Shown here piece by piece: positions 1-64,000 of a DNA stretch of 64,000 nucleotides. Source of the DNA: Cytobacillus firmus (GTDB taxonomy: Bacteria; Bacillota; Bacilli; Bacillales; Cytobacillaceae); assembly GCF_023612095.1 (NCBI RefSeq), contig NZ_CP086235.1, positions 2,677,501 through 2,741,500 on the forward strand. The letters run 5' to 3'. Under the pieces are notes generated by a model, which was given only the letters and a program-made list of their open reading frames with translations, made no database searches and had not been told where the DNA came from. The position numbers were made by a program, and so were the translations under genes. Every line of letters starts with the position of its first letter. Position 1 is the stretch's first letter.

Positions 1-297
1 CCTGCAGTATTCATCGGGTTATTGCAGGGACCCGGAATGGTATTAAAAATCATACTGGTACTGATCTCTGTACAGCTTCTTGAAAGCAATCTCGTCTCTC
101 CACATGTGATGGGCAAACGGCTTAACCTCCACCCGCTTACAGTGATTATTATCTTAATGGCTGCAGGATCGATTTATGGCTTTATTGGAATCCTGATTGC
201 TATCCCTTTTTATTCTGTTATAAAAGTTCTGGTAAAAGACTTCAGAAGATTTTACCGATTAAGGACCAGAAAAAGCCTGCTATCCGAAGAGATTTAA
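1..297 (+). CDS. AI-2E family transporter, C-terminal part (5' end outside window)
   Basis: The frame is open from base 1 and ends at TAA 295-297, so the gene starts upstream of the window. The visible part has the C-terminal signature of the AI-2E/UPF0118 permease family (TqsA, YueF and YtvI type): a segment around VMGKRLNLHPLTVI, then a glycine-rich membrane helix (GSIYGFIGILIAIPFYSV) and a short basic cytoplasmic tail. It is an integral membrane protein. Family members have been linked to autoinducer export or Na+/H+ exchange, and the substrate cannot be told from this fragment. The internal Met near position 37 is not the true start. A hairpin with a T run follows at once. Confidence 0.85.
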   Translation, partial: PAVFIGLLQGPGMVLKIILVLISVQLLESNLVSPHVMGKRLNLHPLTVIIILMAAGSIYGFIGILIAIPFYSVIKVLVKDFRRFYRLRTRKSLLSEEI

Positions 298-302
298 TAA
301 AT

Positions 303-328
303 GAACTGCCGTTAAGGCAGTTTTTTAG
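303..328 (+). terminator. Rho-independent terminator of the AI-2E family gene
   Basis: Stem AACTGCC / GGCAGTT with a short loop followed by TTTTTT. It lies 6 bases after the stop codon of the permease. Confidence 0.8.
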
Positions 329-403
329 TTATTAGGCATGCGTATGCCAACAAATAACAGTATAATAAGAATTGCGTGAGAATAATTTGAGAGGAGCTTT
401 CGA

Positions 404-1453
404 ATGGCATACCCGAATACAAAAGAAACTATCAGCGTATTAAAAGAGATAGTTTCAATTCCAAGTCCTTCCGGAAATACAAATGAAGTAATTACATATG
501 TAGAAAAGTTTTTGAACGAGCTTAATGTGGAAACGAAGCGCAACCGGAAAGGCGGGCTTATTGCAACCCTTCCTGGAAAAGACGAAAAAAATCACAGAAT
601 GCTGACTGCGCACGTTGATACACTTGGCGCGATTGTTAAGGAAATAAAGCCAAGCGGACGCCTGAAAATTGATTTGATCGGCGGATTTAAATACAACTCG
701 ATTGAAGGCGAGTATTGTGAAATCGAAACATCATCTGGCAAAAAATTCACCGGCACGATACTAATGCATCAGACATCTGTTCATGTCTATAAAGATGCCG
801 GGAAAGCTGAAAGAAACCAGGAAAACATGGAAATCCGCCTTGATGAAAAAGTAAAGAGTGCTGAAGAAGTCCGTGAGCTGGGAATCGGCGTCGGAGACTT
901 TGTATCTTTTGATCCGCGTGTGCAGACTACACCTGCTGGCTTCATTAAATCACGCCATCTTGACGATAAGGCTAGTGTCGCAATTCTTCTTCAGCTGATT
1001 AAACAGCTGAAAGCCGATAACACTGAGCTGCCGTACACAACCCATTTTCTCATCTCAAATAATGAAGAAATAGGCTATGGCGGCAATTCCAATATCACGC
1101 CGGAAACGGTCGAATATTTGGCTGTGGATATGGGTGCGATGGGTGATGGCCAATCCACTGATGAATATACGGTATCCATTTGTGTAAAGGATGCGAGCGG
1201 CCCTTATCACTACGAATTAAGAAAGCATCTCGTGCAGCTTGCCGAGGAAAATGGAATCGAGTACAAACTGGATATTTACCCATTTTACGGTTCTGATGCA
1301 TCAGCAGCTATCCGCTCCGGCCACGATATCGTTCACGGCTTAATCGGCCCTGGAATTGATTCATCACATGCCTTTGAGCGTACACATGAGGATTCAATTG
1401 AGAATACGGCCAAACTGCTGTATCACTATGTACAATCCGAAATGATCATTTAG
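404..1453 (+). CDS. M42 family metallopeptidase (glutamyl aminopeptidase / endoglucanase-like)
   Basis: A 349-residue protein with the di-zinc M42 aminopeptidase fold. Metal and catalytic signatures are visible: TAHVDTLGAIV (His and Asp), SRHLDDKAS (bridging Asp), ISNNEEIGYGG (Glu pair), AVDMGAM (Asp) and a C-terminal SSHAFERTH (His). Family members are cytoplasmic aminopeptidases that trim short peptides. Some were annotated as endoglucanases historically, but the motifs here are those of a peptidase. It resembles B. subtilis YhfE in size and sequence style. The start is supported by GAGAGGAG about 8 bases before the ATG. It is monocistronic, between two terminators. Confidence 0.92.
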   Translation: MAYPNTKETISVLKEIVSIPSPSGNTNEVITYVEKFLNELNVETKRNRKGGLIATLPGKDEKNHRMLTAHVDTLGAIVKEIKPSGRLKIDLIGGFKYNSIEGEYCEIETSSGKKFTGTILMHQTSVHVYKDAGKAERNQENMEIRLDEKVKSAEEVRELGIGVGDFVSFDPRVQTTPAGFIKSRHLDDKASVAILLQLIKQLKADNTELPYTTHFLISNNEEIGYGGNSNITPETVEYLAVDMGAMGDGQSTDEYTVSICVKDASGPYHYELRKHLVQLAEENGIEYKLDIYPFYGSDASAAIRSGHDIVHGLIGPGIDSSHAFERTHEDSIENTAKLLYHYVQSEMII

Positions 1454-1456
1454 CAA

Positions 1457-1498
1457 AAAAGAAACTGCACCCATTCATTTGAGTGCAGTTTCTTTTAT
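1457..1498. terminator. Convergent terminator between the M42 gene and the M15 gene
   Basis: A 12-bp stem AAGAAACTGCAC / GTGCAGTTTCTT is flanked by A and T runs, so it can serve both the + strand M42 gene and the - strand M15 gene that ends at 1501. Confidence 0.85.
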
Positions 1499-1500
1499 TA

Positions 1501-2051
1501 TCATTCAGCTTCAGGCGGCCTCTTCCCTCTTTGAAGCTCCCAGATAGAAAGACCAAAATCCATTTGAAGATGAGGATAGTCCTTGAATTGTGTCCAATCC
1601 CCTCCCCATTCAAACCCAAGGTCCTTTGCTATTTCAACGACCTCCATCCAATCAGCCCGGCTGTTGCCGTTGCCATCATATTTCATATCCCAGATCACCT
1701 GGCCATCTACGGACATAAGTGCGAAATCAATTGCCAGGCCAAAATTATGGTAGGACTCCCCCCTTTTGCATGGGTAACAATATTTCCCTCACCAGTGCGG
1801 CCTTTTTCATATAAAGCATCTTGTTCTGCTATGCTTCTGAAATCCTGGGTGATGACTGCGTTAATGCCTTTGTCGGCAGCCAGACTAATAAGTTCATCTT
1901 TCTTTTCAGCAACAAGAGGATGAAGTGCTGTCGGGGGCGGAACTTCTTTAAAATTCGCCGGTTTTAAATATTGGTAAATGAGCATCACGAAAATGCTTGC
2001 TATTAAGAACGTCAGCAGCAGCCCATTAATTTTTTTTATCAGCATGTCCAA
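1501..2051 (-). pseudogene. M15 family L,D/D,D-peptidase (CwlK/VanY-like), frameshifted
   Basis: Two overlapping frames together make one M15 peptidase. The first part (from 2051) has an N-terminal membrane anchor (GLLLTFLIASIFVMLIY), then the family motif ITQDFRSIAEQDALYEKGRT and THAKGG. The continuation in another frame reads SYHNFGLAIDFAL (zinc His and Asp) and ends with WGGDWTQFKDYPHLQM (third zinc ligand). The break is at a run of six C (1758-1763). Seven would restore KGGESYHNFGLAIDF and the whole domain. As written, the upstream product would lose all catalytic residues. The family cleaves peptidoglycan peptides at the outer membrane face. It could be a real null allele or a base-calling error; I favour error because two other genes here show the same pattern. 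Confidence 0.8.
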
Positions 2052-2100
2052 TCAATCCTCAAACTTTATTTCCTGCTTAGTATTCTAGAATACTACAAAA

Positions 2101-2131
2101 CAAAAAAGAGAATCCAGAATAATGGATTCTT
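2101..2131 (-). terminator. Rho-independent terminator of the sigma-E type gene
   Basis: On the - strand, AGAATCCA-loop-TGGATTCT is followed by CTTTTTTG. It lies just after the stop of the gene at 2137. Confidence 0.75.
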
Positions 2132-2136
2132 CCATG

Positions 2137-3276
2137 CTAAAAAGCGAAGCTTATGTCATTCATAGCCTTAAATGTTACATTTTGTTCTCTGAAATAAACG
2201 AATGCTTCAACTGTACATGTTCCCTTTTCCAATTTATCAAAATTTAAATGAAATTGATAAATGCCATTAAATTCTTCAGGATCAATGGATAAGGTGTCAA
2301 TCGGCCTGATCCAAAACTCTCCTTTCTCATAACCTTCCTGAAGCCATTCGTCATTAGCATATTGCCAGCCCTGGGCTCCTTCTGTTCCCTGAACTGCCAA
2401 TACTTCCACCATCTCCGGCGGGAGGATCTGTCCGCCAATCTCTATCTGAGCCGGAGGGTCAACCCTAAGGCAGACAATCGGATTATGAAGCTCAGCCGTA
2501 CCCGTATTTTTAATGACGAGGTCTGTAATTAAGGTGTATTTTTCATTATTGGAATGCGGGCGAATCGTATAATTAAAGTAAGCCTCTCCCTCAGCTTTAA
2601 CCTGTGGCTTCACCTCAGCCGGACGAGTGTCTGGAGCTCTTTTCTGCTGCCGATTCTTTTTCTTCTCAGGCGTCCCGCTGCTGAAGAGCTCAACTACGGT
2701 TTCAAGCCCCACCCAGTTCAGGAGCTCACTGCTGCCGATACAATGTTCCAGAATAGAAGCCTGCAGCTGAATTAGGAATTCTTCTAAACTAGTATAATTG
2801 ACTGGAATTTCACAGGATATTGAAGCCCTGCCTTTATGCTGTGCTCCAGCTGTTTTAAAAAAGACATATGGCCGGCTTGAAATTTTCCTCCTGCAATGCT
2901 TCTGAATAACTGCAATGATATCTGAATTTTTGCATGTAATCACAATGTTTTCGCTTTTAGTGAATTCCAAATGAACATGGAAATTATCCTCTTCGTGCTC
3001 CTGCTGGTCAATTTCAGTTTTAAGTACCATTCCTGAATTCTTCAGCAGTTCTTTCATCAAAGATAAGGTTTCCTGCAGCACATCTGAATCTTCCCCTCCT
3101 TCCATTGTGAGAAGAAGAGTTTGATTTTTTTGAGGGTAGTCAATATATAGTGTTTTTTCTTCCCTTGACCATGTCGTGTCCAGTCCATGTCTGGAACAAT
3201 ATAAAAGCAATGACGGCAAAGAGGAAAAATCAGCGGTTCCTTTTTCTTTACCCAGGTACGATACATTCACTTTCAT
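2137..3276 (-). CDS. Unrecognised protein, probably mother-cell expressed in sporulation
   Basis: 379 residues, no signal peptide and no membrane segment. I do not recognise the family. The N-terminal 200 residues are mixed alpha/beta. A lysine/glutamine-rich linker follows (around KKKNRQQKRAP), and then a C-terminal beta-rich domain of about 135 residues beginning near YFNYTIRPHSN, with an IKNTGTAELHNP stretch like beta-sandwich domains of surface proteins. The start is set at the ATG preceded by AAAGGTGAT (5 bases away); an upstream in-frame ATG at 3345 has no such site. A near-consensus sigma-E promoter lies upstream, so I infer a forespore-engulfment-stage role, perhaps in coat or cortex. 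A named function would be a guess. Confidence 0.75.
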   Translation of the reverse strand: MKVNVSYLGKEKGTADFSSLPSLLLYCSRHGLDTTWSREEKTLYIDYPQKNQTLLLTMEGGEDSDVLQETLSLMKELLKNSGMVLKTEIDQQEHEEDNFHVHLEFTKSENIVITCKNSDIIAVIQKHCRRKISSRPYVFFKTAGAQHKGRASISCEIPVNYTSLEEFLIQLQASILEHCIGSSELLNWVGLETVVELFSSGTPEKKKNRQQKRAPDTRPAEVKPQVKAEGEAYFNYTIRPHSNNEKYTLITDLVIKNTGTAELHNPIVCLRVDPPAQIEIGGQILPPEMVEVLAVQGTEGAQGWQYANDEWLQEGYEKGEFWIRPIDTLSIDPEEFNGIYQFHLNFDKLEKGTCTVEAFVYFREQNVTFKAMNDISFAF

Positions 3277-3312
3277 TGATATCACCTTTTTCCGTATTTT
3301 CATTCCTTTCTC

Positions 3313-3342
3313 ATTGTATGAGTTCAGATAGGATGGATATGA
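3313..3342 (-). promoter_or_regulatory. Putative sigma-E promoter
   Basis: On the - strand, TCATATC, a 15-base spacer and CATACAAT match the sigma-E -35 (ATA core) and -10 (CATACANT) elements closely. It sits about 37 bases before the start codon of the gene at 2137-3276. Confidence 0.6.
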
Positions 3343-3487
3343 CAAAATAACCCTTTACCTGCCGCCGTTACCTTGATGTCTGTGCAATCATATGATATTC
3401 AAACAATGGGTTACAGGTCTTTAGGGCTTAGCAAATAGGTCGCGTTTCAATAAACCTGAAAAGAGAAGAATCATTCGGGAAAAAGTA

Positions 3488-3517
3488 ATAACGGTCAACT
3501 GAAATGTTGACCGTTTC
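3488..3517 (-). terminator. Hairpin terminator after the JAMM gene
   Basis: A 9-bp stem ACGGTCAAC / GTTGACCGT with a 5-base loop, 34 bases past the JAMM stop. The T tract is interrupted on the - strand (TTATTACTTTTT). Confidence 0.6.
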
Positions 3518-3550
3518 TCGGAAGCAAATGGTTAAAGCTGGACCGACAGG

Positions 3551-3913
3551 TTAATCTACAAGGATTATCTTAACCGGAAAGGCTTTGCCCTGTTTTATTC
3601 TATAGCATTTTACTATCGGCTTTTTCTTAGCATAAGAAATAATAAAGTAAGCTTTATCCGGATATGCAAAGCGAATGTCATCTCTTGAAGGAACAGGCGG
3701 AGCTGTAGGATGTGAATGGTAAATGCCTACTAAGAATTCTTTCTTTTCTTCCATTTTGGTTAGGAGCAATGTAAGCTGTTCTTCATTTATTTCAAAAGAG
3801 TTCTTCTTTCGCTTATTGTTTATCGCCTTCCAAATTGTTTTTATCATTTTCCCTGAACCTGATAATAACCCGCATGCTTCAAAAGGTAATTCTTTTTCTC
3901 CATGAGCGAGCAT
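3551..3913 (-). CDS. JAMM/MPN (Mov34) domain metallopeptidase
   Basis: A 120-residue single-domain protein with the full JAMM motif: a Glu in ELPFEACGLLSG, then HSHPTAPPVPSRDD (HxH, Ser and Asp zinc and catalytic residues). Family members are zinc isopeptidases or, in bacteria, desulfurylases and peptidases often working with ubiquitin-like or sulfur-carrier proteins. No such partner is encoded nearby. The family usually begins about ten residues earlier, and those residues (IRLSRNVYSE) are present in frame upstream of this ATG without any ATG, GTG or TTG. The real start may therefore be an ATT at 3941-3943, or a frameshift may fuse it to the small frame at 3969-4094. The ATG used here lacks a clear ribosome binding site. 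Confidence 0.85.
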   Translation of the reverse strand: MLAHGEKELPFEACGLLSGSGKMIKTIWKAINNKRKKNSFEINEEQLTLLLTKMEEKKEFLVGIYHSHPTAPPVPSRDDIRFAYPDKAYFIISYAKKKPIVKCYRIKQGKAFPVKIILVD

Positions 3914-3968
3914 TTCAGAATAAACATTTCTGGATAACCGAATGGCTTCGCTTCCGCTGCCTGATAAA

Positions 3969-4094
3969 TTATCTGCCGCAGCATCTTTTATATTGGGGTT
4001 GAACTGGTCTGGCAGCCGCTTTTTTCTTCCTTCCGCTGCCGACAGCCACTGACTTTGATTTTTTATACATTTCCTGAATTTCCTGACGTTTCAT
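3969..4094 (-). CDS. Small 41-residue basic ORF before the JAMM gene
   Basis: The ATG is preceded by AAGGAG with 9-base spacing, a better translation start than anything for the JAMM gene below it. The product is lysine/arginine-rich (contains GSGRKKKAAARP) and ends CCGR. The JAMM frame is also open throughout this stretch, in the +1 frame, and there is a six-A run at 4020-4025 that could host slippage. It may be a genuine small protein, a leader peptide coupling translation to the JAMM gene, or the true N-terminus of the JAMM protein split by an indel. No family recognised. Confidence 0.4.
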   Translation of the reverse strand: MKRQEIQEMYKKSKSVAVGSGRKKKAAARPVQPQYKRCCGR

Positions 4095-4118
4095 TATATA
4101 CACTCCTTGTTTATTTAC

Positions 4119-5252
4119 TCATTGTTTTTTTGAATATTTAAAAGGGTCAAACATGGTCGCGGCTGATTGAGGTGGAATTGGCAGAGACCCATGCCTGTCA
4201 AAATCGTGATTTCTTTGCTTTTCTATTTTTCTATTCAGCTGCTTTGATTTTTGCACTTGAGAAGGTCGCTGCGTTTTAGCTTCTTTCACTTCGGCTGCTT
4301 TCTCAGAAAATTCTATCTTATTCATAAGATCCTGCTCATTTAATTTTAATTCCTGCAGCTCAATTTCTAATTTTCGGATCATTTTTTCATTTTTTATGTC
4401 CTTTTCCTTGTATTGAGTCAGCATTTGGTTAAGTTCTACAGACTCTGCCTTATATTTATTTTCCACCTCAATAAATTGCCGGTAAATGTCATTTAGTTCC
4501 TTTACACTGTTTCTAAATTCATTTTCCGAATGTTCCTTTTCCAATAAGCGATCATAAACCTCTTCAAACGTGCCTTTATAATGCACAAGTTCGTCTCTCA
4601 ATTGAGAAATAACTTCCTGCAGCTCTGTGAGTTTCGCCTTATACTGTTCTTCCTTTTCCCTGCTAAAAAATAACCAGCCCATTTTTTTCAACCACCTTCC
4701 TATGATATTCATATTCAGCTCCAACTCTTCTTGTCTGTGTGTTAAACCAGCATTCTCAATTTGATTGAGTAATTTTTCTAAGTGTTCAATGGCATTTTGT
4801 GTTACTGCCTTAAGATCATAAAAGTCTGCTATCCAGCAAAATACTTCTTCCATTGATAGTTTATGTGCGATATTATATTCTTTATCTTTATTAATATTTC
4901 GATTAGAGATAGGTCCATTAGCTGACTCTTCTATCATGTCCTGTAAATGTTCAATATGCAAAGCATACTGATAAAGATCCAGTTGCTCTGATTTTATTTT
5001 TTTTATATCAAGCTCTTTCTCAAATACCATCTCCTTTAACCTGGCTTCCCTTTTGAGAGCTGCTTGTTTCATTCGTATGACCTCATTTTTAAGAGATCTA
5101 AATGCAGGGGAATAACCGGAAAATAATGCTTCATTAGCCATGCATCTTAAAGCGTTCCGATCGTTCCTTATCCCTTCAAGGATGCCTTTTAAGCTACTAA
5201 TATCCTCTTTAACATTCATTATTTGATATTTCATAGAATTATTAACCGGCAC
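4119..5252 (-). CDS. Long coiled-coil protein of unknown function
   Basis: 377 residues, predominantly heptad-like helices rich in Glu, Lys, Leu and Gln (for example residues about 20-110 and 190-320), with no signal peptide or membrane segment. The last 60 residues change to a basic, low-complexity tail ending in FDPFKYSKKQ. I do not recognise a family. The start is taken as GTG with GAGGTGA 5 bases upstream; a further in-frame GTG is at 5261 and ATG codons lie downstream. It precedes the 41-residue ORF by 24 bases and the JAMM gene, so the three may be one transcript. A weak sigma-E-like element (TTATAATT, 13 bases, CATACA) lies upstream. The setting between spore-surface candidates suggests a sporulation role, which is inference. 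Confidence 0.65.
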   Translation of the reverse strand: MPVNNSMKYQIMNVKEDISSLKGILEGIRNDRNALRCMANEALFSGYSPAFRSLKNEVIRMKQAALKREARLKEMVFEKELDIKKIKSEQLDLYQYALHIEHLQDMIEESANGPISNRNINKDKEYNIAHKLSMEEVFCWIADFYDLKAVTQNAIEHLEKLLNQIENAGLTHRQEELELNMNIIGRWLKKMGWLFFSREKEEQYKAKLTELQEVISQLRDELVHYKGTFEEVYDRLLEKEHSENEFRNSVKELNDIYRQFIEVENKYKAESVELNQMLTQYKEKDIKNEKMIRKLEIELQELKLNEQDLMNKIEFSEKAAEVKEAKTQRPSQVQKSKQLNRKIEKQRNHDFDRHGSLPIPPQSAATMFDPFKYSKKQ

Positions 5253-5302
5253 CTCTCTCACCTCAATTCTGTTATATGTATGTACGGTACAATTTAAATT
5301 AT

Positions 5303-5332
5303 AAAAAGGAGGGGAGAAGTTACTCCCCTCCT
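5303..5332 (-). terminator. Strong terminator after the cysteine-rich spore-protein gene
   Basis: A 10-bp GC-rich stem AGGAGGGGAG / CTCCCCTCCT with a 6-base loop followed on the - strand by TTTTTAT. Confidence 0.85.
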
Positions 5333-5339
5333 GAAAAAA

Positions 5340-6503
5340 TTAGTCATCCAGGTTATCTAATAGGTCAGCAAATGTGTCGCACTCTTCAAAGTTTACTGCA
5401 GCGTCAACAATTCCGCTGTCAAATACTACAGCATTAGTGTTGATGTCCCTAAGAATTAGACGGAAACTCTCTCCTTCTAGTGAATCATCGTCATTAATTG
5501 TCAGATCAAATACGAATCTCTCAATGTCTCCATCCCAATCTCTGTTACCTGTACCAGAAACAGTTAGTGAATCGTCACCACATACCGGCTGGTTGAAAGT
5601 GAGAGGTTTGAAAGTGAAGCTGTAGTCTGGCTGTGTTGGTGTTGGAGCAGGTCCATCAAACTCAGTGTCAGTGAAGGCGTAAGTGAACGTACTATCACCA
5701 AGTGAGCACTCCTGACAGATTTCTGCACGTATGCTGGAAGTACCAGTTACATCTACTCCGCCGATATCTGCTAAAGTATCAGCTCCTCTTGTAATAGCAG
5801 TAGCCTGGCACTCACAGTTTGCTACTGGGAATAATCCCGGACATTGCGGCGGAAACTCCAGCAGGTTTAAGTCACACTGAATTCTTGGTTTAGGCACTGG
5901 AATATTATTTGGACGCGGGAAGCAGAATTTTGCCAAAACTTCAAGTTTAACTGGGTAGTGTACTTGAACGTCTTTACACAATACAACTCTCACTGGAATC
6001 ATTGGTCCGAATGGATCTGGACCCATTAGCGGAGCGCCGTAAGTCTGGCAGATTACCTGGTAAGCTCTTAAGCGAATATTAGCTTCTGTAATACCTGTTG
6101 GTACGCACAGCATGATTTCATCAGTGAATTGAGTGCGGACAGTGAATGTGCATACTGATGCACCGTTTACCAGAATCGTTACTTCTACAGGAACTGTCCA
6201 GACGATTAATACTCGACCAGGATTTCCATGTTCAAGAATTGTTGCAGAAGATTGAACATCGTCTACAGAAGCCGAACACTGCACATCCACTCTTTGCCCT
6301 GCAGCCAAGGCAGCAGCAACGGCAGCTCGGCAGTCCTCATCAGGTATGAAATTCTTGTTTTCATATTTGTTGGCAAAGAATACCCAGTCATAAACCTTCT
6401 CTACAAAAATACATTCTGGGGCTAAATCATTTGGATCAATCGGAATTGGCGTTGGTGTAGGAGCCGGCTGAGAACCTTTAATCATTTTACGCTTATTCTT
6501 CAT
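5340..6503 (-). CDS. Cysteine-rich protein, candidate spore coat/exosporium component
   Basis: 387 residues without a signal peptide, as expected for proteins loaded on the spore from the mother-cell cytoplasm. In order: a basic N-terminus, a proline-rich stretch (residues 12-23), a beta-rich domain at about 30-200 with scattered cysteines, a PQCPGLFP motif at 219-226, a CECQ...CQEC segment, and an acidic C-terminal domain ending DNLDD. The CPGLFP motif recurs near the N-terminus of the Ig-repeat protein at 9456-11840. A sigma-K promoter match precedes it, and it has its own terminator, so it is monocistronic. The ATG follows AGGAAGG. I do not recognise a named family; coat or exosporium assignment is inferred from promoter, composition and lack of an export signal. 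Confidence 0.75.
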   Translation of the reverse strand: MKNKRKMIKGSQPAPTPTPIPIDPNDLAPECIFVEKVYDWVFFANKYENKNFIPDEDCRAAVAAALAAGQRVDVQCSASVDDVQSSATILEHGNPGRVLIVWTVPVEVTILVNGASVCTFTVRTQFTDEIMLCVPTGITEANIRLRAYQVICQTYGAPLMGPDPFGPMIPVRVVLCKDVQVHYPVKLEVLAKFCFPRPNNIPVPKPRIQCDLNLLEFPPQCPGLFPVANCECQATAITRGADTLADIGGVDVTGTSSIRAEICQECSLGDSTFTYAFTDTEFDGPAPTPTQPDYSFTFKPLTFNQPVCGDDSLTVSGTGNRDWDGDIERFVFDLTINDDDSLEGESFRLILRDINTNAVVFDSGIVDAAVNFEECDTFADLLDNLDD

Positions 6504-6545
6504 GTTTTCCTTCCTTTCTTTCTAATGAGTATTTTCATCACACTA

Positions 6546-6574
6546 TATCCTATGGAATGAAACCAGTTTTGGTA
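6546..6574 (-). promoter_or_regulatory. Putative sigma-K promoter
   Basis: On the - strand, TACC (mACm -35), a 16-base spacer and CATAGGATA (CATAnnnTA -10) match the sigma-K consensus. The distance to the ATG at 6503 is about 43 bases. Confidence 0.6.
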
Positions 6575-6946
6575 TAGAACAAGTACCTATTTTTGTAAAA
6601 AAAGAACCTATTTTTGAAAAGTAGTAAAAGAGTCTATTTTTTTATAAATGGGTTCACTTTAGGGTAAATGCCATTGTCCTTTCTTTTCACACAGCATATA
6701 GTAGAAGTAAGAAAGGTTATTGATTTAAATCTTTCCTTTCGCTTCACTATTAAATGAATAGGGATATTTCTGCTAGTTTAATAATAAATGGCAACTAAAA
6801 GTCTATTTTCTATATTACCGGATCCTCGAATGGCGTTTCAGAGCATTACACGAATTTCCAGCCGATTTTCAATGAGTATTTGACGAACGGATTTTTATCA
6901 CACGTATTGGATCATTGCAATGATAACCTTTATAATTTATACCTTT
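6575..6946. other. AT-rich intergenic region without a supported gene
   Basis: This part of the gap between two divergent genes holds only the sigma-K promoter at its left edge. A stretch at about 6800-6948 is open on the + strand but has no start codon or ribosome binding site. I see no RNA gene I can name. Confidence 0.5.
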
Positions 6947-6974
6947 AGACATGAGGGCCCTCATGTCTTTTTTA
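6947..6974 (+). terminator. Perfect 22-bp palindrome followed by a T run
   Basis: AGACATGAGGG / CCCTCATGTCT (6947-6968) is a perfect inverted repeat centred on GGGCCC and followed by TTTTTT. It has the shape of a terminator with a minimal loop, but there is no gene just upstream on this strand. It could end an unannotated transcript or act as a protein-binding site in the leader of the coiled-coil gene at 7042. Confidence 0.45.
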
Positions 6975-7041
6975 ATTCAAAGAAACTTTAAAGGCTATTT
7001 ACATAAAATGAGATAAATGCTTTTCTGAAAGGAGAATGAAA

Positions 7042-7815
7042 ATGCTTCGCAACCATACTCCCGATAAAGAAATTCAGCTGCAGCAAAAGATTATCCATCT
7101 TAAATCCGAATTGGCAAAGTATCAGTCCATGCTCAGTCCAGAATACGAAAAAGAGCAGTCTGAAAGAATTTATGAAATGCGTGAACAAAATCTGGAGCTA
7201 AACAGAAAAAATAATGCTTTAAGAAAGAAATTGTCTATACTTTCTGAAGAAAACTTAAAACAAAAATCTTATTTGCATATTATGCAGGACTCCCTCCTTA
7301 TGACCAACAATAAGAAAAATCAAGGTGACGTTTTAGTCATTAATGAAGATAAGGATTTAATTAACAGCTTATTTAATCGCGTTTATGATTTGGAAGTAAC
7401 GTTTTGGGAAATGCACTGTAAATTAGAGGAGTTGTATAAGGAAAATGAACAATTAATCCAATTAAATGATAGACCACAGATAAAAGAGGTTACTCAAACT
7501 TTAAATAAGACTGGCACCTTCGACAATTTGCATGGTTTACAGGAAAAAATTCTTCAGGAAGAGTTATTAACCGCAGCAAGATATAAAAACTCTGCTGAAT
7601 CTGCAATGGAGGAATTAAGAAAAGAAATTAAAGCATATAATGAAGGAAATGTAATTTACCCAAATGAAACTGAAAGAAATGAAGATAAAAAAACGCTAGA
7701 TCATTTTATTACAGAATTCGGAAAAAAAGACGCCGAGCTGGAGAAGGCATTGGAAATCTTAAAAAAATTGGAAATGAAAGTTGTATCGATTGAAAATAAA
7801 ATCAGCAATGAGTAA
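7042..7815 (+). CDS. Coiled-coil protein of unknown function
   Basis: 257 residues, almost wholly helical and charged, with leucine heptads at about 10-90 and 120-255 and no signal peptide, membrane helix or cysteine. The start is the second of two close ATGs: GAAAGGAG ends 7 bases before it, while the first ATG (7036) is only one base from that site. The protein is transcribed divergently from the candidate spore-surface gene at 5340 and ends in a clear terminator. It is similar in character, not detectably in sequence, to the coiled-coil protein at 4119. I do not recognise a family; a structural role is inference. Confidence 0.65.
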   Translation: MLRNHTPDKEIQLQQKIIHLKSELAKYQSMLSPEYEKEQSERIYEMREQNLELNRKNNALRKKLSILSEENLKQKSYLHIMQDSLLMTNNKKNQGDVLVINEDKDLINSLFNRVYDLEVTFWEMHCKLEELYKENEQLIQLNDRPQIKEVTQTLNKTGTFDNLHGLQEKILQEELLTAARYKNSAESAMEELRKEIKAYNEGNVIYPNETERNEDKKTLDHFITEFGKKDAELEKALEILKKLEMKVVSIENKISNE

Positions 7816-7819
7816 TGAT

Positions 7820-7855
7820 AAAACACGCCTTCCAAACTGAAGGCGTGTTTTCTTT
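7820..7855 (+). terminator. Rho-independent terminator
   Basis: A 13-bp stem AAAACACGCCTTC / GAAGGCGTGTTTT with a 6-base loop then CTTT. It lies 4 bases past the coiled-coil gene. Confidence 0.85.
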
Positions 7856-7889
7856 ACTAACGCACTCTAAATTTTATAAGTTATGGCTG

Positions 7890-7914
7890 GTTTCAAAAAT
7901 GAGGACAAGGGTAT
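7890..7914 (+). promoter_or_regulatory. Sigma-B promoter of the csbD-like gene
   Basis: GTTTCA, 13 bases and GGGTAT match the general-stress sigma-B consensus (GTTTAA-N12/15-GGGTAT) with one mismatch. It lies 35 bases before the ATG. Confidence 0.8.
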
Positions 7915-7948
7915 ATAAAAACCAAACAGCATTTAGGAGGAGTTACTT

Positions 7949-8140
7949 ATGAACAGAGACCAGACAAATGGAAATGCAGATCAATTAAAAGGCGAATTAA
8001 AAAAGCAATACGGCAAACTGACCAATAATGAATCCAAAGAAGCTGAAGGAAACATGGATAAAGTAAAGGGACAGGCACAGGAAAAATGGGGAGATGCAAA
8101 GGAAGCTCTGTCAAAGACATTCAATGACCGAAGAGATTAA
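7949..8140 (+). CDS. csbD: CsbD family general stress protein
   Basis: A 63-residue, very hydrophilic protein with the CsbD pattern: DQLKGELKKQYGKLT, then KVKGQAQEKWGDAKE, two related amphipathic helices with lysine, glutamate and glycine. CsbD-like proteins are abundant small stress proteins of unknown biochemical action in the cytoplasm. GGAGGAG lies 7-8 bases before the ATG. The sigma-B promoter upstream fits the known sigma-B dependence of csbD in B. subtilis, so induction by ethanol, heat, salt or starvation is likely. It is monocistronic, with its own terminator. Confidence 0.9.
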   Translation: MNRDQTNGNADQLKGELKKQYGKLTNNESKEAEGNMDKVKGQAQEKWGDAKEALSKTFNDRRD

Positions 8141-8142
8141 TT

Positions 8143-8182
8143 AAAAAAGTACTCACCGCCCCTGTGGTGCTGAGTACTTTTT
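8143..8182. terminator. Convergent terminator between csbD and the lytE-like gene
   Basis: Stem AAAAAGTACTCA / TGAGTACTTTTT with a GC-rich loop region (CACC...GGTG also pairs), flanked by A and T runs. It can serve both converging genes. Confidence 0.85.
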
Positions 8183-8187
8183 ACTGA

Positions 8188-9174
8188 TTAAAAAGTTGTT
8201 TTTGCCCCTAAATAACGAGGCTTCCAATAGGAATTGTTCATGTCGCTGATCTCAACACCGCGTGAAGAACCGGCATGAATGAACTTGTAATTGCCAAGAT
8301 AAATTCCGGCATGGGATGGGCCGGATTTGTAAGTTTCAAAGAATACCAAATCTCCCACTCTTGGTGATGCAACATGTTTTGTCGCACTCCAAATGGATGC
8401 TACAGTACGCGGAATAGAGATTCCTACTTTACCATATACATAGTTCAGGTAGCCGCTGCAGTCGAATCCGTCAGGTGTGCTTCCTGCCCATTCGTAAGGT
8501 GAGCCAATATATTTCTTTGCTTCAGTAATGAGCTCGTTCACCTTTGAAGTTGATTGGGATGCTACCTGGGATTCAGCCGGCTTGCTTGCAGCAGTACCAG
8601 ATACCTTCAATGTCTTGCCGGTATAAATTAAATCTGAAGATAGGCTGTTCATTGCCTTTAATTGTGAAACCGATAGGTTATGGCGAGATGCAATTCCGGA
8701 AAGAGTGTCTCCTCTTTGGATGGTGTAAGTTCCAGTGCCTGCAGGAGCAGAAGGTGCAGCGGATTGAGCAGAACCTTTAACTTGCAGCTTTTGGCCAGGA
8801 TATATCGTGTCACTGCTGATTCCATTCAGACTCTTTAGTGTACTGACGGAAAGGCCGTGATCTCTTGCAATTCCCCATAAAGTATCGCCTGATTTCACTG
8901 TGTAGCTGACTGCAGCGCTTTGCTGCCCGCTTGTTGAACCGTTATGGCTGTGCGGTGCCAGCAGAGTAATAGCTTGTCCTTTATATATTAACGAACCTGA
9001 AAGGCTATTCCAAGTCTTTAACTCTTCAATTGAAAGATTGTTAGAGCGTGAGATTCCCCATAATGTGTCACCAGACTGAACGATATATTTATTTTCATGA
9101 GCACTTGCTTCTCCATTGAACGGTGTAATCAAAAAACCAGCTGTCGCAGCCATTGTAAGTAGTTGTTTCTTCAA
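8188..9174 (-). CDS. lytE: LysM x3 + NlpC/P60 cell wall D,L-endopeptidase (LytE-like)
   Basis: 328 residues. Order: Sec signal peptide (KKQLLTMAATAGFLITPF, cleavage after EASA), three LysM domains (YIVQSGDTLWGIS, YTVKSGDTLWGIA, YTIQRGDTLSGIA; about 30-75, 95-135 and 150-190), a Ser/Ala-rich linker, and an NlpC/P60 domain (about 210-328) with catalytic Cys in DGFDCSGYLNYV, His in PSHAGIYLG and a final His in KFIHAGSS. It cuts the gamma-D-Glu-mesoDAP bond in stem peptides during wall growth and separation. Three LysM units match LytE rather than LytF (five) or CwlS (four). The start is taken as TTG with AAGGAG 8 bases upstream, giving a clean signal peptide. The gene stands alone. Confidence 0.92.
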   Translation of the reverse strand: MKKQLLTMAATAGFLITPFNGEASAHENKYIVQSGDTLWGISRSNNLSIEELKTWNSLSGSLIYKGQAITLLAPHSHNGSTSGQQSAAVSYTVKSGDTLWGIARDHGLSVSTLKSLNGISSDTIYPGQKLQVKGSAQSAAPSAPAGTGTYTIQRGDTLSGIASRHNLSVSQLKAMNSLSSDLIYTGKTLKVSGTAASKPAESQVASQSTSKVNELITEAKKYIGSPYEWAGSTPDGFDCSGYLNYVYGKVGISIPRTVASIWSATKHVASPRVGDLVFFETYKSGPSHAGIYLGNYKFIHAGSSRGVEISDMNNSYWKPRYLGAKTTF

Positions 9175-9407
9175 GTTGTACACTCCTTAAATTTCTTTGA
9201 CATCCTAATATTAGTAATAATTCTAGTAAAATCCTATCTAAAAATAATGGTGTTTCTGGGTATATTTATGATAAATTCATATATTTTCCTTATATGAGCA
9301 ATTAATAGATATATTATCCTAATTTATCAGGTTATCATTTCTATTTCATGACAATAATCAGGATATTCTTCACATTAATATCGAAAATTCTAAATTAAAT
9401 TATTTCC
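9175..9407. other. AT-rich leader region of the lytE-like gene
   Basis: About 230 bases, very AT-rich. It must hold the lytE promoter, but I see only weak -35/-10 candidates (TTTACT, 17 bases, TAGGAT on the - strand) and no clear WalR or SigI site. Confidence 0.4.
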
Positions 9408-9445
9408 TCACAAATTAAAAGGCCAGCTCCCAGGCTGACCTTCTA
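9408..9445 (-). terminator. Terminator after the Ig-repeat protein gene
   Basis: On the - strand, AAGGTCAGC-loop-GCTGGCCTT (one G-U pair) is followed by TTAATTT. It lies 11 bases after the stop codon. Confidence 0.7.
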
Positions 9446-9455
9446 AACACCTTAT

Positions 9456-11840
9456 TTACTCACAGTCTGCTATAAAAGATTGCGGAGATGACTGCGCACG
9501 CCACGGCACGATGGTTTCAAACCGGGTCGCTGTTCCGTCTGTTGCAAGAATTTGCCACTCAGCCACTTTAGTGACCGGATCAAGTGTCACCGTTATGGTA
9601 ACTTCAAAGTCTCTGAACGGACCATTGTTTAATCTTCCGAGGATGTTACCTACTACCGTAGCTGATCTGCCATCATTGCTGCATGAAATAAAACGCCTTC
9701 TTCCTTGATTAAACTGATAATTGTCACCGTTGCTGGCGTTAAAGGTAAAGTTAAAATTATCATTCGCAGGATTACAGCCGCCACTTTGACTTGCTCCGCA
9801 TTGAGCCACATTAATATTCATTTGTCCAACTAAATCGGTCGGTACACCGAAACGGGTAACCCGAATCCTTGCACCTGGCTGGGCACCGCCTTGAGTATTG
9901 AGATTAAATTTACAAGGACACTCTGAAGGAGGACAATTCACATTAATGATTCGTGTTTCCGAATGGAATTCCTGGCCGACTACTTCAGCTCTCGCTCTGA
10001 TTGTTCTTGTGCCTGTCGCTCCTTCTGACGGAAGGATACGGGAACTGAAACTTCCATCCGGGCCGGTAATCGCAGGATTCTCAATAAAGAAAACATCCTG
10101 AGCTCCAGAGATAATATCAATAAATACCGCAAAGTTAGGAAGACCATCTCCTTCACAGGTTAAGCGGCCTGTGAGCAGTGCGCCGTCACATCCTATTACA
10201 CCTCCCGGGACATTCAACGTTAAGAGAGGATTCTCACACTCGATACATCCTGCTCTGACCCTATTGGTGTTTGATATAATATCTCCATTAACCTCAGCTG
10301 TAGCTGTGTATTCCAATCCTTCTGTCTGCGGAGTCGGAAAACGCACTCTTACTATGCTTGAGAAAACTCCGTTTGCATCTGTTACAGGATTCAGATCAGC
10401 AAAAATTAAAGGACTGCCTGCGGGTGTAGATAAAGTAACTGTAATGCCAGGCTGCGGCTCGTTTTGTCCGCAGAGAACCCTGCCTGTGATTAATGCTTCA
10501 CAGCTGATCGGCCCAGGGTTATTTAGCTCTATCCGGCAGCCTGGACAATCAACGGATACAATACGGGCAGGAGATTCAATAGGGATTCCTTCAACCGTAG
10601 TAAAGGCTGTAACAGTCACATTGCCAACTGCTCCGAAGCCAGGCGTTATTCGTGTAGAATAGAATCCTAAAGCATCTGTAACATCCGGAAGAACGGTTAC
10701 AGGACCTGCAGACGATTCCACCCTAAAGAATACAGTCACATTCTCAATGCCTTCTCCATCACAAGTGACTCTTCCAGTAATAGGTGCTCCATTACAAGTG
10801 ACAGTATCGGCAGGTGTGATTATCGTCAATAAAGGATTTCTGCATTCCACACACCCTGCCCTCGTAAACTCTGTATCCTCAACAAATCTTCCATTCACAA
10901 TTGCTGATGCAGTAATTTCTACATTCTGTATCTCTGTACCTACCCGAATGGTTACAGAGGTTTCAAAGAAGCCATCCACATCGGTTCTGGGATTTTCATC
11001 AGCGAACTGCAGTATAGAAGATCCTCTTAAAGTAACAATCGTGTTGGGAACAGGTAAACCATTACAAGTAACGCGCCCTCTTATTAGCCCGGAACAGCTG
11101 ATTTGGCCAGGATTAAAGAGATCAATAGCAGGATTGACACAGGTATGGCAATTCAGTTCCACCGATTGAGGTTCTGTTTCGACTGTCGTTCCTACAACCG
11201 TAGCCCTTGCGCGAATGGTAACCGTTTCGGTTATTCCAAAAACCGGTGCAAAATCAACCGAGTACACACCATTGGCATTTGTTGTTGTAGGATTTTCATC
11301 GAGAATAATGCTTCTCGGATCTGATACAATAAAAGAAACCGACGCATTCGGAACAGGTACATTATCGCACGTAACCACTCCTGTTAATTGCCCGCCGGAA
11401 CAGCCAACAACCTCCTGAGGAGTAATAAGTGTTATCCGAGGATTTCTGCATGCAATACAGCCGGCACTGGTGGTTATTGAATCTGATATTTCAATTCCAT
11501 TAACAGTTGCTGAAGCGGATATTATTACACCTTGCTGTATTGGAGTATTTCTTGCTACGGTGGCGGTTGTTGTAAATCTTCCTCTTTCATCTGTTACAAG
11601 GGTGTCATCCTCGAAAATAACGCCGGCAAAAGAGCTGGTTAGCTGCACAGTCACACCTGAGACCGGCACCAAATCACAAATAGCTCGTCCTGTAATCGCG
11701 GCTTCACAGCTTATAGGTCCTGGATTATCAAGTATTATGGAGGGATTTGTGCATAAACTCGGAGGGAATAAACCTGGACAGCCATTTGGGGGCCGCTGTA
11801 TCCGGCAGACAATTTCCCCTTTTTTTCTCCTTCCTTTCAT
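9456..11840 (-). CDS. Six-repeat Ig-like, cysteine-rich protein, candidate spore-surface component
   Basis: 794 residues, no signal peptide. A basic N-terminus and a CPGLFPPSLC motif (from residue 21) are followed by six beta-sandwich repeats of about 100 residues that alternate in two types. Type A begins NPGPISCE or NPGQISC; type B begins with TP or VP and a VxxC pattern (for example ITPADTVTC). Each repeat has a GRxxCxG...PVxxxxV core, a DxNG/DxxG turn and a terminal Cys-x-x-Cys-like pair, giving three A-B units. A distinct C-terminal domain of about 150 residues follows (from SECPCKF). Each repeat resembles Ig-like or carboxypeptidase-regulatory beta domains. A sigma-K promoter and the CPGLFP motif shared with the protein at 5340 support a late mother-cell, coat/exosporium role. 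The start is the ATG with GAGGTGA 5 bases upstream. Confidence 0.8.
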   Translation of the reverse strand: MKGRRKKGEIVCRIQRPPNGCPGLFPPSLCTNPSIILDNPGPISCEAAITGRAICDLVPVSGVTVQLTSSFAGVIFEDDTLVTDERGRFTTTATVARNTPIQQGVIISASATVNGIEISDSITTSAGCIACRNPRITLITPQEVVGCSGGQLTGVVTCDNVPVPNASVSFIVSDPRSIILDENPTTTNANGVYSVDFAPVFGITETVTIRARATVVGTTVETEPQSVELNCHTCVNPAIDLFNPGQISCSGLIRGRVTCNGLPVPNTIVTLRGSSILQFADENPRTDVDGFFETSVTIRVGTEIQNVEITASAIVNGRFVEDTEFTRAGCVECRNPLLTIITPADTVTCNGAPITGRVTCDGEGIENVTVFFRVESSAGPVTVLPDVTDALGFYSTRITPGFGAVGNVTVTAFTTVEGIPIESPARIVSVDCPGCRIELNNPGPISCEALITGRVLCGQNEPQPGITVTLSTPAGSPLIFADLNPVTDANGVFSSIVRVRFPTPQTEGLEYTATAEVNGDIISNTNRVRAGCIECENPLLTLNVPGGVIGCDGALLTGRLTCEGDGLPNFAVFIDIISGAQDVFFIENPAITGPDGSFSSRILPSEGATGTRTIRARAEVVGQEFHSETRIINVNCPPSECPCKFNLNTQGGAQPGARIRVTRFGVPTDLVGQMNINVAQCGASQSGGCNPANDNFNFTFNASNGDNYQFNQGRRRFISCSNDGRSATVVGNILGRLNNGPFRDFEVTITVTLDPVTKVAEWQILATDGTATRFETIVPWRAQSSPQSFIADCE

Positions 11841-11871
11841 ATCTTTCACCTCATTATAGTTAAGTCCCTAC

Positions 11872-11901
11872 TAATGTATGGGATTACCAGTAAACCGAGT
11901 C
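11872..11901 (-). promoter_or_regulatory. Putative sigma-K promoter
   Basis: On the - strand, GACT, a 17-base spacer and CATACATTA fit mACm-N16/17-CATAnnnTA. It ends about 30 bases before the ATG of the Ig-repeat gene. Confidence 0.6.
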
Positions 11902-11952
11902 GGCCATTACCTAGCATTTAGATAATTTCTATAGATATTGTCACAGTAAAAG

Positions 11953-11985
11953 AGCACAGGATATATTATCCGTGTGCTCTTTTTA
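11953..11985. terminator. Hairpin after selB
   Basis: AAAAGAGCACA...TGTGCTCTTTT forms an 11-bp stem flanked by A and T runs, next to the selB stop at 11990, so it ends selB on the - strand. Confidence 0.75.
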
Positions 11986-11989
11986 TGAA

Positions 11990-12706
11990 TTACACCCATA
12001 TTCTCTTATTTTCTGTTCTCCGTGTCATTCCCAAAGAATCAAGTTTTTCAAGAAAAGGAATCATATACTTTCTGGAAAGACCCAATACTTCCTTTGCATG
12101 GCCCACTTCAAATTCAGCAGCTGTGCTCTTTTTCAGTTCTTCTACTGCTGCTCTGAAATGATCACCGTGCCAATAGTTTTGTGCATCCAGCGGTACGAGG
12201 ATTTCCTGGTCTTCTAAATATCGTTTTAAATCCCCTTTAAGATTCTCAGGGATCCCGGCAGAAGCATAATATTCATCAAACGGCTTTACTTTATAGCCAT
12301 CTTTTTTTAATTCAGCAATAAGATTGTCCGTGCGTTTTTGCCAGCTTTTCGGTACATGAGGAAGAAAACCTTTATTCTGCAAATACTGTCCTTTACGTTG
12401 GAAAGCCTTTTTTTCAATTCCTGAATTTAAAACAAATTCAATCAGCATTTTAGGATATTTATTCTGCATTGCCTGCAGCAATTCTGCTTTATTAGCCCCT
12501 TGCCTCATTGGATTTTCCAGATGAAACTCATTGAGGCGGTCAGCTATTTCTTCCTCTATTGCCTCATGGATGGCTGCTAAAGTGAATTCCTTGCTGGTGA
12601 TGCCCTGGAAATCTTCTTCTTTTAGTATTTCTTGAACCGTCAATTCATCCAGTGAAGTCTTTGCTGTTATCTCTGAAAGAGAAAGGACCTTATCTTCGAA
12701 CAACAC
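11990..12706 (-). CDS. selB: SelB, C-terminal winged-helix part (split by frameshift)
   Basis: 238 residues matching the C-terminal winged-helix tail of the selenocysteine-specific elongation factor, which binds the SECIS stem-loop in mRNA. Visible features: LSLSEITAKTSLDELTVQEIL, later KGDLKRYLEDQEILVPLD and EFEVGHAKEVLGLSRKYMIPFLEKLDSLGMTRR, the last being a typical winged-helix recognition segment. The frame is open a little upstream and reads EGTPKDRIKAVLFED, joining the N-terminal part if one A is restored in a five-A run at 12737-12741. It should be read as the second half of one gene (11990-13866). Confidence 0.88.
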   Translation of the reverse strand: MLFEDKVLSLSEITAKTSLDELTVQEILKEEDFQGITSKEFTLAAIHEAIEEEIADRLNEFHLENPMRQGANKAELLQAMQNKYPKMLIEFVLNSGIEKKAFQRKGQYLQNKGFLPHVPKSWQKRTDNLIAELKKDGYKVKPFDEYYASAGIPENLKGDLKRYLEDQEILVPLDAQNYWHGDHFRAAVEELKKSTAAEFEVGHAKEVLGLSRKYMIPFLEKLDSLGMTRRTENKRIWV

Positions 12707-12711
12707 GGCTT

Positions 12712-13866
12712 TTATGCGATCTTTCGGTGTTCCTTCTTTTTCCTGCTTAAATCCTCAATGGTTTTTTGGCCGAACCGGTACTTTTCTCCATTGGGATCGA
12801 TAACCCAGCCCCCGCCGAGGGTCTCCTGGGGACTTGGCCGTCTTAAAATGAACCGGTCGCCCCTTTTGGCAACGATTTCTTCATCTAAACGAAGCTGGCA
12901 GAGAATTTCTCCTTCTGCATTGGATAATTCATTACGATCAAAGAAGACGATTCTTCCCATTACTTCTGCCGTGCCAATATGGCATTTAATCGGCATGCGC
13001 TGTTTGATGTTATGCTGTAAATCTCCCACTATTCTTACAGCAACATCAATGGTTTTTGTGACGCTGAAATGCTCAGACGATACAAGTACCTCGCCCCGCT
13101 CAATATCCTCCTTCGACACGCCTGAAAGGTTAATGGCTGCCCTTTGCCCTGCAAATGCCGCTTTTGCAGGCTGATGATGCACCTGCAGCTGGCGTGCCCT
13201 GGTCTCGATGCCATTTGGCATGATTTTCAGCAGCTGCCCTTCTTCGATTTTCCCTTCATAAACAGTACCTCTGACTACGGTTCCCTGCCCTTTCACTATG
13301 AATACCTGATCAATAGGCAGACGGAAGGCGCCTTTTGCATCCCGTGTATCCTGATCTTTCAAGGTATGGATTATCAGGTGCTTTAACTCTTCAATTCCTT
13401 TTCCTGAAAGGCTGTCTGTTAAAATAAATGGAACATCTTCAAAAACAGTTCCTTTAAGCTCCTCAAGAATTTCTTCTTTTACAAGATCGGCAAACTCTTC
13501 ATCGACACGATCAATTTTTGTTATGGCGACAATGCCATTTCTTATCCCCAGAAAATCGAGAATTTCCAAGTGCTCTCTTGTTTGCGGCATTACTCCTTCA
13601 TCAGCTGCGACAGCCAGGACGACTAAGTCAATCCCGGCAACTCCGGCTATCATCTGCCTGATAAAGCGCTCATGACCAGGTACGTCCACCACTGAAATTT
13701 GGATTTCCTCATCTTCATGTAAAGGGGCGAATCCGAGTTCTATGGATATCTGCCTTTCTTTTTCTTCTTTAAGTCTATCTGTATCCACATTTGTTAATGC
13801 TTTCGTCAATGTCGTTTTTCCATGATCAATATGGCCAGCCATACCGATTGTAAAGTATCTTTTCAT
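12712..13866 (-). CDS. selB: SelB, EF-Tu-like GTPase part (split by frameshift)
   Basis: 384 residues with the translational GTPase signature: GHIDHGKTTLT (G1), RQISIELGFAPL (G2), DVPGHERF (G3), TKID (G4), then beta-barrel domains II-III (IDQVFIVKGQGTVVRGTVY, RFILRRPSPQETLGGG). SelB carries Sec-tRNA to UGA codons in selenoprotein mRNAs. The ORF stops at once after SRKKKEHRKIA, where the -1 frame continues into the winged-helix domain, so selB is interrupted. This could be an A-run deletion (GGAAAAAGAAGG) or, less likely, programmed -1 slippage. The start is the ATG about 9 bases after AGGTG; a GTG four codons earlier is possible. No other sel gene is in the window. It follows coaW by 75 bases and may be co-transcribed with it. 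Confidence 0.9.
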   Translation of the reverse strand: MKRYFTIGMAGHIDHGKTTLTKALTNVDTDRLKEEKERQISIELGFAPLHEDEEIQISVVDVPGHERFIRQMIAGVAGIDLVVLAVAADEGVMPQTREHLEILDFLGIRNGIVAITKIDRVDEEFADLVKEEILEELKGTVFEDVPFILTDSLSGKGIEELKHLIIHTLKDQDTRDAKGAFRLPIDQVFIVKGQGTVVRGTVYEGKIEEGQLLKIMPNGIETRARQLQVHHQPAKAAFAGQRAAINLSGVSKEDIERGEVLVSSEHFSVTKTIDVAVRIVGDLQHNIKQRMPIKCHIGTAEVMGRIVFFDRNELSNAEGEILCQLRLDEEIVAKRGDRFILRRPSPQETLGGGWVIDPNGEKYRFGQKTIEDLSRKKKEHRKIA

Positions 13867-13941
13867 CAAATCTGCCACCTGCTTCTATTGCGTTCTTTTT
13901 CAACTTTATCCTGAAAAATAGAATCTTTCAATCTTCTGGTT

Positions 13942-14745
13942 TTATAATGACAGCATCGCACCTAATGCTCCACAATAAGCCCCGTCTTCAATAAATACAG
14001 GTTTTTTGCCAACCATGATGGTATACTTCCTTATAAAGTGCTTTAAAGGGACATTGTTCCGAAGCGTGCTTCCTATATAAACTATATCGTCAATTTGATG
14101 ATGAACTGCTGCCTGAGTGCTTAGAAGTACAATTGTTTCCGCGATCATGTTAGTTAAACTGGCAGCTTTGTCCTCCTTGCTTATCTGACCATCCTTTATC
14201 TTCCCAAAATTGCTGGCAGTCAGGCTTCCATCTATTGGCGGATCGAATGGTGAATAAATATCTTTGACCATTATATCTGCATTCTCTGCTTTCCCGCTGC
14301 CAGCCAGCGAAACGAGACTGGAGAAATCCTTTTCACCAGTCAGTAACCGTCCCAGTCCCATCAATGTGCCCCCGCCGATGCCGCTTCCGGAAACCCTTGA
14401 GATTTTCCCGTCTCTGTTCAGGCAAATCGATGTCCCTGTGCCTATAATACTTAAGATGAAATTCTCATTGGATAATCCATCTTGCTTCAGCAAATAGGAT
14501 GCACCTATACCGGAAGACTCAAATTCAGGAAAGATCAGGGCATTTTGGAAAAACTCTTTTTTAAGATATTCAGCCTTTCCGCCTGTCAAAGCAACTTCGG
14601 CATTAGCAGCAGTCATCTTAAGCCAATTCATAGAACTGTCCAGCTCATCAATCAGATAGCTTTTATAATGGATTTGTCCTTGTTCTTCAAATGCCATCTT
14701 CAGCAAAGAACCTCCGGCATCAATCCCTATTTTTGCAGGTTTCAT
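13942..14745 (-). CDS. coaW: Type II pantothenate kinase
   Basis: 267 residues of the ASKHA superfamily. Phosphate loops are visible: KIGIDAGGSLLKMAF at residues 4-18 and LSIIGTGTSICL, then SGSGIGGGTLMGLG, the adenosine-motif region IVYIGSTLRNN, and a C-terminal EDGAYCGALGAML. It phosphorylates pantothenate, the first step of coenzyme A synthesis, in the cytoplasm. Length and motifs match the staphylococcal-type CoaW, which is not subject to CoA feedback. The gene overlaps the YwaF-like gene by ATGA, so translation is probably coupled. Reading order on the - strand is SET protein, YwaF-like, coaW, selB. Confidence 0.92.
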   Translation of the reverse strand: MKPAKIGIDAGGSLLKMAFEEQGQIHYKSYLIDELDSSMNWLKMTAANAEVALTGGKAEYLKKEFFQNALIFPEFESSGIGASYLLKQDGLSNENFILSIIGTGTSICLNRDGKISRVSGSGIGGGTLMGLGRLLTGEKDFSSLVSLAGSGKAENADIMVKDIYSPFDPPIDGSLTASNFGKIKDGQISKEDKAASLTNMIAETIVLLSTQAAVHHQIDDIVYIGSTLRNNVPLKHFIRKYTIMVGKKPVFIEDGAYCGALGAMLSL

Positions 14746-15533
14746 GCAGATTCCGCCTTTCCATCTTTATTTTTGCCTATCATTTTAAATGGTAGCAATA
14801 GCAATAAAAACAGGAATACTGCCGCTATCTCCAGTGTCAGTATATAGTAAGGATACGGACCGAAGTAATCTAATAATGAAGCATTTTCCGGCTTATGGGA
14901 CAGGAACATATAGTTTCCTCCTGTCAGTTTGTTAGCGAAAAATGCCGCACCAGCGCAGATATTCAAAAAGATAAAGGAATGAAGCATACCTTTTCCTGTT
15001 GGCCTGTATTGATGCACGAACACAAAATAAAGACTTGTCCAAATGATCAGATTATGAGTAATAAAAAATTGGAAATAACGAAAATGGGGAAAGCCTAAAA
15101 ACAATTCTGGAGTCAGGATAGCCATTAAAGCGCCAGTAACTCCTAAATAATAGACTAACTGGAAGACGGCACTGGATTTCGTTGCTAATAATATCAAGCA
15201 AAGAACTAAGCTTATGGAGCAGAGCTGCAGCGGCAGAGTAAAAGAGATTTCCCAATAGCCGCCAAGATAAAGCCAAAGATGGTAAAGCAGTTCCAAAGTA
15301 AAAAGAAGCATAAACAAATACAGCCTGAATTTCTGATCAAGCCGGAAAAGTCCTTTTCTGAAAATAAATAAAAGTGCGGCTGCTGCTGCAAATAACACAA
15401 TCATGGCAATATGAGATGCGGAAAAAACCAAAAAAGGGAAAGCATTATAATCATGAGAAAATACTCCTGACAAACTACCCTCTCCCTTCTGTGGGGAAGA
15501 CTGCTCTCCGTGCAAGGAGGATTCAGTCTCCAT
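14742..15533 (-). CDS. ywaF: TIGR02206 family integral membrane protein (YwaF-like)
   Basis: 263 residues with about seven membrane helices, including HIAMIVLFAAAAALLFIF, LYLFMLLFTLELLYHLWLYL, LQLCSISLVLCLILL and a final LEIAAVFLFLLLLLPF. The HLWLY...LPLQLCSIS pattern is typical of the YwaF/TMEM164-like family. Its bacterial function is unknown. The annotated ATG at 15533 has no good ribosome binding site. A TTG at 15471-15473, just after AAGGGAGAGGG, would start the protein at SGVFSHDYN and looks more likely. It is between the SET-domain gene (5 bases) and coaW (4-base overlap). Confidence 0.82.
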   Translation of the reverse strand: METESSLHGEQSSPQKGEGSLSGVFSHDYNAFPFLVFSASHIAMIVLFAAAAALLFIFRKGLFRLDQKFRLYLFMLLFTLELLYHLWLYLGGYWEISFTLPLQLCSISLVLCLILLATKSSAVFQLVYYLGVTGALMAILTPELFLGFPHFRYFQFFITHNLIIWTSLYFVFVHQYRPTGKGMLHSFIFLNICAGAAFFANKLTGGNYMFLSHKPENASLLDYFGPYPYYILTLEIAAVFLFLLLLLPFKMIGKNKDGKAESA

Positions 15534-15538
15534 TTATT

Positions 15539-15913
15539 TTATTTATTAAACCATAGGGGGTCATCATTTTCTGCTTCCCCATTATAGTTAATCAAAACCT
15601 CTTCACCTGCTTTAATATCTTTATAGGCGAAAAAATCAAATGTATGGTTGTCAAAGTTAATATCATATACTGCATTTGGCTGGTAGGAATGGTTGAAAAG
15701 CATTCCATAGCCTAATAAAAGGGCACTGTGATTTTTCCCGTATTCAAATGCATAGTCTGCCAGAGCTGTTTTTTCAATATGCTGATGTTCATTATTTGGA
15801 TACGGAAGCACCGGAGCCTCATGAATCAGTTCACCCTTCTTAATATCGCGAGTAGCAAAGACTCCTCTATTATGTTCGCCATCGCTTACTGCTGATGTTT
15901 TAATTTCAATCAT
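15539..15913 (-). CDS. SET domain protein (putative lysine methyltransferase)
   Basis: 124 residues, a stand-alone SET domain. Visible motifs: RGVFATRDIKKGELIHEAPV (residues 16-35, SAM-binding N-SET), YGMLFNHSYQPNAVYDI (pseudoknot NHS motif) and FFAYKDIKAGEEVLINYN (C-SET with catalytic Tyr). SET proteins transfer methyl groups from SAM to lysine side chains. The domain is best known in eukaryotes, with scattered bacterial members whose targets are mostly unknown. It is the first gene of a tight cluster with the YwaF-like gene and coaW. The Cys-rich post-SET region is absent. Confidence 0.85.
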   Translation of the reverse strand: MIEIKTSAVSDGEHNRGVFATRDIKKGELIHEAPVLPYPNNEHQHIEKTALADYAFEYGKNHSALLLGYGMLFNHSYQPNAVYDINFDNHTFDFFAYKDIKAGEEVLINYNGEAENDDPLWFNK

Positions 15914-15950
15914 TTCGTTACCTGCACATTCCCGTCATTGACGTTTATTA

Positions 15951-16628
15951 TTAATTTTCAGCGAGCCTAAACTCGCCAAATTCCAATTTCTTTGTTGTCT
16001 CAAGCTGAATCACTTCAGGAGAGTCCAGCTGAATCCTCTTAGAAAATAGAGGACCGTCATACACAAATGTATGATATTCACCTGATTCACCCATTGGACA
16101 AACAGGTTCAGCTTCGATTCTGCTTACAAATTCATGATCAAGTTCTTTGCCGAGCCACGAGTCGTCCAACACATCTTCCCTGACACGTATGACTTTGGCT
16201 TTATAGCCTGAAACCACAAAGGCACTTAAAGCCTTAAGACTATCTTTCTCCTCCATCCATAGAGGATATAACGCATCCAATCCTGCTTCAGCCGCTGTTT
16301 TTTCTCCCCATTCACGGTGTCCATCCAAGTAAAGATCCCCATATGCAATGCCTGTAATCCCATAGGTATCTTTTATTTTTCTTAAATCACTCACAAAACG
16401 TTCAGAGTAATCTTCAAAGGTACAATAAATAAACTCTGCAGGTATGGATAAACTTTTAGCCTGAAGCTGGATTAATTCCTTTTTTTCCCCATGCCCAAAG
16501 GTTCTGCCAATTTCCTGCGGAACCGTTGTCAGAAGACATGCAACCTCGTACCCCTGTTTTACCAGCACATCCAGAGCCAGACAGCTGTCTTTGCCGCCGC
16601 TCCATGATAAAACGACTTTCTTCCTCAA
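15951..16628 (-). CDS. Dph6-related ATP pyrophosphatase (diphthine-ammonia ligase family)
   Basis: 225 residues with the PP-loop VLSWSGGKDSCLAL at residues 6-19 and family blocks TFGHGEKKELIQLQA, GDLYLDGHREWGEK and a C-terminal EPVCPMGESGEYHTFVYDGP. Archaeal and eukaryotic relatives complete diphthamide on EF-2. Bacteria lack diphthamide, so the real amidation substrate here is unknown. The start is TTG with GGTGATG 5 bases upstream. It is separated from sbcC by a terminator and from the SET gene by a 37-base gap. Confidence 0.85.
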   Translation of the reverse strand: MRKKVVLSWSGGKDSCLALDVLVKQGYEVACLLTTVPQEIGRTFGHGEKKELIQLQAKSLSIPAEFIYCTFEDYSERFVSDLRKIKDTYGITGIAYGDLYLDGHREWGEKTAAEAGLDALYPLWMEEKDSLKALSAFVVSGYKAKVIRVREDVLDDSWLGKELDHEFVSRIEAEPVCPMGESGEYHTFVYDGPLFSKRIQLDSPEVIQLETTKKLEFGEFRLAEN

Positions 16629-16654
16629 CAGTCATCACCAACTTTAATAGTATG

Positions 16655-16685
16655 GGAAAAAGGATAGGAGGTCTATCCTTTTTCT
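16655..16685 (-). terminator. Terminator after sbcC
   Basis: On the - strand, AAAAGGATAG-loop-CTATCCTTTTT, directly after the sbcC stop codon. Confidence 0.75.
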
Positions 16686-16693
16686 TCTGAATC

Positions 16694-19600
16694 CTAATTT
16701 AAAAATTGAAACTGTGTACGGCTTCCTGTCTGGCTTGCAGTAACTTCCAGACGCACATCTATCCTTTCCTTCAGCTCAGGAACATGAGAGATGATGCCTA
16801 CAAGCCTTCCGCTGCTCTGAATTTCGATCAAAGCTTCTATTGCCTGATCCAATGATTCGGGATCGAGTGTCCCAAATCCTTCATCAATGAACATCGTCTC
16901 AAGAGACACGCCTCCTGCGTATTGCTGCACCACATCTGCCAGACCAAGAGCAAGTGCAAGCGCGGCTTTAAAGCTTTCCCCGCCGGATAAAGTTTTAACA
17001 TGCCTTTCCTGCCCAGTGTATTGATCAAACACAAGCAATTCCAGGCCGCTTTGTGCGTTGCCCTTTGAGCGGTCTGTTTTTCGAAGCAGCATATATCTCC
17101 CGCTGGTCATCTTCGATAAGCGTCCGTTGGCTTCCCTCAGTATATCATCTAAAAATGCCGCCAGGACAAAACGTTCAAAAGTAATACGGTAAGTGTTCTG
17201 CCCTTTGGAAATTTCATATAAGTGTCCGATTACTTTATACCTTTCCTCAAGGGTCTTCATATTTTCATTTATTTCTTTGACTTTTTGCAATGTCTCTTCA
17301 TTTTGCTTTTTCTTCATAAACAGATTTGTATATTGTTCCTGCAGCTGTTTCAATTGATCATCCGTTTCCTGCAATAATAGCTGCAAGCTTTCCAGGTCAG
17401 GTTTTTCAATCCCTTCTAAGAGTCCCGCCAGTTCAGCGTATCTGTCATTAATAGAACGGACTTCTTCCCGATATTCCCGAAGTTCACCTTCAAGCTGACT
17501 GATTTGTTCTACTGATTTTTTGGCATCCCGGTATTCTCCGTAGACTTCAAAACCCTGGTCCTTCATCCGCTGTACAAAATTCCTCCTTTCTGCTGCAAGC
17601 TTTTGCTCGATTTTAACAGCCTGCTTTTGAAGTGTCTCGAGCTTTGCCTGCTCTGCCATATGAACCGACTTTGCATCTTGATAAATCTGCTGGGCAGTTT
17701 CCAGCTGCCTTTGCATAATTTCAAGTTTTTCAGCCGCTCTTTTAAAACTTGATTCGTAAGCTTGAACAGACCGCAGGTTTTCAGGAATTGTGTCCGTCAT
17801 CCTCGCTAAGTTGCTTCTCTTTTCCGCATGCATAACGGCAGCGTCATTTATTTGGCTTTGCAGAAGGTCAATTTCTGCAGCCAGAGATTCTTTCATCTCC
17901 TGTGAATTTTCTACCTCTGCAGTACAGTTTTCCAGCCTTAAAGATTTCTTCTTCAGCTCTGCATCAAGTGTCAGCAAATCCTTTTTTTGATCGGCAAGTG
18001 TATTTTTCAGCACAAGCAGACTTTCAGGTTTAAAATCAGGACGGTACTTCTGTATTTGGGCTGTTAATTCCGCTAATCCACTTTCACTGGAATTCAGTTG
18101 TGACCGAGCTTCATAAAATGCAGACTCTGCTTTCGCTTTCTCTGCTTCCATTTCAGCAGCCTGTTTTTTTGCTTCCTTCAGATCTTTTTCATCAGGAATA
18201 TCTTGAGGAGAGACAGCTGGGTTTGGATGGTGTTCTGAGCCGCAGACTGGACATGCCTCTCCGTTTTGAAGCCTTTCAGCCAAGATTGATGCCTGCCCAT
18301 GAAGCCATTTGCCCTCCAGTTCATCTACTAGCATTTTGGCGTCAGTGAGCCTGGACGAAGTCTGCTCGAAATAACTTTTTTTCTTGCTGAAAGCATTCTG
18401 TGATGAGAGATGCTCTTTATGAAGCTCTTCATATCTATGAAGCCGTTCTATTTCGTCTGATAGTTTCTCAAGGTTTCGTTCATTCTCAAACTGTGCGAGC
18501 CTGCTCTTTTCAATGTCCTGTTTTTCTGCAGCAAGTGTTTTTATTTGCAGATCAGCGTTTAGGAGGGCTTCATCTTTCTGTTTTTTTTGAAGCCTGAGGT
18601 TTTCAAGATTTTTCTCAAGAGAACGGACAAGCTTTTCCACTTTTGCATACGAGAGAATATCTTCTTTCATACTTTGCAGGTGATTAACCTGTTCGGCAGC
18701 TTGTTTTCTTTCTTCCTCCCTGTTCTTTTCAGACTCCCATTTTTCCAGCTTTTCTTTTAGCAGAGATTCAAGAGTGCCTATTTTTTTCTGAAGTTCCTCA
18801 ATATCGGCATGTGCCGCATCCAGATCCTTCTTCAGTTCATGGCAGAGCTGCTCCTGTTGACTAAGCAGGGCTGCTTTCTGGGCGAGAGCAATGGCATTCT
18901 CTTTGACAGTATATTGGTCTTTCAGTTCTTCAAGCTCTTCTTTCCGTTGCTTAAGCTCTTCTTTCGTCTTCAGCTGTTTAAGCACCATTTCAGCTTCATA
19001 GAGCTTTTGCTGAAGATGATCTCTCTTTTCCTTCTTTTTCCTGCCAGCTTCTGTCAGCTCAGCAAGACCTTCTGCCATCTCCTTAATTTCCTCTGTAAGA
19101 AGCGGCATGAGCAGTGTGTCATTGACACTTCCTGCTTCGAGGTATGATTTCAGCTCCCCGCTGTAAACAGCCTGCACATGATTAAAATACTGATCTCTCA
19201 ATTTAATCTGTTCTTCTACCGTTCTTTTTAATTCAGTTGCATCTTCTTTAAGTTTTTCTTCGATGCGCTTGTATATTTGAGTATGAAATAACCGCTGCAG
19301 AATGATTTCCTTATCCTTGCTTTCAGAAGTCAGGAGCTTTCGGAACTCTCCCTGGGGAATCATCAGAATTTGCCTGAACTGATTGCTGTCAATGATCATA
19401 ATTTCTTTTATCTTTTCATCAACATCCCTGACATTTGAAGCCAGGAGCTTTTGCTCTCCATTTTCATCATATATATACAGTTCTGCTTTTGCACTCACTG
19501 TTGTTGTTCCATCGCCCCGCTCTTTTTTCTTTTCCTGCTGAGGAGATCTTATAATATGATACCGTTTATTTCTTAAAATAAATTCGAGGGAAACCTCAGT

Positions 19601-19828
19601 TAGTGTATTATTTTTGGCAAACTGGCTCCGAAGCTCAGGACCATTCCGATCCTCTCCGCTTGCTTTTCCATAAATGGCATAGCTGATGCCGTCAAAAATA
19701 GTGGTTTTGCCTGAACCCGTCTTTCCGGAGATCACAAACATGGTCCGATTTCCAAGTTCGGTAAAATCAATGCTTTCACTGTCTGCATAGGGGCCGAACG
19801 CCTGCATCGTTAATTTTAATGGCTTCAT
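16694..19828 (-). CDS. sbcC: SbcC, exonuclease SbcCD ATPase subunit
   Basis: A 1044-residue SMC-like ATPase. Walker A GKTGSGKTT is at residues 35-43 within FVISGKTGSGKTTIFDGI. Two very long coiled-coil arms flank the zinc-hook CPVCGSEHHPNP in the middle. Near the C-terminus come the ABC signature KTLSGGESFKAALALALGLAD, Walker B/D-loop MFIDEGFGTLDPESL and the H-loop IISHVPEL. With SbcD it forms the Mre11-Rad50-type nuclease that opens DNA hairpins and processes protein-blocked ends. The start overlaps the true end of sbcD by ATGA, indicating coupled translation. Confidence 0.95.
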   Translation of the reverse strand: MKPLKLTMQAFGPYADSESIDFTELGNRTMFVISGKTGSGKTTIFDGISYAIYGKASGEDRNGPELRSQFAKNNTLTEVSLEFILRNKRYHIIRSPQQEKKKERGDGTTTVSAKAELYIYDENGEQKLLASNVRDVDEKIKEIMIIDSNQFRQILMIPQGEFRKLLTSESKDKEIILQRLFHTQIYKRIEEKLKEDATELKRTVEEQIKLRDQYFNHVQAVYSGELKSYLEAGSVNDTLLMPLLTEEIKEMAEGLAELTEAGRKKKEKRDHLQQKLYEAEMVLKQLKTKEELKQRKEELEELKDQYTVKENAIALAQKAALLSQQEQLCHELKKDLDAAHADIEELQKKIGTLESLLKEKLEKWESEKNREEERKQAAEQVNHLQSMKEDILSYAKVEKLVRSLEKNLENLRLQKKQKDEALLNADLQIKTLAAEKQDIEKSRLAQFENERNLEKLSDEIERLHRYEELHKEHLSSQNAFSKKKSYFEQTSSRLTDAKMLVDELEGKWLHGQASILAERLQNGEACPVCGSEHHPNPAVSPQDIPDEKDLKEAKKQAAEMEAEKAKAESAFYEARSQLNSSESGLAELTAQIQKYRPDFKPESLLVLKNTLADQKKDLLTLDAELKKKSLRLENCTAEVENSQEMKESLAAEIDLLQSQINDAAVMHAEKRSNLARMTDTIPENLRSVQAYESSFKRAAEKLEIMQRQLETAQQIYQDAKSVHMAEQAKLETLQKQAVKIEQKLAAERRNFVQRMKDQGFEVYGEYRDAKKSVEQISQLEGELREYREEVRSINDRYAELAGLLEGIEKPDLESLQLLLQETDDQLKQLQEQYTNLFMKKKQNEETLQKVKEINENMKTLEERYKVIGHLYEISKGQNTYRITFERFVLAAFLDDILREANGRLSKMTSGRYMLLRKTDRSKGNAQSGLELLVFDQYTGQERHVKTLSGGESFKAALALALGLADVVQQYAGGVSLETMFIDEGFGTLDPESLDQAIEALIEIQSSGRLVGIISHVPELKERIDVRLEVTASQTGSRTQFQFLN

Positions 19829-20969
19829 TTCATGGCCTCCTCCCTAAGCACTTTTTCGATCACATCAGTCATTACCTGCTGTTTATCCTCTGTAAATTCA
19901 GAAGTGGTCATTTGTTCATAGAATTGTTTAAACAGATCAAGCTCCGACTTTTTCTCTTCCTTCATCGATAGGAAGGAGCTTTTTTCTTCATATCTGTAAT
20001 GGCTATCCTTCTTTCCAGGTGAAGAACATTCGGATAGACCTGTCTCAGCTTATTAATTGGATCAAGCAATGCGCCTTCGTCAAAAAGGGTGATTTTCAGA
20101 TAGTCATCAAGATTCTGTTTTTCATAGAAGGCCGGGTCCATCAATTCATCTAAATGCCCTTCGATTTCTCTCAAATCTTTATGGGGCTTAAGTGAACGGA
20201 GACGCAAATCAAATTCGCCATTTTCATTCATTTCTATAATAGAAATCGATTTTTCCTGTTTGGCTTCTGAAAAAGAATATTTTAAGAGGGAGCCGGAATA
20301 CCGAATTTTTTCATGCTTTATGGCATCAGGACTATGCAAATGCCCCAGTGCTGTATAAGAGAAAGGATCAAAGCAGCTTGAATGGACACAGCCTGATCCG
20401 CCTACTGAAAGGGTCCTCTCCGAATCACTGGTAGAACCGCCCAGGACAAAAGCATGTCCGACAAGAACGTTCGGCTCATTAGGATTCAGGTGCTTTTCAA
20501 TTCTGCTCACAATTGCCTTCATTGCATCGTCATGTGAGTGTACACGGTCATCATCAAGCAAATGCCTGACCATTCCAGGTTCAGCATAAGGAACCGGATA
20601 AAAGTTCACACCATTAATATGTATAGGCTTAAAATCATTTGATAGTTTTCCAGACAAGTAGAACTTGCTTTGTTTATACCAGGAGCTTCCAAATGACAGC
20701 CTTTCTGCACTGTCATGGTTTCCTCCTATGGCAACCACAGGTGTATTAAGCTCAACATTTATTTTAAAAAGAATTTCATTCAGCAATTCTACAGCATCAG
20801 TCGGAGGTACGGACCGGTCATATAAGTCTCCTGCAATGACGACTGCATCCGGCTTTTCTTCCTCTACCACATCAATAAATTGATTCAAAAAATGACGCTG
20901 ATCTTCGGTCATATATACACCATGGACCAGCTTGCCCAAATGCCAATCAGCTGTATGGATAAATTTCAT
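19825..20969 (-). pseudogene. sbcD: SbcD, exonuclease SbcCD nuclease subunit, frameshifted near its C-terminus
   Basis: The first 335 residues (20969 to 19962) carry all metallophosphoesterase motifs: HTADWHLGK, VVIAGDLYDRS, AIGGNHDS, VLVGHAF and TALGHLHSPD. They end early at KKKAPSYR. Adding one A to the six-A run (T at 19980-19985) restores KKKSSFLSMKEEKKSELDL and a further stretch that ends at 19825 in the ATGA overlap with sbcC, giving the usual family length. As written the nuclease core is intact but the SbcC-binding tail is lost. It is likely a sequencing error. The 3'-5' exonuclease/endonuclease subunit works with SbcC in DNA repair. Confidence 0.85.
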
Positions 20970-21114
20970 ATCTTACACCCTCTTTTCCTTGCCACAGATT
21001 CTTTCTGCAATATTACCATTATACCAAATCAAAAAACGGCAGAGTCTCAGCAATATTTTACAGAACATTCGTTCTAATTATATCATCAATTTTTCTGAAA
21101 CACAGCATAGTTCA

Positions 21115-22970
21115 ATCGAGTAGAGGGAAAATAAAGTAAGTTATTTTCGCCCCTCTCACAACACCGTACGTACGGATCGCGTATACGGCGTTTCAATTTA
21201 TATTACAGTGTGTACTTTTAGATAGTGTTCAAAAGCAGAGGGGAGCCCCCTCTGCTTTAATCTTTTATTGGATATTGCTCTTTGGACGACTTTCGATAAT
21301 CCTATAAAACGGTAACCTTTTCGACAGTAGGTTAATCCTTTCGCTTCTTCCTCCGGAATCCCTAGTTGAATAAGCGATTTGATTTGTTTCTTGGGTACCT
21401 TCCATTGCTTCCAGATGATTACCCTAATTCTGGAACGCAATTTCATATCAATTCGCTTTATTGCTTTTTTCATCTTTGTGATTCTGAAGTAGTTTATCCA
21501 TCCGAATATGACTTGTTTAAGCTTCACTATTCGAAGCCCTAGTGGAATACTCCAGTTCCGTTTTGTTAGTTGTCGAAGCCTCCTCTGGAATTTCTGGATT
21601 GAACTTAGGTGAGGTTTTACTTGGTATCTTAGGTTATTAACATCGAAGTAATAAGCGAACCCTAAGAATTTCAATTCTTTTGGGCGTGAAATTTTACTCT
21701 TCTCTGCGTTAACTATTAATCCTAGTTTGTCCTCTATATACCTCACTACTGATTTCATTACTCTTTTAGCTGCTTTTTCGCTTTTCACAAAAATGAGGGA
21801 ATCATCGGCATATCTCACAAACCGTAATCCTCTTTTCTCTAGTTCCCTATCAAGTTCGTTTAACATAATATTACTCAATAATGGGCTAAGAGGACCTCCT
21901 TGCGGAGTCCCAACGGGAGTTTCTTCATATTTCCCTTTTACCATAACTCCACTGACTAAGTATTTTCTAATTAACGAGATGACATCACCATCATCTATTG
22001 TGTTGGCAATAATGCGCATGAGTTTATCGTGATGAACAGTATCGAAGAATCTTTCAAGGTCGATGTCTATTACCCAATCATCACCATCATTCATAAATTC
22101 CAGGCTTTTAATTATCGCCATCTCACAACTTCTTTTTGGTCTGAAACCGTAACTGAACTCGCTGAACTGTTCTTCAAATATCGGACTGAGAACTTGATGT
22201 ATGGCTTGTTGAACGACTCTATCCACTACTGTTGGTATTCCCAATTTGCGCATCTTGCCATTTTCTTTTGGAATTTCCACTCTTAAGGCAGCTTGTGGTT
22301 GGTATTTTCTTGTTCTGATGCGCTGACGCAGCTCATCTTTGTTCTCTTTCAGATATTGCTTTAATTCGTCGACTGTTACACCATCGATGCCACTTGTGCC
22401 TTTATTTCTATAGACACGCAAGTAGGCTTCGTTCATATTTTGGTTACTTATGATCTGTTCTAAAAGTTTCACACTCGTTTCTCCTTCCCTCTCACGTAGT
22501 AAGTAATATCTCCTTTTTGGTTATCCTTTGAGATACGCTCATACTTTCGCCATTAACACATTCGGAGTTCGTCACTTACGCATTCGTGGAGTTGAAACAC
22601 TATAAATTGTTCAGCCCTTCATGAGTTTACTCATTACTATGGCCTCTGCTGACTTCTTGCGATTAACCGTTTTCGACTGTACTACCGTACATCCGCAAGA
22701 CCTCCCAGGGTAAGACAACTATCTTTCCTCTTTTACTCGCCTGATTTACTCTATAAAGTTACGCACATCTTTTGGACTTTGACTTGTCTTGGAGTCTCAT
22801 CCCTTTATAAAGCCTTAGTATCAGATTCCTGTACGTCGAGCCAAGATTTTATTCCACGCTTCCTCCAGCCCTTATCTCACGATAAGTACCTTGCGCTTCC
22901 TTAGTGGTTGGATGATGTGTACCCCCACAGCGGACTTTCACCACCTAGATAGTTGCCATGCCTGGCACAC
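21115..22970 (-). mobile_element. Group IIC intron (about 1.86 kb) with internal reverse transcriptase
   Basis: The 5' end is GTGTGCCAGGCATGG at 22970 reading down, matching the GUGYG intron start. The 3' part after the ORF shows a domain V hairpin (about 21160-21190, CGCCGTATACG / CGTACGTACGGTG) followed by a domain VI stem (about 21117-21158) and the ending CTACTCGAT near 21115. The element sits exactly after the T tract of a Rho-independent terminator, the known target preference of class C introns. The 3' boundary is placed by analogy and may be off by a few bases. The 5' region 22473-22970 holds domains I-III of the ribozyme and no other gene. Confidence 0.88.
21198..22472 (-). CDS. ltrA: Group II intron reverse transcriptase/maturase
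   Basis: 424 residues. RT blocks are visible: IPKENGKMRKLGIPTVVDRVVQ (RT1-2), SYGFRPKRSCEMAI, IDIDLERFFDTVHH (RT3), TPQGGPLSPLLSNI (RT4) and RYADDSLIF (RT5, catalytic YADD), LGF (RT7), and then a maturase X domain with GWINYFRI. No HNH endonuclease domain follows, as is usual for class C introns. It promotes splicing and retro-insertion of its own intron. The GTG start has AAGGAG 8 bases upstream. The ORF is intact, so the intron may still be active. Confidence 0.93.
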   Translation of the reverse strand: MKLLEQIISNQNMNEAYLRVYRNKGTSGIDGVTVDELKQYLKENKDELRQRIRTRKYQPQAALRVEIPKENGKMRKLGIPTVVDRVVQQAIHQVLSPIFEEQFSEFSYGFRPKRSCEMAIIKSLEFMNDGDDWVIDIDLERFFDTVHHDKLMRIIANTIDDGDVISLIRKYLVSGVMVKGKYEETPVGTPQGGPLSPLLSNIMLNELDRELEKRGLRFVRYADDSLIFVKSEKAAKRVMKSVVRYIEDKLGLIVNAEKSKISRPKELKFLGFAYYFDVNNLRYQVKPHLSSIQKFQRRLRQLTKRNWSIPLGLRIVKLKQVIFGWINYFRITKMKKAIKRIDMKLRSRIRVIIWKQWKVPKKQIKSLIQLGIPEEEAKGLTYCRKGYRFIGLSKVVQRAISNKRLKQRGLPSAFEHYLKVHTVI

Positions 22971-22998
22971 AAGAAAAAAGAGCCCAGCAGGCTCTTTC
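22971..22998 (-). terminator. Terminator of the MetT/NhaC-type gene and intron target
   Basis: On the - strand, AAAGAGCC-TGCT-GGGCTCTT followed by TTTTCTT, immediately after the stop of the transporter gene. The group II intron begins at the next base (22970). Confidence 0.85.
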
Positions 22999-23000
22999 AT

Positions 23001-24284
23001 TTATTGCTTTTTCAGCTTAGGAAAGTTGATCAAAATGGCAATAATACCGCATATGCCAATTAATAATGGATAAATGGAATATGCCATGATGCTTACCGGC
23101 GAAATGGCAGCGAGCCCGGAAGCAGCGAGCATCTGTGCTCCATACGGGATAGTCCCTTGTACAAAGCAGGCAAATATATCAAGTATACTTGCTGATTTAC
23201 GCGGGTCAATCTCATATTGATCTGCAATTTTTTTGGCAAGAGGCCCTGCAATAATAATGGCAATAGTATTATTGGCTGTAGATAGATTTGTCAGAGAGAC
23301 TAGTGACGCAATACCAAATTCAGCACCCCTGCGGGATTTGATTTTGCTTGTAGCCACGTGAAGCAAGTAATCTATTCCTCCATTAACCCTGATGATCTCC
23401 ACCAATCCGCCAATGAGGATGGCAATGATGGCAAGGGTCTGCATGCCAGCCATTCCCTCAGCAATCATTTGCAGGAATGAAACAAACGTATAGCTGCCGT
23501 CAGCCATTCCAATCAGGCCTGAAAGAAGGATACCCCCGCTAAGCACAAGAATTACATTCATGCCAAACAATGCTGCAGCCAATACGCCAAGATAAGGGAC
23601 TACTTTTAAAAAGCTGTAATCTCCGCTGGTCACCACACTTTCCTGACCTGCTGTTAAAATCCCAAGAATTACAGCGGTAAGAACAGCAGCAGGCAGTACG
23701 ATTAAAAAATTCACCCGGAATTTATCGGTCATTCTCGTTCCCTGAGTTCTGACCGCTGCAATCGTCGTATCAGAAATGACAGAAAGATTATCTCCAAACA
23801 TGGCACCGCCTATTATTGCTGCCATGGCCAGGGCTACTGAAATATCTGTTTCTGCTGAAAGGGCCACACCAATTGGAGCGAGAGCGACAACTGTCCCCAT
23901 TGATGTTCCCATCGATAATGAAATAAAGCATGCAATGATAAAAATTCCGACCATGAGGAGATTCTGCGGGATAAAAGAGAGTGCAAGGTTCACAGTCGAA
24001 TCAACTGCACCCATTCCTTTAGCCGTACCAGAAAAAGCCCCTGCCAGGATAAAAATGATGGACATTAATATAATATCAGGATGTCCGGCACCTTTTGTGA
24101 ATATCTCTACTTTTTCCATGAATGGCTTTTTTCTGTTCATTGCCAGAGCAATTCCAGCTGCTGCGGATACAATGACAATGATTGGTATGCTGTTAAAATC
24201 GCCTGTTGCTATGCCGCTGCCAATAAATATAAGCAGGAAAGCGGCTAGCGGCAATAAAGCCCATGGATTGCCCCTGTTTTTCAT
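23001..24284 (-). CDS. metT: NhaC superfamily antiporter, probable methionine transporter (MetT-like)
   Basis: 427 residues with about 11 membrane helices. The start ATG has AAAGGAG 6-7 bases upstream; upstream in-frame codons fall inside the riboswitch leader. Family features include MSIIFILAGAFSGTAKGMG, SMGTSMGTVVALAPIGVAL, MFGDNLSVISDTTIAAVRTQGT (a typical NhaC block) and LTNLSTANNTIAIIIAGPLAKKIA. The family exchanges Na+ for H+ or organic solutes. An S-box riboswitch directly upstream points to methionine or a methionine precursor as substrate; a NhaC-type candidate methionine transporter, MetT, has been proposed from comparative genomics on this basis. Substrate is inferred, not visible in the protein. 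Confidence 0.8.
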   Translation of the reverse strand: MKNRGNPWALLPLAAFLLIFIGSGIATGDFNSIPIIVIVSAAAGIALAMNRKKPFMEKVEIFTKGAGHPDIILMSIIFILAGAFSGTAKGMGAVDSTVNLALSFIPQNLLMVGIFIIACFISLSMGTSMGTVVALAPIGVALSAETDISVALAMAAIIGGAMFGDNLSVISDTTIAAVRTQGTRMTDKFRVNFLIVLPAAVLTAVILGILTAGQESVVTSGDYSFLKVVPYLGVLAAALFGMNVILVLSGGILLSGLIGMADGSYTFVSFLQMIAEGMAGMQTLAIIAILIGGLVEIIRVNGGIDYLLHVATSKIKSRRGAEFGIASLVSLTNLSTANNTIAIIIAGPLAKKIADQYEIDPRKSASILDIFACFVQGTIPYGAQMLAASGLAAISPVSIMAYSIYPLLIGICGIIAILINFPKLKKQ

Positions 24285-24315
24285 TGAATTCTCCTTTATT
24301 AATGGATTTTCCAAG

Positions 24316-24354
24316 CAAAATAAAAAGACCTCTTCAAGCAAGAAGAGATCTTGA
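24316..24354 (-). terminator. Riboswitch expression-platform terminator
   Basis: On the - strand, AGATCTCTTC-loop-GAAGAGGTCT is followed by TTTTTATTTT, between the S-box aptamer and the transporter start. It is the regulatory terminator expected when SAM is bound. Confidence 0.8.
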
Positions 24355-24372
24355 TCTATCAATCGTTCTCTT

Positions 24373-24473
24373 CTTATCTGCCAAGCATCTATGCTTGCTG
24401 GATTTGGCACAGCGCTCTACAGAGCCCGCTGCCGAGACATCTTCGGGCCAGCCCCTCCGTCTCTCTTGATAAG
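24373..24473 (-). promoter_or_regulatory. SAM (S-box) riboswitch aptamer
   Basis: Reading down from 24473: CTTATCAAGAGAG (P1 5' side and conserved core), GGAGGGGCTGGCCC (P2, kink-turn region), GATGTCTCGGCAGC (P2 3' side, conserved CGGCA), GCTGTGCCAAATCC (P3/junction) and GCTTGGCAGATAAG (P4 and P1 3' side). Spacing and conserved blocks fit the S-box class. SAM binding should stabilise P1 and let the downstream terminator form, switching off the transporter when SAM is plentiful. Confidence 0.92.
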
Positions 24474-24514
24474 TGAATAGTATTAAATTATTCTAAAATA
24501 ACTCACGTTTGAAC

Positions 24515-24542
24515 ATTATACAGGAAACTCGCTAAACTTCAA
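24515..24542 (-). promoter_or_regulatory. Putative sigma-A promoter of the S-box leader
   Basis: TTGAAG, 16 bases and TATAAT on the - strand, about 40 bases before the aptamer. Confidence 0.55.
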
Positions 24543-24605
24543 GTTTTTTTTATACTGTATTGATGGTTGAATTATGAAATTTTCCAATAAGTTATTTCTG
24601 TAAAA

Positions 24606-24644
24606 AATAAACAGCCTGACCAAATGGCCAGGCTGTTTTTGTAT
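24606..24644. terminator. Terminator after the cold shock gene
   Basis: Stem ACAGCCTGRCC / GGCCAGGCTGT with flanking A and T tracts, 12 bases past the csp stop. Confidence 0.85.
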
Positions 24645-24655
24645 GGGTGTGTCGA

Positions 24656-24856
24656 TTATAGTTTAGTTACGTTAGCTGCTTGAGGTCCGCGTGCACCTTC
24701 AACAACTTCGAAAGAAACTTCTTGGCCTTCTTCTAAAGATTTGAAACCTTCAGATTGGATAGCAGAGTAATGTACAAATACGTCGTTTCCGTCTTCACCT
24801 TCGATGAATCCGAAACCTTTTTCAGCATTGAACCATTTTACTTTACCGTTTTTCAT
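24656..24856 (-). CDS. Cold shock protein (CspA/CspB family)
   Basis: A 66-residue single cold-shock domain with both RNA-binding motifs: [16 protein letters not shown] (RNP1, residues 4-19) and DVFVHYSAI (RNP2, 25-33), ending [10 protein letters not shown]. It binds single-stranded RNA/DNA and acts as an RNA chaperone in the cytoplasm. AGGAGG lies 9-10 bases before the ATG. The long leader (about 140 bases) after a good sigma-A promoter fits the post-transcriptional control known for csp mRNAs. It is one of the CspB/C/D group; which one is not distinguishable here. Confidence 0.95.
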
Positions 24857-25006
24857 GAAAAAAATCCTCCTATTGGCTAGAAAAAGCCATGTGTAAATTC
24901 ACCATATACACGCTTATTACTTTACGTTCATTACTCATCCAGACCATTTCCTAACGGTTGAAAAAGCAGCTAGCAAAATATAACACGATGCATAACGGCT
25001 GATTCA

Positions 25007-25035
25007 AATTTAGCACTTATAGGAATGAATGTCAA
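25007..25035 (-). promoter_or_regulatory. Sigma-A promoter of the csp gene
   Basis: TTGACA, a 17-base spacer and TAAATT on the - strand. It implies a 5' leader of about 140 bases before the csp start codon. Confidence 0.7.
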
Positions 25036-25204
25036 CTATTCTGCGCGTCTTTCATGGCGTTTTATCAAACTATTCCGTCTTTTCCATGCTTAATAGTTCC
25101 AAAGCTTGGTAATTAAATTTCTTCTATTTTATAGACAAGCAGACAAACAACTTATAAAGGGGTTTCATAAACTATATAAAAACATTAAGCAGGGGGTGAA
25201 TGGA

Positions 25205-25474
25205 TTGAACTTACTGGATTTGTTAAATCAGAATTATTACATGCTGGTCCCGGCTTTGTGGGTAATTGGGTATGCATTGAAACAGACACCCAAAGTTCCC
25301 GATTGGTCTATCGTATGGATTCTTGTAATGATATCGGTTTCTGCAGGCAGTCTTGCATTTGGCTTTTCATTTGAAGGGCTCCTTAACGGAATCGTGGCTG
25401 CAGGAGTTGCGGTGCTTGGACATCAAATGATTAAGCAGACTATAGAAGGTGCTTACGGCAATAAAAATAAATAG
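25205..25474 (+). CDS. Small holin-like membrane protein (phage holin 5_2 type)
   Basis: 89 residues with three hydrophobic segments (YYMLVPALWVIGYALKQ, WSIVWILVMISVSAGSLAF, LLNGIVAAGVAVLGHQMI). The ALKQTPKVPDW junction and GHQMIKQT end are typical of a small holin family found in Bacillus prophages and as chromosomal orphans. Holins make membrane pores that release endolysins. No endolysin or phage gene is adjacent. The TTG start is preceded by GGGGGTG with a 6-base gap; upstream in-frame ATG at 25106 would add an unlikely basic extension. Function in the host is unclear. Confidence 0.7.
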   Translation: MNLLDLLNQNYYMLVPALWVIGYALKQTPKVPDWSIVWILVMISVSAGSLAFGFSFEGLLNGIVAAGVAVLGHQMIKQTIEGAYGNKNK

Positions 25475-25483
25475 GTTATATCA

Positions 25484-25520
25484 AAAAAGTTCATCCATGA
25501 TTGGGATGAACTTTTTATAT
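25484..25520. terminator. Convergent terminator
   Basis: Stem AAAAAGTTCATCC / GGGATGAACTTTTT between the holin-like gene (+) and the gene ending at 25528 (-). Confidence 0.85.
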
Positions 25521-25527
25521 AATCCTA

Positions 25528-25854
25528 TTATTTTAAGCCGGCCAGGACTTTTTCTATATCTTCGGCAGTCATTTCCTGTGCTTTTCCAAAACTGTATACA
25601 TGATTCGATGCCCAGTAATCATAAAGCCTGGCAAGATCATTTCGGTCATATACTTTATTGGCAAACGTGCTGAAAAAATAAACGATCAGAACATTAACCA
25701 CATTTTGCGGCAGCTGTTTTCTGTTTGCGAGCGTGCCCAAAGCGATTTTTTCCAACCCTCTAATATTGCCGCCTGTTGAATACTTAACCATATCAAGCGG
25801 GGAAGCAGTTTCACACTTTTGCACAAAATCAGGGTCATTTAATAAATTTAACAT
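25528..25854 (-). CDS. Small protein with DnaD/DnaB-like C-terminal helices
   Basis: 108 residues, soluble and helical. The segment LPQNVVNVLIVYFFS...LYDYWASNHVYSFGKAQEM resembles the DnaD/DnaB2 domain pattern (GVINVLIDYV ... IADxWARxxIxTxExA) of primosomal proteins, but it is divergent and no N-terminal winged helix is present. The start ATG follows GAGGGGAGAG at about 6 bases; a longer frame to 25890 lacks such a site. A helicase-loading role should not be assumed. It stands alone, convergent with the holin-like gene. Confidence 0.5.
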   Translation of the reverse strand: MLNLLNDPDFVQKCETASPLDMVKYSTGGNIRGLEKIALGTLANRKQLPQNVVNVLIVYFFSTFANKVYDRNDLARLYDYWASNHVYSFGKAQEMTAEDIEKVLAGLK

Positions 25855-25955
25855 TGTTCTCTCCCCTCTATAACTTCTATTTATACACATTGGAAGAGAT
25901 CAATTAACCCTTTTGGGTATTTTGTATCGAAAATGATATAAATAGCTATAATTTG

Positions 25956-26153
25956 TTAAGTAAATGTCACTTGCTTTCGTTTTAACTTTAAATGAGCAAA
26001 TTCTATTGAAAGCGACCTGGAAAATGCCCTTATGGCAGCTTTGGTAGAAGCATAAGCCAATTCGCCGGGCATTGGCCAAGCTCTTGGCCGGAAGTCATTT
26101 GGGCCTTCCGGGACTGGCATGGGAATTGGATTCCAATAAAAATGCAGATACAC
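25956..26153 (-). pseudogene. Short-chain dehydrogenase remnant
   Basis: The frame contains PGELAYASTKAAIRAFSRSLSIEFA, the active-site YxxxK helix of the SDR family with its usual following helix, preceded by WPMP. The Rossmann N-terminus (TGxxxGIG) and the catalytic Ser strand are absent, and only about 65 codons remain. It is a decayed fragment in a gene-poor stretch. No frame joins it to further SDR sequence on either side that I can see. Confidence 0.65.
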
Positions 26154-26535
26154 AACAAGGTATCTGCGAATTTATGGTTTGAAACTCCACAGCAAGCATT
26201 CCTTGTTACAAATCATTTTTTAGACCAACCACTCCTCAAAATAGCAGGCAGACGTTTAGTAAATTTAAATGATTACAAGTTATGCCACATTTAGAATTTC
26301 AATTCTCCTTCCGTACATCTCCTAGATTGAGCATATCTTCAAAACCATTAAAATGCAACTTAATTTTTCAGATACTTTAATAGTTTCTGTCAGTTCTCAG
26401 TTAGACGATGGAGAGAAAAATTTTGTTTCATTGTTTTGTGTGTGCTTTTTTAGTCCTAGGCAACCTCTTATGTTCGAATCTGACTCTGATTTCTTACTCT
26501 CCAGCCCAGTCTGTATGATGGACTGCGAAATAAGC
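26154..26535. other. Gene-poor stretch
   Basis: No coding region with a ribosome binding site. It lies between the SDR remnant and the chemotaxis receptor and probably holds more decayed sequence. Confidence 0.4.
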
Positions 26536-28224
26536 TTATAATTTAAATCTCGAAACAAGTTCCTGCAATTCTTCAGAAAGTTTTGCAAGAGACCCTGCTG
26601 ATGAAGATACTTCTTCCATGGTGGCGAGCTGCTCTTCAGTTGCAGCTGAAGTTTCCTGTGAAGCTGCTGCATTTTTCTCTGAAATGTCCTGAACATTTGA
26701 CATGACATCAATTATCTGAGTGGTTAAGGCAGTCAGTTCTTCCATTGAGGATGTGACTTCTTCAACTTTGTACGTTACATCACCCATTGAATGAGCGATC
26801 TCAGCAAAAGCTGCACTTGCTTCCATTGTATCTTCGAGGCCCTCCCTTACCTGTTCATTTCCTTTTTCCATTGCCAGAACGGCCTGCTTTGTTTCTTCCT
26901 GAACAAGCCCTATCATTTGCTGTATTTGAATGGCAGATTGCTTGGAACCCTCTGCCAATTTACGAACCTCGTCAGCGACAACCGAAAAGCCTCTGCCATG
27001 CTCACCTGCCCTTGCAGCTTCAATCGCTGCATTGAGGGCAAGCAAATTTGTCTGTTCTGCGATATTCGTGATTAATTCCACGATATTGCTGATTTCTTGT
27101 GATCGGGATTCGAGCGTATAAATATGCTGAGCAGCGCTGCCTACCGAAGTATTTATTTCATTCATTTGCCTTACAGCATTATCGACTGAGTTAGTGCCTT
27201 GTTTAGTTAAAGTATCAGCCTTTTCCGCCGCTTCAAGCATCAGCTCGCTGCTTAAAGAAATCTGCTGCATTCCGGAAGAAATCTCCTCCATTGAAGAAGA
27301 TACCTCTCTAAAACGATGAAGCTGCTGTTCAGTCCCCAAAGCATTTTTCTGCGAAATAGCAGCTACCTGTTCAGAAGCCAAAGAACTTTCTTCTGCACTT
27401 GCCGCCAGCTGCTCACTGCTTGATGCAACTTGTTCTGATGTGCTTCTTACCTGGCTGACTACAGACCTCAAGTCCTGGACCATCTTATTTAATGATAAAA
27501 TAAACGCTCCTATTTCATCCCGGTTTTTTACTTTAATGGAGGTCTGACTTAAATCTCCTCCTGCCACCTTGTCTATCGCTGCTGCAGCCAGATTAATCGG
27601 CCTGGATATCATTCTGCTTATAAAATAAGCAATCAGCATAGCAGCTAAAACAGCTAAAATTGTAATAATTAATGTAATCGTCTGAGAAGATTTAACGCCC
27701 GAGACAGTTTCATTTATTCCGGCATCTAATTGGGATTCGTAAAATTTTACAAGTTCATCCGCTTTTTTGTTAAAATCCTGGCTGACCTGTTTATCGGAGG
27801 TTTCAACTAATGACATATAAGCATTATTTTCCTCAAGCTTAAACTTAATTTCTTTGTCAATAATGCTCTGGTAGCGATTATGGAGCATTTCCAGCTCTTT
27901 CGCCAATTCCTTCTCCTTCTTATTGCCGGCTAATTCATTCAGTTTATTGATATGATGCTCCATCCTCTTGCGGGAACTTTCATAGTCACTCAAATATGTA
28001 GAGTCGCCTGTCAGGAGATAGCCGCGGATCCCCCCTGCTTCATTCATAAGCTCTGCCTTCAGAGTTTTTACAAGCATCACTTCAGAGACATTATCATCTA
28101 TTAAACTTTGATAATTTCTGTTAACATTACCAAGTTCATAATTTGATAAACCGGCGACAAGGCCAAATAATAAAAGAACAGACAAAAACCCGAGGAACAG
28201 TTTTTTTGCCACAGATAATTTCAT
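26536..28224 (-). CDS. Methyl-accepting chemotaxis protein
   Basis: 562 residues. Membrane helix 1 at about 9-28, an extracellular four-helix-bundle sensor of about 155 residues (contains [19 protein letters not shown], typical of CHASE3/4HB sensors), helix 2 at about 183-203, a HAMP domain ([20 protein letters not shown]...) and the cytoplasmic signalling hairpin with the conserved tip [29 protein letters not shown]. It controls CheA at the receptor array. The ligand is unknown. No C-terminal NWETF-type tether is present; it ends LVSRFKL. Glu/Gln methylation helices lie on both sides of the tip. Confidence 0.95.
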
Positions 28225-28526
28225 GCCTTTTCCTCATTTCCAGATAGGATAGGATATTCTACTTATAATTTAACATGAACACAACTGGTAAGTCAGTCAT
28301 TTTTTCCTATTGGACGAATATTCACAGAAAATTCTCCTTCTTTCGCCATTATTTGCATAATAAGACAAAGAAAATGCCGCTAATCCGGCTGGCAGATTAG
28401 CGGCGACTATGCAGACCAAAGATCCTTAGGGAGGAGATCTTCTATATCATTGTATTAAAAGGGACTGAAAAGGTGTGGACAAACCCCTCCGCTATTTGCT
28501 TATTTTTCGATAAATTATTCAGTGCA
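28225..28526. other. Intergenic region with an unassigned hairpin
   Basis: No gene seen. It contains a 10-bp hairpin GCCGCTAATC / GATTAGCGGC (28376-28404); on the - strand this is followed by ATTTTCTTT, so it could be a weak terminator. Confidence 0.4.
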
Positions 28527-28574
28527 TTAAAAAAAGTTCAGGCACCTAAACCGGAAACATGGCTTAGGTGCCTG
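28527..28574 (-). terminator. Terminator after the VanW-family gene
   Basis: An 11-bp stem CAGGCACCTAA / TTAGGTGCCTG on the - strand, followed by AACTTTTTTT. Confidence 0.85.
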
Positions 28575-28580
28575 ATGTCG

Positions 28581-29606
28581 TTATACTGCTTTCTTCAGCA
28601 TTCCCTCATATTTTTTTGCGGTTCTGATCTCAATTGTTAAGACACCATTTCCGAAGTTTGCTTTTACAAGAAGCGGGATGCCGGTTGTGTTTTCAAATCT
28701 GAAGTCTTTGCCTCCATAGGAAACGGTTGCGTCCCTGCCCTTAGGAACATAGCCTACTGTCACTGAGTGGTGGTGTTTTTCAACATAGCTGACCCCGACT
28801 TTATCGACAGCATTGTAAAGAGTGGAGGATGTTTGGCAAATACCGCCCCCAATGCCCATTACGAGCTTGCCATTAAGGGCTTCTTCTGCAGGCTGATATC
28901 CATGCGCTTCATCACTCGGCCCCACTGTTGTATTAAAAGAAAAATGATCTCCCTCACCAAGGATGATATTATTGATGGCTTCTGCTGAGAGTTCAATGTT
29001 TTTTGTCCTTCCTGCCACGCCGCTGTTAAAATTGGTAGTATAGGATGCGACGACTACTTCCCCTAAATAAGGCACATCTGCAGGGTCATAACCGCTTTCT
29101 GAAACATAGAGCGGCAGCTCAACATCCCCGCCGCTTACAGAAGCAGCAAAAATCTTATCCACTAATTCGCTTTCTTCAAGAATAACCTCAGGCTGCCCTT
29201 TAATGATATTGCCATCTGAACCAATTTTGTCTAGGGTCATTCTTTGGTCATAGCCTTTCATTTTATCCGTCCCGCGCGCTATTTCTTTGGCCCATTTGGC
29301 AAGATCTGCTTTATATTTTTCATCATCCTCTCCAAATCCCATTTCAGCAGGGCTGAATGTCTTTAGCACTGCTTTTGTATCAGGATCGATGACATTAACC
29401 ACAACAGGCTTTATTTCTTCCTTCTTATCTTCCTGAGTCTGCTCCTCTGCTATTGCCTCCTCTTGGGCCTTTTCTTCTTCTTTAGCCTTCTCTTCCGCAG
29501 GCTTTTTCTCCGGCTCATTATCGCCGGCAGCTTTTCCTGAACACCCGGCCAATCCTATAAAACAGACAATCAACAAAAGTGCTATTCCCCATTTTCGCTT
29601 AGTCAT
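28581..29606 (-). CDS. VanW family lipoprotein
   Basis: 341 residues. A lipoprotein signal peptide (IALLLIVCFIGLAGCSGK, lipobox LAGC with Cys22), a low-complexity Glu/Lys linker (about 30-68), a region of about 120 residues like the peptidoglycan-binding PG4 domain found before VanW, and then the VanW domain (about 195-320) with ELSAEAINNIILGEGDHFSFNTT and GIGGGICQTSSTLYNAV. VanW-type proteins occur in vancomycin clusters and many spore formers. The activity is not established, and a link to wall or germination is often suggested. Attached to the outer membrane leaflet. Confidence 0.88.
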   Translation of the reverse strand: MTKRKWGIALLLIVCFIGLAGCSGKAAGDNEPEKKPAEEKAKEEEKAQEEAIAEEQTQEDKKEEIKPVVVNVIDPDTKAVLKTFSPAEMGFGEDDEKYKADLAKWAKEIARGTDKMKGYDQRMTLDKIGSDGNIIKGQPEVILEESELVDKIFAASVSGGDVELPLYVSESGYDPADVPYLGEVVVASYTTNFNSGVAGRTKNIELSAEAINNIILGEGDHFSFNTTVGPSDEAHGYQPAEEALNGKLVMGIGGGICQTSSTLYNAVDKVGVSYVEKHHHSVTVGYVPKGRDATVSYGGKDFRFENTTGIPLLVKANFGNGVLTIEIRTAKKYEGMLKKAV

Positions 29607-29857
29607 TTTTCCCCCAGCTTTTTTTAAATATTAGCTTTCTTTCTCTATGTAGAAAGCTGTTTCCATTTTCTAATTGTATTCACCGGCGGAAAGGGGTATT
29701 CCTGCCATTCTGCAAGTTAAGTTGTACCTTTTTACCTATTTTGAAAAACGCCTGCGGAGTGCAGACGTTTTAAACATCGGACAAGATGCCTGTGCTTTTA
29801 ACTGTGTTTTTAACATGATTGGAATTATGATCTTAACTGGATAAATTTAATCCCTAC
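29607..29857. other. Intergenic region with a hairpin at 29744-29771
   Basis: No gene seen. ACGCCTGC / GCAGACGT with flanking AAAA and TTTT could act as a terminator on either strand, but no transcript is evident on either side. Confidence 0.4.
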
Positions 29858-29887
29858 TTGACTAATCGGATAAATATGAATTAAAAT
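29858..29887 (+). promoter_or_regulatory. Putative sigma-A promoter of the 54-residue gene
   Basis: TTGACT, 18 bases and TAAAAT, 28 bases before the ATG at 29916. Confidence 0.6.
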
Positions 29888-29915
29888 AAAATAAAGAAAA
29901 AGGAGGGTTCATTAC

Positions 29916-30080
29916 ATGGCATTAAACAGAGAAACGCTTATCAGCAAATTATTATCACTTTCCAAATTCCAGCATAATCACAGATTGCTTAATTTAAGTG
30001 ACCGGAAGCTGGAAGCTCTGTATCTGGATCATATTCTTTTTCACCTCACCCTCACAGCGGACATCAATCAATTAAATTAG
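29916..30080 (+). CDS. Small conserved-type protein, possibly Fur-regulated basic protein (FbpA)-like
   Basis: 54 residues starting MALNRETLISKLLSL, with a strong AAGGAGGG 8 bases before the ATG, a sigma-A promoter and a terminator, so this is a genuine small gene. The N-terminal pattern (ETLISKLLSL...LLNLSDRKLEALY) resembles the helix pair of the small FbpA-like basic proteins of Bacillus, which modulate the iron-sparing response, but the match is loose and I see no Fur box. Treat the name as a suggestion. Confidence 0.6.
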   Translation: MALNRETLISKLLSLSKFQHNHRLLNLSDRKLEALYLDHILFHLTLTADINQLN

Positions 30081-30100
30081 TTGGAAAAAATAGATAATAA

Positions 30101-30137
30101 GAAGCCTGCAAATGCTTAAATAGCATTGCAGGCTTTT
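30101..30137 (+). terminator. Terminator of the 54-residue gene
   Basis: Stem AAGCCTGCAAATGC / GCATTGCAGGCTT with a 7-base loop then TTT. Confidence 0.85.
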
Positions 30138-30146
30138 TCATTTATA

Positions 30147-30182
30147 CCTATAGAAAAAGAGGGAATCCCAAGATCCCCTCCA
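30147..30182 (-). terminator. Terminator of the MFS exporter gene
   Basis: On the - strand, GAGGG...CCCTC with inner pairing, followed by TTTTTCT, just after the stop at 30188. Confidence 0.6.
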
Positions 30183-30187
30183 GTAAA

Positions 30188-31729
30188 TTAACTTTTTGCC
30201 AATTTAGGCACCATATTCTCCTGCTTTGACTCTTCAACCGAGTCTTCCATTGGTGTTGCGCGTTTAATGAAGAAGGCCAGAACAAGTGCAGCTGCAGCGA
30301 TAAAGGTTGCTACGAAGAAAGCATCGTTAATTCCCTCAAGCATGGCTTTCATTAGAACCTGCTGCTGCATTTCCGCCACAGCAGCTTCAGTCATCTGTCC
30401 GCCGTTAGCCACAGTCCCGCCTTTCATCGCTTCTTTCGCAATTTCCGCAGCATGTGTTTCCGTTCTTGTTGACATAACTGTTACCAATAAGGCTGTCCCA
30501 ATGGCACCGGCCACCTGGTTCAGCGTATTGTTCATTGCAGTACCATGCGGATAAAGCCTTCTAGGCAGCTGGTTCAAGCCATTAGTAGAAACCGGCATCA
30601 TGACCATGGACATCCCGAACATCCTGATTGAGTTGAGTATAATCAGCTGTGTGTAGGTTGTTTCCAAAGTCAGTCTGCTGAATACATAAGTAGTTCCCAC
30701 TGTAATGGCTAACCCAATGATCGCCAAAATCCGGCCCCCAATTTTATCGAACAGCTTTCCAGTTAATGGCGACATCACTGCCATAACAAGGGCACCTGGA
30801 AGCATCATCAATCCTGCATCCAGCGGTGAAATCCCCCTTAATGTCTGAACATAAATCGGAATCAGAATCATTCCTGAGAATAGCGCCATATTTACCGTCA
30901 TGCTGATAGCTGATGATAATGCAAACATCGGGTATTTATATACACCAAAATTAAGCATCGGACGTTCTGATTTGGTTTGTTTTAAAATAAACCAAATCAA
31001 ACTTATGACTCCGACTGCAATTGTTAAATACACATGAGGGCTATCCCAGCCCTTGTTCCCTGCAGAACTGAACCCGTAAAGTATTCCGCCAAACCCTACA
31101 CTTGAAAGAACAAGAGAAAACACATCCAGCCGGATATTCACTTTTTCCTTTTTGTCTTTCAGCATGACGGCGCCAAGCACTAGTATGACACCGGCAATCG
31201 GTGAAAGGAAATGGAATAGCATTCTCCAATCATAATGTTCAATAATCCATCCGGAAAGAGTAGGCCCAATTGCAGGGGCAAACATTAAGATTAGTCCAAA
31301 TACACCCATGGCTGCCCCGCGTTTTTCCACCGGGAAGCTGATCAGCATAACATTCATTAATAGAGGCATCATAATAGCCGATCCAGACGCCTGAAGCATT
31401 CTGCCTGCAAGCAACACCGGGAATACATGAGCAACACCCGCTACAAGCGTACCGATTGTAAATAGTCCCATTGCCACAATAAATAACCTGCGGACTGTAT
31501 ATTTTTCAATTAAAAAGGCAGTAGCCGGGATCAAGATACCATTAACCAGCATAAAGCCGGTAGTCAGCCACTGCACTGTTGCCGCTTCTATTTCTAAATC
31601 TGCCATGATAGATGGCAGGGCAATATTTAATAATGTATTATTCAAAAAGGCAATAAATGCCCCGATCATTAAAACAGCAAGAATCCCATAAGGCGGCCGG
31701 TCTGTTTTAGTGTCTATTGCGTGTTCCAT
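30188..31729 (-). CDS. DHA2 family (14-TM) MFS multidrug exporter
   Basis: 513 residues with 14 hydrophobic segments, the size and pattern of EmrB/QacA/LmrB-type exporters. Family motifs: FLNNTLLNIALPSIMADL in helix 1, LTTGFMLVNGILIPATAFL, motif A-like LIEKYTVRRLFI, and the antiporter motif C region GLILMFAPAIGPTLSGWI. It probably exports hydrophobic drugs or lipophilic metabolites using the proton gradient. AGGAGG is 7 bases before the ATG. A TetR-type regulator is encoded divergently, the usual arrangement for a repressor of such an exporter. Confidence 0.9.
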   Translation of the reverse strand: MEHAIDTKTDRPPYGILAVLMIGAFIAFLNNTLLNIALPSIMADLEIEAATVQWLTTGFMLVNGILIPATAFLIEKYTVRRLFIVAMGLFTIGTLVAGVAHVFPVLLAGRMLQASGSAIMMPLLMNVMLISFPVEKRGAAMGVFGLILMFAPAIGPTLSGWIIEHYDWRMLFHFLSPIAGVILVLGAVMLKDKKEKVNIRLDVFSLVLSSVGFGGILYGFSSAGNKGWDSPHVYLTIAVGVISLIWFILKQTKSERPMLNFGVYKYPMFALSSAISMTVNMALFSGMILIPIYVQTLRGISPLDAGLMMLPGALVMAVMSPLTGKLFDKIGGRILAIIGLAITVGTTYVFSRLTLETTYTQLIILNSIRMFGMSMVMMPVSTNGLNQLPRRLYPHGTAMNNTLNQVAGAIGTALLVTVMSTRTETHAAEIAKEAMKGGTVANGGQMTEAAVAEMQQQVLMKAMLEGINDAFFVATFIAAAALVLAFFIKRATPMEDSVEESKQENMVPKLAKS

Positions 31730-31915
31730 TATATTTCCTCCTGTACAATCAGTTCATTCTTTTATACTGTCGTTACACATAAATCATATAATATACCATG
31801 AGTTCAACTTTTGCAACAAAAAAATCCTTGTAAAATGGAGGGTTTGTGTAAATTAATACAATGAGGTACTATTAAGTTATACACATAGTTCAAATAAAAT
31901 AACAGGTGATTATAG

Positions 31916-32806
31916 ATGAATAACAGGAAAATGCATGTTATAAAAAAAGCACATCAATTATTCCTGGATAAAGGTTTTCAGGCTACATCCATTCAGGATA
32001 TTTTAGATTACAGCGGGATATCTAAGGGTACCTTCTATAATTATTTTTCTTCAAAAAACGAGCTTCTTATTTCCATTTTTAAAACATTGCATGAAAAAAT
32101 GGAATCAGAACGCAATAAGCTTCTTATCGGCCAGGACCCAAGCAGCTTAGAAGTATTCACACAGCAGATCGAATTACAGATGAATATGAACCGGACCAAT
32201 AAGCTGGTTGCCCTTTTTGAAGAAGTACTTGTTTCAAATGACCCTGAGCTCAAGCAGTTTATTAAGGAAGGCCAGCTTAGGATGGTGGATTGGATTTTCA
32301 GCCGGTTTATTGAAATCTTTGGCGAGGACAAGAAACCCTATTTGCTGGACTGTGCTGTGATGTTCCTTGGCATCCTCCATCATAACGTAAAATACTATAC
32401 AAAGTTCTTTGAATTCTCTTCGAGCATTAATCCTGTGGTCCGTTATAGTGTAGAAAGGATAAGGAAGGTTGTTGAAGAGGTCAGTTCAGCCGGTGATTAC
32501 CTGCTGAATCCTGAACTGATTGAAAACAGATTTAGGCAGACAGATCATAAAAATATGTATATTCTCTGCAAATCCATATTGACTTTGAAGAAGTCCATCA
32601 AGCAGGAAGATCTGAACGATTGCATGGATCTTCTGGACTTTATCCAGGAAGAAATGATTCATTCGAAAAAACCAAGAAAATTTCTCATTGAAAGTGCACT
32701 ACAATCTTTGAGCAGGTGTATAGCATTTATGGATGCCAAAGAATTTAAAAACCTTGAAAGTCTGGTTTTATCCTGCTTTAAACATCCGGAAGAAGAATCG
32801 GTATAA
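31916..32806 (+). CDS. TetR family regulator of the adjacent exporter
   Basis: 296 residues. The N-terminal HTH is clear: AHQLFLDKGFQATSIQDILDYSGISKGTFYNYFSSKNELL (residues about 10-50). The ligand-binding part is unusually long for TetR (most are about 190-220 residues), adding about 80 residues after the domain core. AGGTGAT lies 6 bases before the ATG. It is transcribed away from the exporter gene with a 186-base gap that should hold both promoters; I found no convincing palindromic operator there. Confidence 0.88.
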   Translation: MNNRKMHVIKKAHQLFLDKGFQATSIQDILDYSGISKGTFYNYFSSKNELLISIFKTLHEKMESERNKLLIGQDPSSLEVFTQQIELQMNMNRTNKLVALFEEVLVSNDPELKQFIKEGQLRMVDWIFSRFIEIFGEDKKPYLLDCAVMFLGILHHNVKYYTKFFEFSSSINPVVRYSVERIRKVVEEVSSAGDYLLNPELIENRFRQTDHKNMYILCKSILTLKKSIKQEDLNDCMDLLDFIQEEMIHSKKPRKFLIESALQSLSRCIAFMDAKEFKNLESLVLSCFKHPEEESV

Positions 32807-32812
32807 TTCCCA

Positions 32813-32843
32813 GGCCTGCCTCATTCTGAGGGAGGCTTTTTTT
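32813..32843 (+). terminator. Terminator of the TetR gene
   Basis: Stem GCCTGCCTCA / TGAGGGAGGC (G-T pair) followed by TTTTTTT. Confidence 0.8.
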
Positions 32844-32923
32844 AGCTATCCCCCCTATTCATTCATAATCTTTCCAAAAACGGAAACACTACACTTAATG
32901 CCGAAAAAACTGGTGATCGTTGA

Positions 32924-34414
32924 ATGAAAAAAGAGTTAAAAAAGAAGAGACCTGTGTCAGAGATTGAACTTGAGGAGCTGGAAAAGTCGCTTTCACGGTC
33001 TCATGATTTTCAAAAAGTACAATATAGCAATAGACAAACAAAGCTCTGTTTTTCTTTTACTTATTTCAAAACACTGACTGATCAAAAAATGATCACAAAA
33101 AGTTTGCTCCCTCAGCTTCTTCTTGGTGATTTCAACAAAATCGATGATTTGAAAAAGCTTTTGCCATCTGCAAGCATACAAATTTGCGAAGATCTTTCAA
33201 AAGCAGAACATATGCTTTTGAATGGCTATGTGATGGTTACATCAGAAGCCGAGAAGCAAAAAGCGGCTTTTATGGCTGCTAAATGTTCTTATGTTAGAGA
33301 GATCACACATCCTGAAGTAGAGCAAACGGTTATTGGAGCAAAGGAAGCATTTGTTGAATCTCTGGAAAATAATTTAAATTTAATCCGCAAGCGGCTGCCC
33401 ATCTCTGAACTGATCATAGAAGAATATATTATTGGAAGCATATCGAGAACAGTGGTGGCTGTTCTCTATATTGAGGGAATTACAAATACAGATTATATCA
33501 GCATGGTAAAAGAAAGAATCGAAAATATCGATTTTGATGAAATCACTGACAGTTCTTATATTGGACAGCTGATTTCAGATAATAAGAACTCTCCCTTTCC
33601 GCAGCTGCTGGATACAGAAAGACCGGACAGGGCAGCCGCTGTCCTTGCTGAAGGGAAAATAGTGATAGCCGTAGATGGGTCACCGCATGTACTGATTACC
33701 CCTACAACTTTTTCTGAATTCTTCAGTTCTTTTGAAGATTATTTTTTGAATTGGACTATCGCTTCTTTTGCCAGAATATTACGGGCCTTTTCTGTTATTT
33801 TCTCCATACAGATCACGTCTATTTATGTTGCAACGCTTACTTATCATATGGAGCTTGTCCCCACGGATTTATTAGGGACACTGGTAACTTCAAGACAGCA
33901 TATTCCTTTGCCTCCTTTCTATGAAGCGTTAATGCTTGAACTGGTAATAGAGCTATTAAGAGAGGCTGGAGCCAGATTGCCTACGAAAGTCGGGCAGACA
34001 ATCGGTATCGTAGGAGGGATTGTTATTGGGACTGCGTCTGTGCAGGCAGGGCTGACAAGTAATGTCCTGTTAATCTTTATCGCCCTTGCAGCTCTTGCCG
34101 CTTTTACTACACCTGTATATAAGATGAATAATACCATTCGCTTTCTAAGATTTCCGTTTTTATTATTCGCAAATTTATGGGGTTTTGTAGGCGTGCTGTT
34201 CTGTTCCTGTATTCTGTTAACACATATGCTCAGGCTCACATCTCTCGGCAGACCTTTTATGGAGCCGTTTTATCCGCCAAGGTATCGGGATCTGAAGGAT
34301 TCGTTTCTCAGATTTCCGTTTCAGCCTTTAAGGCCAGTGTATTTAAGAACACAAAATCCGCATCGGTTTCAGCCGCAGAAAAAATCAAAGGTCAAGAAAG
34401 ATATTGATGAATGA
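32924..34414 (+). CDS. GerA family spore germination receptor A subunit (orphan)
   Basis: 496 residues. The hydrophilic N-terminal part (about 1-250) carries family blocks VREITHPEVEQTVIGAKEAFVESL, ELIIEEYIIGSISRTVVAVLYIEG and PFPQLLDTERPDRAAAVLAEGKIVIAVDGSP. It is followed by about five membrane helices with the conserved LPPFYEALMLELVIELLREAGARLP and GIVGGIVIGTASVQAG. It is the GerAA-type subunit of the inner-membrane nutrient receptor. No B (permease-like) or C (lipoprotein) gene adjoins it: a terminator follows. It may pair with subunits encoded elsewhere or act in another role. The GGTGATC site is 6 bases before the ATG. Confidence 0.93.
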   Translation: MKKELKKKRPVSEIELEELEKSLSRSHDFQKVQYSNRQTKLCFSFTYFKTLTDQKMITKSLLPQLLLGDFNKIDDLKKLLPSASIQICEDLSKAEHMLLNGYVMVTSEAEKQKAAFMAAKCSYVREITHPEVEQTVIGAKEAFVESLENNLNLIRKRLPISELIIEEYIIGSISRTVVAVLYIEGITNTDYISMVKERIENIDFDEITDSSYIGQLISDNKNSPFPQLLDTERPDRAAAVLAEGKIVIAVDGSPHVLITPTTFSEFFSSFEDYFLNWTIASFARILRAFSVIFSIQITSIYVATLTYHMELVPTDLLGTLVTSRQHIPLPPFYEALMLELVIELLREAGARLPTKVGQTIGIVGGIVIGTASVQAGLTSNVLLIFIALAALAAFTTPVYKMNNTIRFLRFPFLLFANLWGFVGVLFCSCILLTHMLRLTSLGRPFMEPFYPPRYRDLKDSFLRFPFQPLRPVYLRTQNPHRFQPQKKSKVKKDIDE

Positions 34415-34423
34415 ATAAAAAAG

Positions 34424-34457
34424 AGAGCCTGGCTTACAAGTGCCAGGCTTTTTTTAT
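34424..34457. terminator. Convergent terminator
   Basis: Stem AGCCTGGC / GCCAGGCT with AAAAAAG and TTTTTTT on either side. It serves the GerA gene and the convergent gene whose stop codon lies in it. Confidence 0.85.
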
Positions 34458-35869
34458 ACCTTCTTAGATTGGTCCTCCCATGGTTCAAAGGAAAATGGGA
34501 TTCCGATCATTTTCGCGGTGAGTTCATCATAAGCCACAAGATCTTTCTTGGATAATTCTTTTAATGACTTTTTCCCCATGGCTCTTAAAGCCATTTTGAT
34601 TTCCTCGGTGCTCGCGGTCAAGAACTTTTCCGCCGACTTAGCCCCATCCTCCGTTTTAAATACATCTTTGAATTCCCCCTGGTTCCAGACAGCCTGTGTT
34701 GGCGGTTCAAAAGGAAGAGCATTCAATGTTTGTTTATGGGAAACAGTAAACAGCATAACAGATCCCAGATAAACCGCATCCGCTCCAAGCGCCAGGACTT
34801 TTAAAAAGTGTCCTGGTGTAAAAAGACCGCCAGAAACAATTAAGCTTATATCCCCCTTCTTTTTTCTTTTTTCAAGATGGTTTGAGGCACGGGTGATAGC
34901 ATGCAGGGTTGGTATTCCAAAATCGTCTGCCAATAGGGGAGGTGCACCGACAGAAGCCCCTTGTCCCCCATCAACCGCGATAAAATCCACCCCGATTTCG
35001 ATTAAATGATCAATATCATCTTCAATCTTTCCGCCTGCCCCTATTTTTGCGCCGATCGGGACACCTCCGGACATTTTACGCAGCTCATCCACCAGCTCTT
35101 TTAAATCCTTCAATGTCTGTTTTTCAAAAAAATGTTCCATTATATGGGCGGTTTCGTTTTCCTTTAACCCCATGACTTCCCTTGCACGACCGGTTAAATT
35201 TTCAGGGGAGATGTTGCTGCCCATACCCAGTGTAGCTCCCTGACCCAGCTTAAGTTCAATCATGTCCGCCCTTTTAATAGTCTTTTCTTCCTTACCCCAC
35301 TCCGTCTTGGAGAACTGAAGAATGTACTTCCCCGCACTTTCAAGCTCTTCAGGCAGTATTCCGCCTTCACCGGAATTGATGGCTGTTCCTGTATTCTTGG
35401 CAGCTGTGGCCAATGCAATTTTGACTTGCTCACTTAAAGCGATTCCATAGGCCATTCCACTAATCATCAGTGGAATTTTGATTTTCATCGGCTTTTTCGC
35501 TTTTGGACCAATCGTCACTTTCACATCGACATCTTCGTCGCCGTCAATAGGGAAAGGGGATGTCTGTGCAGGGATAAACGTAATTTCTTCAAAATGCGGC
35601 CATTTTTTCGATGAGCCAAAGGGGCGGTGCAGTACATCACCTGTTTCGGCCCGCAGGTTATTTTCAAGCGCATTTTGAATGCCCATATGCTTAAAACCGG
35701 GAATAAGCTCAATGAGGTTTTCCTGATAGCTGTCTGTCATAATAATTTTCCCTGCCTGCTTCACTGCCCGCTTCATGATCCAGCGCCAGCCGATAACAAG
35801 CATAAATCCTAAAAAAATATATAATAGGGAAATCATTGCAAGTGTTGCAATTAATAATATTTTGGTCAT
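34454..35869 (-). CDS. FMN-binding glutamate synthase family protein
   Basis: 471 residues. An N-terminal membrane helix (ILLIATLAMISLLYIFLGFMLVIGW) is followed by a TIM-barrel domain of the GltB central/FMN type: MISGMAYGIALSEQVKIAL, GTAINSGEGGILPEE, MIELKLGQGATLGMG, FIAVDGGQGASVGAPP and SGGLFTPGHFLKVLALGADAVYLGS (FMN phosphate site). It lacks the amidotransferase domain, the cysteine iron-sulfur cluster and the C-terminal GXGXG domain of true glutamate synthase. Similar proteins (YerD-like) are common in Bacillus; the reaction is not known. Membrane attachment on the cytoplasmic face is likely. Confidence 0.85.
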   Translation of the reverse strand: MTKILLIATLAMISLLYIFLGFMLVIGWRWIMKRAVKQAGKIIMTDSYQENLIELIPGFKHMGIQNALENNLRAETGDVLHRPFGSSKKWPHFEEITFIPAQTSPFPIDGDEDVDVKVTIGPKAKKPMKIKIPLMISGMAYGIALSEQVKIALATAAKNTGTAINSGEGGILPEELESAGKYILQFSKTEWGKEEKTIKRADMIELKLGQGATLGMGSNISPENLTGRAREVMGLKENETAHIMEHFFEKQTLKDLKELVDELRKMSGGVPIGAKIGAGGKIEDDIDHLIEIGVDFIAVDGGQGASVGAPPLLADDFGIPTLHAITRASNHLEKRKKKGDISLIVSGGLFTPGHFLKVLALGADAVYLGSVMLFTVSHKQTLNALPFEPPTQAVWNQGEFKDVFKTEDGAKSAEKFLTASTEEIKMALRAMGKKSLKELSKKDLVAYDELTAKMIGIPFSFEPWEDQSKKV

Positions 35870-36000
35870 TATTCTTCTCCAAGAGATCTTTTAGATTCCA
35901 TTATTTCCATTGAGAGGGAATTTAACCTATGCCTTTTCGAATTTTGGAATAATCACAAAGCTTGAAGTGAATTCTATGAAAAAATATAAAATGAGGTGAA

Positions 36001-36165
36001 ATGATGAACAGCCGCGAGAATGTTCAGCAGAACAAAATTGATGAAGAAAAACGAGCTAAAGGAAGTCTTCTTGAATCTATGATGGAGCCTATGGACCAGC
36101 TATCCAAGATTCCTCCCGAGAAAACAGACAGAAGAACCAATGATGGAGAGATGAATTATCAATAG
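36001..36165 (+). CDS. Small hydrophilic protein of unknown function
   Basis: 54 residues from the first of two adjacent ATGs (53 from the second, 36004, which is better spaced from GAGGTGA). Charged, with a helical middle (SLLESMMEPMDQLSKI) and no cysteine. The ribosome binding site and a terminator directly after support a real gene. I do not recognise a family. Confidence 0.55.
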   Translation: MMNSRENVQQNKIDEEKRAKGSLLESMMEPMDQLSKIPPEKTDRRTNDGEMNYQ

Positions 36166-36167
36166 AA

Positions 36168-36200
36168 GAAAGCCGGCATTTTTGGATGCCGGCTGTTATT
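36168..36200. terminator. Convergent terminator
   Basis: Stem AGCCGGCAT / ATGCCGGCT followed by T-rich sequence on both strands, between the small ORF and the alpha-glucosidase gene. Confidence 0.8.
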
Positions 36201-36216
36201 ATTCACATGGAATATT

Positions 36217-37836
36217 TCAGCTAATTTCATAAATTCTTGCTTCATACGGAAGCAGTATTTCTTCATTTTTATCATAATCATTCTTATAATTAGAAAGAAT
36301 GATTTCCCGATTTGCAAAGCCGTCAAATGTGAACGCCTGCTGCTCGTCGCCATGGTTTAAAACAATCAGCCAGGTTACATCATTATAGGAGCGTGTATAT
36401 ACATATAGGTGTTCATCATCTGGCAATAGATCCTTATAATCCCCGTAAACCATTACCTCGTTTTGTTTTCTTAATTCAATCAGCTTTTGATAAAAATAAT
36501 ATACGGAGTCTGTATCATCCAGAGCTGATTCGACATTGATTTCCTTATAATTCGGATTCACTTTGATCCATGGTTCACCAGCTGTAAAGCCTGCCTGGCT
36601 GCTTGCGTTCCACTGCATCGGTGTCCTGGAGTTATCGCGGCTCAAAAGCAATAAGCTTTCAAAAACCTCCTGAGGGTCACGCCCTTTTGAAATTTCTTCA
36701 TGATATTTATTTTTCATAGCAATGTCATTGTAGTCTTCAATGGAATCAAATCTCACACCTGTCATGCCGATTTCTTCGCCCTGATAGATATAAGGAGTTC
36801 CAGGTAAGGTATGAATCATTGCTGCCAAAAGCTTCGCAGACTGAATACGGTATTGGCCATCATTTCCATAACGGGTAACCTGTCTTGTGTGATCATGGTT
36901 GTTAAGGAATTGTGAATTCCACCCTTTTTGCTTAAGTCCTTCATGCCAGCTTGATTGGATTTCCTTGAATCTGAGCATATCCCATACCGGCATTTCATCT
37001 GCCACCTGAAAATGGAACAGAGTGTTCAGTTCATTTCTGCTTTCATCCACATAGAGCAGTCCCTCTTCCGGTGAAACAAATGGGATCTCTCCGACAGTCA
37101 TCACGTCATAATGCTGAAGGACTTCCCGATGCATCTCCTGAAGATAATCATGGATACCCGGATTATTGGCCAGATAGCTTATATTATAAGGGTTCTCTGC
37201 ATCTGATAAATCTTCTCTTTTTGCCAATAGATTAATCACATCCATTCGAAACCCGTCAATTCCTTTATCCAGCCAGAAGCGCATCATTTTGTAGATTTCC
37301 TGGCGCAGTTCTGGATTTTCCCAATTAAGATCCGGCTGCTCGACTGCAAAGGAATGATAATAATATTGTCCTGTTGCTTTGTCCCATTCCCAGCATGATG
37401 GAGCAAAATAGGAGCGCCAATTATTCGGCTCCCTGCCATCCTTTGGATCCTTCCAAATATACCAATCTCTTTTCGGATTATTTTTGGAGGAGCGTGATTC
37501 CACGAACCAGGGATGCTGGTCAGAAGTATGGTTTACAACCAGATCCATAATGACCTTCATACCGCGCTGATGTATTTCATGGATCAGATCATCGAAAGCT
37601 TCCATGTCACCAGCCTTTTCCATAATCCCATAATAATCTGAAATGTCATAGCCATTATCCCGGTCTGGTGATTGATAAAAGGGATTCAGCCAAATCACAT
37701 CAACGCCAAGATTCTTAATATAATCAAGCTTTTTTATAACCCCTCTTAAATCACCATAGCCATCACCATCGGAATCAAAAAAGCTTCTCCAGTAAATTTG
37801 ATATACAACAGCTTCTTTCCACCATTTTTTACTCAC
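36217..37836 (-). CDS. Alpha-glucosidase / oligo-1,6-glucosidase (GH13)
   Basis: 539 residues, a full GH13 alpha-glucosidase. Conserved regions: DLVVNHTSDQHPWF, nucleophile region DGFRMDVINLLAK (Asp followed by Val), acid/base region VGEIPFVSPEEG (Glu), and LNNHDHTR (His-Asp). The Val right after the nucleophile is typical of oligo-1,6-glucosidases, so isomaltose-like alpha-1,6 links are the probable target. It lacks a signal peptide and acts in the cytoplasm on sugars imported by the ABC system encoded upstream. It is the last gene of the operon, 58 bases after the second glucosidase. Paralogous with it but clearly diverged. Confidence 0.92.
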   Translation of the reverse strand: MSKKWWKEAVVYQIYWRSFFDSDGDGYGDLRGVIKKLDYIKNLGVDVIWLNPFYQSPDRDNGYDISDYYGIMEKAGDMEAFDDLIHEIHQRGMKVIMDLVVNHTSDQHPWFVESRSSKNNPKRDWYIWKDPKDGREPNNWRSYFAPSCWEWDKATGQYYYHSFAVEQPDLNWENPELRQEIYKMMRFWLDKGIDGFRMDVINLLAKREDLSDAENPYNISYLANNPGIHDYLQEMHREVLQHYDVMTVGEIPFVSPEEGLLYVDESRNELNTLFHFQVADEMPVWDMLRFKEIQSSWHEGLKQKGWNSQFLNNHDHTRQVTRYGNDGQYRIQSAKLLAAMIHTLPGTPYIYQGEEIGMTGVRFDSIEDYNDIAMKNKYHEEISKGRDPQEVFESLLLLSRDNSRTPMQWNASSQAGFTAGEPWIKVNPNYKEINVESALDDTDSVYYFYQKLIELRKQNEVMVYGDYKDLLPDDEHLYVYTRSYNDVTWLIVLNHGDEQQAFTFDGFANREIILSNYKNDYDKNEEILLPYEARIYEIS

Positions 37837-37894
37837 AGGGCCACCTCATTATCATCAAATCTTCGTAAAAAAGGGCCCTAAACAGGCCCTGTCT

Positions 37895-39580
37895 TTATTT
37901 TTTCAAACGATACACTCTAGCTTCATATGGCTTGAGTGTCAGGTTATCAATTTCTTCATTTTCATCTGCAGTCAAGTTGGATATCAGAAGTTCCTTAGAC
38001 GAATAAAGGACATGTCCCGGCAGCTTAAAGTCCGGTGTTCCATCACTGAAGTTGCAGATCACAAGCAGCTGGTCATCACCCAGAGTCCGTGTAAAAGCAA
38101 AGATCTGCTCATCCTCTTCCATTATTAAATCGAATGCTCCATATACAATCACTTCATTTTGCTTTCTAAGCTGAATGAGCTTCTTATAAAAATGGAAGAT
38201 CGAGTCTTCGTCTTTTAAAACTGCTTCTGCATTAATCTTCTCGTAATTCGGGTTCACTTTGATCCAAGGGTTTCCGTCTGTAAAGCCTGCATTCGGGCTG
38301 GCATCCCACTGAACAGGTGTTCTTGCATTATCCCTGCCTCTCTCATGAATGCCTTTAAAAATTTCATCATGTGTTAAGGAATCCGGTGTAAGATCATGGT
38401 AGGCATTCAATGTTTCGATATCACGGTAATCATTGATATCATTGAACTTAACATTTGTCATGCCGATTTCCTCGCCCTGGTAAATATAAGGCGTCCCCTG
38501 CATCATATGAAGGCAAACAGCAATCATCTTACCAGAAGTTACACGGTATTCTTCTGAATCATTTCCCCATCTGGAGATGGCGCGGGGCTGGTCATGGTTG
38601 CTCCAGTACAGACTGTTCCAGCCATCTTCTTCAAGGCCCTTTTGCCACTTGTTGAAGATCTCTTTCAAATCAGTCAATTTCCAGGGGCGGGGGTCCCATT
38701 TGCCGTATTGTCCATCTCCAAGGCCCACATGTTCAAAATGGAATACCATATTTAATTCATTTCTGTCCCGGCCGGTGTAGAGTTTGCCTTCATCAACTGT
38801 TACACCAGGCATCTCGCCAACCGTGATGGTATCATACGGGCTAAGGGCTTCCTTGTTCATTTCCTGCAGGAACTCATGAATTCTTGGACCGTTCATATAA
38901 TACTCGCTGCCGTCCCCATATTTGTGTCCTTCCCGGATCTTCCCCTGAGGATAGCTCGTATCTTTTGAAATGAAATTGACTACATCCATGCGGAAACCAT
39001 CAATGCCTTTATCCAGCCAGAAACGCATCATTTCATACACTTCATTTCGCAGAACAGGATTTTCCCAGTTCAAGTCAGGCTGCTTTGTGCTGAACAGATG
39101 CAGGTAATATTCACCGGTTTGTTCATCATATTCCCACACACTTCCGCCAAACGCTGCTCCCCAGTTAGTAGGAGGCTCGCCATTGTCCGTCTTTTTCCAG
39201 ATATAATAATCCCGATACGGATTATCTTTAGATTTTCGTGATTCCTGAAACCACTGGTGTTCATCGCTTGAATGGTTGACAACGAGGTCCATCATGATTT
39301 TGATGCCGTGTTCATGGGCTTTTGCCAGCATCCCGTCAAAGTCTTTCATAGTTCCGAACTCATCCATAATATTACGGTAATCTGAGATGTCATAGCCATT
39401 ATCATCATTAGGCGATTTGTAAACGGGGGATAGCCAGATAACATCGATCCCCAATTCGGCTAAGTATGAAATCTTTTCAGTGATTCCGTTGATATCGCCA
39501 ATTCCGTCCCCATTTGAATCATTGAAGCTTCTTGGGTAGATTTGATAAATAACGCTTTCTTTCCACCATGTTTTGTTCAA
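37895..39580 (-). CDS. malL: Alpha-glucosidase / oligo-1,6-glucosidase (GH13), MalL-like
   Basis: 561 residues with GH13 regions DLVVNHSSDEHQWF, DGFRMDVVNFISK (nucleophile Asp followed by Val), TVGEMPGVTVDEG (acid/base Glu) and WSNHDQPRAISRWG. It is the length and motif set of Bacillus oligo-1,6-glucosidase. It is cytoplasmic and should release glucose from short isomalto-oligosaccharides or related alpha-glucosides. The start is TTG with GGAG about 10 bases upstream. It follows the MalG-type permease gene by 34 bases, so it is in the same transcript. Confidence 0.93.
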   Translation of the reverse strand: MNKTWWKESVIYQIYPRSFNDSNGDGIGDINGITEKISYLAELGIDVIWLSPVYKSPNDDNGYDISDYRNIMDEFGTMKDFDGMLAKAHEHGIKIMMDLVVNHSSDEHQWFQESRKSKDNPYRDYYIWKKTDNGEPPTNWGAAFGGSVWEYDEQTGEYYLHLFSTKQPDLNWENPVLRNEVYEMMRFWLDKGIDGFRMDVVNFISKDTSYPQGKIREGHKYGDGSEYYMNGPRIHEFLQEMNKEALSPYDTITVGEMPGVTVDEGKLYTGRDRNELNMVFHFEHVGLGDGQYGKWDPRPWKLTDLKEIFNKWQKGLEEDGWNSLYWSNHDQPRAISRWGNDSEEYRVTSGKMIAVCLHMMQGTPYIYQGEEIGMTNVKFNDINDYRDIETLNAYHDLTPDSLTHDEIFKGIHERGRDNARTPVQWDASPNAGFTDGNPWIKVNPNYEKINAEAVLKDEDSIFHFYKKLIQLRKQNEVIVYGAFDLIMEEDEQIFAFTRTLGDDQLLVICNFSDGTPDFKLPGHVLYSSKELLISNLTADENEEIDNLTLKPYEARVYRLKK

Positions 39581-39614
39581 TTTTTACAACTCCGATCAAA
39601 GAATAATTTTATCT

Positions 39615-40436
39615 TTATTTTATTGAACCCTTCATTACACCGCTGATAATCCATTTTTGAGCAAAGATATACACAATAATCATTGGCGCAAGTGCCATTA
39701 AATAGGAGGCAAATGCAAGATTATAATCTGTGCTGAATTGGCCCTGGAAAATGTACTGCACCAGCGGAAGTGTGGCCATTTCCCGGTCGCTGAGCAGGAC
39801 AAGCGGAAGCATAAAGTCATTCCATGCACCAAGGCTCGTAATGATTGCGACGGTTGCATTCATTGGTGCCAGAAGCGGGAAAATGACTTTCCAGAAAACA
39901 CCCCATGTGGTTGCTCCGTCCATGATAGCCGCTTCTTCAAGTTCAACCGGAATGGCGCGGATGTAGCCAATATAGATAAACACATTGAAAGAAAGGTTGA
40001 AAACGATATACAAAATGATTAATCCAACCAGGTTATCCATTCCCCATGCACTGGTCTGTTTAACAAGCGGCAGCATGATGATTGGGAAAGGAATGAACAT
40101 CGCACTTAAAAAATAGAAGTATAGGAACTTATAAAACTTCTTATGAAGATTTCTGGCAATGGCATAAGATACAAGCGAGTTCGTTAACACAGTAAAGATA
40201 ACAACAAATATTGTAACAAATGCACTATTTTTAAACGCATTAAAGAAATTAGTCATTTCAATGGCCTGTGCAAAGTTGTCAAATGACCATGATTTAGGAA
40301 GAGCGAGTAAATTTCCTGCCATTTCAGGCGGTGTTTTAAACGCAATGGTAATGGTTAAATACAGTGGAAAAAGAATGAGCAATGAACCTAAGATTAATAG
40401 AGTGGTCACAATCCAGCTCGTTTTTTTGCGATTCAT
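39615..40436 (-). CDS. Sugar ABC transporter permease (MalG/MsmG type)
   Basis: 273 residues, six membrane helices, with the inner-membrane EAA loop ELEEAAIMDGATTWGVFWKVIFPLLAP that docks the ATPase. It is the second permease of a carbohydrate uptake-1 importer. It follows the other permease with a one-base overlap of stop and start. No ATP-binding subunit is encoded in the operon; Bacillus sugar importers of this class normally share the MsmX/MsmK ATPase encoded elsewhere. Confidence 0.92.
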   Translation of the reverse strand: MNRKKTSWIVTTLLILGSLLILFPLYLTITIAFKTPPEMAGNLLALPKSWSFDNFAQAIEMTNFFNAFKNSAFVTIFVVIFTVLTNSLVSYAIARNLHKKFYKFLYFYFLSAMFIPFPIIMLPLVKQTSAWGMDNLVGLIILYIVFNLSFNVFIYIGYIRAIPVELEEAAIMDGATTWGVFWKVIFPLLAPMNATVAIITSLGAWNDFMLPLVLLSDREMATLPLVQYIFQGQFSTDYNLAFASYLMALAPMIIVYIFAQKWIISGVMKGSIK

Positions 40437-41299
40437 TAGTTTTCCACCTCTCTTTTATTTAAGAATTTCAGCTGAATAACAGAAAAGACGATGATGACGA
40501 TGAAGTATATAACCGCATTGGCTGATTGATAGGCGAACTCGCCGCCTTCAAATCCTCCCCGATAAATAAGCAGGGATATCGATTCCGTCGACTTTCCCGG
40601 GCCTCCTCCAGTCAAGGCAACAATTTGATCAAAGACCATTAGGAAGTTTTTCAACGACAGAACCATATTGATGGTGAAAAAAGGCGCGATGAGCGGAAAC
40701 GTTATTTTCCAGAACTTTGTCCAGACACCGGCTCCATCAATACTGGCTGCTTCATATAAATCTTCTGAAATCGTTACAAGCCCCGCAAGGTACAGAATGG
40801 TATTAAATGAAACCGCCTGCCAAACGGCTACAATGACAATTCCGATCCAGGCAAGGTCCGGGTTTCCAAGAATATTGCGGGTCAAAAATTCCCATCCGAA
40901 TGCATCACCAATCTGCGGCAGGAAATGAGCAAAAATAAAATTAAAGATAAAGCCAACAATCAAGATACTCAGAATGTAAGGCAGGAAGTAGATTGCCCGA
41001 AGCGTTTTGTGAAACTTTATCTTGGAATTAAGCCCTATGGCCACAAGAAGGCTTATGATATTGACCAAAATGGTCGCAACAATGGCAAATTTAAAAGTAA
41101 ATAAGTAAGCATCCCCTGCCCGTTCATCTTTAAAAACGTTAAGGTAGTTTTTTAAACCAACAAAATTCCAATCTCCATACCCTTTCCAATCTGTAAAGCT
41201 GTAAAAAATCCCCTGCAATGCAGGAAAGCTGTGGAAAATGAAGAAAAGAAGGAAAGCGGGTATCGTGATGATGAGAAACACACTGTTTTTCTTTTTCAT
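40436..41299 (-). CDS. Sugar ABC transporter permease (MalF/MsmF type)
   Basis: 287 residues with six membrane helices and the EAA loop DLYEAASIDGAGVWTKFWKITFPLIAP. It forms the channel with the MalG-type permease encoded immediately downstream. It begins 57 bases after the solute-binding protein gene. The short N-terminus before helix 1 is the usual form in Gram-positive importers. Confidence 0.92.
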   Translation of the reverse strand: MKKKNSVFLIITIPAFLLFFIFHSFPALQGIFYSFTDWKGYGDWNFVGLKNYLNVFKDERAGDAYLFTFKFAIVATILVNIISLLVAIGLNSKIKFHKTLRAIYFLPYILSILIVGFIFNFIFAHFLPQIGDAFGWEFLTRNILGNPDLAWIGIVIVAVWQAVSFNTILYLAGLVTISEDLYEAASIDGAGVWTKFWKITFPLIAPFFTINMVLSLKNFLMVFDQIVALTGGGPGKSTESISLLIYRGGFEGGEFAYQSANAVIYFIVIIVFSVIQLKFLNKREVEN

Positions 41300-41356
41300 A
41301 ATGACAACTCCTTTTAGAAGGCCAGGAAATCCATAAGATCCCCTGGCCCGATGCCT

Positions 41357-42589
41357 TTAGCGGTTTTGAACTTTTTCCCACTCGCTGTCCATTTTCTTGA
41401 GGAATTTTTCTTTATCTTTCTTAATCAGGAATTCCTGAACAAGGTTTTCAGCTCCCATGCCTGCTGGGTAATAGTGATCGGGGAAGCTTGTGATGGTCCC
41501 ATTTTCAAAGTTAGCTTTGATTCCTTCAAACACCGGATTTTCCTGATACACTCCTTCAATGGCTGAGAAAGCTTTTTGCTCGTCAATATACTTTTGAGCT
41601 GTATCCTTATTCATCATGAATTCAGCAAATTTCATCGCTTCTTCTTTATGCTCAGTATCTTTGCTGACTGCTAAAAGAACATCTACACCAGAAACAAGTT
41701 TGTTTTGTGCAGGGTCGTTTGTTACAGGCATTGGGAATACTCCAAGTTCCATCTCAGGATTTGCTTTAAGAATTTCAGGGATTGCCCAGTTGCCCTGAAG
41801 GTAAAAAACAGATTTGCCGGACGCGAATGCATTGTTTCCATCCCCGTAAGCGACACCCATGTTGTCCTTGTGGCCATACTCGACTAATGCAGCCATCTTG
41901 TCTGCAACTTCATCATACTTTTCTGTGAATGATGTTTCACCTGCATTTTTCTTTTCGGCAAAGTCTTCTCCTGCAACATTAGCACCAAGAGAGTTCCACG
42001 CAATCATGCCAGTCCAGGCATCTTTTAACGTGAAGTAAATCGGTGTGTCGCCTGCAGCTTTCACCTTTTCAAGACTGGCGATGAATTCATCCCAGGTTGT
42101 TGGGACTTCAAGGCCATGTTCTTCAAACTTCGCTTTGTTGTAAATTACTGCATTCGCATTTGTAGCATACGGAAGACCGAAAGTGCCTTCTTCTTCAGGT
42201 CCGACAAGACGATTGATCATATCGATATAGGATGGCTGAACTGTTTTAGCTAAATCTGTCCCTGAAAAATCCTCAAGAACGCCTGCACGGCCAAGCTCGC
42301 CGTATGTAGCATTACCAGCGATAGACATGATGTCAGGCAGATCGTTTTTGGTCAAACGTGTTTTTAAAACTGTTTCTGCTTCAGGCGGTGCATCCAATTT
42401 GATTTTAATGTCCGGGTTTTTCGCTTCAAATTCTTTAATCAATCCTTTGTACGTTTCGATGCTTTCTGATTTATTAGAGAACAGCTCAAGCGTTACTTTT
42501 CCGTCTTCAGCACCATCAGATGAACATCCAGCCAGTAAAGATGCTCCTAAAGTTAATGCCATTACACCTGCAGTCATTTTTTTAAACAT
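41357..42589 (-). CDS. Sugar ABC transporter solute-binding lipoprotein
   Basis: 410 residues. A lipoprotein signal (KMTAGVMALTLGASLLAGCSS, lipobox LAGC) is followed by a family-1 binding protein fold: VTLELFSNKSESIETYKGLIKEFE, then NANAVIYNKAKFEEHGLEVPTTWDEF and FYLQGNWAIPEI. It captures oligosaccharides outside the membrane for the two permeases. First gene of the operon; GGGGGAT lies before the ATG and a 34-bp perfect palindrome (42621-42654) lies 32 bases upstream. Substrate is inferred from the two alpha-glucosidases. Confidence 0.93.
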   Translation of the reverse strand: MFKKMTAGVMALTLGASLLAGCSSDGAEDGKVTLELFSNKSESIETYKGLIKEFEAKNPDIKIKLDAPPEAETVLKTRLTKNDLPDIMSIAGNATYGELGRAGVLEDFSGTDLAKTVQPSYIDMINRLVGPEEEGTFGLPYATNANAVIYNKAKFEEHGLEVPTTWDEFIASLEKVKAAGDTPIYFTLKDAWTGMIAWNSLGANVAGEDFAEKKNAGETSFTEKYDEVADKMAALVEYGHKDNMGVAYGDGNNAFASGKSVFYLQGNWAIPEILKANPEMELGVFPMPVTNDPAQNKLVSGVDVLLAVSKDTEHKEEAMKFAEFMMNKDTAQKYIDEQKAFSAIEGVYQENPVFEGIKANFENGTITSFPDHYYPAGMGAENLVQEFLIKKDKEKFLKKMDSEWEKVQNR

Positions 42590-42620
42590 GGTATATCCCC
42601 CTATGTGTTTTTTGTATTAT

Positions 42621-42654
42621 AGATCAATTACGTAAACGTTTACGTAATTGATCT
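42621..42654. promoter_or_regulatory. 34-bp perfect palindrome, likely LacI-family operator
   Basis: The inverted repeat is perfect over 34 bases around the core ACGTAAACGTTTACGT, the typical LacI-family (and CcpA-like) half-site geometry. It lies between the regulator gene and the binding-protein gene. The core recurs with one change at 43712-43727. Confidence 0.85.
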
Positions 42655-42670
42655 GAGAAAAAGAGAGTTA

Positions 42671-43678
42671 TTATTTTCTCTCTTTCACACTCATTCTTTC
42701 AATGATTTTATGCGGCATTATCCGGCTTTCCGGAGTGTCGCCTGTTTCTAAGATGGAAAAAAGCATTTCTGCAGCGGCTTCACCCATTTTTGCAAGAGGC
42801 TGTCCTACTGTTGTCAACGGCGGAGTGGACATTTCAGCAAGATTCAAGTTATCATACCCTATAACAGAAATGTCATCTGGGACATTTATTCCCATCTGAT
42901 ATGCTGCAGATAAGGCACCTATAGCCATTTCATCACTTGCTGCAAATATTGCCGTTACATCCGGAAACTGCTTGACAAGCCTTTTCAAACCCTCAACACC
43001 ATATGGGAATGTAAAACCCCTGCTGAACACAATATTCTCAGAATCCAGAGGTATGTTATGATCTGACAGAGCTTTCTTAAAGCCTTCAATTCTTGGAATC
43101 CCCGCGATAATATCATCCTTGTTCCCGCTTATCATCCCAATTCTGGTATGACCCTTTTCGATTAAATACTTAGCTGCTGCATATGCTGCATGAAAATCGT
43201 TAACTTTTACAAAAGGCACCGGGTACGCATAGGACTCTGTCGAAAGCAGAATCATCGGCATACTGGTTTTGGTTACAAATTGATAATATTCATCCTTTAA
43301 AATTTCACTTGCAAAAATGATTCCATCTACTCTTTTTTCAATAAGCAGCTGGAGATATTTCATCGTTTTTTCGCCATTTGATTCTGTATGGCAGACAATC
43401 ACACTGGAACCGTTATCATTTGCGGCCTTTTCAATGCCATCCAGCAGATCGGTAACCAATGAGCTCGAAAGCTTTGGGAAAAGCACCCCTATTGTATGGG
43501 TTCTCTTATTAATTAATCCCCTTGCCACTGCATTTGGCTGATAGCCCAGTTCTTCAATTACTTTTAGAACCTTGCTTTTTGTTTTTTCTGAATAACCTCC
43601 CTGGCCATTTAATATCCTGGAGACTGTTGCAATAGAGACATTTGCCTTTTTGGCAACATCTTTGATGGTATAGGACAT
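42671..43678 (-). CDS. LacI family transcriptional regulator of the alpha-glucoside operon
   Basis: 335 residues. N-terminal HTH: TIKDVAKKANVSIATVSRILNGQGGYSEKTKSKV (residues 3-36) with the hinge helix ...QPNAVARGLINK, then a periplasmic-binding-protein-like effector domain (TIGVLFPKLSS...). It should repress the importer/glucosidase operon and be released by the sugar. Upstream of its own start lies a second operator (43712-43727), pointing to autoregulation. No terminator separates it from the transporter genes apart from the palindrome itself. Confidence 0.93.
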   Translation of the reverse strand: MSYTIKDVAKKANVSIATVSRILNGQGGYSEKTKSKVLKVIEELGYQPNAVARGLINKRTHTIGVLFPKLSSSLVTDLLDGIEKAANDNGSSVIVCHTESNGEKTMKYLQLLIEKRVDGIIFASEILKDEYYQFVTKTSMPMILLSTESYAYPVPFVKVNDFHAAYAAAKYLIEKGHTRIGMISGNKDDIIAGIPRIEGFKKALSDHNIPLDSENIVFSRGFTFPYGVEGLKRLVKQFPDVTAIFAASDEMAIGALSAAYQMGINVPDDISVIGYDNLNLAEMSTPPLTTVGQPLAKMGEAAAEMLFSILETGDTPESRIMPHKIIERMSVKERK

Positions 43679-43711
43679 ATCCCACCTGCTTTAAGTTACT
43701 GAATTTTTGTT

Positions 43712-43727
43712 ACGAAAACGTTTACGT
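43712..43727. promoter_or_regulatory. Second LacI-type operator upstream of the regulator gene
   Basis: ACGAAAACGTTTACGT differs from the core of the 34-bp palindrome at one base. It lies 34 bases before the start of the LacI gene. Confidence 0.7.
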
Positions 43728-43805
43728 TGTAATATTACCATGATGTGTAAGCCTTTTCAATATTTTTGGTGAATTTTTTAAATTTGTATATACATCTAGT
43801 CATTG

Positions 43806-43829
43806 AAAAAGAGCCTAAAAAGGCTCCAT
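43806..43829 (-). terminator. Terminator of the HemD-like gene
   Basis: On the - strand, GGAGCCTTTTTAGGCTC followed by TTTTTC. It is a short stem of 6 bp. Confidence 0.6.
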
Positions 43830-43851
43830 TATAAATGCTGTACTTTATGAG

Positions 43852-44676
43852 TTATACATCAGTCCTAATATCTTCTTCCGCATAGAAACGGGCTAATTCA
43901 ATTACCGCACTGCCTATCCTTTCGACTTCCGGAAAAATGACTCTTGCAACCCCTTCTTCATGTAAAGCTTGAGCAGTTACTTTTCCAACTGATAACGCAA
44001 CAGCCTGGTCCGAAAAACAGGTTTTCAATTGTACTTCTGCATTCTTTTGCCGGGCGAAGCTGAATAAATTCCTCACTTGCGGAGTGCTTGTAAAAAATAT
44101 GGAATCGAACTTTCCGTCAAGGATCTCTGACAACAGCAGATTCATCACTTTTTCTTCCGGAGGAATATGGGTATATGGAAGAATTTCTTCATAGTCGGCC
44201 TGGTTATTTTCCAGCCACTGTTTAAGGTGCGGTGCCGGATCCCCGTGAAGCTGCAGAGCTACTTTCATACCATCTAGAGAATGTGCTGAAAGCTCTCGAA
44301 GTAATCCTGCCATGCTGCCGTCATCATCCCTAACTGCAGGTATGATATTAAGCTTTTTCAGCATATTGGCGGTTTTGTATCCCCTTGATGCAATCCTTGC
44401 TTTTTTCAGGCTGCTGATCAGGGCATCACTTTTATTCATTTCAAGAGCAGTTTGATAAATGGTTTCAACACCGATCCCAGTCGTAAAAATAATCCAATCG
44501 AAGTTGCACTCAGTCAGCATTTCTACATGGTCCTGGAGTTTTTCATCTTTCAGAAGTGCTGTTCCCTGAGCGGGCCTGCTGACAGCAATCCCTCCCTGAT
44601 TCTCCACCAATTTACTGATATCATCTATTTTCCGTGAACCTAAAAGTGCAACTTTTTTGCCGGCAAGCTTTTTCAT
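43852..44676 (-). CDS. Uroporphyrinogen-III synthase-like protein (HemD family)
   Basis: 274 residues with the two-domain HemD pattern: KVALLGSRKIDDISKLVENQGG, then NFDWIIFTTGIGVETIY, ARIASRGYKTANMLKKLNI and FDSIFFTSTPQVRNLFSFA, ALSVGKVTAQALHEEGVARV. HemD closes the tetrapyrrole ring at the branch point to haem, sirohaem and cobamides. The gene is isolated from any hem operon, so it may be a paralogue (Bacillus species carry an extra HemD-like protein) rather than the main enzyme. It is monocistronic. Confidence 0.82.
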   Translation of the reverse strand: MKKLAGKKVALLGSRKIDDISKLVENQGGIAVSRPAQGTALLKDEKLQDHVEMLTECNFDWIIFTTGIGVETIYQTALEMNKSDALISSLKKARIASRGYKTANMLKKLNIIPAVRDDDGSMAGLLRELSAHSLDGMKVALQLHGDPAPHLKQWLENNQADYEEILPYTHIPPEEKVMNLLLSEILDGKFDSIFFTSTPQVRNLFSFARQKNAEVQLKTCFSDQAVALSVGKVTAQALHEEGVARVIFPEVERIGSAVIELARFYAEEDIRTDV

Positions 44677-44815
44677 TTTTACTCCTCCTCGGTATGTACG
44701 TCTATATGAATCATTATAAAATATGCATTACATTAAAACAGTGGTTAAGCACTTTATTAAAGTATATTTAATTTTGTCCAGAGGGATTGTTTTTCTTGGA
44801 TTAAAAGAAATGCGT

Positions 44816-44852
44816 AAAAAAACTGCCTGCAGGATCTCCCGCAGGCAGTTTA
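44816..44852 (-). terminator. Terminator of the LtaS-type gene
   Basis: Stem AAACTGCCTGC / GCAGGCAGTTT followed by TTTTT on the - strand. Confidence 0.85.
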
Positions 44853-44855
44853 AAT

Positions 44856-46862
44856 TTATTTATCAGCTGGTTCAGTTTCAGAGGTTTCTTCAGCTTCTTC
44901 GTTCTTTTTGATTACCCCATTGTTTTCTGCTTTGTAATCGTATTTTGAACGATCCACCGGTTCGAAGTTTTCAGGTTTATAAAAGCGGAGAAGATCTCCG
45001 TTTACCACTTTATCAGATAGCGCCAATTTCTGCTCAGCACTTTCTTGGAGTTTTTTCGCTTCTTCAAAACGGCTTTCATCCAGCAATTCACCCGTTTTTG
45101 AGTCATAGTACTTTCCGTCAACAGATGAAATAGTTGGGCTCATGAAGTCTCCGTTACGGAACGGCACAAGGTCATCATGTTTTTCTGAAAATAAGTCTGT
45201 ACCAAATTGCAGATACTGTTTAGTATCAATACCTAGCAAGTGCATCAATGTTGGCATCAGATCGATCTGACCGCCAAATTCATGATTTACTCCGCCTTCC
45301 ATGCCAGGTACGCGAATGAATAGAGGAACACGCTGCAGACCGGCACTTTCGAACGGTGTAATTTCCTTGCCAAGCACTTTTTCCATTGCTTTATTATGAT
45401 TTTTAGAAATTCCATAATGGTCACCATACATGACAATTACTGAGTTCTCATACAGGCCGGAAGCCTTCAGCTGTTCAAAGAACTGTTTAAGCGCTTCGTC
45501 AGCATAACGTGCTGTCTGGAAGTAATTATCAACTGATTTGTCCCCAGTAGTATGGGGCTCTATTGTCGCCTTCTCCTGATCCATATGATATGGATAGTGA
45601 TGGGACACAGTAATGAATTTAGAATAAAACGGCTGCTTCAGCGATTCCAGGTACGGCATAGACTGTTCAAAGAACGGCTTATCCATTAGACCGTAGTCAG
45701 CCATGCTTTCAGGTTTCAAATCAAAATAATCTGCATCAAAAAAGTTATCATATCCAAATGATTTATAAATTTCGTTACGGTTCCAGAAGCTGCCGGAGTT
45801 GCCGTGGAAGACTGCAGAAGTATATCCTTTATCCTTCAGAATTGCCGGCGCTGCATTGTAGGTATTCATGCCTTTTGTTGTAAAAGCAGAACCCTGCGGC
45901 AGCCCATATAGGGAGTTCTCAAGGATAAACTCAGCATCTGCTGTTTTCCCTTGTGCAGTCTGATGGAAGAAATTATCAAAATATGTTGTATTTTCTTCTT
46001 TAATCAGCGAGTTCAGGAACGGTGTTACTTCTTCACCATGCAGTTCATAATTCATTAAGAATGTCTGAATGGATTCAAGATGAAGGTAGATCACATTCAT
46101 GCCTTCGGCTTTTCCAAAATACTTCGGATTCGGATCAGCATAATTCGATTTAGTAAAGTTAATGACTTCGGTTGTATCACTGCTATCCGCCATAACTCTT
46201 TGTGCAGAGGCCTTTGTGCTTTGCACTGCATCATAGATCGTATAATTGTACATGCCTAAATATTTCACAATATAGTTACGGTCAAAACCTCTTGTCAAAA
46301 GCTCAGGGCGGTCTGTTTCAGCCAGGCCCAGATTTGCAAAGGAAATGGCAAGCGACGCATAGATTAAAGCTGCTGATCTGCGGCGAGTCAAATCCTTTGT
46401 TTCGATTTTAACGGCTTTAAAAATAAGCAAGCCGGCAAGAACGATGAAATCAAGGAAGAAAAAGATATCAGTTGGCTGTAATAGTGAGCTGATGCTTCCG
46501 CTGACATCACCGAAGTTCTGTGTCTGCGTCAATGTCGGCAGTGTAATAAAGTCATTAAAGAAACGGTAGTACACTGCATTTGCAAACAGCAGGAACGACA
46601 GGAAGAAATACATAACCATCAAAGCGATATATTTTCTTCTGCCTTTAAAAAAGAATGCAATTCCTAAAAACAGCAGTGAAGATCCCAGCGGGTTAATGAA
46701 TAAGAGGAACTGCTGCAAGGCACTTTCAATGCCTAAATTAAATTGTGTCATTTGAGTAATATACGTTTTCATCCAGAGCAGAAATACTGCCAAAAAGAAA
46801 AAGCCTATATATTTATTTAATATATCCTGACTTTTATGAAGTAAAGTATTCAAATCATACAC
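44856..46862 (-). CDS. LtaS-type lipoteichoic acid synthase
   Basis: 668 residues. Five N-terminal membrane helices (within residues 18-190) are followed by an extracellular sulfatase-fold domain. Visible catalytic features: metal-binding YLHLESIQTF (Glu263), nucleophile QGKTADAEF (Thr307), SAVFHGNSGSFWNR and YGDHYGIS (metal Asp/His). It polymerises glycerol phosphate from phosphatidylglycerol onto glycolipid anchors. B. subtilis has four paralogues (LtaS, YfnI, YqgS, YvgJ), which I cannot separate here. The C-terminus is acidic and runs past the sulfatase domain (EETSETEPADK). Monocistronic. Confidence 0.93.
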   Translation of the reverse strand: MYDLNTLLHKSQDILNKYIGFFFLAVFLLWMKTYITQMTQFNLGIESALQQFLLFINPLGSSLLFLGIAFFFKGRRKYIALMVMYFFLSFLLFANAVYYRFFNDFITLPTLTQTQNFGDVSGSISSLLQPTDIFFFLDFIVLAGLLIFKAVKIETKDLTRRRSAALIYASLAISFANLGLAETDRPELLTRGFDRNYIVKYLGMYNYTIYDAVQSTKASAQRVMADSSDTTEVINFTKSNYADPNPKYFGKAEGMNVIYLHLESIQTFLMNYELHGEEVTPFLNSLIKEENTTYFDNFFHQTAQGKTADAEFILENSLYGLPQGSAFTTKGMNTYNAAPAILKDKGYTSAVFHGNSGSFWNRNEIYKSFGYDNFFDADYFDLKPESMADYGLMDKPFFEQSMPYLESLKQPFYSKFITVSHHYPYHMDQEKATIEPHTTGDKSVDNYFQTARYADEALKQFFEQLKASGLYENSVIVMYGDHYGISKNHNKAMEKVLGKEITPFESAGLQRVPLFIRVPGMEGGVNHEFGGQIDLMPTLMHLLGIDTKQYLQFGTDLFSEKHDDLVPFRNGDFMSPTISSVDGKYYDSKTGELLDESRFEEAKKLQESAEQKLALSDKVVNGDLLRFYKPENFEPVDRSKYDYKAENNGVIKKNEEAEETSETEPADK

Positions 46863-47423
46863 CTGCCTTCTAGCACATTATTGTAACATATTTCACTAGT
46901 AATTTAAAATTTTAAAGTTGGCACTCAGCCTAATTATTAGTTTACCTGATAAATATTAATAATCTATGAACAGGCAAAATAGCACTGCACAAGAACATAA
47001 CTATACTCGCATTTCACAAAATGTCAAGCATGTCCAGATAAACTGCTCTTTAATGACGATAAAAACAGGGTGAGCCTTTTTGAACATTTCTAAATGCTGC
47101 ACGTCTATATAGACGAATGAAATACAATTTGGTTTCACTTTTTATATAAAAACTTATGAATCTATATTTTTCCAGGGAAGGAGAAAAATCAGACAACAGC
47201 CAATATATATGAAGAATTTAAACCAATTATACATGTAGACGGAAATTTTCCATGAACAAAATACACTCATGCATTTTAGTAATGCGGATACTTACTTCTA
47301 ACTGCTTTAATTGAAAACGTTTCAGTTTTACCCTAGGAACAATTCCTCCTGGAGAATATTTTTAAACCTTTTCAAAAAAAAAATACAGGAATTAGAAATA
47401 ACAATTATACAAAGTAAAAAAAA
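46863..47423. other. Gene-poor AT-rich stretch
   Basis: About 560 bases without a supported gene. It holds a cre/LacI-like element (TTGAAAACGTTTCA at 47311-47324) whose target is unclear, and the LtaS promoter region. I see no RNA gene. Confidence 0.4.
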
Positions 47424-47458
47424 ACGAAAAAACGCCAGGAATTTATCCAAGCGCTCCT
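47424..47458 (-). terminator. Likely terminator of the anthranilate gene cluster
   Basis: On the - strand, AGCGCTTGG-loop-CCTGGCGTT is an imperfect stem followed by TTTTCGTTTTTT. It lies just after the tautomerase gene, the last of the run. Confidence 0.6.
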
Positions 47459-47479
47459 TTATATAATGGGCTAGATTAT

Positions 47480-47692
47480 TTATTGATTTTGGATATTTTT
47501 TGAATCCTCTAATTCAGCTTTTGTGATTCCGCCAACGCCCCAATGCGTCTTAGGCACCGGCTGTATAATAACTCTCACTTGATTAGGATTAACTTCCAGT
47601 GAGCCCACTGCTGCTTCAGTCAAACTGCTTATCAGCTCTTTCAGCTGTGAATCTGACCTTCCATCTAATAAATGAACCTGAATAATTGGCAT
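47480..47692 (-). CDS. 4-oxalocrotonate tautomerase
   Basis: 70 residues beginning MPIIQVHLLDGRS; Pro2, which becomes the N-terminal catalytic proline after Met removal, is conserved. It continues with LISSLTEAAVGSLEVNPNQVRVIIQ, the family core with Arg. It interconverts the enol and keto tautomers of 2-hydroxymuconate/4-oxalocrotonate, linking the deaminase and decarboxylase steps of the meta-cleavage pathway. It is the last gene of the run, 21 bases after the TRAP large permease gene, which fixes its place in the catabolic cluster. Confidence 0.92.
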   Translation of the reverse strand: MPIIQVHLLDGRSDSQLKELISSLTEAAVGSLEVNPNQVRVIIQPVPKTHWGVGGITKAELEDSKNIQNQ

Positions 47693-47713
47693 ATTAACCC
47701 TCCACGCACAAGA

Positions 47714-48994
47714 TCAAAAACCCAGCCAGGCTGGAATCATTAAGGTAGTTTGTTCCCAATAAGTAATGATTAATAACATCGTTATGCCCAGAAAAAGCAT
47801 AGGCATTACTGACTTTACTAATTTCTCAAATTTAACTTCTGCGATTGAAGATACGATAAACAGGCCAGTCCCTACAGGAGGTGTCAGCAATCCAATAGTA
47901 AGGTTAATACAAATAATGACGCCAAAATGAATGGGATCAATCTGAAATCCTGTTGCTAACGGCATTAATACAGGCACTAAAATGATTAGTGCTGCGATTC
48001 CATCCAAAAACATTCCAACTATTAAAAGAAAAAGGTTCACAAGAATTAAAAATACGAATGGATTCTCAGAAATTGACAGCATGGCATTCGCAATCAATTG
48101 AGGTATTTGCTCAAATGCAATAACCCATCCAAATATATTTGCCATGGCGATAAGGAATGTTACTGTTGCAGTTCCAATTACAGTGTTCACGAACACCTCA
48201 GGCAAACATTTCCACTTTAATTCTTTATAAAAGAATAACCCTACAATGAATGCTACCACACTGGCAATTGCGGCAGATTCTGTTGCAGTAAATAAACCGC
48301 TCAATATTCCAAATGTAATGATTATGGGGATGAGCATTGCAGGCAAAACGTTTTTAAAAGCAGCCCATATTTGTGTTACACTAGCTTTCTTACTCCTGGG
48401 GAAATCCTGTTTATATCCTATGTACGCAATTAGAGAGATAAAGCCCAGACCATAAATTAGCCCGGGTATAATCCCAGCCATGAATAAAGCGCCAATTGAT
48501 GTTCCGGATAATGTTCCATAAATAATAAAAATCATGCTTGGCGGAATAATAGGGGCCACTATGGAAGAAGCCAGGGTTAAGGCAGATGAAAATTCACGAT
48601 TGTACCCTTCCCTTTCCATTTCCGGAACCATCACTTTACTCATCATTGCTGCCTGTGCATTGGCAGATCCTAATATGGATGCTAAAAACATATTGGCAAT
48701 GACAGTAACGTAGGCTAATCCCCCTCGGACGTGCCCTACCAGCATTCTTGCAAAAACCACTAAGCGATTCGTAATTCCTCCCCTGTTCATCAATTCGCCT
48801 GTCAGCATGAACAAAGGTATCGCTAATAACCCGAAATTTTCCATTCCAGAGTATAGTCTCTGGGGAGTTGATTCAAGCAGCACATAATTTCCCGTTATTA
48901 TGAAATAAACTATGGTTGTCATTCCAAGGACCAATGAAATGGGGATTCCCATCAGCAGCAAAACAAAAAAAGCGATTACGACCAGAAACATCAT
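47714..48994 (-). CDS. dctM: TRAP transporter large permease (DctM)
   Basis: 426 residues with about 12 membrane helices and the DctM pattern: ASILGSANAQAAMMSKVMVPEMEREGY, SSIVAPIIPPSMIFIIYG and VPVLMPLATGFQIDPIHFGVIICINLTIGLLTPPVGTGLF. It is the substrate channel of a Na+-driven tripartite transporter. It overlaps the small permease gene by ATGA. Since the only genes around are anthranilate catabolism genes, the substrate is probably an aromatic acid or a pathway acid, by inference. Confidence 0.93.
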   Translation of the reverse strand: MMFLVVIAFFVLLLMGIPISLVLGMTTIVYFIITGNYVLLESTPQRLYSGMENFGLLAIPLFMLTGELMNRGGITNRLVVFARMLVGHVRGGLAYVTVIANMFLASILGSANAQAAMMSKVMVPEMEREGYNREFSSALTLASSIVAPIIPPSMIFIIYGTLSGTSIGALFMAGIIPGLIYGLGFISLIAYIGYKQDFPRSKKASVTQIWAAFKNVLPAMLIPIIITFGILSGLFTATESAAIASVVAFIVGLFFYKELKWKCLPEVFVNTVIGTATVTFLIAMANIFGWVIAFEQIPQLIANAMLSISENPFVFLILVNLFLLIVGMFLDGIAALIILVPVLMPLATGFQIDPIHFGVIICINLTIGLLTPPVGTGLFIVSSIAEVKFEKLVKSVMPMLFLGITMLLIITYWEQTTLMIPAWLGF

Positions 48995-49467
48995 TTTGTT
49001 TCACTCCTTTTTGTCACATCCAGGAGATTACTTATCAAATGAATACTTGCAAACAGGAAACCGATTGGCAATATGGAGTAAGGAATCCACATTGGCAGTA
49101 AAATGGCGCTCGATTTTTGAATTCCCACGGATGGGGAAAGAATCCATTTAAAGCAATAAAAAAGAAGAATAGCCATAAAGATGAGCATTAAAATATGAGC
49201 AAGAAAGGAAACCGCTTTGTTAATAGTTCCTGGCAGCATATCCGTTAACAGTGATACAGAAGCTTGAGTCTTATATTTAAGACCCAAGCTTCCTCCTATA
49301 AACGTTATATATATCAGCAGAAAGATTGAAACCTCTCCAGCCCAAAACAACGGAGCATTGGCGGAGCGAAAGATTACAGCTAAAGAAACAATAAGCGCCA
49401 TTGCAAACATGAGGATGATAGCCAGTTTTTTTTCAAGACTGGCTATTATATCACTTAGCTTATTCAC
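48991..49467 (-). CDS. dctQ: TRAP transporter small permease (DctQ)
   Basis: 158 residues with four membrane helices: LAIILMFAMALIVSLAVIF, FLLIYITFIGGSLGLKYK, LIFMAILLFYCFKWIL and LPIGFLFASIHLI. The WAGEVSIFLLIYITFIGGSLGLK stretch is the DctQ signature. It forms the membrane complex with DctM, with which its gene overlaps by 4 bases. Confidence 0.9.
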   Translation of the reverse strand: MNKLSDIIASLEKKLAIILMFAMALIVSLAVIFRSANAPLFWAGEVSIFLLIYITFIGGSLGLKYKTQASVSLLTDMLPGTINKAVSFLAHILMLIFMAILLFYCFKWILSPSVGIQKSSAILLPMWIPYSILPIGFLFASIHLISNLLDVTKRSETK

Positions 49468-49487
49468 ACATTTCCCCCTTTAATATT

Positions 49488-50507
49488 TTACTTGCGGAAT
49501 GTATCAAGAAATTCCTGAATTAAAGGATCAGCTTGTCCAAACTTTTTATCAAATTCTTTAATATAAGGCTGGAACAATGCAGCATCAATTTCGTAAATGT
49601 TCATTCCTTCATCGCTTAAAGTCTTCTTAAAATCTTCCTCCTGCTTGGAACGAGTTTCTGCTGAATAATCAGCAGCCGCTTTAATTGCTTCATCAATGAT
49701 TTTCTGGTCCTCCTCAGGCATTTTGTCATAGGAAGCCTTATTTATCATTGCGACAGCAGGCCAAACCATATGATTTGTAACTGCCCCATATTCCACTACT
49801 TCGTGATACTTGTTTGTAATGGCTGCATCTAAATCCATATCCATGCCATCGATTACACCAGTCTGAATAGCTGCATACACTTCGGGAAGCGGCAGGGATT
49901 CAGGTGAAGCCCCCAAAGATTTATAAAACTCCTGCAATGGAGGACTAGGTGTTACACGAAATTTTAATCCCTTCATATCTTCTGGTTTTAAAACTTCTTT
50001 ATCTTTAAATAACATAACCCGGCTTCCTGCAAATAAGTAATCAAGCCCCTTTATTCCCTGATCGTCCATTGTTGTAAGAATTTTCTTGGCAATCTCTGTA
50101 TCACGGGCTTCATTTGCTTCATTCAGATCCTTAAAAGCGTACGGTGAAAACCATGCAGTGAATGCTTCAGCACGTGAACTTAAATAAGCAGCCGTAATAA
50201 AACCAAAATCAACTGATCCTGCAGAAATTTGCTGAACCATATCAGCCTCTGTTCCAAGCTGGCTTGCGGGATAAATCTCCAATTTCATTCTTCCGCCAGA
50301 ACGGGTCTCAAGCTCTTCTTTGAATTTTTCGGCTGCTTTATGCCACATATGATCGGTTGGTGTAATATGTGCCAGCTTGAAATTATAAGTTGCTCCCTGC
50401 GATGATTTAGAAGCCGTGTCAGAAGAACCCTTTCCGCTGCAAGCTGCAGTAGCTAAAATCAATAAACTTACTATTAATATAAGCCCCATACTTTTTACTT
50501 TCTTCAT
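49488..50507 (-). CDS. dctP: TRAP transporter solute-binding lipoprotein (DctP)
   Basis: 339 residues. A lipoprotein signal (GLILIVSLLILATAACSGK, lipobox with Cys23) then a DctP fold: YNFKLAHITPTDHMWHKAAEKFKEELE, LKFRVTPSPPLQEFYKSLGASPESLPLPEVYAAIQTGVIDGMD. The arginine in LKFRVTPSP normally binds the substrate carboxylate. It is the extracellular receptor of the TRAP system; the carboxylate ligand fits an aromatic or dicarboxylic acid. 20 bases before dctQ. Confidence 0.93.
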   Translation of the reverse strand: MKKVKSMGLILIVSLLILATAACSGKGSSDTASKSSQGATYNFKLAHITPTDHMWHKAAEKFKEELETRSGGRMKLEIYPASQLGTEADMVQQISAGSVDFGFITAAYLSSRAEAFTAWFSPYAFKDLNEANEARDTEIAKKILTTMDDQGIKGLDYLFAGSRVMLFKDKEVLKPEDMKGLKFRVTPSPPLQEFYKSLGASPESLPLPEVYAAIQTGVIDGMDMDLDAAITNKYHEVVEYGAVTNHMVWPAVAMINKASYDKMPEEDQKIIDEAIKAAADYSAETRSKQEEDFKKTLSDEGMNIYEIDAALFQPYIKEFDKKFGQADPLIQEFLDTFRK

Positions 50508-50598
50508 TAATAAACACCCCTTTAAGGATTAATGGAAACAAGTGCGAACACTATCATTTTATTAATCTATATGGAATACTTTAGTAATGTCTATCAGC

Positions 50599-52020
50599 CT
50601 AGCTAATCTCTTTATTGAGGATATCAGCGGATTCTTTCATTCCGACAAGAGCTCCATCCCTTTTTTTCATGAACCAATATGCCAATGACAAGAAAATTAA
50701 CCATGGCACACCGAATTGGAGCATTATCCTAAAATCTGTAAACCATGTAGAAATCATAAGACTCAATAGAAGTACCGCGCCTACTATTGGAAGAAATGGA
50801 TAACCTAACATTCTTACAGGAAGCTTTCGACCACCTGTTTTTTCCCACTTTCTCCTGAAAAACAGATGGGAGATAAAAATCATCAACCAGGTGAATATGG
50901 CACCAAACATGGAAATTCCCATCATAAAGGCATAAGAGGAACCAGGAAGTAAGGCATTTACCCCTGCTGCGATAAAAATACCAAGTGTTGAAATAGCAAG
51001 AGCACTAACTGGGACCCCTTTTCTATTCACTTTAGCTAAAAATGCCGGTGCAAATTTTCCGCGAGATAAAGAATACATCATGCGTGTAGATGCATATAGC
51101 TGACTATTCATGGCTGATAATGCAGCTGTCAAAATGACAAAATTCATGATGCCTGATGCACCAGGTATCTGGAGAATTTCCATGACCTTTACAAACGGAC
51201 TTTCTTCAACCCCTGCGGATTTCCAGGGAACCAGCATCAACATGATACCTATAGTCAACATATAGAAAGTGGATAATCGAAATACTGTTGCTTTTAATGC
51301 TTTAGGAACAGCAACATCAGGATCATTTGCTTCTCCTGCAGTAACAGCTATCATTTCAGTTCCTAAAAAGCTGAAAAGAGATATAAAGATCGCAACCCAC
51401 ATACCCCAAAGGCCAAACGGCATAAAGCCACCACTGTCCACCAAATTACCTGCACCAATATCTGGTTCTGATGATGTTCCAAAAAGGATATAGGATCCAA
51501 GAAGAACAAATCCAACAATGGCACTAATTTTTATCATAGAAAACCAATATTCAAAGGTGGCAAACGTGTTAACACTTGTAGCATTTACATAAATTAAGAT
51601 TGCTGCAAATAATAATATCCAAACCATTCCTGGAACTTGGGGAAACCAGTATTTCATGTAGACGGCAATTGCACTTACCTCAACACCTACAGCCAGCACA
51701 TTTCCAATCCAATAAGAATAGCGAACAAGGAATCCAGCCATTGGGCTAATATATTTTTCAGCAATTGTTCCGAAAGAACCCGAGGTAGGGTGTGCTACAG
51801 ACATTTCAGCCAGGCATCCCATTAAGAGCAGAACAATAAACGCCCCAATCGCGTAGCTTAATAATACACTTGGTCCAGCAGTACTTATGGCAAGTCCGCT
51901 GCCAAGAAAAAGCCCAGTCCCGATCGCACACCCCATGGCGATCATTGTCAGCTGATTGGTTTTTAGGTCTCTTTTTAACCCAGAACTATTAATATTGGTT
52001 TGATTATGATTCTTCTCCAT
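50599..52020 (-). CDS. APC superfamily amino acid permease
   Basis: 473 residues, 12 membrane helices, of the amino acid transporter (AAT) group: TMIAMGCAIGTGLFLGSGLAISTAGPS, GCLAEMSVAHPTSGSFGTIAEKYISP and FLGTEMIAVTAGEANDPDVAVPKALKATVFR. It probably imports an amino acid; within an anthranilate cluster the candidates are tryptophan, kynurenine or anthranilate itself, all unproven. The start is the ATG with AAAGGA about 8 bases upstream; two earlier ATGs overlap that site. It lies on the same strand between the hydratase gene and the TRAP genes. Confidence 0.88.
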   Translation of the reverse strand: MEKNHNQTNINSSGLKRDLKTNQLTMIAMGCAIGTGLFLGSGLAISTAGPSVLLSYAIGAFIVLLLMGCLAEMSVAHPTSGSFGTIAEKYISPMAGFLVRYSYWIGNVLAVGVEVSAIAVYMKYWFPQVPGMVWILLFAAILIYVNATSVNTFATFEYWFSMIKISAIVGFVLLGSYILFGTSSEPDIGAGNLVDSGGFMPFGLWGMWVAIFISLFSFLGTEMIAVTAGEANDPDVAVPKALKATVFRLSTFYMLTIGIMLMLVPWKSAGVEESPFVKVMEILQIPGASGIMNFVILTAALSAMNSQLYASTRMMYSLSRGKFAPAFLAKVNRKGVPVSALAISTLGIFIAAGVNALLPGSSYAFMMGISMFGAIFTWLMIFISHLFFRRKWEKTGGRKLPVRMLGYPFLPIVGAVLLLSLMISTWFTDFRIMLQFGVPWLIFLSLAYWFMKKRDGALVGMKESADILNKEIS

Positions 52021-52160
52021 ATCCATCATCCTTTACCATTGCCAAAATTCCCTTGGAACCAGCAAAGGATACAGTAACACTGACTGTATCTTCTGCTGAT
52101 ATCCCACGGATTAAATAGGAAAAATTTAAACAAAATGAATTCGAGGGACATCCTATTTCA

Positions 52161-52958
52161 CTATGCACCTGATTTACAGGAAATAGAGACTGAACCCAAT
52201 TCCGCAAACTGAACGGAAACAGCGTCACCTGGTTTAAAGGCAATGGCTTCGGATATTGCCCCGCTTAAAATAATATCTCCTTTCTTGATTCCCCTTCCGG
52301 ATTCTCCAAGTTTATTTACCGCCCAAGCTGCAGAGGCTGCGGGATGACCTAATACTGCAGCACTCGATCCTGTTTGTGCAACTTCACCGTTCTTTGACAT
52401 CACCATGCCAAGCTGACCTAAATCTACGGAATCCGGCTTCATCCATTTACTGCCCAGAACAAAACGTGAGGACGAACAGTTATCTGCTATCACGTCTGCT
52501 AAAGTAAACTTGAAGTCCAAATACCGGCTGTCAATAATTTCGATTGCCGGAGCAACATATTTCGTTACACTTAGTACATCTTCTGCAGTAACGCTTGTTC
52601 CTTGCAGATCTTCACCAATCATAAAAGCAATTTCAGGTTCAGCCTTTGGATGAATGAATTGATTGAAATCGATTGGCTCCCATTCAAAGCCAAGCATGTC
52701 GTCAGTGAGAATTCCATAAATCGCTTCATGTACACCCATCATTTGCTGTTTAGCCTTGCTGGTTAATCCGAGTTTTAAACCCACTCGCCGCGAACCATCT
52801 TTTTCTCTTCTTTCAATCAGCTTTTCCTGAATCAAATAAGCTTCTTCAAAGCTTAATTCAGGTAGTCGATCCGTTATTTTCACCACTTCCCGCTGTTCTT
52901 TTTCAGCTGAATATAAATATTCCACAATTTCCATGTCTGCACCACTGGTTAATGTCAT
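52161..52958 (-). CDS. 2-keto-4-pentenoate hydratase / 4-oxalocrotonate decarboxylase family
   Basis: 265 residues of the fumarylacetoacetate-hydrolase-like family. Typical blocks: GLKLGLTSKAKQQMMGVHEAIYGILTDDM, KAEPEIAFMIGEDLQG (metal Glu), IEIIDSRYLDFKF and NCSSSRFVLGSKW, then LSGAISEAIAFKPGDAVSVQF. One of two paralogues here; together they cover decarboxylation of 4-oxalocrotonate to 2-oxopent-4-enoate and its hydration. Which does which cannot be settled by sight. The start is the ATG with GGAGGTG 5 bases upstream, two bases after the aldolase gene. Confidence 0.9.
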   Translation of the reverse strand: MTLTSGADMEIVEYLYSAEKEQREVVKITDRLPELSFEEAYLIQEKLIERREKDGSRRVGLKLGLTSKAKQQMMGVHEAIYGILTDDMLGFEWEPIDFNQFIHPKAEPEIAFMIGEDLQGTSVTAEDVLSVTKYVAPAIEIIDSRYLDFKFTLADVIADNCSSSRFVLGSKWMKPDSVDLGQLGMVMSKNGEVAQTGSSAAVLGHPAASAAWAVNKLGESGRGIKKGDIILSGAISEAIAFKPGDAVSVQFAELGSVSISCKSGA

Positions 52959-52960
52959 TA

Positions 52961-54001
52961 TTACACCTCCAAGATTCGTGCTTGTGCCAGCTCTGAGGCA
53001 ACATCTAGAATCATATCCTCCTGGCCGCCCACCACTTTTCGTTTTCCTAACTCTATTAAAATATCTCTGGGATCCAACCCAAAACGCTTCCCTGCCCGTT
53101 CTGCGTGCAGCAGAAAACTTGAATATACTCCTGCATAGCCTAATACCAGGCTGCACTTATTAATTTCCTGCGGTTTCGGAACTAACGGACCTACCGTGTT
53201 TTCTGCAATATCCATCATTTTATAGAGATCAATACCGGCATTTATACCCATCCTGTCTAAAACCGCCAGCAATACCTCAGTTTGTGTATTTCCTGCGCCT
53301 GCTCCCAGACAGCGGACACTTCCATCGATCCTGGTAGCCCCTTCTTCAATGGCCGCTAATGTATTTGCAACAGCAACAGATAAATTATTATGGCCATGAA
53401 ACCCTACTTCAATATTCAAGGAGTCGCGAAGTGCAGCAATTCTTTCACGAACTTGATGCGGCAAAAGGGCTCCTGCCGAATCGGTTACATATACAGCTTG
53501 TGCTCCATAGCTTTCCATTAACTTTGCCTGTTCAACTAATTTCTCAACTGGTGCCATATGGGCCATCATCAGAAAGCCTAATGTTTCCATTCCCAATTCT
53601 CGTGCGGCGCTAATATGCTGTGCAGATACATCAGCTTCCGTTACATGAGTGGCCACTCTAACTAATTCTGCTCCTATAGAATGAGCTTGCTTTAATTCTT
53701 GACAGGTTCCAATCCCTGGAATTAGCAGCACAGCAATTTTCGCCTGTTTGCATTCATCAACTGCAGCCTCAATGAGTTTCATTTCATTGACACGTGACCT
53801 TCCGTACTGAAGGGTAGAACCACCTAATCCGTCTCCATGACTGACTTCGATATAGTGCATCCCGGCATCGTCCAATTCTTTGACAACTCGACGGACTTGT
53901 TCTTCATTATATTGATGTGCAACGACATGGCTTCCATCCCGCAAACACACTTCTGTTATTTTAATAGGCTTGTCACTTTTTCGAATCAACTGTGTCACCA
54001 T
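52961..54001 (-). CDS. dmpG: 4-hydroxy-2-oxovalerate aldolase
   Basis: 346 residues. A TIM-barrel aldolase of the DmpG/MhpE type: KITEVCLRDGSHVVAHQYNEEQV at residues 13-35 (catalytic Arg-Asp) and the metal pair in EVGFHGHNNLSVAVANT. The C-terminal helical part (YKMMDIAENTVGPLVPKPQEI) is the communication domain that channels acetaldehyde to the dehydrogenase. It cleaves 4-hydroxy-2-oxovalerate into pyruvate and acetaldehyde. Its gene follows the acetaldehyde dehydrogenase gene by 9 bases, as usual for this enzyme pair. Confidence 0.94.
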   Translation of the reverse strand: MVTQLIRKSDKPIKITEVCLRDGSHVVAHQYNEEQVRRVVKELDDAGMHYIEVSHGDGLGGSTLQYGRSRVNEMKLIEAAVDECKQAKIAVLLIPGIGTCQELKQAHSIGAELVRVATHVTEADVSAQHISAARELGMETLGFLMMAHMAPVEKLVEQAKLMESYGAQAVYVTDSAGALLPHQVRERIAALRDSLNIEVGFHGHNNLSVAVANTLAAIEEGATRIDGSVRCLGAGAGNTQTEVLLAVLDRMGINAGIDLYKMMDIAENTVGPLVPKPQEINKCSLVLGYAGVYSSFLLHAERAGKRFGLDPRDILIELGKRKVVGGQEDMILDVASELAQARILEV

Positions 54002-54010
54002 GCCTTTCTA

Positions 54011-54904
54011 TCAACCACTTATTACATTCTGAACCAGTAAATTTTTGGCGAAGTTTTCTGCCACACGAGTTGCGGAAGCTGTCATAATGTCGAGATTGCC
54101 TGCGTAAATAGGAAAATAATCACCAGCACCCTCTACTTCTATAAATACGGTCACACGACTTTCATCAAATAACGGCTTTTGCTTCAAACGATATCCAGGT
54201 ACATATTCCTTAACCGTCTCGACCATTTCATATATCGATTTAAGGATTGCATCCTGATCCATATTTTTAACTTCACAGTAAATGGTATCTCGCATCAGGA
54301 TAGGCGGTTCCGCTGGATTTAGAATAATGATGGCTTTTCCTTCATCAGCCCCTCCAACTTCCTCAATCCCTCTTTTGGTAGTGATCGTAAATTCATCGAT
54401 ATTTGCCCGCGTCCCCGGTCCCGCACTTTTGCTTGAAATAGTTGCAACGATTTCAGCATAAGCTACATCAGCAACACAATTTATTGCATGAACAATAGGA
54501 ATGGTTGCTTGTCCTCCGCAAGTTATCAGGTTTACATTTAATGCTTCATTATGAATAGGTGCTTCTACAGCAGGACTGACAAATGGACCTTTTGCAGCGG
54601 GAGTCAAATCAATTGCCAGTTTCCCTAATTCTTCTAATACTTCCGCATGTCTAATATGTGCTTTCGCTGACGTTGCATCAAAAACGATATCAGCCAAATC
54701 CGGATTTTCTTTTAAGGCTTGAATACCATTTGAAAAAATTGGATAACCCAAATCTTTTGCACGTTTTAACCCTTCAGACTCTGGATCAATCCCGATCATT
54801 GCTGTGAGTTCAATAACGTCACTTCTTTCCAGCTTATACATAAGATCGGTGCCTATATTGCCAGAACCGATGATTGCTGCTTTGATTTTAGCCAAAATAT
54901 TCAC
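54011..54904 (-). CDS. dmpF: Acetaldehyde dehydrogenase (acylating)
   Basis: 297 residues. The NAD site [18 protein letters not shown] is at residues 8-25, and the catalytic Cys is in [17 protein letters not shown], with [21 protein letters not shown] following. It turns acetaldehyde and CoA into acetyl-CoA in a channelling complex with the DmpG-type aldolase encoded next. Length and motifs are standard for the DmpF/MhpF group. Confidence 0.94.
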
Positions 54905-54910
54905 CCCTCA

Positions 54911-55690
54911 TTATTCAAATGTGACTGAAACAGTACCCAAGCGTCCGAAATGGGCGGACACAGTATCACCTGCTTCTGCTGTTATCGCTCCGCTTAGAGC
55001 TCCTGGAAGAATGAGTTCCCCGGCTTTTAAGGTAATGTCAAATTCATGGAGCTTATTCGCAAGCCATGCAATAGCCTGAGCTGGGTGGCCAAGTGCTGCA
55101 GCACCTGATCCAGTAGAGATCAACTCGCCATTTTTATACAAGCTCATCCCGATGCTGCGCAAATCCATTCCGTCTATTTCGGTTAATTGCTTCCCGACTA
55201 CAACTTTTGCCGAGGAGCCATTATCTGCAACTGTATCAATCAGCTGAATTTTCCAATCGGCTATCCTGCTATCAATAATCTCAAGAGTTGGAGTTATGTA
55301 CTTTGTAGCCATCATTACATCCAGCCAGGTTACATTTGGCCCCTTCAGATCTTCACCAAGGATAAATCCGATTTCAGCCTCCACTTTGGGACTAAGCAGA
55401 TCATTCATCTTAACCTTTCCATCACTCATTACCTTCATATCATCAAGCAAATGTCCGTAATCAGGCTCATCTACACCAAGCATTTGCTGCATAGCCACAC
55501 TTGTCAGTCCAACCTTTTTGCCAATGATCCTGCGGCCTGAGCTAATTTTCTGTTTTATCACTTCCAGTTGGATATGGTATGCATCCCTTGCATTCAGGTT
55601 TGAATATTTCTGAGTAAGCGGAGTCATTGCCTGTTTCGTTAATTCAGCTTCCAGTAAATCTTCTACAATTTCATTTATTAGCAGATTCAT
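54911..55690 (-). CDS. 2-keto-4-pentenoate hydratase / 4-oxalocrotonate decarboxylase family (second paralogue)
   Basis: 259 residues, same family as the protein at 52161: GKKVGLTSVAMQQMLGVDEPDYGHLLDDM, KVEAEIGFILGEDLKGPNV, LEIIDSRIADWKIQLIDTVADNGSSAKVV and LSGAITAEAGDTVSAHF. It shares with DmpE/DmpH enzymes the Glu metal ligands. Together with its paralogue it supplies decarboxylase and hydratase. An internal hairpin lies in the 61-base gap upstream. Confidence 0.9.
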   Translation of the reverse strand: MNLLINEIVEDLLEAELTKQAMTPLTQKYSNLNARDAYHIQLEVIKQKISSGRRIIGKKVGLTSVAMQQMLGVDEPDYGHLLDDMKVMSDGKVKMNDLLSPKVEAEIGFILGEDLKGPNVTWLDVMMATKYITPTLEIIDSRIADWKIQLIDTVADNGSSAKVVVGKQLTEIDGMDLRSIGMSLYKNGELISTGSGAAALGHPAQAIAWLANKLHEFDITLKAGELILPGALSGAITAEAGDTVSAHFGRLGTVSVTFE

Positions 55691-55724
55691 ATACTCACTC
55701 TCTCTTATAATCGTTAATTAAGGA

Positions 55725-55756
55725 AAAGAAGAGTGCGGGTTAAGCACTCTTTTATA
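55725..55756 (-). terminator. Hairpin between the aldehyde dehydrogenase and the lower-pathway genes
   Basis: On the - strand, AAGAGTGC-TTAACCC-GCACTCTT followed by CTTTTCC, starting at the dehydrogenase stop codon. It may attenuate transcription into the lower pathway genes. Confidence 0.6.
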
Positions 55757-57212
55757 GTTTCATGGTGATGGTTTTCGCTTCCGTATAAAATTCGAAACTA
55801 TGGCGGCCTCCCTCACGGCCAATTCCACTTGCCTTTGAACCTCCAAAAGGTGTTCTTAGATCTCTGTAATACCAGCAATTAATCCAAAATAACCCTGAAT
55901 TAATGCTTGATGCTACCCGATGGGCACGGCGGAGGTCGTTTGTCCAAACAACACCTGCAAGACCATAGATAGAATCATTTGCAATTTGGACAGCTTCTTC
56001 TTCTGTTTTAAATGGAATGACAGATAAAACCGGACCAAATATTTCTTCCTGAGCTACCTTCATTTTATTATCCACATCATAAAGGACAGTTGGCTCATAA
56101 AAATTGCCTTCAACGAGCGAGGTAATTTTCTTACCGCCGATGGCAAGCTTAGCACCTTCGGCTATTCCCGCTTGAACATACTCATCCACTGTTTCAAGAT
56201 GTCCTTTTGAAACCAATGCCCCCATGTCCGTATCCTCACGAAGCGGGTCCCCCACCTTGATTTTTTTAACGGCTTGGACAAACTTGTCGAGGAAAAGATC
56301 ATAAATGCTTTCTTGTAAAAGCAAACGGGATCCTGCTAAACAAATTTCACCCTGGTTTCTAAAAATAGCATCAATTGAACCTTCAATGGCTTCATCCAGG
56401 TTTGCATCTTCAAACACAATATTTGCAGACTTGCCTCCAAGCTCCAGCGAAACTGGGATTAATTGCGAGGCAGCATTTTTCATGACCGTTCTGCCGGTTG
56501 TGCTATCACCTACAAACGAAATGCGCCGTACAGATGGATGTTTGGTCATTGCTGTACCGGCTGTCCCTCCTGGACCTGTAATTATATTAAGCACACCTGG
56601 AGGAAGCCCGGCATCATTGGCAATTTCTCCGAGCATTACTGCACTTAATGGTGTATAGGAAGCAGGTTTCACAACGACTGTATTTCCTGCTGCCATTGCT
56701 GCAGATGCCTTCCATGTCATTTGCATAAAAGGCAGGTTCCAGGGAATAATTAAACTTGTTACACCGGCTGGGGCGTATTTGGAGTAAGACATATATTTTG
56801 TCTGATCATAATGTTCATGGTGAATGTAGTTTGCCATTTCGGCAAAGAACTTTAAGTTTGCTGCCGCTCTCGGAATATCAAACCCCCGGCTCTCCTTGAT
56901 CGGTTTTCCCACATCCAGTGTTTCAACACGAGCTATTTCGTCAGCTCGATCCATTATAAGGTCAGACATCCTGCATAAGATCTCAGATCTTTCAGCAACC
57001 GGCATTTTACTCCAGGTTCCGCTATCAAAAGTACGCTGAGCTGCTTCAATTGCGTGATTGACATCTTCCTCATTTGCCTTGGCAACAGATGCAAGTTTTT
57101 GGTTCGTGGCAGGATCAAGGGTGTCAAAGCTCTCTCCTGAAACTGAGTCACGGTATTCTCCATTAATAAAGAGTTTTGCGTCCTTAATAACCTTCTGCTG
57201 TAATTGCGTCAT
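55752..57212 (-). CDS. Aldehyde dehydrogenase, probable 2-aminomuconate semialdehyde dehydrogenase
   Basis: 486 residues of the NAD-dependent ALDH superfamily: IIPWNLPFMQMTWK (cofactor), SLELGGKSANIVF (catalytic Glu), NQGEICLAGSRLL (catalytic Cys) and the C-terminal PFGGSKASGIGREGG. Its position between the dioxygenase/ACMSD/deaminase genes and the lower pathway points to oxidation of 2-aminomuconate 6-semialdehyde to 2-aminomuconate. The close relative 2-hydroxymuconic semialdehyde dehydrogenase has similar motifs, so the exact substrate is inferred. Confidence 0.9.
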   Translation of the reverse strand: MTQLQQKVIKDAKLFINGEYRDSVSGESFDTLDPATNQKLASVAKANEEDVNHAIEAAQRTFDSGTWSKMPVAERSEILCRMSDLIMDRADEIARVETLDVGKPIKESRGFDIPRAAANLKFFAEMANYIHHEHYDQTKYMSYSKYAPAGVTSLIIPWNLPFMQMTWKASAAMAAGNTVVVKPASYTPLSAVMLGEIANDAGLPPGVLNIITGPGGTAGTAMTKHPSVRRISFVGDSTTGRTVMKNAASQLIPVSLELGGKSANIVFEDANLDEAIEGSIDAIFRNQGEICLAGSRLLLQESIYDLFLDKFVQAVKKIKVGDPLREDTDMGALVSKGHLETVDEYVQAGIAEGAKLAIGGKKITSLVEGNFYEPTVLYDVDNKMKVAQEEIFGPVLSVIPFKTEEEAVQIANDSIYGLAGVVWTNDLRRAHRVASSINSGLFWINCWYYRDLRTPFGGSKASGIGREGGRHSFEFYTEAKTITMKL

Positions 57213-57213
57213 T

Positions 57214-57687
57214 TCATATCGCCTCCTGCCCCTCTATTTCAAGCACCATCTCAACTTCCACGGCATTATTGTTTGGCAGTTGAGCCATACCGACAGCTGA
57301 CCTTCCGTGCTGGCCTTTTTCTCCAAAAATTTGAACAAGTAAATCTGAAGCGCCATTCATGACCTTGGGCTGATCGGTAAAATCATCAGCACTATTCACA
57401 AAGCCAAGAATTTTTACGATTCTTTTTACTTTGTTAAGGTCGCCAACCTCTTGTTTTACAACAGCCAATAGGTTTAACATACATTGTCTGGCCGCTTCAT
57501 ACCCAACCTCTATCGGGAGATCTTCTCCTAACCGCCCCCGGTATTCATCTGTCCCTTGCCCAGACGTAAATAGAAGGTTTCCTGTTCGGACACAGCTGAC
57601 ATAGTTTCCTGCGGATGAACGGACTGGCGGCAGCTTGATCGCTAGCTCCTCTAATTTTTGTTCAGGACTTACCGTTCCATTAACCAT
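57214..57687 (-). CDS. RidA family protein, probable 2-aminomuconate deaminase
   Basis: 157 residues with the RidA/YjgF fold. Recognisable pieces: NLLFTSGQGTDEYRGRLGEDLPIEVGYEAARQCMLNLLAVV and FGEKGQHGRSAVGMAQLPNNNAVEVEMVLEI (Arg substrate ligand). In 3-hydroxyanthranilate pathways a RidA-type enzyme deaminates 2-aminomuconate to 4-oxalocrotonate. The start is the ATG five codons in from KVGS of the upstream gene; GGGAG is 9 bases before it. Confidence 0.87.
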   Translation of the reverse strand: MVNGTVSPEQKLEELAIKLPPVRSSAGNYVSCVRTGNLLFTSGQGTDEYRGRLGEDLPIEVGYEAARQCMLNLLAVVKQEVGDLNKVKRIVKILGFVNSADDFTDQPKVMNGASDLLVQIFGEKGQHGRSAVGMAQLPNNNAVEVEMVLEIEGQEAI

Positions 57688-57691
57688 ATTT

Positions 57692-58702
57692 TCAACTCCC
57701 AACCTTAGCAGGCACATTTAAAAATCGAAGAGCATTTTTTCCCAGCATAGCTTCTGTTTGTTCAGCTGTAAGATCAAGGGTTTCATCTATTACTTTACCA
57801 GGCCGTATTTCCCTTAATAGAAATGGATAATCTGAACCCATAATGATTTGCTCATGCCCAAAATTTTGCAGCAAATAGTTTAAATTAATAGGATCATTTA
57901 CCAAGGAATCAAAATAAAACTTCTTCGCATAATAACTAGGCGGTTTCTCCAGCAGCCTTAAATGAGGCCAAACCTTCCAGCCTTGATCAAGACGCGGCAA
58001 TAAGTATGGTAAAGAACCTCCGCCGTGTGCAAAACAAATTCTTAAACGCGGGAATTTTTCAATCACTCCACCTAAAATTAAACTTGCACCTGCAAGTGCA
58101 GTTTCACTTGGCATTCCAACAGTGTACATCAGATTATGCCTTGGCATTCTCTCTTTCCCCAAGGTTTCCCAAGGGTGTATAAAAAGCGGCACATCCCACT
58201 TCTCAGCCATCTCGAAGAATTCGATTAAAGATGGATCATCCAGATTGTTACCGTTTACATTAGTGCCAATCTCAATACCCCTTAAGCCTAATTCATGGAT
58301 GCATCGATCCATTTCACGAATCGCAGCCTGCACATCCTGTAAAGGGACTGTACCTAAACCGATAAATTTAGAAGGGTTTTGACTTACAGTCTCTGCAATA
58401 AAATCATTCTGTATTCGAGCAAGAATAGATGCCTCTTCAGCAGGCGCCCAGTAAGAAAAGGTTACGGGAATAGGAGAGAGCACTTGAATGTCCACATGTT
58501 CTCTTTCCATGTCATGTATTCTCTTTTCAGGACTCCATACTTGATCTGTCACTTCACGAAACACCTTGCCACCTACCATGATATTTGCACCGCAGGCACA
58601 TGTTCGCTCAAGAGCTGGCCACTTATCTCCCATTAAATTTTTTGTTAATTCAGTGAAATTCTCAGGGATTATATGAGTATGAAAGTCTACTCGCATTTCC
58701 AT
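57692..58702 (-). CDS. 2-amino-3-carboxymuconate-6-semialdehyde decarboxylase (ACMSD)
   Basis: 336 residues of the amidohydrolase superfamily. Zinc ligands: FHTHIIPE (His8, His10), PLFIHPWETLG, CFAHGGGSLPYLL and IIMGSDYPFLL (Asp). The conserved HGGG and the RADQGWKV-like region follow the ACMSD subfamily rather than hydrolases. It removes CO2 from the product of 3-hydroxyanthranilate dioxygenase. Its start overlaps the dioxygenase gene by 16 bases, so the pair is translationally coupled. A start at the next Met (58696) is equally possible. Confidence 0.92.
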   Translation of the reverse strand: MEMRVDFHTHIIPENFTELTKNLMGDKWPALERTCACGANIMVGGKVFREVTDQVWSPEKRIHDMEREHVDIQVLSPIPVTFSYWAPAEEASILARIQNDFIAETVSQNPSKFIGLGTVPLQDVQAAIREMDRCIHELGLRGIEIGTNVNGNNLDDPSLIEFFEMAEKWDVPLFIHPWETLGKERMPRHNLMYTVGMPSETALAGASLILGGVIEKFPRLRICFAHGGGSLPYLLPRLDQGWKVWPHLRLLEKPPSYYAKKFYFDSLVNDPINLNYLLQNFGHEQIIMGSDYPFLLREIRPGKVIDETLDLTAEQTEAMLGKNALRFLNVPAKVGS

Positions 58703-59232
58703 TCACTCGCTTCCAGCGCCATGACATGCCCGCAATGTTCGCACGTTCTAAGGTCCATACTGCTGTTAAATTCAGCAATTGCTTCTTTGACCTGTACTTC
58801 AATATTCGTCAGCTGAATTTTGACTCTGTGGAGCTCATGGTCACATTCATCACAGAACCAAACGAAATCCTCCAACTCTCCTTTTGCACGATTGCGTTCA
58901 ATAACCAATCCAATCGTATCTGCAACACGATGTGGAGAATGCGGAACATTTGCTGGAAGAAGGAACATTTCTCCTTCTTTAACTTCAATAACTTCACGCT
59001 TTCCTTCATCATTAATGACCTCTACATAACAGCTGCCCTTGATTTGATAGAAGACTTCTTCTGATGGATCCACATGGAAATCACGTCTTTTATTTGGGCC
59101 GCCAAGCAGCATCACCATTAATTCAGCATCCTTCCAAATGACCTTATTATTGACTGGCGGCTTTAATTGGTCCTTATTTTCCTCAATAAACTGCATTAGA
59201 TTTATAGGCATAAATTTGCTTTTCACTTTCAT
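58687..59232 (-). CDS. nbaC: 3-hydroxyanthranilate 3,4-dioxygenase
   Basis: 181 residues, a cupin. Ferrous ligands: HVDPSEEVFYQ (His53, Glu59) and PHSPHR (His98). A C-terminal rubredoxin-like iron site is formed by CDEC (127/130) and CEHC (164/167), the hallmark of bacterial 3-HAO. The Arg residues that hold the substrate (RRDFHV, SPHRV) are present. It opens the ring of 3-hydroxyanthranilate to 2-amino-3-carboxymuconate semialdehyde. The start is the ATG with AAGGGAG 9 bases upstream. Confidence 0.95.
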   Translation of the reverse strand: MKVKSKFMPINLMQFIEENKDQLKPPVNNKVIWKDAELMVMLLGGPNKRRDFHVDPSEEVFYQIKGSCYVEVINDEGKREVIEVKEGEMFLLPANVPHSPHRVADTIGLVIERNRAKGELEDFVWFCDECDHELHRVKIQLTNIEVQVKEAIAEFNSSMDLRTCEHCGHVMALEASEWKCE

Positions 59233-59253
59233 AATCAATTGCTCCCTTCAATT

Positions 59254-59811
59254 TTATTCATTGACCTGCGCATATTCTTTTTTTAATGTTTTTTGCATAT
59301 GAACCACTTCATCAGCAAGATGTGAAATTCTTTGCAGAACGTCTGGATCGCTGAGTTCATTCTTTTCATTAAAATGATCTCTATTTGCGTAAACGTAGCT
59401 TGGTGCAACAAAAGCACGGAAGAAACCTGCTATTGGCTTAAGCTGATTCTCAATAACAAGGTAGTGCTGGTAGGTACCCCCATTTGCAGTAAACCCCATA
59501 ACTTTGTTCCTAAGATCATTGGGATTGATTAAGTCAAAGAGGTTTTTTAAGACGCCCGGAATCGACCCCTGAAAAATTGGAGTACCAATAATGTAAAAGT
59601 CAGCAGAAGAAACCATTTCAATTACCTTCTTTGTATCTTCTGAATAAGTATTAGGATCACGGCCATCACAAAATTGAACATCATAATCCATCATGTCTAA
59701 ATATTCAACTTCGATATCCGGATATTTCAGCTCCACTTCTTCTAGAACTTTTTTTACGACAATCCCTGTTTTGGCACCTATGATTGTGCCGGATATACCC
59801 AACAATTTCAT
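59254..59811 (-). CDS. NAD(P)H-dependent flavin reductase of the anthranilate hydroxylase
   Basis: 185 residues, flavodoxin-like NADPH-dependent FMN reductase family: LLGISGTIIGAKTG at residues 3-16 (phosphate loop), ADFYIIGTPIFQGSIPGVLKNLFDLI and MGFTANGG. It should supply reduced flavin to the HpaB-type monooxygenase, matching the FAD reductase component described in the Geobacillus thermodenitrificans system. It lies between the FAD synthetase and dioxygenase genes in a tight run. Confidence 0.9.
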   Translation of the reverse strand: MKLLGISGTIIGAKTGIVVKKVLEEVELKYPDIEVEYLDMMDYDVQFCDGRDPNTYSEDTKKVIEMVSSADFYIIGTPIFQGSIPGVLKNLFDLINPNDLRNKVMGFTANGGTYQHYLVIENQLKPIAGFFRAFVAPSYVYANRDHFNEKNELSDPDVLQRISHLADEVVHMQKTLKKEYAQVNE

Positions 59812-59826
59812 TTTTTGTTCCCCTTT

Positions 59827-60363
59827 CTATTCTCCCGCTGGCCAGCCGAGAAGAGAGTGGGAACTCTGGACCTCACCTCTTGACAGCAATTGCCGAATCC
59901 TTGTAGATGAGATGCGATTCCCGCTTGAACAGCAGACTGGTTCTATGACCCGTACAGTAAAATACTTTTGTAATAGATGAATATCTCCGTCACGATTCCT
60001 TCCAAAACGGAAATCTTCCCCGACGATAATTTCAAGCGGGTTTAATTTTGATAAGGTTTCTATAAATTCCTCAGCACTTGCTTGAGCATACACATGATCA
60101 AAACGAGCAATTACCACTTGATCAACACCTAGCACTTCTAATTTCGGTAATTTTTCTTGGATCGAACTCAGCATGTATGCTCCTTGAAAATAAACACGCG
60201 GCGGCGGGTCAAAGGTATAGACAAGGCTGGGTGCATTTAAAAATTTTCCTCTTTTAACAGCTTGCTTTATTACCTCCTGGTGGCCACGATGCACGCCGTC
60301 AAAGGCACCCACAGCAATGACAGAACAAGGCAATGCTAGAGAAGAATAGATATGTGTTTCCAC
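59827..60363 (-). CDS. FAD synthetase (FMN adenylyltransferase domain only)
   Basis: 178 residues covering just the nucleotidyltransferase half of RibF: AVGAFDGVHRGHQEVI (residues 16-31), FDPPPRVYF, IVGEDFRFGRNRDG and ISSTRIRQLLSRG. The C-terminal riboflavin kinase domain (PTAN motif, about 130 residues) is absent, and the ORF ends cleanly. It makes FAD from FMN and ATP. Its place between the flavin reductase and hydroxylase genes indicates a dedicated FAD supply for the monooxygenase. Confidence 0.9.
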   Translation of the reverse strand: METHIYSSLALPCSVIAVGAFDGVHRGHQEVIKQAVKRGKFLNAPSLVYTFDPPPRVYFQGAYMLSSIQEKLPKLEVLGVDQVVIARFDHVYAQASAEEFIETLSKLNPLEIIVGEDFRFGRNRDGDIHLLQKYFTVRVIEPVCCSSGNRISSTRIRQLLSRGEVQSSHSLLGWPAGE

Positions 60364-60390
60364 TTGGCCCCCCCTCCCTATCTTTTCGAA

Positions 60391-61866
60391 CTAGTTAGCT
60401 GCAACTTCTTTATCCAGCGTACATACCTTTAATGCTTCATCCACCATATCGTGAGTATGGAGGCGTTTATAATTATTAAAAAAGATTCCTCTTTTGCGAA
60501 TTGGATCTCCAGTATAATATCTTTCATACTGCAGCAGCCTTTGGCCAAAAGCCTCACCGCATAAATCCCATGCAAGTTTGAAAATGCTCACTCTTTCAAG
60601 GGAAGAAACACCTGCTCTGCCAACATAGTAATTCTCAATATCTTCTCTCAATGCACTTTCAAAGTCGGCTCCAGTAGGGGACATGAGCAGCCCGCCTGCT
60701 CCAACTATTTGCATCACTTCGATTGCCCTTGGGTACATTTTCGGCAGTAAACCCCTTATCGTTTCCAAAGGTACATAATCAGGCATCGCCTCGCCATTTT
60801 CTGTTATGGAGTAGTTATACTCTGCTACATCCAGCAAAGCTCTAATGGATTCAAGTGATTGAATAATTTCGGCCAGATCATTTTGCACATTTAAATACCC
60901 ATCTACCCCAATTGCATCTGCTAGCTTCATAGCTACTTCTGTAGCAAATTGCAATTTTATCAGTCCTCTTACCCCCGTTTGATGTGCAGGCTGCTGTCCT
61001 GCACCTGTCAGAGGATACAGCTTGTTCGCAGCTTCGATATTGTTATATAAAAACACTCGATCCCATGGAACGACTACGTCATCAAAAACAAGCAGCGCAT
61101 CCATTTCTTCAAACCGGGAAGCAAGCGGATGATCAAAGACGGAACGTGTTCCATCCTGCATGGCTTCTCGGCAAATAATACGAATACCTGGTGTATCAAG
61201 TGGAATAGCAAAAGCTAATGCATATTTTTCATCTCCAGGACTAAATCCAGGGAAGGAATAAATGATGACCTCCTCTGTAATTGGTGCAAGTGTTGCAAGC
61301 ATCTTAGCTCCTCGGACCACTAATCCTTCCGGAGTTTCCTTTACAGCTCCCAGATGAGTATAAGTGTCCTTCTGTTCATGTGAAGATTTGCTTCTATCAT
61401 TCTGAGGATTTATGATTGCGTGTGTCAGAAATAAATCATTATCACGTACATATTTATAATAATTCCGTACATTTTCTGCCCAGGATTTATCATACTTCTC
61501 AAAAAACCAGGCATTATGATAAAACGACGTTAAGACAACATTTAAAAAGTCAGGTGTTCTGCCCATCAATCCGTAGGTAGCTTTGGCAAAAGCTTCAAAA
61601 ATTGCTCTCCTTTTCTTTAAATCTTCAAAGCTTTTCGGCACGAGGAAAGCATTATTCACTCTCTCTCCGGTCTCCTCACAAATATGGGTAATCTTATCCA
61701 TATATTCAGGTTCATGCTGCATATCATATAATTTGGCAATTTCAAGTATTGGCTGTTTAAATACAGGCTCTGTAAATACATCTTCTACTTTTTTACCAGC
61801 CATCCAAACCTCGGGTTTACGCTTTTTAATAGCTTCGATATATTGAGCACCAGTTCTGATTCCCAT
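60391..61866 (-). CDS. Anthranilate 3-monooxygenase (HpaB family, FADH2-dependent)
   Basis: 491 residues of the 4-hydroxyphenylacetate 3-hydroxylase (HpaB) large-component family: [62 protein letters not shown] and [28 protein letters not shown]. It uses reduced FAD and O2 to hydroxylate an aromatic ring. Its place with flavin reductase, FAD synthetase and 3-hydroxyanthranilate dioxygenase genes points to anthranilate to 3-hydroxyanthranilate, as shown for the homologous system in G. thermodenitrificans. First gene of the catabolic run; its promoter is in the 223-base gap before the divergent Crp-type gene. Confidence 0.9.
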
Positions 61867-61959
61867 ATCTTACCTCCAACTTTTTGTTATTTTCAGTTTG
61901 AATTGTAATATTAAATTTTTTAAGTAACTGTAGTCTATTTAACATAAAATTAATTTAAA

Positions 61960-61972
61960 ATTTCTAAACAAT
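61960..61972 (-). promoter_or_regulatory. Shared 13-bp motif upstream of the hydroxylase gene
   Basis: ATTTCTAAACAAT on the + strand lies 94 bases before the hydroxylase start. The same 13 bases occur in the same orientation 101 bases before the second Crp-type gene (63434-63446). Two TAGTCTA direct repeats (61931-61937, 61978-61984) surround it. Confidence 0.45.
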
Positions 61973-62089
61973 TAAAATAGTCTAAAATCCCATAGTTTTT
62001 TTCTACAATTTCCCCTATGATAATAGTAATTTCTGAGACAAAAATTTTCGCTGATGATTACACACACATTTTCATTAGGAGGGAATAAC

Positions 62090-62722
62090 TTGGTTACTGT
62101 CTATGAACATGTTTTTCATTGGGAGGATTACTTAAAGTTGGGTAAAAGGAGGTTTATCAGAAAGAAAGAACATATTTATACTCAGGGAACAAATGGGGAT
62201 GGGTTTTATTTTCTTCATAAAGGTCTTGTCAAAATTGTTACTGTAACAGCAACTGAGAAAGAAAGAGTCTTAAATATTGTGATCCCTAATCAGCTTTTAG
62301 GAGTTCAATCATTAGACCAAAAAAAACATTTTACGACTGCTGTGGCGGTAAAAGATTCCGTTGTCTATCACTTCTCATCTGAGGAATTCAGAGATTTCAT
62401 GGTTCAATATCCGGATTTAAATCAGCTTTTTTCAAAAAGTGTCATACACAAAATGAAGATTCTTTTAGATCGGATAAATATGAATGCGCTTACATCCGAA
62501 CAGAGGGTTGCATTGCTTCTTCAGAATGTTTGTGATGAATTCAAAAATTACGAAATACCACTATCACAACAGGATCTCTCCAGTTGTACTGGTTTAACTA
62601 GAATAACAGTGTATAAGGTTTTAAAAGAATGGAAAGAGAAGGGCATTATAGACACAGACAATAAAAAATATTACATAAAAAAACCAGATTTCCTAAGAAA
62701 CCTAGTCAAGCAGTCATATTAA
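62090..62722 (+). CDS. Crp/Fnr family regulator (cluster regulator candidate 1)
   Basis: 210 residues. A cyclic-nucleotide-binding-type beta barrel (IYTQGTNGDGFYFLHKGLVKIV, about 30-55), a dimer helix, then a C-terminal HTH (LSQQDLSSCTGLTRITVYKVLKEWKEKGII). No N-terminal cysteine cluster, so not an FNR iron-sulfur sensor; key cAMP-contact residues are not conserved. The TTG start follows AGGAGGG by 6 bases, better than the upstream ATG at 62054. It is divergent from the hydroxylase gene and is the best candidate for its regulator. Stop codon overlaps the end of the second regulator gene by 4 bases. Confidence 0.88.
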   Translation: MVTVYEHVFHWEDYLKLGKRRFIRKKEHIYTQGTNGDGFYFLHKGLVKIVTVTATEKERVLNIVIPNQLLGVQSLDQKKHFTTAVAVKDSVVYHFSSEEFRDFMVQYPDLNQLFSKSVIHKMKILLDRINMNALTSEQRVALLLQNVCDEFKNYEIPLSQQDLSSCTGLTRITVYKVLKEWKEKGIIDTDNKKYYIKKPDFLRNLVKQSY

Positions 62723-63333
62723 TCATTATCGATGATAGCTTTTAATTTATTCATATCCTTAATAAGGATTTGCCTGTTTATTAATGTTATGTAATTTGCT
62801 TTTTTCCATTTTTGAATCACTTTATTTACAGTAATCCTTGAAGCCCCAATATATTTGGAAAATGCAGTCTGATTCATGGATACCTTCCCGTTTTCTTCTG
62901 CCAATTTGATAAGATAATAGGCCATCTGGTGTTCAACAGGACTATCCATGAAGGTGATTATATCTGCTAGCGTCCGGAATTTATAAATAAGAGAATCGGT
63001 ATAAATTTCAGCTGCATTAGAATGCTTTTTACAAATAGTAGTGTAGACATCATCAGAGAAGAAATAGATTTCAGAGGGAAGTATGGTAATCGCACTTGTA
63101 AGATATTGTTCGCCTTGAATTCCATGTTCACCAAATAGCATGCCTGAGGGAACTATATTGATAATACGCTCATCTCCTTTATCAGATAGGAGGGTAATCT
63201 TTATTTCACCTTTACGTAAATAATAGAAGCCTTTACCTTTTTCACCCTGGCGATAAATCACCTTATTCTTATCTGCGTTAAATAATTGACCATAATGCAA
63301 ATACGGCTCCCACCTATTGCGGAGCTTATTCAT
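62719..63333 (-). CDS. Crp/Fnr family regulator (cluster regulator candidate 2)
   Basis: 204 residues with the same architecture: VIYRQGEKGKGFYYLRKGEIKITLLSD (about 25-50), NIVPSGMLFGEHGIQG, and a C-terminal HTH (MNQTAFSKYIGASRITVNKVIQKWKKANYI). No cysteine cluster. It is a distant paralogue of the regulator at 62090, and the two genes converge with overlapping stops. AAGGTGAG lies 4-5 bases before the ATG. Effector unknown. Confidence 0.88.
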   Translation of the reverse strand: MNKLRNRWEPYLHYGQLFNADKNKVIYRQGEKGKGFYYLRKGEIKITLLSDKGDERIINIVPSGMLFGEHGIQGEQYLTSAITILPSEIYFFSDDVYTTICKKHSNAAEIYTDSLIYKFRTLADIITFMDSPVEHQMAYYLIKLAEENGKVSMNQTAFSKYIGASRITVNKVIQKWKKANYITLINRQILIKDMNKLKAIIDND

Positions 63334-63433
63334 GTGCTCACCTTCTTTATGAATATTTTATAACTCAATTAATCAGGTGTATGTTTTATTGCTGCAAATC
63401 TATTAATTAATAATAAATATAACATTTATCTAT

Positions 63434-63446
63434 ATTTCTAAACAAT
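63434..63446 (-). promoter_or_regulatory. Shared 13-bp motif upstream of the second Crp-type gene
   Basis: ATTTCTAAACAAT, identical to 61960-61972. On the - strand it includes TTGTTT with TATATT 18 bases further, so it may overlap a -35 element. Confidence 0.4.
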
Positions 63447-63467
63447 CACTTCATCTAGCGGGATAAA

Positions 63468-63500
63468 AATAAAAACCCCTTCCAAAAAGAAGAGGATTAA
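63468..63500 (-). terminator. Terminator of the lysozyme-like gene
   Basis: On the - strand, AATCCTCTTC-loop-GAAGGGGTTT (with G-T pairs) is followed by TTATTTTTA. Confidence 0.6.
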
Positions 63501-63507
63501 AACGAAA

Positions 63508-64000
63508 CTAAATATCCTGGAATTGCAGCGGGATATCCTCATTATTGCTTGCAATTAAACTTTCGATACTCTTTGTCACCTTCGTCGTATAACTGAAATC
63601 CCCATAGCAATATGGGTAGCGGAAGTTATTTTTGTCGCCACCGCAGTTATAAATCTGCGGATTCTTTTCCGCCTGGGCAAGAGAAAATTCTTTTGCAATC
63701 TCCTCGCTATGCTTCCCGCCCTTCTGGGATACATAATCAATATATCCGATTCCCATATTATAAGCCTGAATAATGGTTGGAAAATCTACCTTTTTGTTAT
63801 TGCCGTAGTCTAAAGCGCGCTTAAAATGCTTAACACCTTGTTTGATGCTCTGTTCCGGATCCTGAATGGAGTTAGGCGGCAGTCCTGCTGATTCGGAGGC
63901 CTGCATGGGGTCCCCGCCTTTCCCTTTGCTTTCCTGCTGCATGATCGCTGCCAGAACGAGTGTGTATTCTTCGAGATTGACCTCTTTCAATTCCATTTCA
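63508..64000 (-). CDS. Lysozyme-like (CwlT/YocA-type) muramidase, 5' end outside window
   Basis: The frame is still open at the window edge, so the start lies beyond 64000; the Met at 63996 is probably internal. Visible: YTLVLAAIMQQESKGKGGDPMQASESAGLP (catalytic Glu in QQES), QGVKHFKRALDYG and IIQAYNMGIGYIDYV, the pattern of the lysozyme-like domain of CwlT and YocA. It cleaves glycan strands of peptidoglycan. The N-terminal part, where a membrane anchor would be expected, is not visible. Confidence 0.82.
   Translation of the reverse strand, partial: EMELKEVNLEEYTLVLAAIMQQESKGKGGDPMQASESAGLPPNSIQDPEQSIKQGVKHFKRALDYGNNKKVDFPTIIQAYNMGIGYIDYVSQKGGKHSEEIAKEFSLAQAEKNPQIYNCGGDKNNFRYPYCYGDFSYTTKVTKSIESLIASNNEDIPLQFQDI

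What the first reader, a model, noticed from the sequence alone, without database searches (positions are those of the whole stretch)
47480..61866. Complete single-strand anthranilate-to-acetyl-CoA meta-cleavage cluster
Every enzyme from an HpaB-type hydroxylase (with private flavin reductase and FAD synthetase) through 3-HAO, ACMSD, dehydrogenase, RidA deaminase, tautomerase, two decarboxylase/hydratase paralogues, aldolase and acylating dehydrogenase is encoded in about 14.4 kb on one strand. The set matches the anthranilate pathway described in Geobacillus thermodenitrificans NG80-2. New here are an APC permease and a complete TRAP transporter embedded in the run, with no kynurenine genes.
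Basis: partly seen in the sequence, partly recalled or inferred. Interest (0 to 1): 0.75.

Follow-up and report, generated by a model that had tools for sequence, protein, structure and literature searches.

The report
Anthranilate degradation cluster with its regulator
This stretch of the chromosome of a Bacillus relative carries a known set of genes for breaking down anthranilate (a tryptophan breakdown product) to acetyl-CoA, next to a switch gene and DNA switch site, apparently not described before, that seem to turn the pathway on in a number of related bacteria.

Summary
Sixteen genes, 61866 down to 47480 on the minus strand, encode a predicted route from anthranilate via 3-hydroxyanthranilate to acetyl-CoA, plus an APC permease and a DctPQM TRAP transporter. 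It is the pathway type described for Geobacillus thermodenitrificans NG80-2, so mostly ordinary. The TRAP system is not peculiar to this genome (30 of 67 full-length related loci), and although the window has no kynurenine genes, a kynU-kynB-kynA operon lies about 1.13 Mb away. Its 20-base form occurs once in this 4.38 Mb genome. In 56 of 74 distinct copies in this and related loci a TATAAT-like -10 box begins exactly 29 nt after the site's centre, the -41.5 geometry of class II Crp/Fnr activation. In ten loci a second copy with the same spacing precedes the TRAP genes. I infer a dedicated anthranilate regulon: activator, importer, enzymes. The regulator's ligand, transporter substrates and all enzyme activities are untested.

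The parts
60391..61866 (-). HpaB-type FADH2-utilising hydroxylase, predicted anthranilate 3-monooxygenase (491 aa)
   Evidence: HpaB_N/HpaB Pfam; 75% identical to G. thermodenitrificans P0057; TIGR02309 481.5 bits vs cut-off 480.2, P0057 itself 462.7
59827..60363 (-). Stand-alone FMN adenylyltransferase (FAD synthetase), 178 aa, no flavokinase domain found
   Evidence: PF06574 and CTP_transf_like only; genome also has a FAD_syn match in a 319-aa open frame; G. thermodenitrificans homologue P0202 is 179 aa
59254..59811 (-). Flavin reductase (FMN_red family)
58687..59238 (-). 3-hydroxyanthranilate 3,4-dioxygenase
   Evidence: TIGR03037 242.4 bits vs cut-off 145.95; aligned with 1yfu (residue roles recalled)
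57692..58702 (-). 2-amino-3-carboxymuconate-6-semialdehyde decarboxylase (ACMSD)
   Evidence: best solved relatives are chains named ACMSD, E 1.3e-86 (2wm1) and 4.2e-62 (2hbv)
57214..57717 (-). Rid/YjgF family protein, predicted 2-aminomuconate deaminase
   Evidence: PF14588, PF01042; role by position
55752..57212 (-). Aldehyde dehydrogenase, predicted 2-aminomuconate 6-semialdehyde dehydrogenase
   Evidence: PF00171; solved 2-aminomuconate semialdehyde dehydrogenases among the 60 best relatives shown but not first
54911..55690 (-). 2-oxopent-4-enoate hydratase-like (DmpE-type)
   Evidence: TIGR03220 best, 285.9 bits, below cut-off 408.8
54011..54904 (-). Acetaldehyde dehydrogenase (acetylating)
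   Evidence: TIGR03215 463.6 vs cut-off 282.25
52961..54001 (-). 4-hydroxy-2-oxovalerate aldolase
   Evidence: TIGR03217 540.1 vs cut-off 286
52161..52958 (-). 4-oxalocrotonate decarboxylase-like (DmpH-type)
   Evidence: TIGR03218 best, 291.1 bits, below cut-off 350.55; start ATG read
50599..52029 (-). APC amino-acid permease, predicted for tryptophan or kynurenine
   Evidence: PF00324; in full-length related loci 13 of 17 with APC also carry kynU, 1 of 50 without APC do
49488..50507 (-). TRAP solute-binding protein DctP, predicted for anthranilate
   Evidence: PF03480; best solved relative 4paf by sequence and Foldseek rank 1
48991..49467 (-). TRAP small permease DctQ
   Evidence: PF04290
47714..48994 (-). 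TRAP large permease DctM
   Evidence: TIGR00786 416.9 vs cut-off 268.45
47480..47692 (-). 4-oxalocrotonate/2-hydroxymuconate tautomerase family, 70 aa, Pro after initiator Met
   Evidence: PF01361 52.3 bits vs cut-off 22; TIGR00013 63 vs 56.9, best equivalog PRK01964.1 85.3 just under its 86
61926..61945 (-). Predicted Crp/Fnr operator, ATGTTAAATAGACTACAGTT
   Evidence: only match of the 20-base pattern in the 4.38 Mb genome; conserved upstream of the hydroxylase in relatives
61902..61907 (-). Predicted -10 box TACAAT, starting 29 nt from operator centre
   Evidence: 56 of 74 distinct sites have at least 5 of 6 TATAAT matches at this offset, at most 12 of 74 at any other offset from 8 to 51
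62054..62722 (+). Crp/Fnr family regulator 1, divergent from the hydroxylase; predicted activator
   Evidence: PF00027 and PF13545; co-occurs with the operator
62719..63333 (-). Crp/Fnr family regulator 2, 30% identical to regulator 1

Best explanation
A chromosomal anthranilate catabolic regulon of the NG80-2 type. Anthranilate, imported (probably by the TRAP system) or made inside the cell from tryptophan or kynurenine by the separate kynUBA operon, is hydroxylated to 3-hydroxyanthranilate by the FADH2-dependent HpaB-type enzyme, served by its own flavin reductase and a stand-alone FMN adenylyltransferase. 3-HAO opens the ring, ACMSD decarboxylates, the aldehyde dehydrogenase gives 2-aminomuconate, the Rid protein deaminates it to 4-oxalocrotonate, and tautomerase, decarboxylase, hydratase, aldolase and acetylating dehydrogenase yield pyruvate and acetyl-CoA. 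Transcription is inferred to be switched on by the divergent Crp/Fnr-type regulator binding at -41.5 (class II). Shown here: gene content, conserved order, operator conservation and fixed spacing to a -10-like box. Inferred: every enzyme activity, the transporter substrates, the regulator's action and its ligand.
For: Families. Hydroxylase clade beside 3-HAO/ACMSD in 25 of 27 loci versus 0 of 13 other HpaB homologues. ACMSD and 3-HAO align with solved enzymes through their active sites. kynU, kynB, kynA over curated cut-offs in the same genome. No HpaD over cut-off and no match to the AntA family in the genome. Operator within 400 bp upstream of the hydroxylase in 28 of 33 loci with regulator 1 and 3 of 32 without; in a second, partly overlapping set, 17 of 17 and 2 of 10; -10 at 29 nt in 56 of 74 sites; second copy with the same spacing before dctP in ten loci. 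TRAP in 30 of 56 full-length loci with the hydroxylase and 0 of 11 without.
Against: No activity, growth or expression data. The hydratase and decarboxylase are below their NCBIfam cut-offs and the dehydrogenase is below HpaE's; the Rid role rests on position. NCBIfam's cut-off would name the hydroxylase 4-hydroxyphenylacetate 3-monooxygenase, by 1.3 bits, and one review lists the NG80-2 enzyme among 4HPA3Hs (PMC10816480, passages). Two of the 27 hydroxylase loci (L188, L195) have no 3-HAO in the stretch fetched. In the window and in L069 the TRAP genes lack their own operator, as in L085. Five loci with regulator 1 lack a strict operator match upstream of the hydroxylase (L094, L098, L099, L103, L112). 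In 18 of 74 sites the -10 match is absent; these are mainly second, more distant copies. Operator counts are not corrected for relatedness, and the pattern was read from 24 of the same upstream regions. The crp1 structure model was too poor to use.
Confidence: 0.8

Rival explanations
1. The HpaB-type enzyme really acts on 4-hydroxyphenylacetate or another phenol, and the 3-HAO module is fed only by 3-hydroxyanthranilate from elsewhere.
For: NCBIfam HpaB-1 score just over its cut-off; the best-scoring solved relatives are 4-HPA hydroxylases; a review lists the NG80-2 enzyme under 4HPA3H (PMC10816480, passages).
Against: The G. thermodenitrificans relative, at 75% identity, scores lower on HpaB-1 (462.7); the clade sits beside 3-HAO/ACMSD in 25 of 27 loci versus 0 of 13 controls; no HpaD over cut-off in the genome.
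Confidence: 0.07
2. The operator belongs to a general signal (oxygen, redox, catabolite state) read by a Crp/Fnr protein, not to an anthranilate-specific switch.
For: Crp/Fnr proteins sense many signals (general knowledge); regulator 1's solved relatives are diverse and weak; two paralogues are present.
Against: The 20-base site occurs once in the genome, beside the regulator gene; in the 65 relatives scored, 15 of the 16 sites away from the hydroxylase start lie before dctP or in the stretch between regulator 1 and the hydroxylase or TRAP genes, the other (L123) elsewhere in its locus. A global regulator should have many sites. This does not exclude a local regulator reading a general signal.
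Confidence: 0.25
3. The TRAP system imports something other than anthranilate (a pathway intermediate, another carboxylate).
For: TRAP binding proteins take many carboxylates (PMC3610893, passages); no ligand data here. In L194 kynU and kynB, and in L199 kynB and part of an APC gene, lie just beyond the TRAP genes, so TRAP is not confined to loci without kynurenine genes.
Against: TRAP occurs with the hydroxylase (30 of 56 full-length loci) and not without it (0 of 11); it shares the operator in ten loci; closest solved relative is 4paf, recalled as binding hydroxybenzoates.
Confidence: 0.3

Closest known systems
Anthranilate degradation cluster of Geobacillus thermodenitrificans NG80-2 (Liu et al. 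2010; original not read, described in passages of PMC4539516)
   Same: FAD-dependent hydroxylase with FAD synthetase and reductase genes in the same cluster, then meta-cleavage through 3-hydroxyanthranilate; hydroxylase 75% and FAD synthetase 57% identical to G. thermodenitrificans proteins P0057 and P0202.
   Different: Here an APC permease, a TRAP system and two Crp/Fnr regulators adjoin; no G. thermodenitrificans DctP among the 120 best listed of 711. The NG80-2 neighbourhood itself was not available to compare.
2-nitrobenzoate lower pathway (nba genes) of Pseudomonas fluorescens KU-7 (recalled)
   Same: Same lower route from 3-hydroxyanthranilate.
   Different: Different upper pathway and host group.
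CprK and other class II Crp/Fnr activators (recalled; CprK chains 2h6c and 3e5u appear among weak matches)
   Same: Crp/Fnr family, palindromic operator, predicted -41.5 position.
   Different: Ligand unknown here; sequence similarity weak and not specific to CprK.
TarPQM aromatic-acid TRAP transporter of Rhodopseudomonas palustris (PMC3610893, passages read)
   Same: TRAP system at an aromatic catabolic locus; binding protein with a conserved arginine for a carboxylate.
   Different: TarP binds cinnamic acids; substrate here untested.

Membership tests
[quoted passage not shown]
   75% identity to P0057, 57% to P0202; reductase family present
[quoted passage not shown]
   TIGR03037 over cut-off; ACMSD E 1.3e-86 aligned through the active site
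[quoted passage not shown]
   Right superfamilies, all below or without equivalog cut-offs
[quoted passage not shown]
   TIGR03217 and TIGR03215 over cut-off
[quoted passage not shown]
   needs assay
4-hydroxyphenylacetate 3-monooxygenase (HpaB) | NCBIfam HpaB-1 equivalog score over cut-off | tested here: met
   481.5 vs 480.2 bits: marginal
4-hydroxyphenylacetate 3-monooxygenase (HpaB) | Partner HpaD ring-cleavage enzyme in the genome | tested here: not met
   best 20.4 bits against cut-off 321.4
Crp/Fnr class II activator | cNMP-binding-like domain plus Crp-type HTH | tested here: met
   PF00027, PF13545 over cut-off
Crp/Fnr class II activator | Operator centred at -41.5, fixed distance to -10 | tested here: inconclusive
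   -10-like box at 29 nt in 56 of 74 sites fits; transcription start and binding not measured
Crp/Fnr class II activator | Identity of effector ligand | not testable with these tools
   needs binding assay; crp1 model pLDDT 55.5
DctPQM TRAP transporter | All three subunits encoded side by side | tested here: met
DctPQM TRAP transporter | Aromatic carboxylate as substrate | tested here: inconclusive
   genomic association, shared operator, closest solved relative 4paf; ligand of 4paf is recalled

The most novel reading that the evidence does not exclude
A dedicated Crp/Fnr-type regulator senses anthranilate or 3-hydroxyanthranilate (not cAMP, oxygen or an iron-sulphur cluster) and, as a class II activator at ATGTWA-N6-TWACAT-like sites, switches on the degradation operon and, in many Bacillota, a high-affinity TRAP importer for anthranilate: a complete scavenging regulon. 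My searches of the open-access library found no paper describing it (listings).
Probability: 0.4. Interest if true: 0.5.

Novelty: new member of a known kind. Interest (0 to 1): 0.4.

Why it matters
The enzymes are known, so the cluster alone adds distribution data. The regulator-operator prediction adds something testable: it gives a control circuit to a pathway whose regulation I found no paper on in the library searched, supports assigning an unassigned TRAP family to anthranilate in Bacillus relatives, and supplies a candidate anthranilate-responsive promoter. It also flags likely misnaming of anthranilate hydroxylases as 4-hydroxyphenylacetate hydroxylases.

Tried and rejected
Rejected: TRAP as a novelty of this genome; a host without kynurenine genes; the kyn operon as part of the same regulon: the 18-kb stretch around it has one match at 2 mismatches, 16960-16979, not upstream of kynU and no more than shuffles give, and kynU has its own divergent TetR-like gene (TetR read from the sequence by eye). 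TRAP and kynU as mutually exclusive: 0 of 30 full-length TRAP loci show kynU, but in many of them TRAP lies near the end of the 10-kb flank so that what follows is unseen, and L194, fetched further, has kynU and kynB beside TRAP; I do not use this absence. A crp1 structure prediction gave mean pLDDT 55.5 and was not searched. No RNA family in 44000-64000. The promoter and terminator scan gave counts close to shuffles (promoters 38 vs mean 41.8; terminators 14 vs 12.4) and was not used.

Limits. The NG80-2 neighbourhood could not be obtained: the class sample of 398 genomes held no protein identical to P0057 (best 88%), and named relatives kept were 80 of 149. Taking P0057 and P0202 as NG80-2 proteins rests on the organism name plus a contig length of 3,550,319 that I recall as the NG80-2 chromosome. 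Literature: 9 searches of an open-access library; Liu et al. 2010 not read, only described in PMC4539516; PMC4539516, PMC6165268, PMC10816480, PMC6362003 and PMC3610893 were seen as passages only, the others as listings; one search lists an anthranilate-inducible system of Pseudomonas (PMC7778614), not read. Fisher values ignore relatedness and are not quoted; some species appear more than once (two Brevibacillus panacihumi, several Sutcliffiella horikoshii); 13 of 80 loci with short flanks were left out there, and presence was set by identity and coverage thresholds of my choosing. In one search, 65 of 80 loci had a resolvable hydroxylase start; 15 were left out. Of the 27 loci, 12 lie on contigs of the same length as contigs, so are taken as the same; among the other 15, those with regulator 1 have the site in 9 of 9. 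The 13 control homologues were chosen by me from the listed matches, not at random. The crp1 alignment held 13 sequences because my ORF finder missed others and I dropped one fragment. Tetratests of kynurenine 3-monooxygenase in the genome were not made.


Full report
Observation. Sixteen genes run from 61866 down to 47480 on the minus strand with operon-like spacing. GC content of the cluster (0.412) matches the rest of the window (0.404).

Substrate of the hydroxylase. Its score passes the NCBIfam HpaB-1 cut-off by 1.3 bits; the G. thermodenitrificans relative P0057 (75% identical) scores below that cut-off. In 398 genomes of the class, the listed matches to P0057 fall into two groups, 68% identity and above, and 46% and below. 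I fetched neighbourhoods of 27 of the first group and 13 of the second: 25 of 27 carry 3-HAO and ACMSD, 0 of 13 do. The exceptions are L188 and L195. The genome has no HpaD over cut-off, no other HpaB_N match and no match to the AntA-type anthranilate dioxygenase family. 3-HAO and ACMSD align with solved enzymes across their active sites; which residues bind metal and substrate is recalled. Together this makes anthranilate the likely substrate.

Flavin supply. In the FAD synthetase only the adenylyltransferase domain was found, no flavokinase domain; the genome has a second FAD_syn match in a 319-aa open frame. The G. thermodenitrificans homologue is also short, 179 aa, so the wording 'riboflavin kinase/FMN adenylyltransferase' used in the review (PMC4539516) does not fit its domain content, if P0202 is that protein. 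By my thresholds 33 of 67 full-length related loci have the gene.

Where anthranilate comes from. The same chromosome holds kynU, kynB and kynA, all over curated cut-offs, with a divergent TetR-like gene and a sodium-dependent transporter gene, about 1.13 Mb away. In relatives the APC gene goes with kynU: 13 of 17 full-length loci with APC have kynU, 1 of 50 without. I infer that the APC permease brings in tryptophan or kynurenine. TRAP goes with the hydroxylase: 30 of 56 full-length loci with it, 0 of 11 without. None of those 30 shows kynU, but the flanks often end near TRAP; in L194, fetched further, kynU and kynB do follow the TRAP genes, and in L199 kynB and part of an APC gene.

How common. 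3-HAO is over cut-off in 41 of 193 genomes of the family and gives strong matches (over 160 bits) in 4 of 36 of the genus, this one included, so the cluster is patchy. Two of the 80 named loci, L147 (Siminovitchia terrae) and L148 (Bacillus norwichensis), have both APC and TRAP, in another arrangement.

Regulation. Regulator 1 is found in 29 of 56 full-length loci with the hydroxylase and 0 of 11 without. By eye neither shows the N-terminal cysteine cluster of Fnr, and regulator 1 lacks the glutamate and arginine of the cAMP pocket (both motifs recalled). In the gap lies ATGTTAAATAGACTACAGTT (61945-61926, minus strand). The pattern AYGTTAAN5YTACANTT occurs once in the 4,383,751-base genome and zero times when read backwards. 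The shorter pattern AYGTTAAN5YTACA lies within 400 bp upstream of the hydroxylase in 28 of 33 loci with regulator 1 and 3 of 32 without, and in 17 of 17 and 2 of 10 of a second, partly overlapping set. Of the two exceptions there, L182 has the TRAP genes upstream of the hydroxylase, so regulator 1 may lie beyond the fetched end, and L178 is a 16.9-kb contig with little left upstream. Of 74 distinct sites, 56 have 5 or 6 of 6 matches to TATAAT starting exactly 29 nt from the centre; the next best offset has 12. If TATAAT spans -12 to -7, the centre is at about -41.5, the class II activator position (recalled). The 18 sites without such a box are mainly second copies further upstream.

Verdict. 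The enzymes form a known pathway in a further host. The likely advance is the regulator-operator-importer link, which is predicted from conservation and geometry only.

Noticed in passing
   Followed up: yes
L174:5228-10496 (own genome 3863227-3868495): kynU-kynB-kynA operon with a divergent TetR-like gene and a sodium-dependent transporter gene; the region upstream of kynU holds the palindrome TTGACA-TAG-TGTCAA.
   Followed up: partly
L106 and L111, upstream of 3-HAO: 3-HAO clusters lacking the hydroxylase have an aromatic-acid MFS transporter gene immediately upstream of 3-HAO, suggesting another way of feeding the same lower pathway.
   Followed up: partly
59827-60363: Single-domain FAD synthetase paralogue in a catabolic operon; the G. 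thermodenitrificans homologue is also short although a source names it riboflavin kinase/FMN adenylyltransferase.
   Followed up: partly
52030-52160: 131-nt gap between the decarboxylase and APC genes holds an inverted repeat (GATACAGT...ACTGTATC) without a clear T run; possible attenuator.
   Followed up: no
L188 and L195: Hydroxylase of the anthranilate clade without 3-HAO in the stretch fetched; L195 still has regulators and the operator.
   Followed up: no
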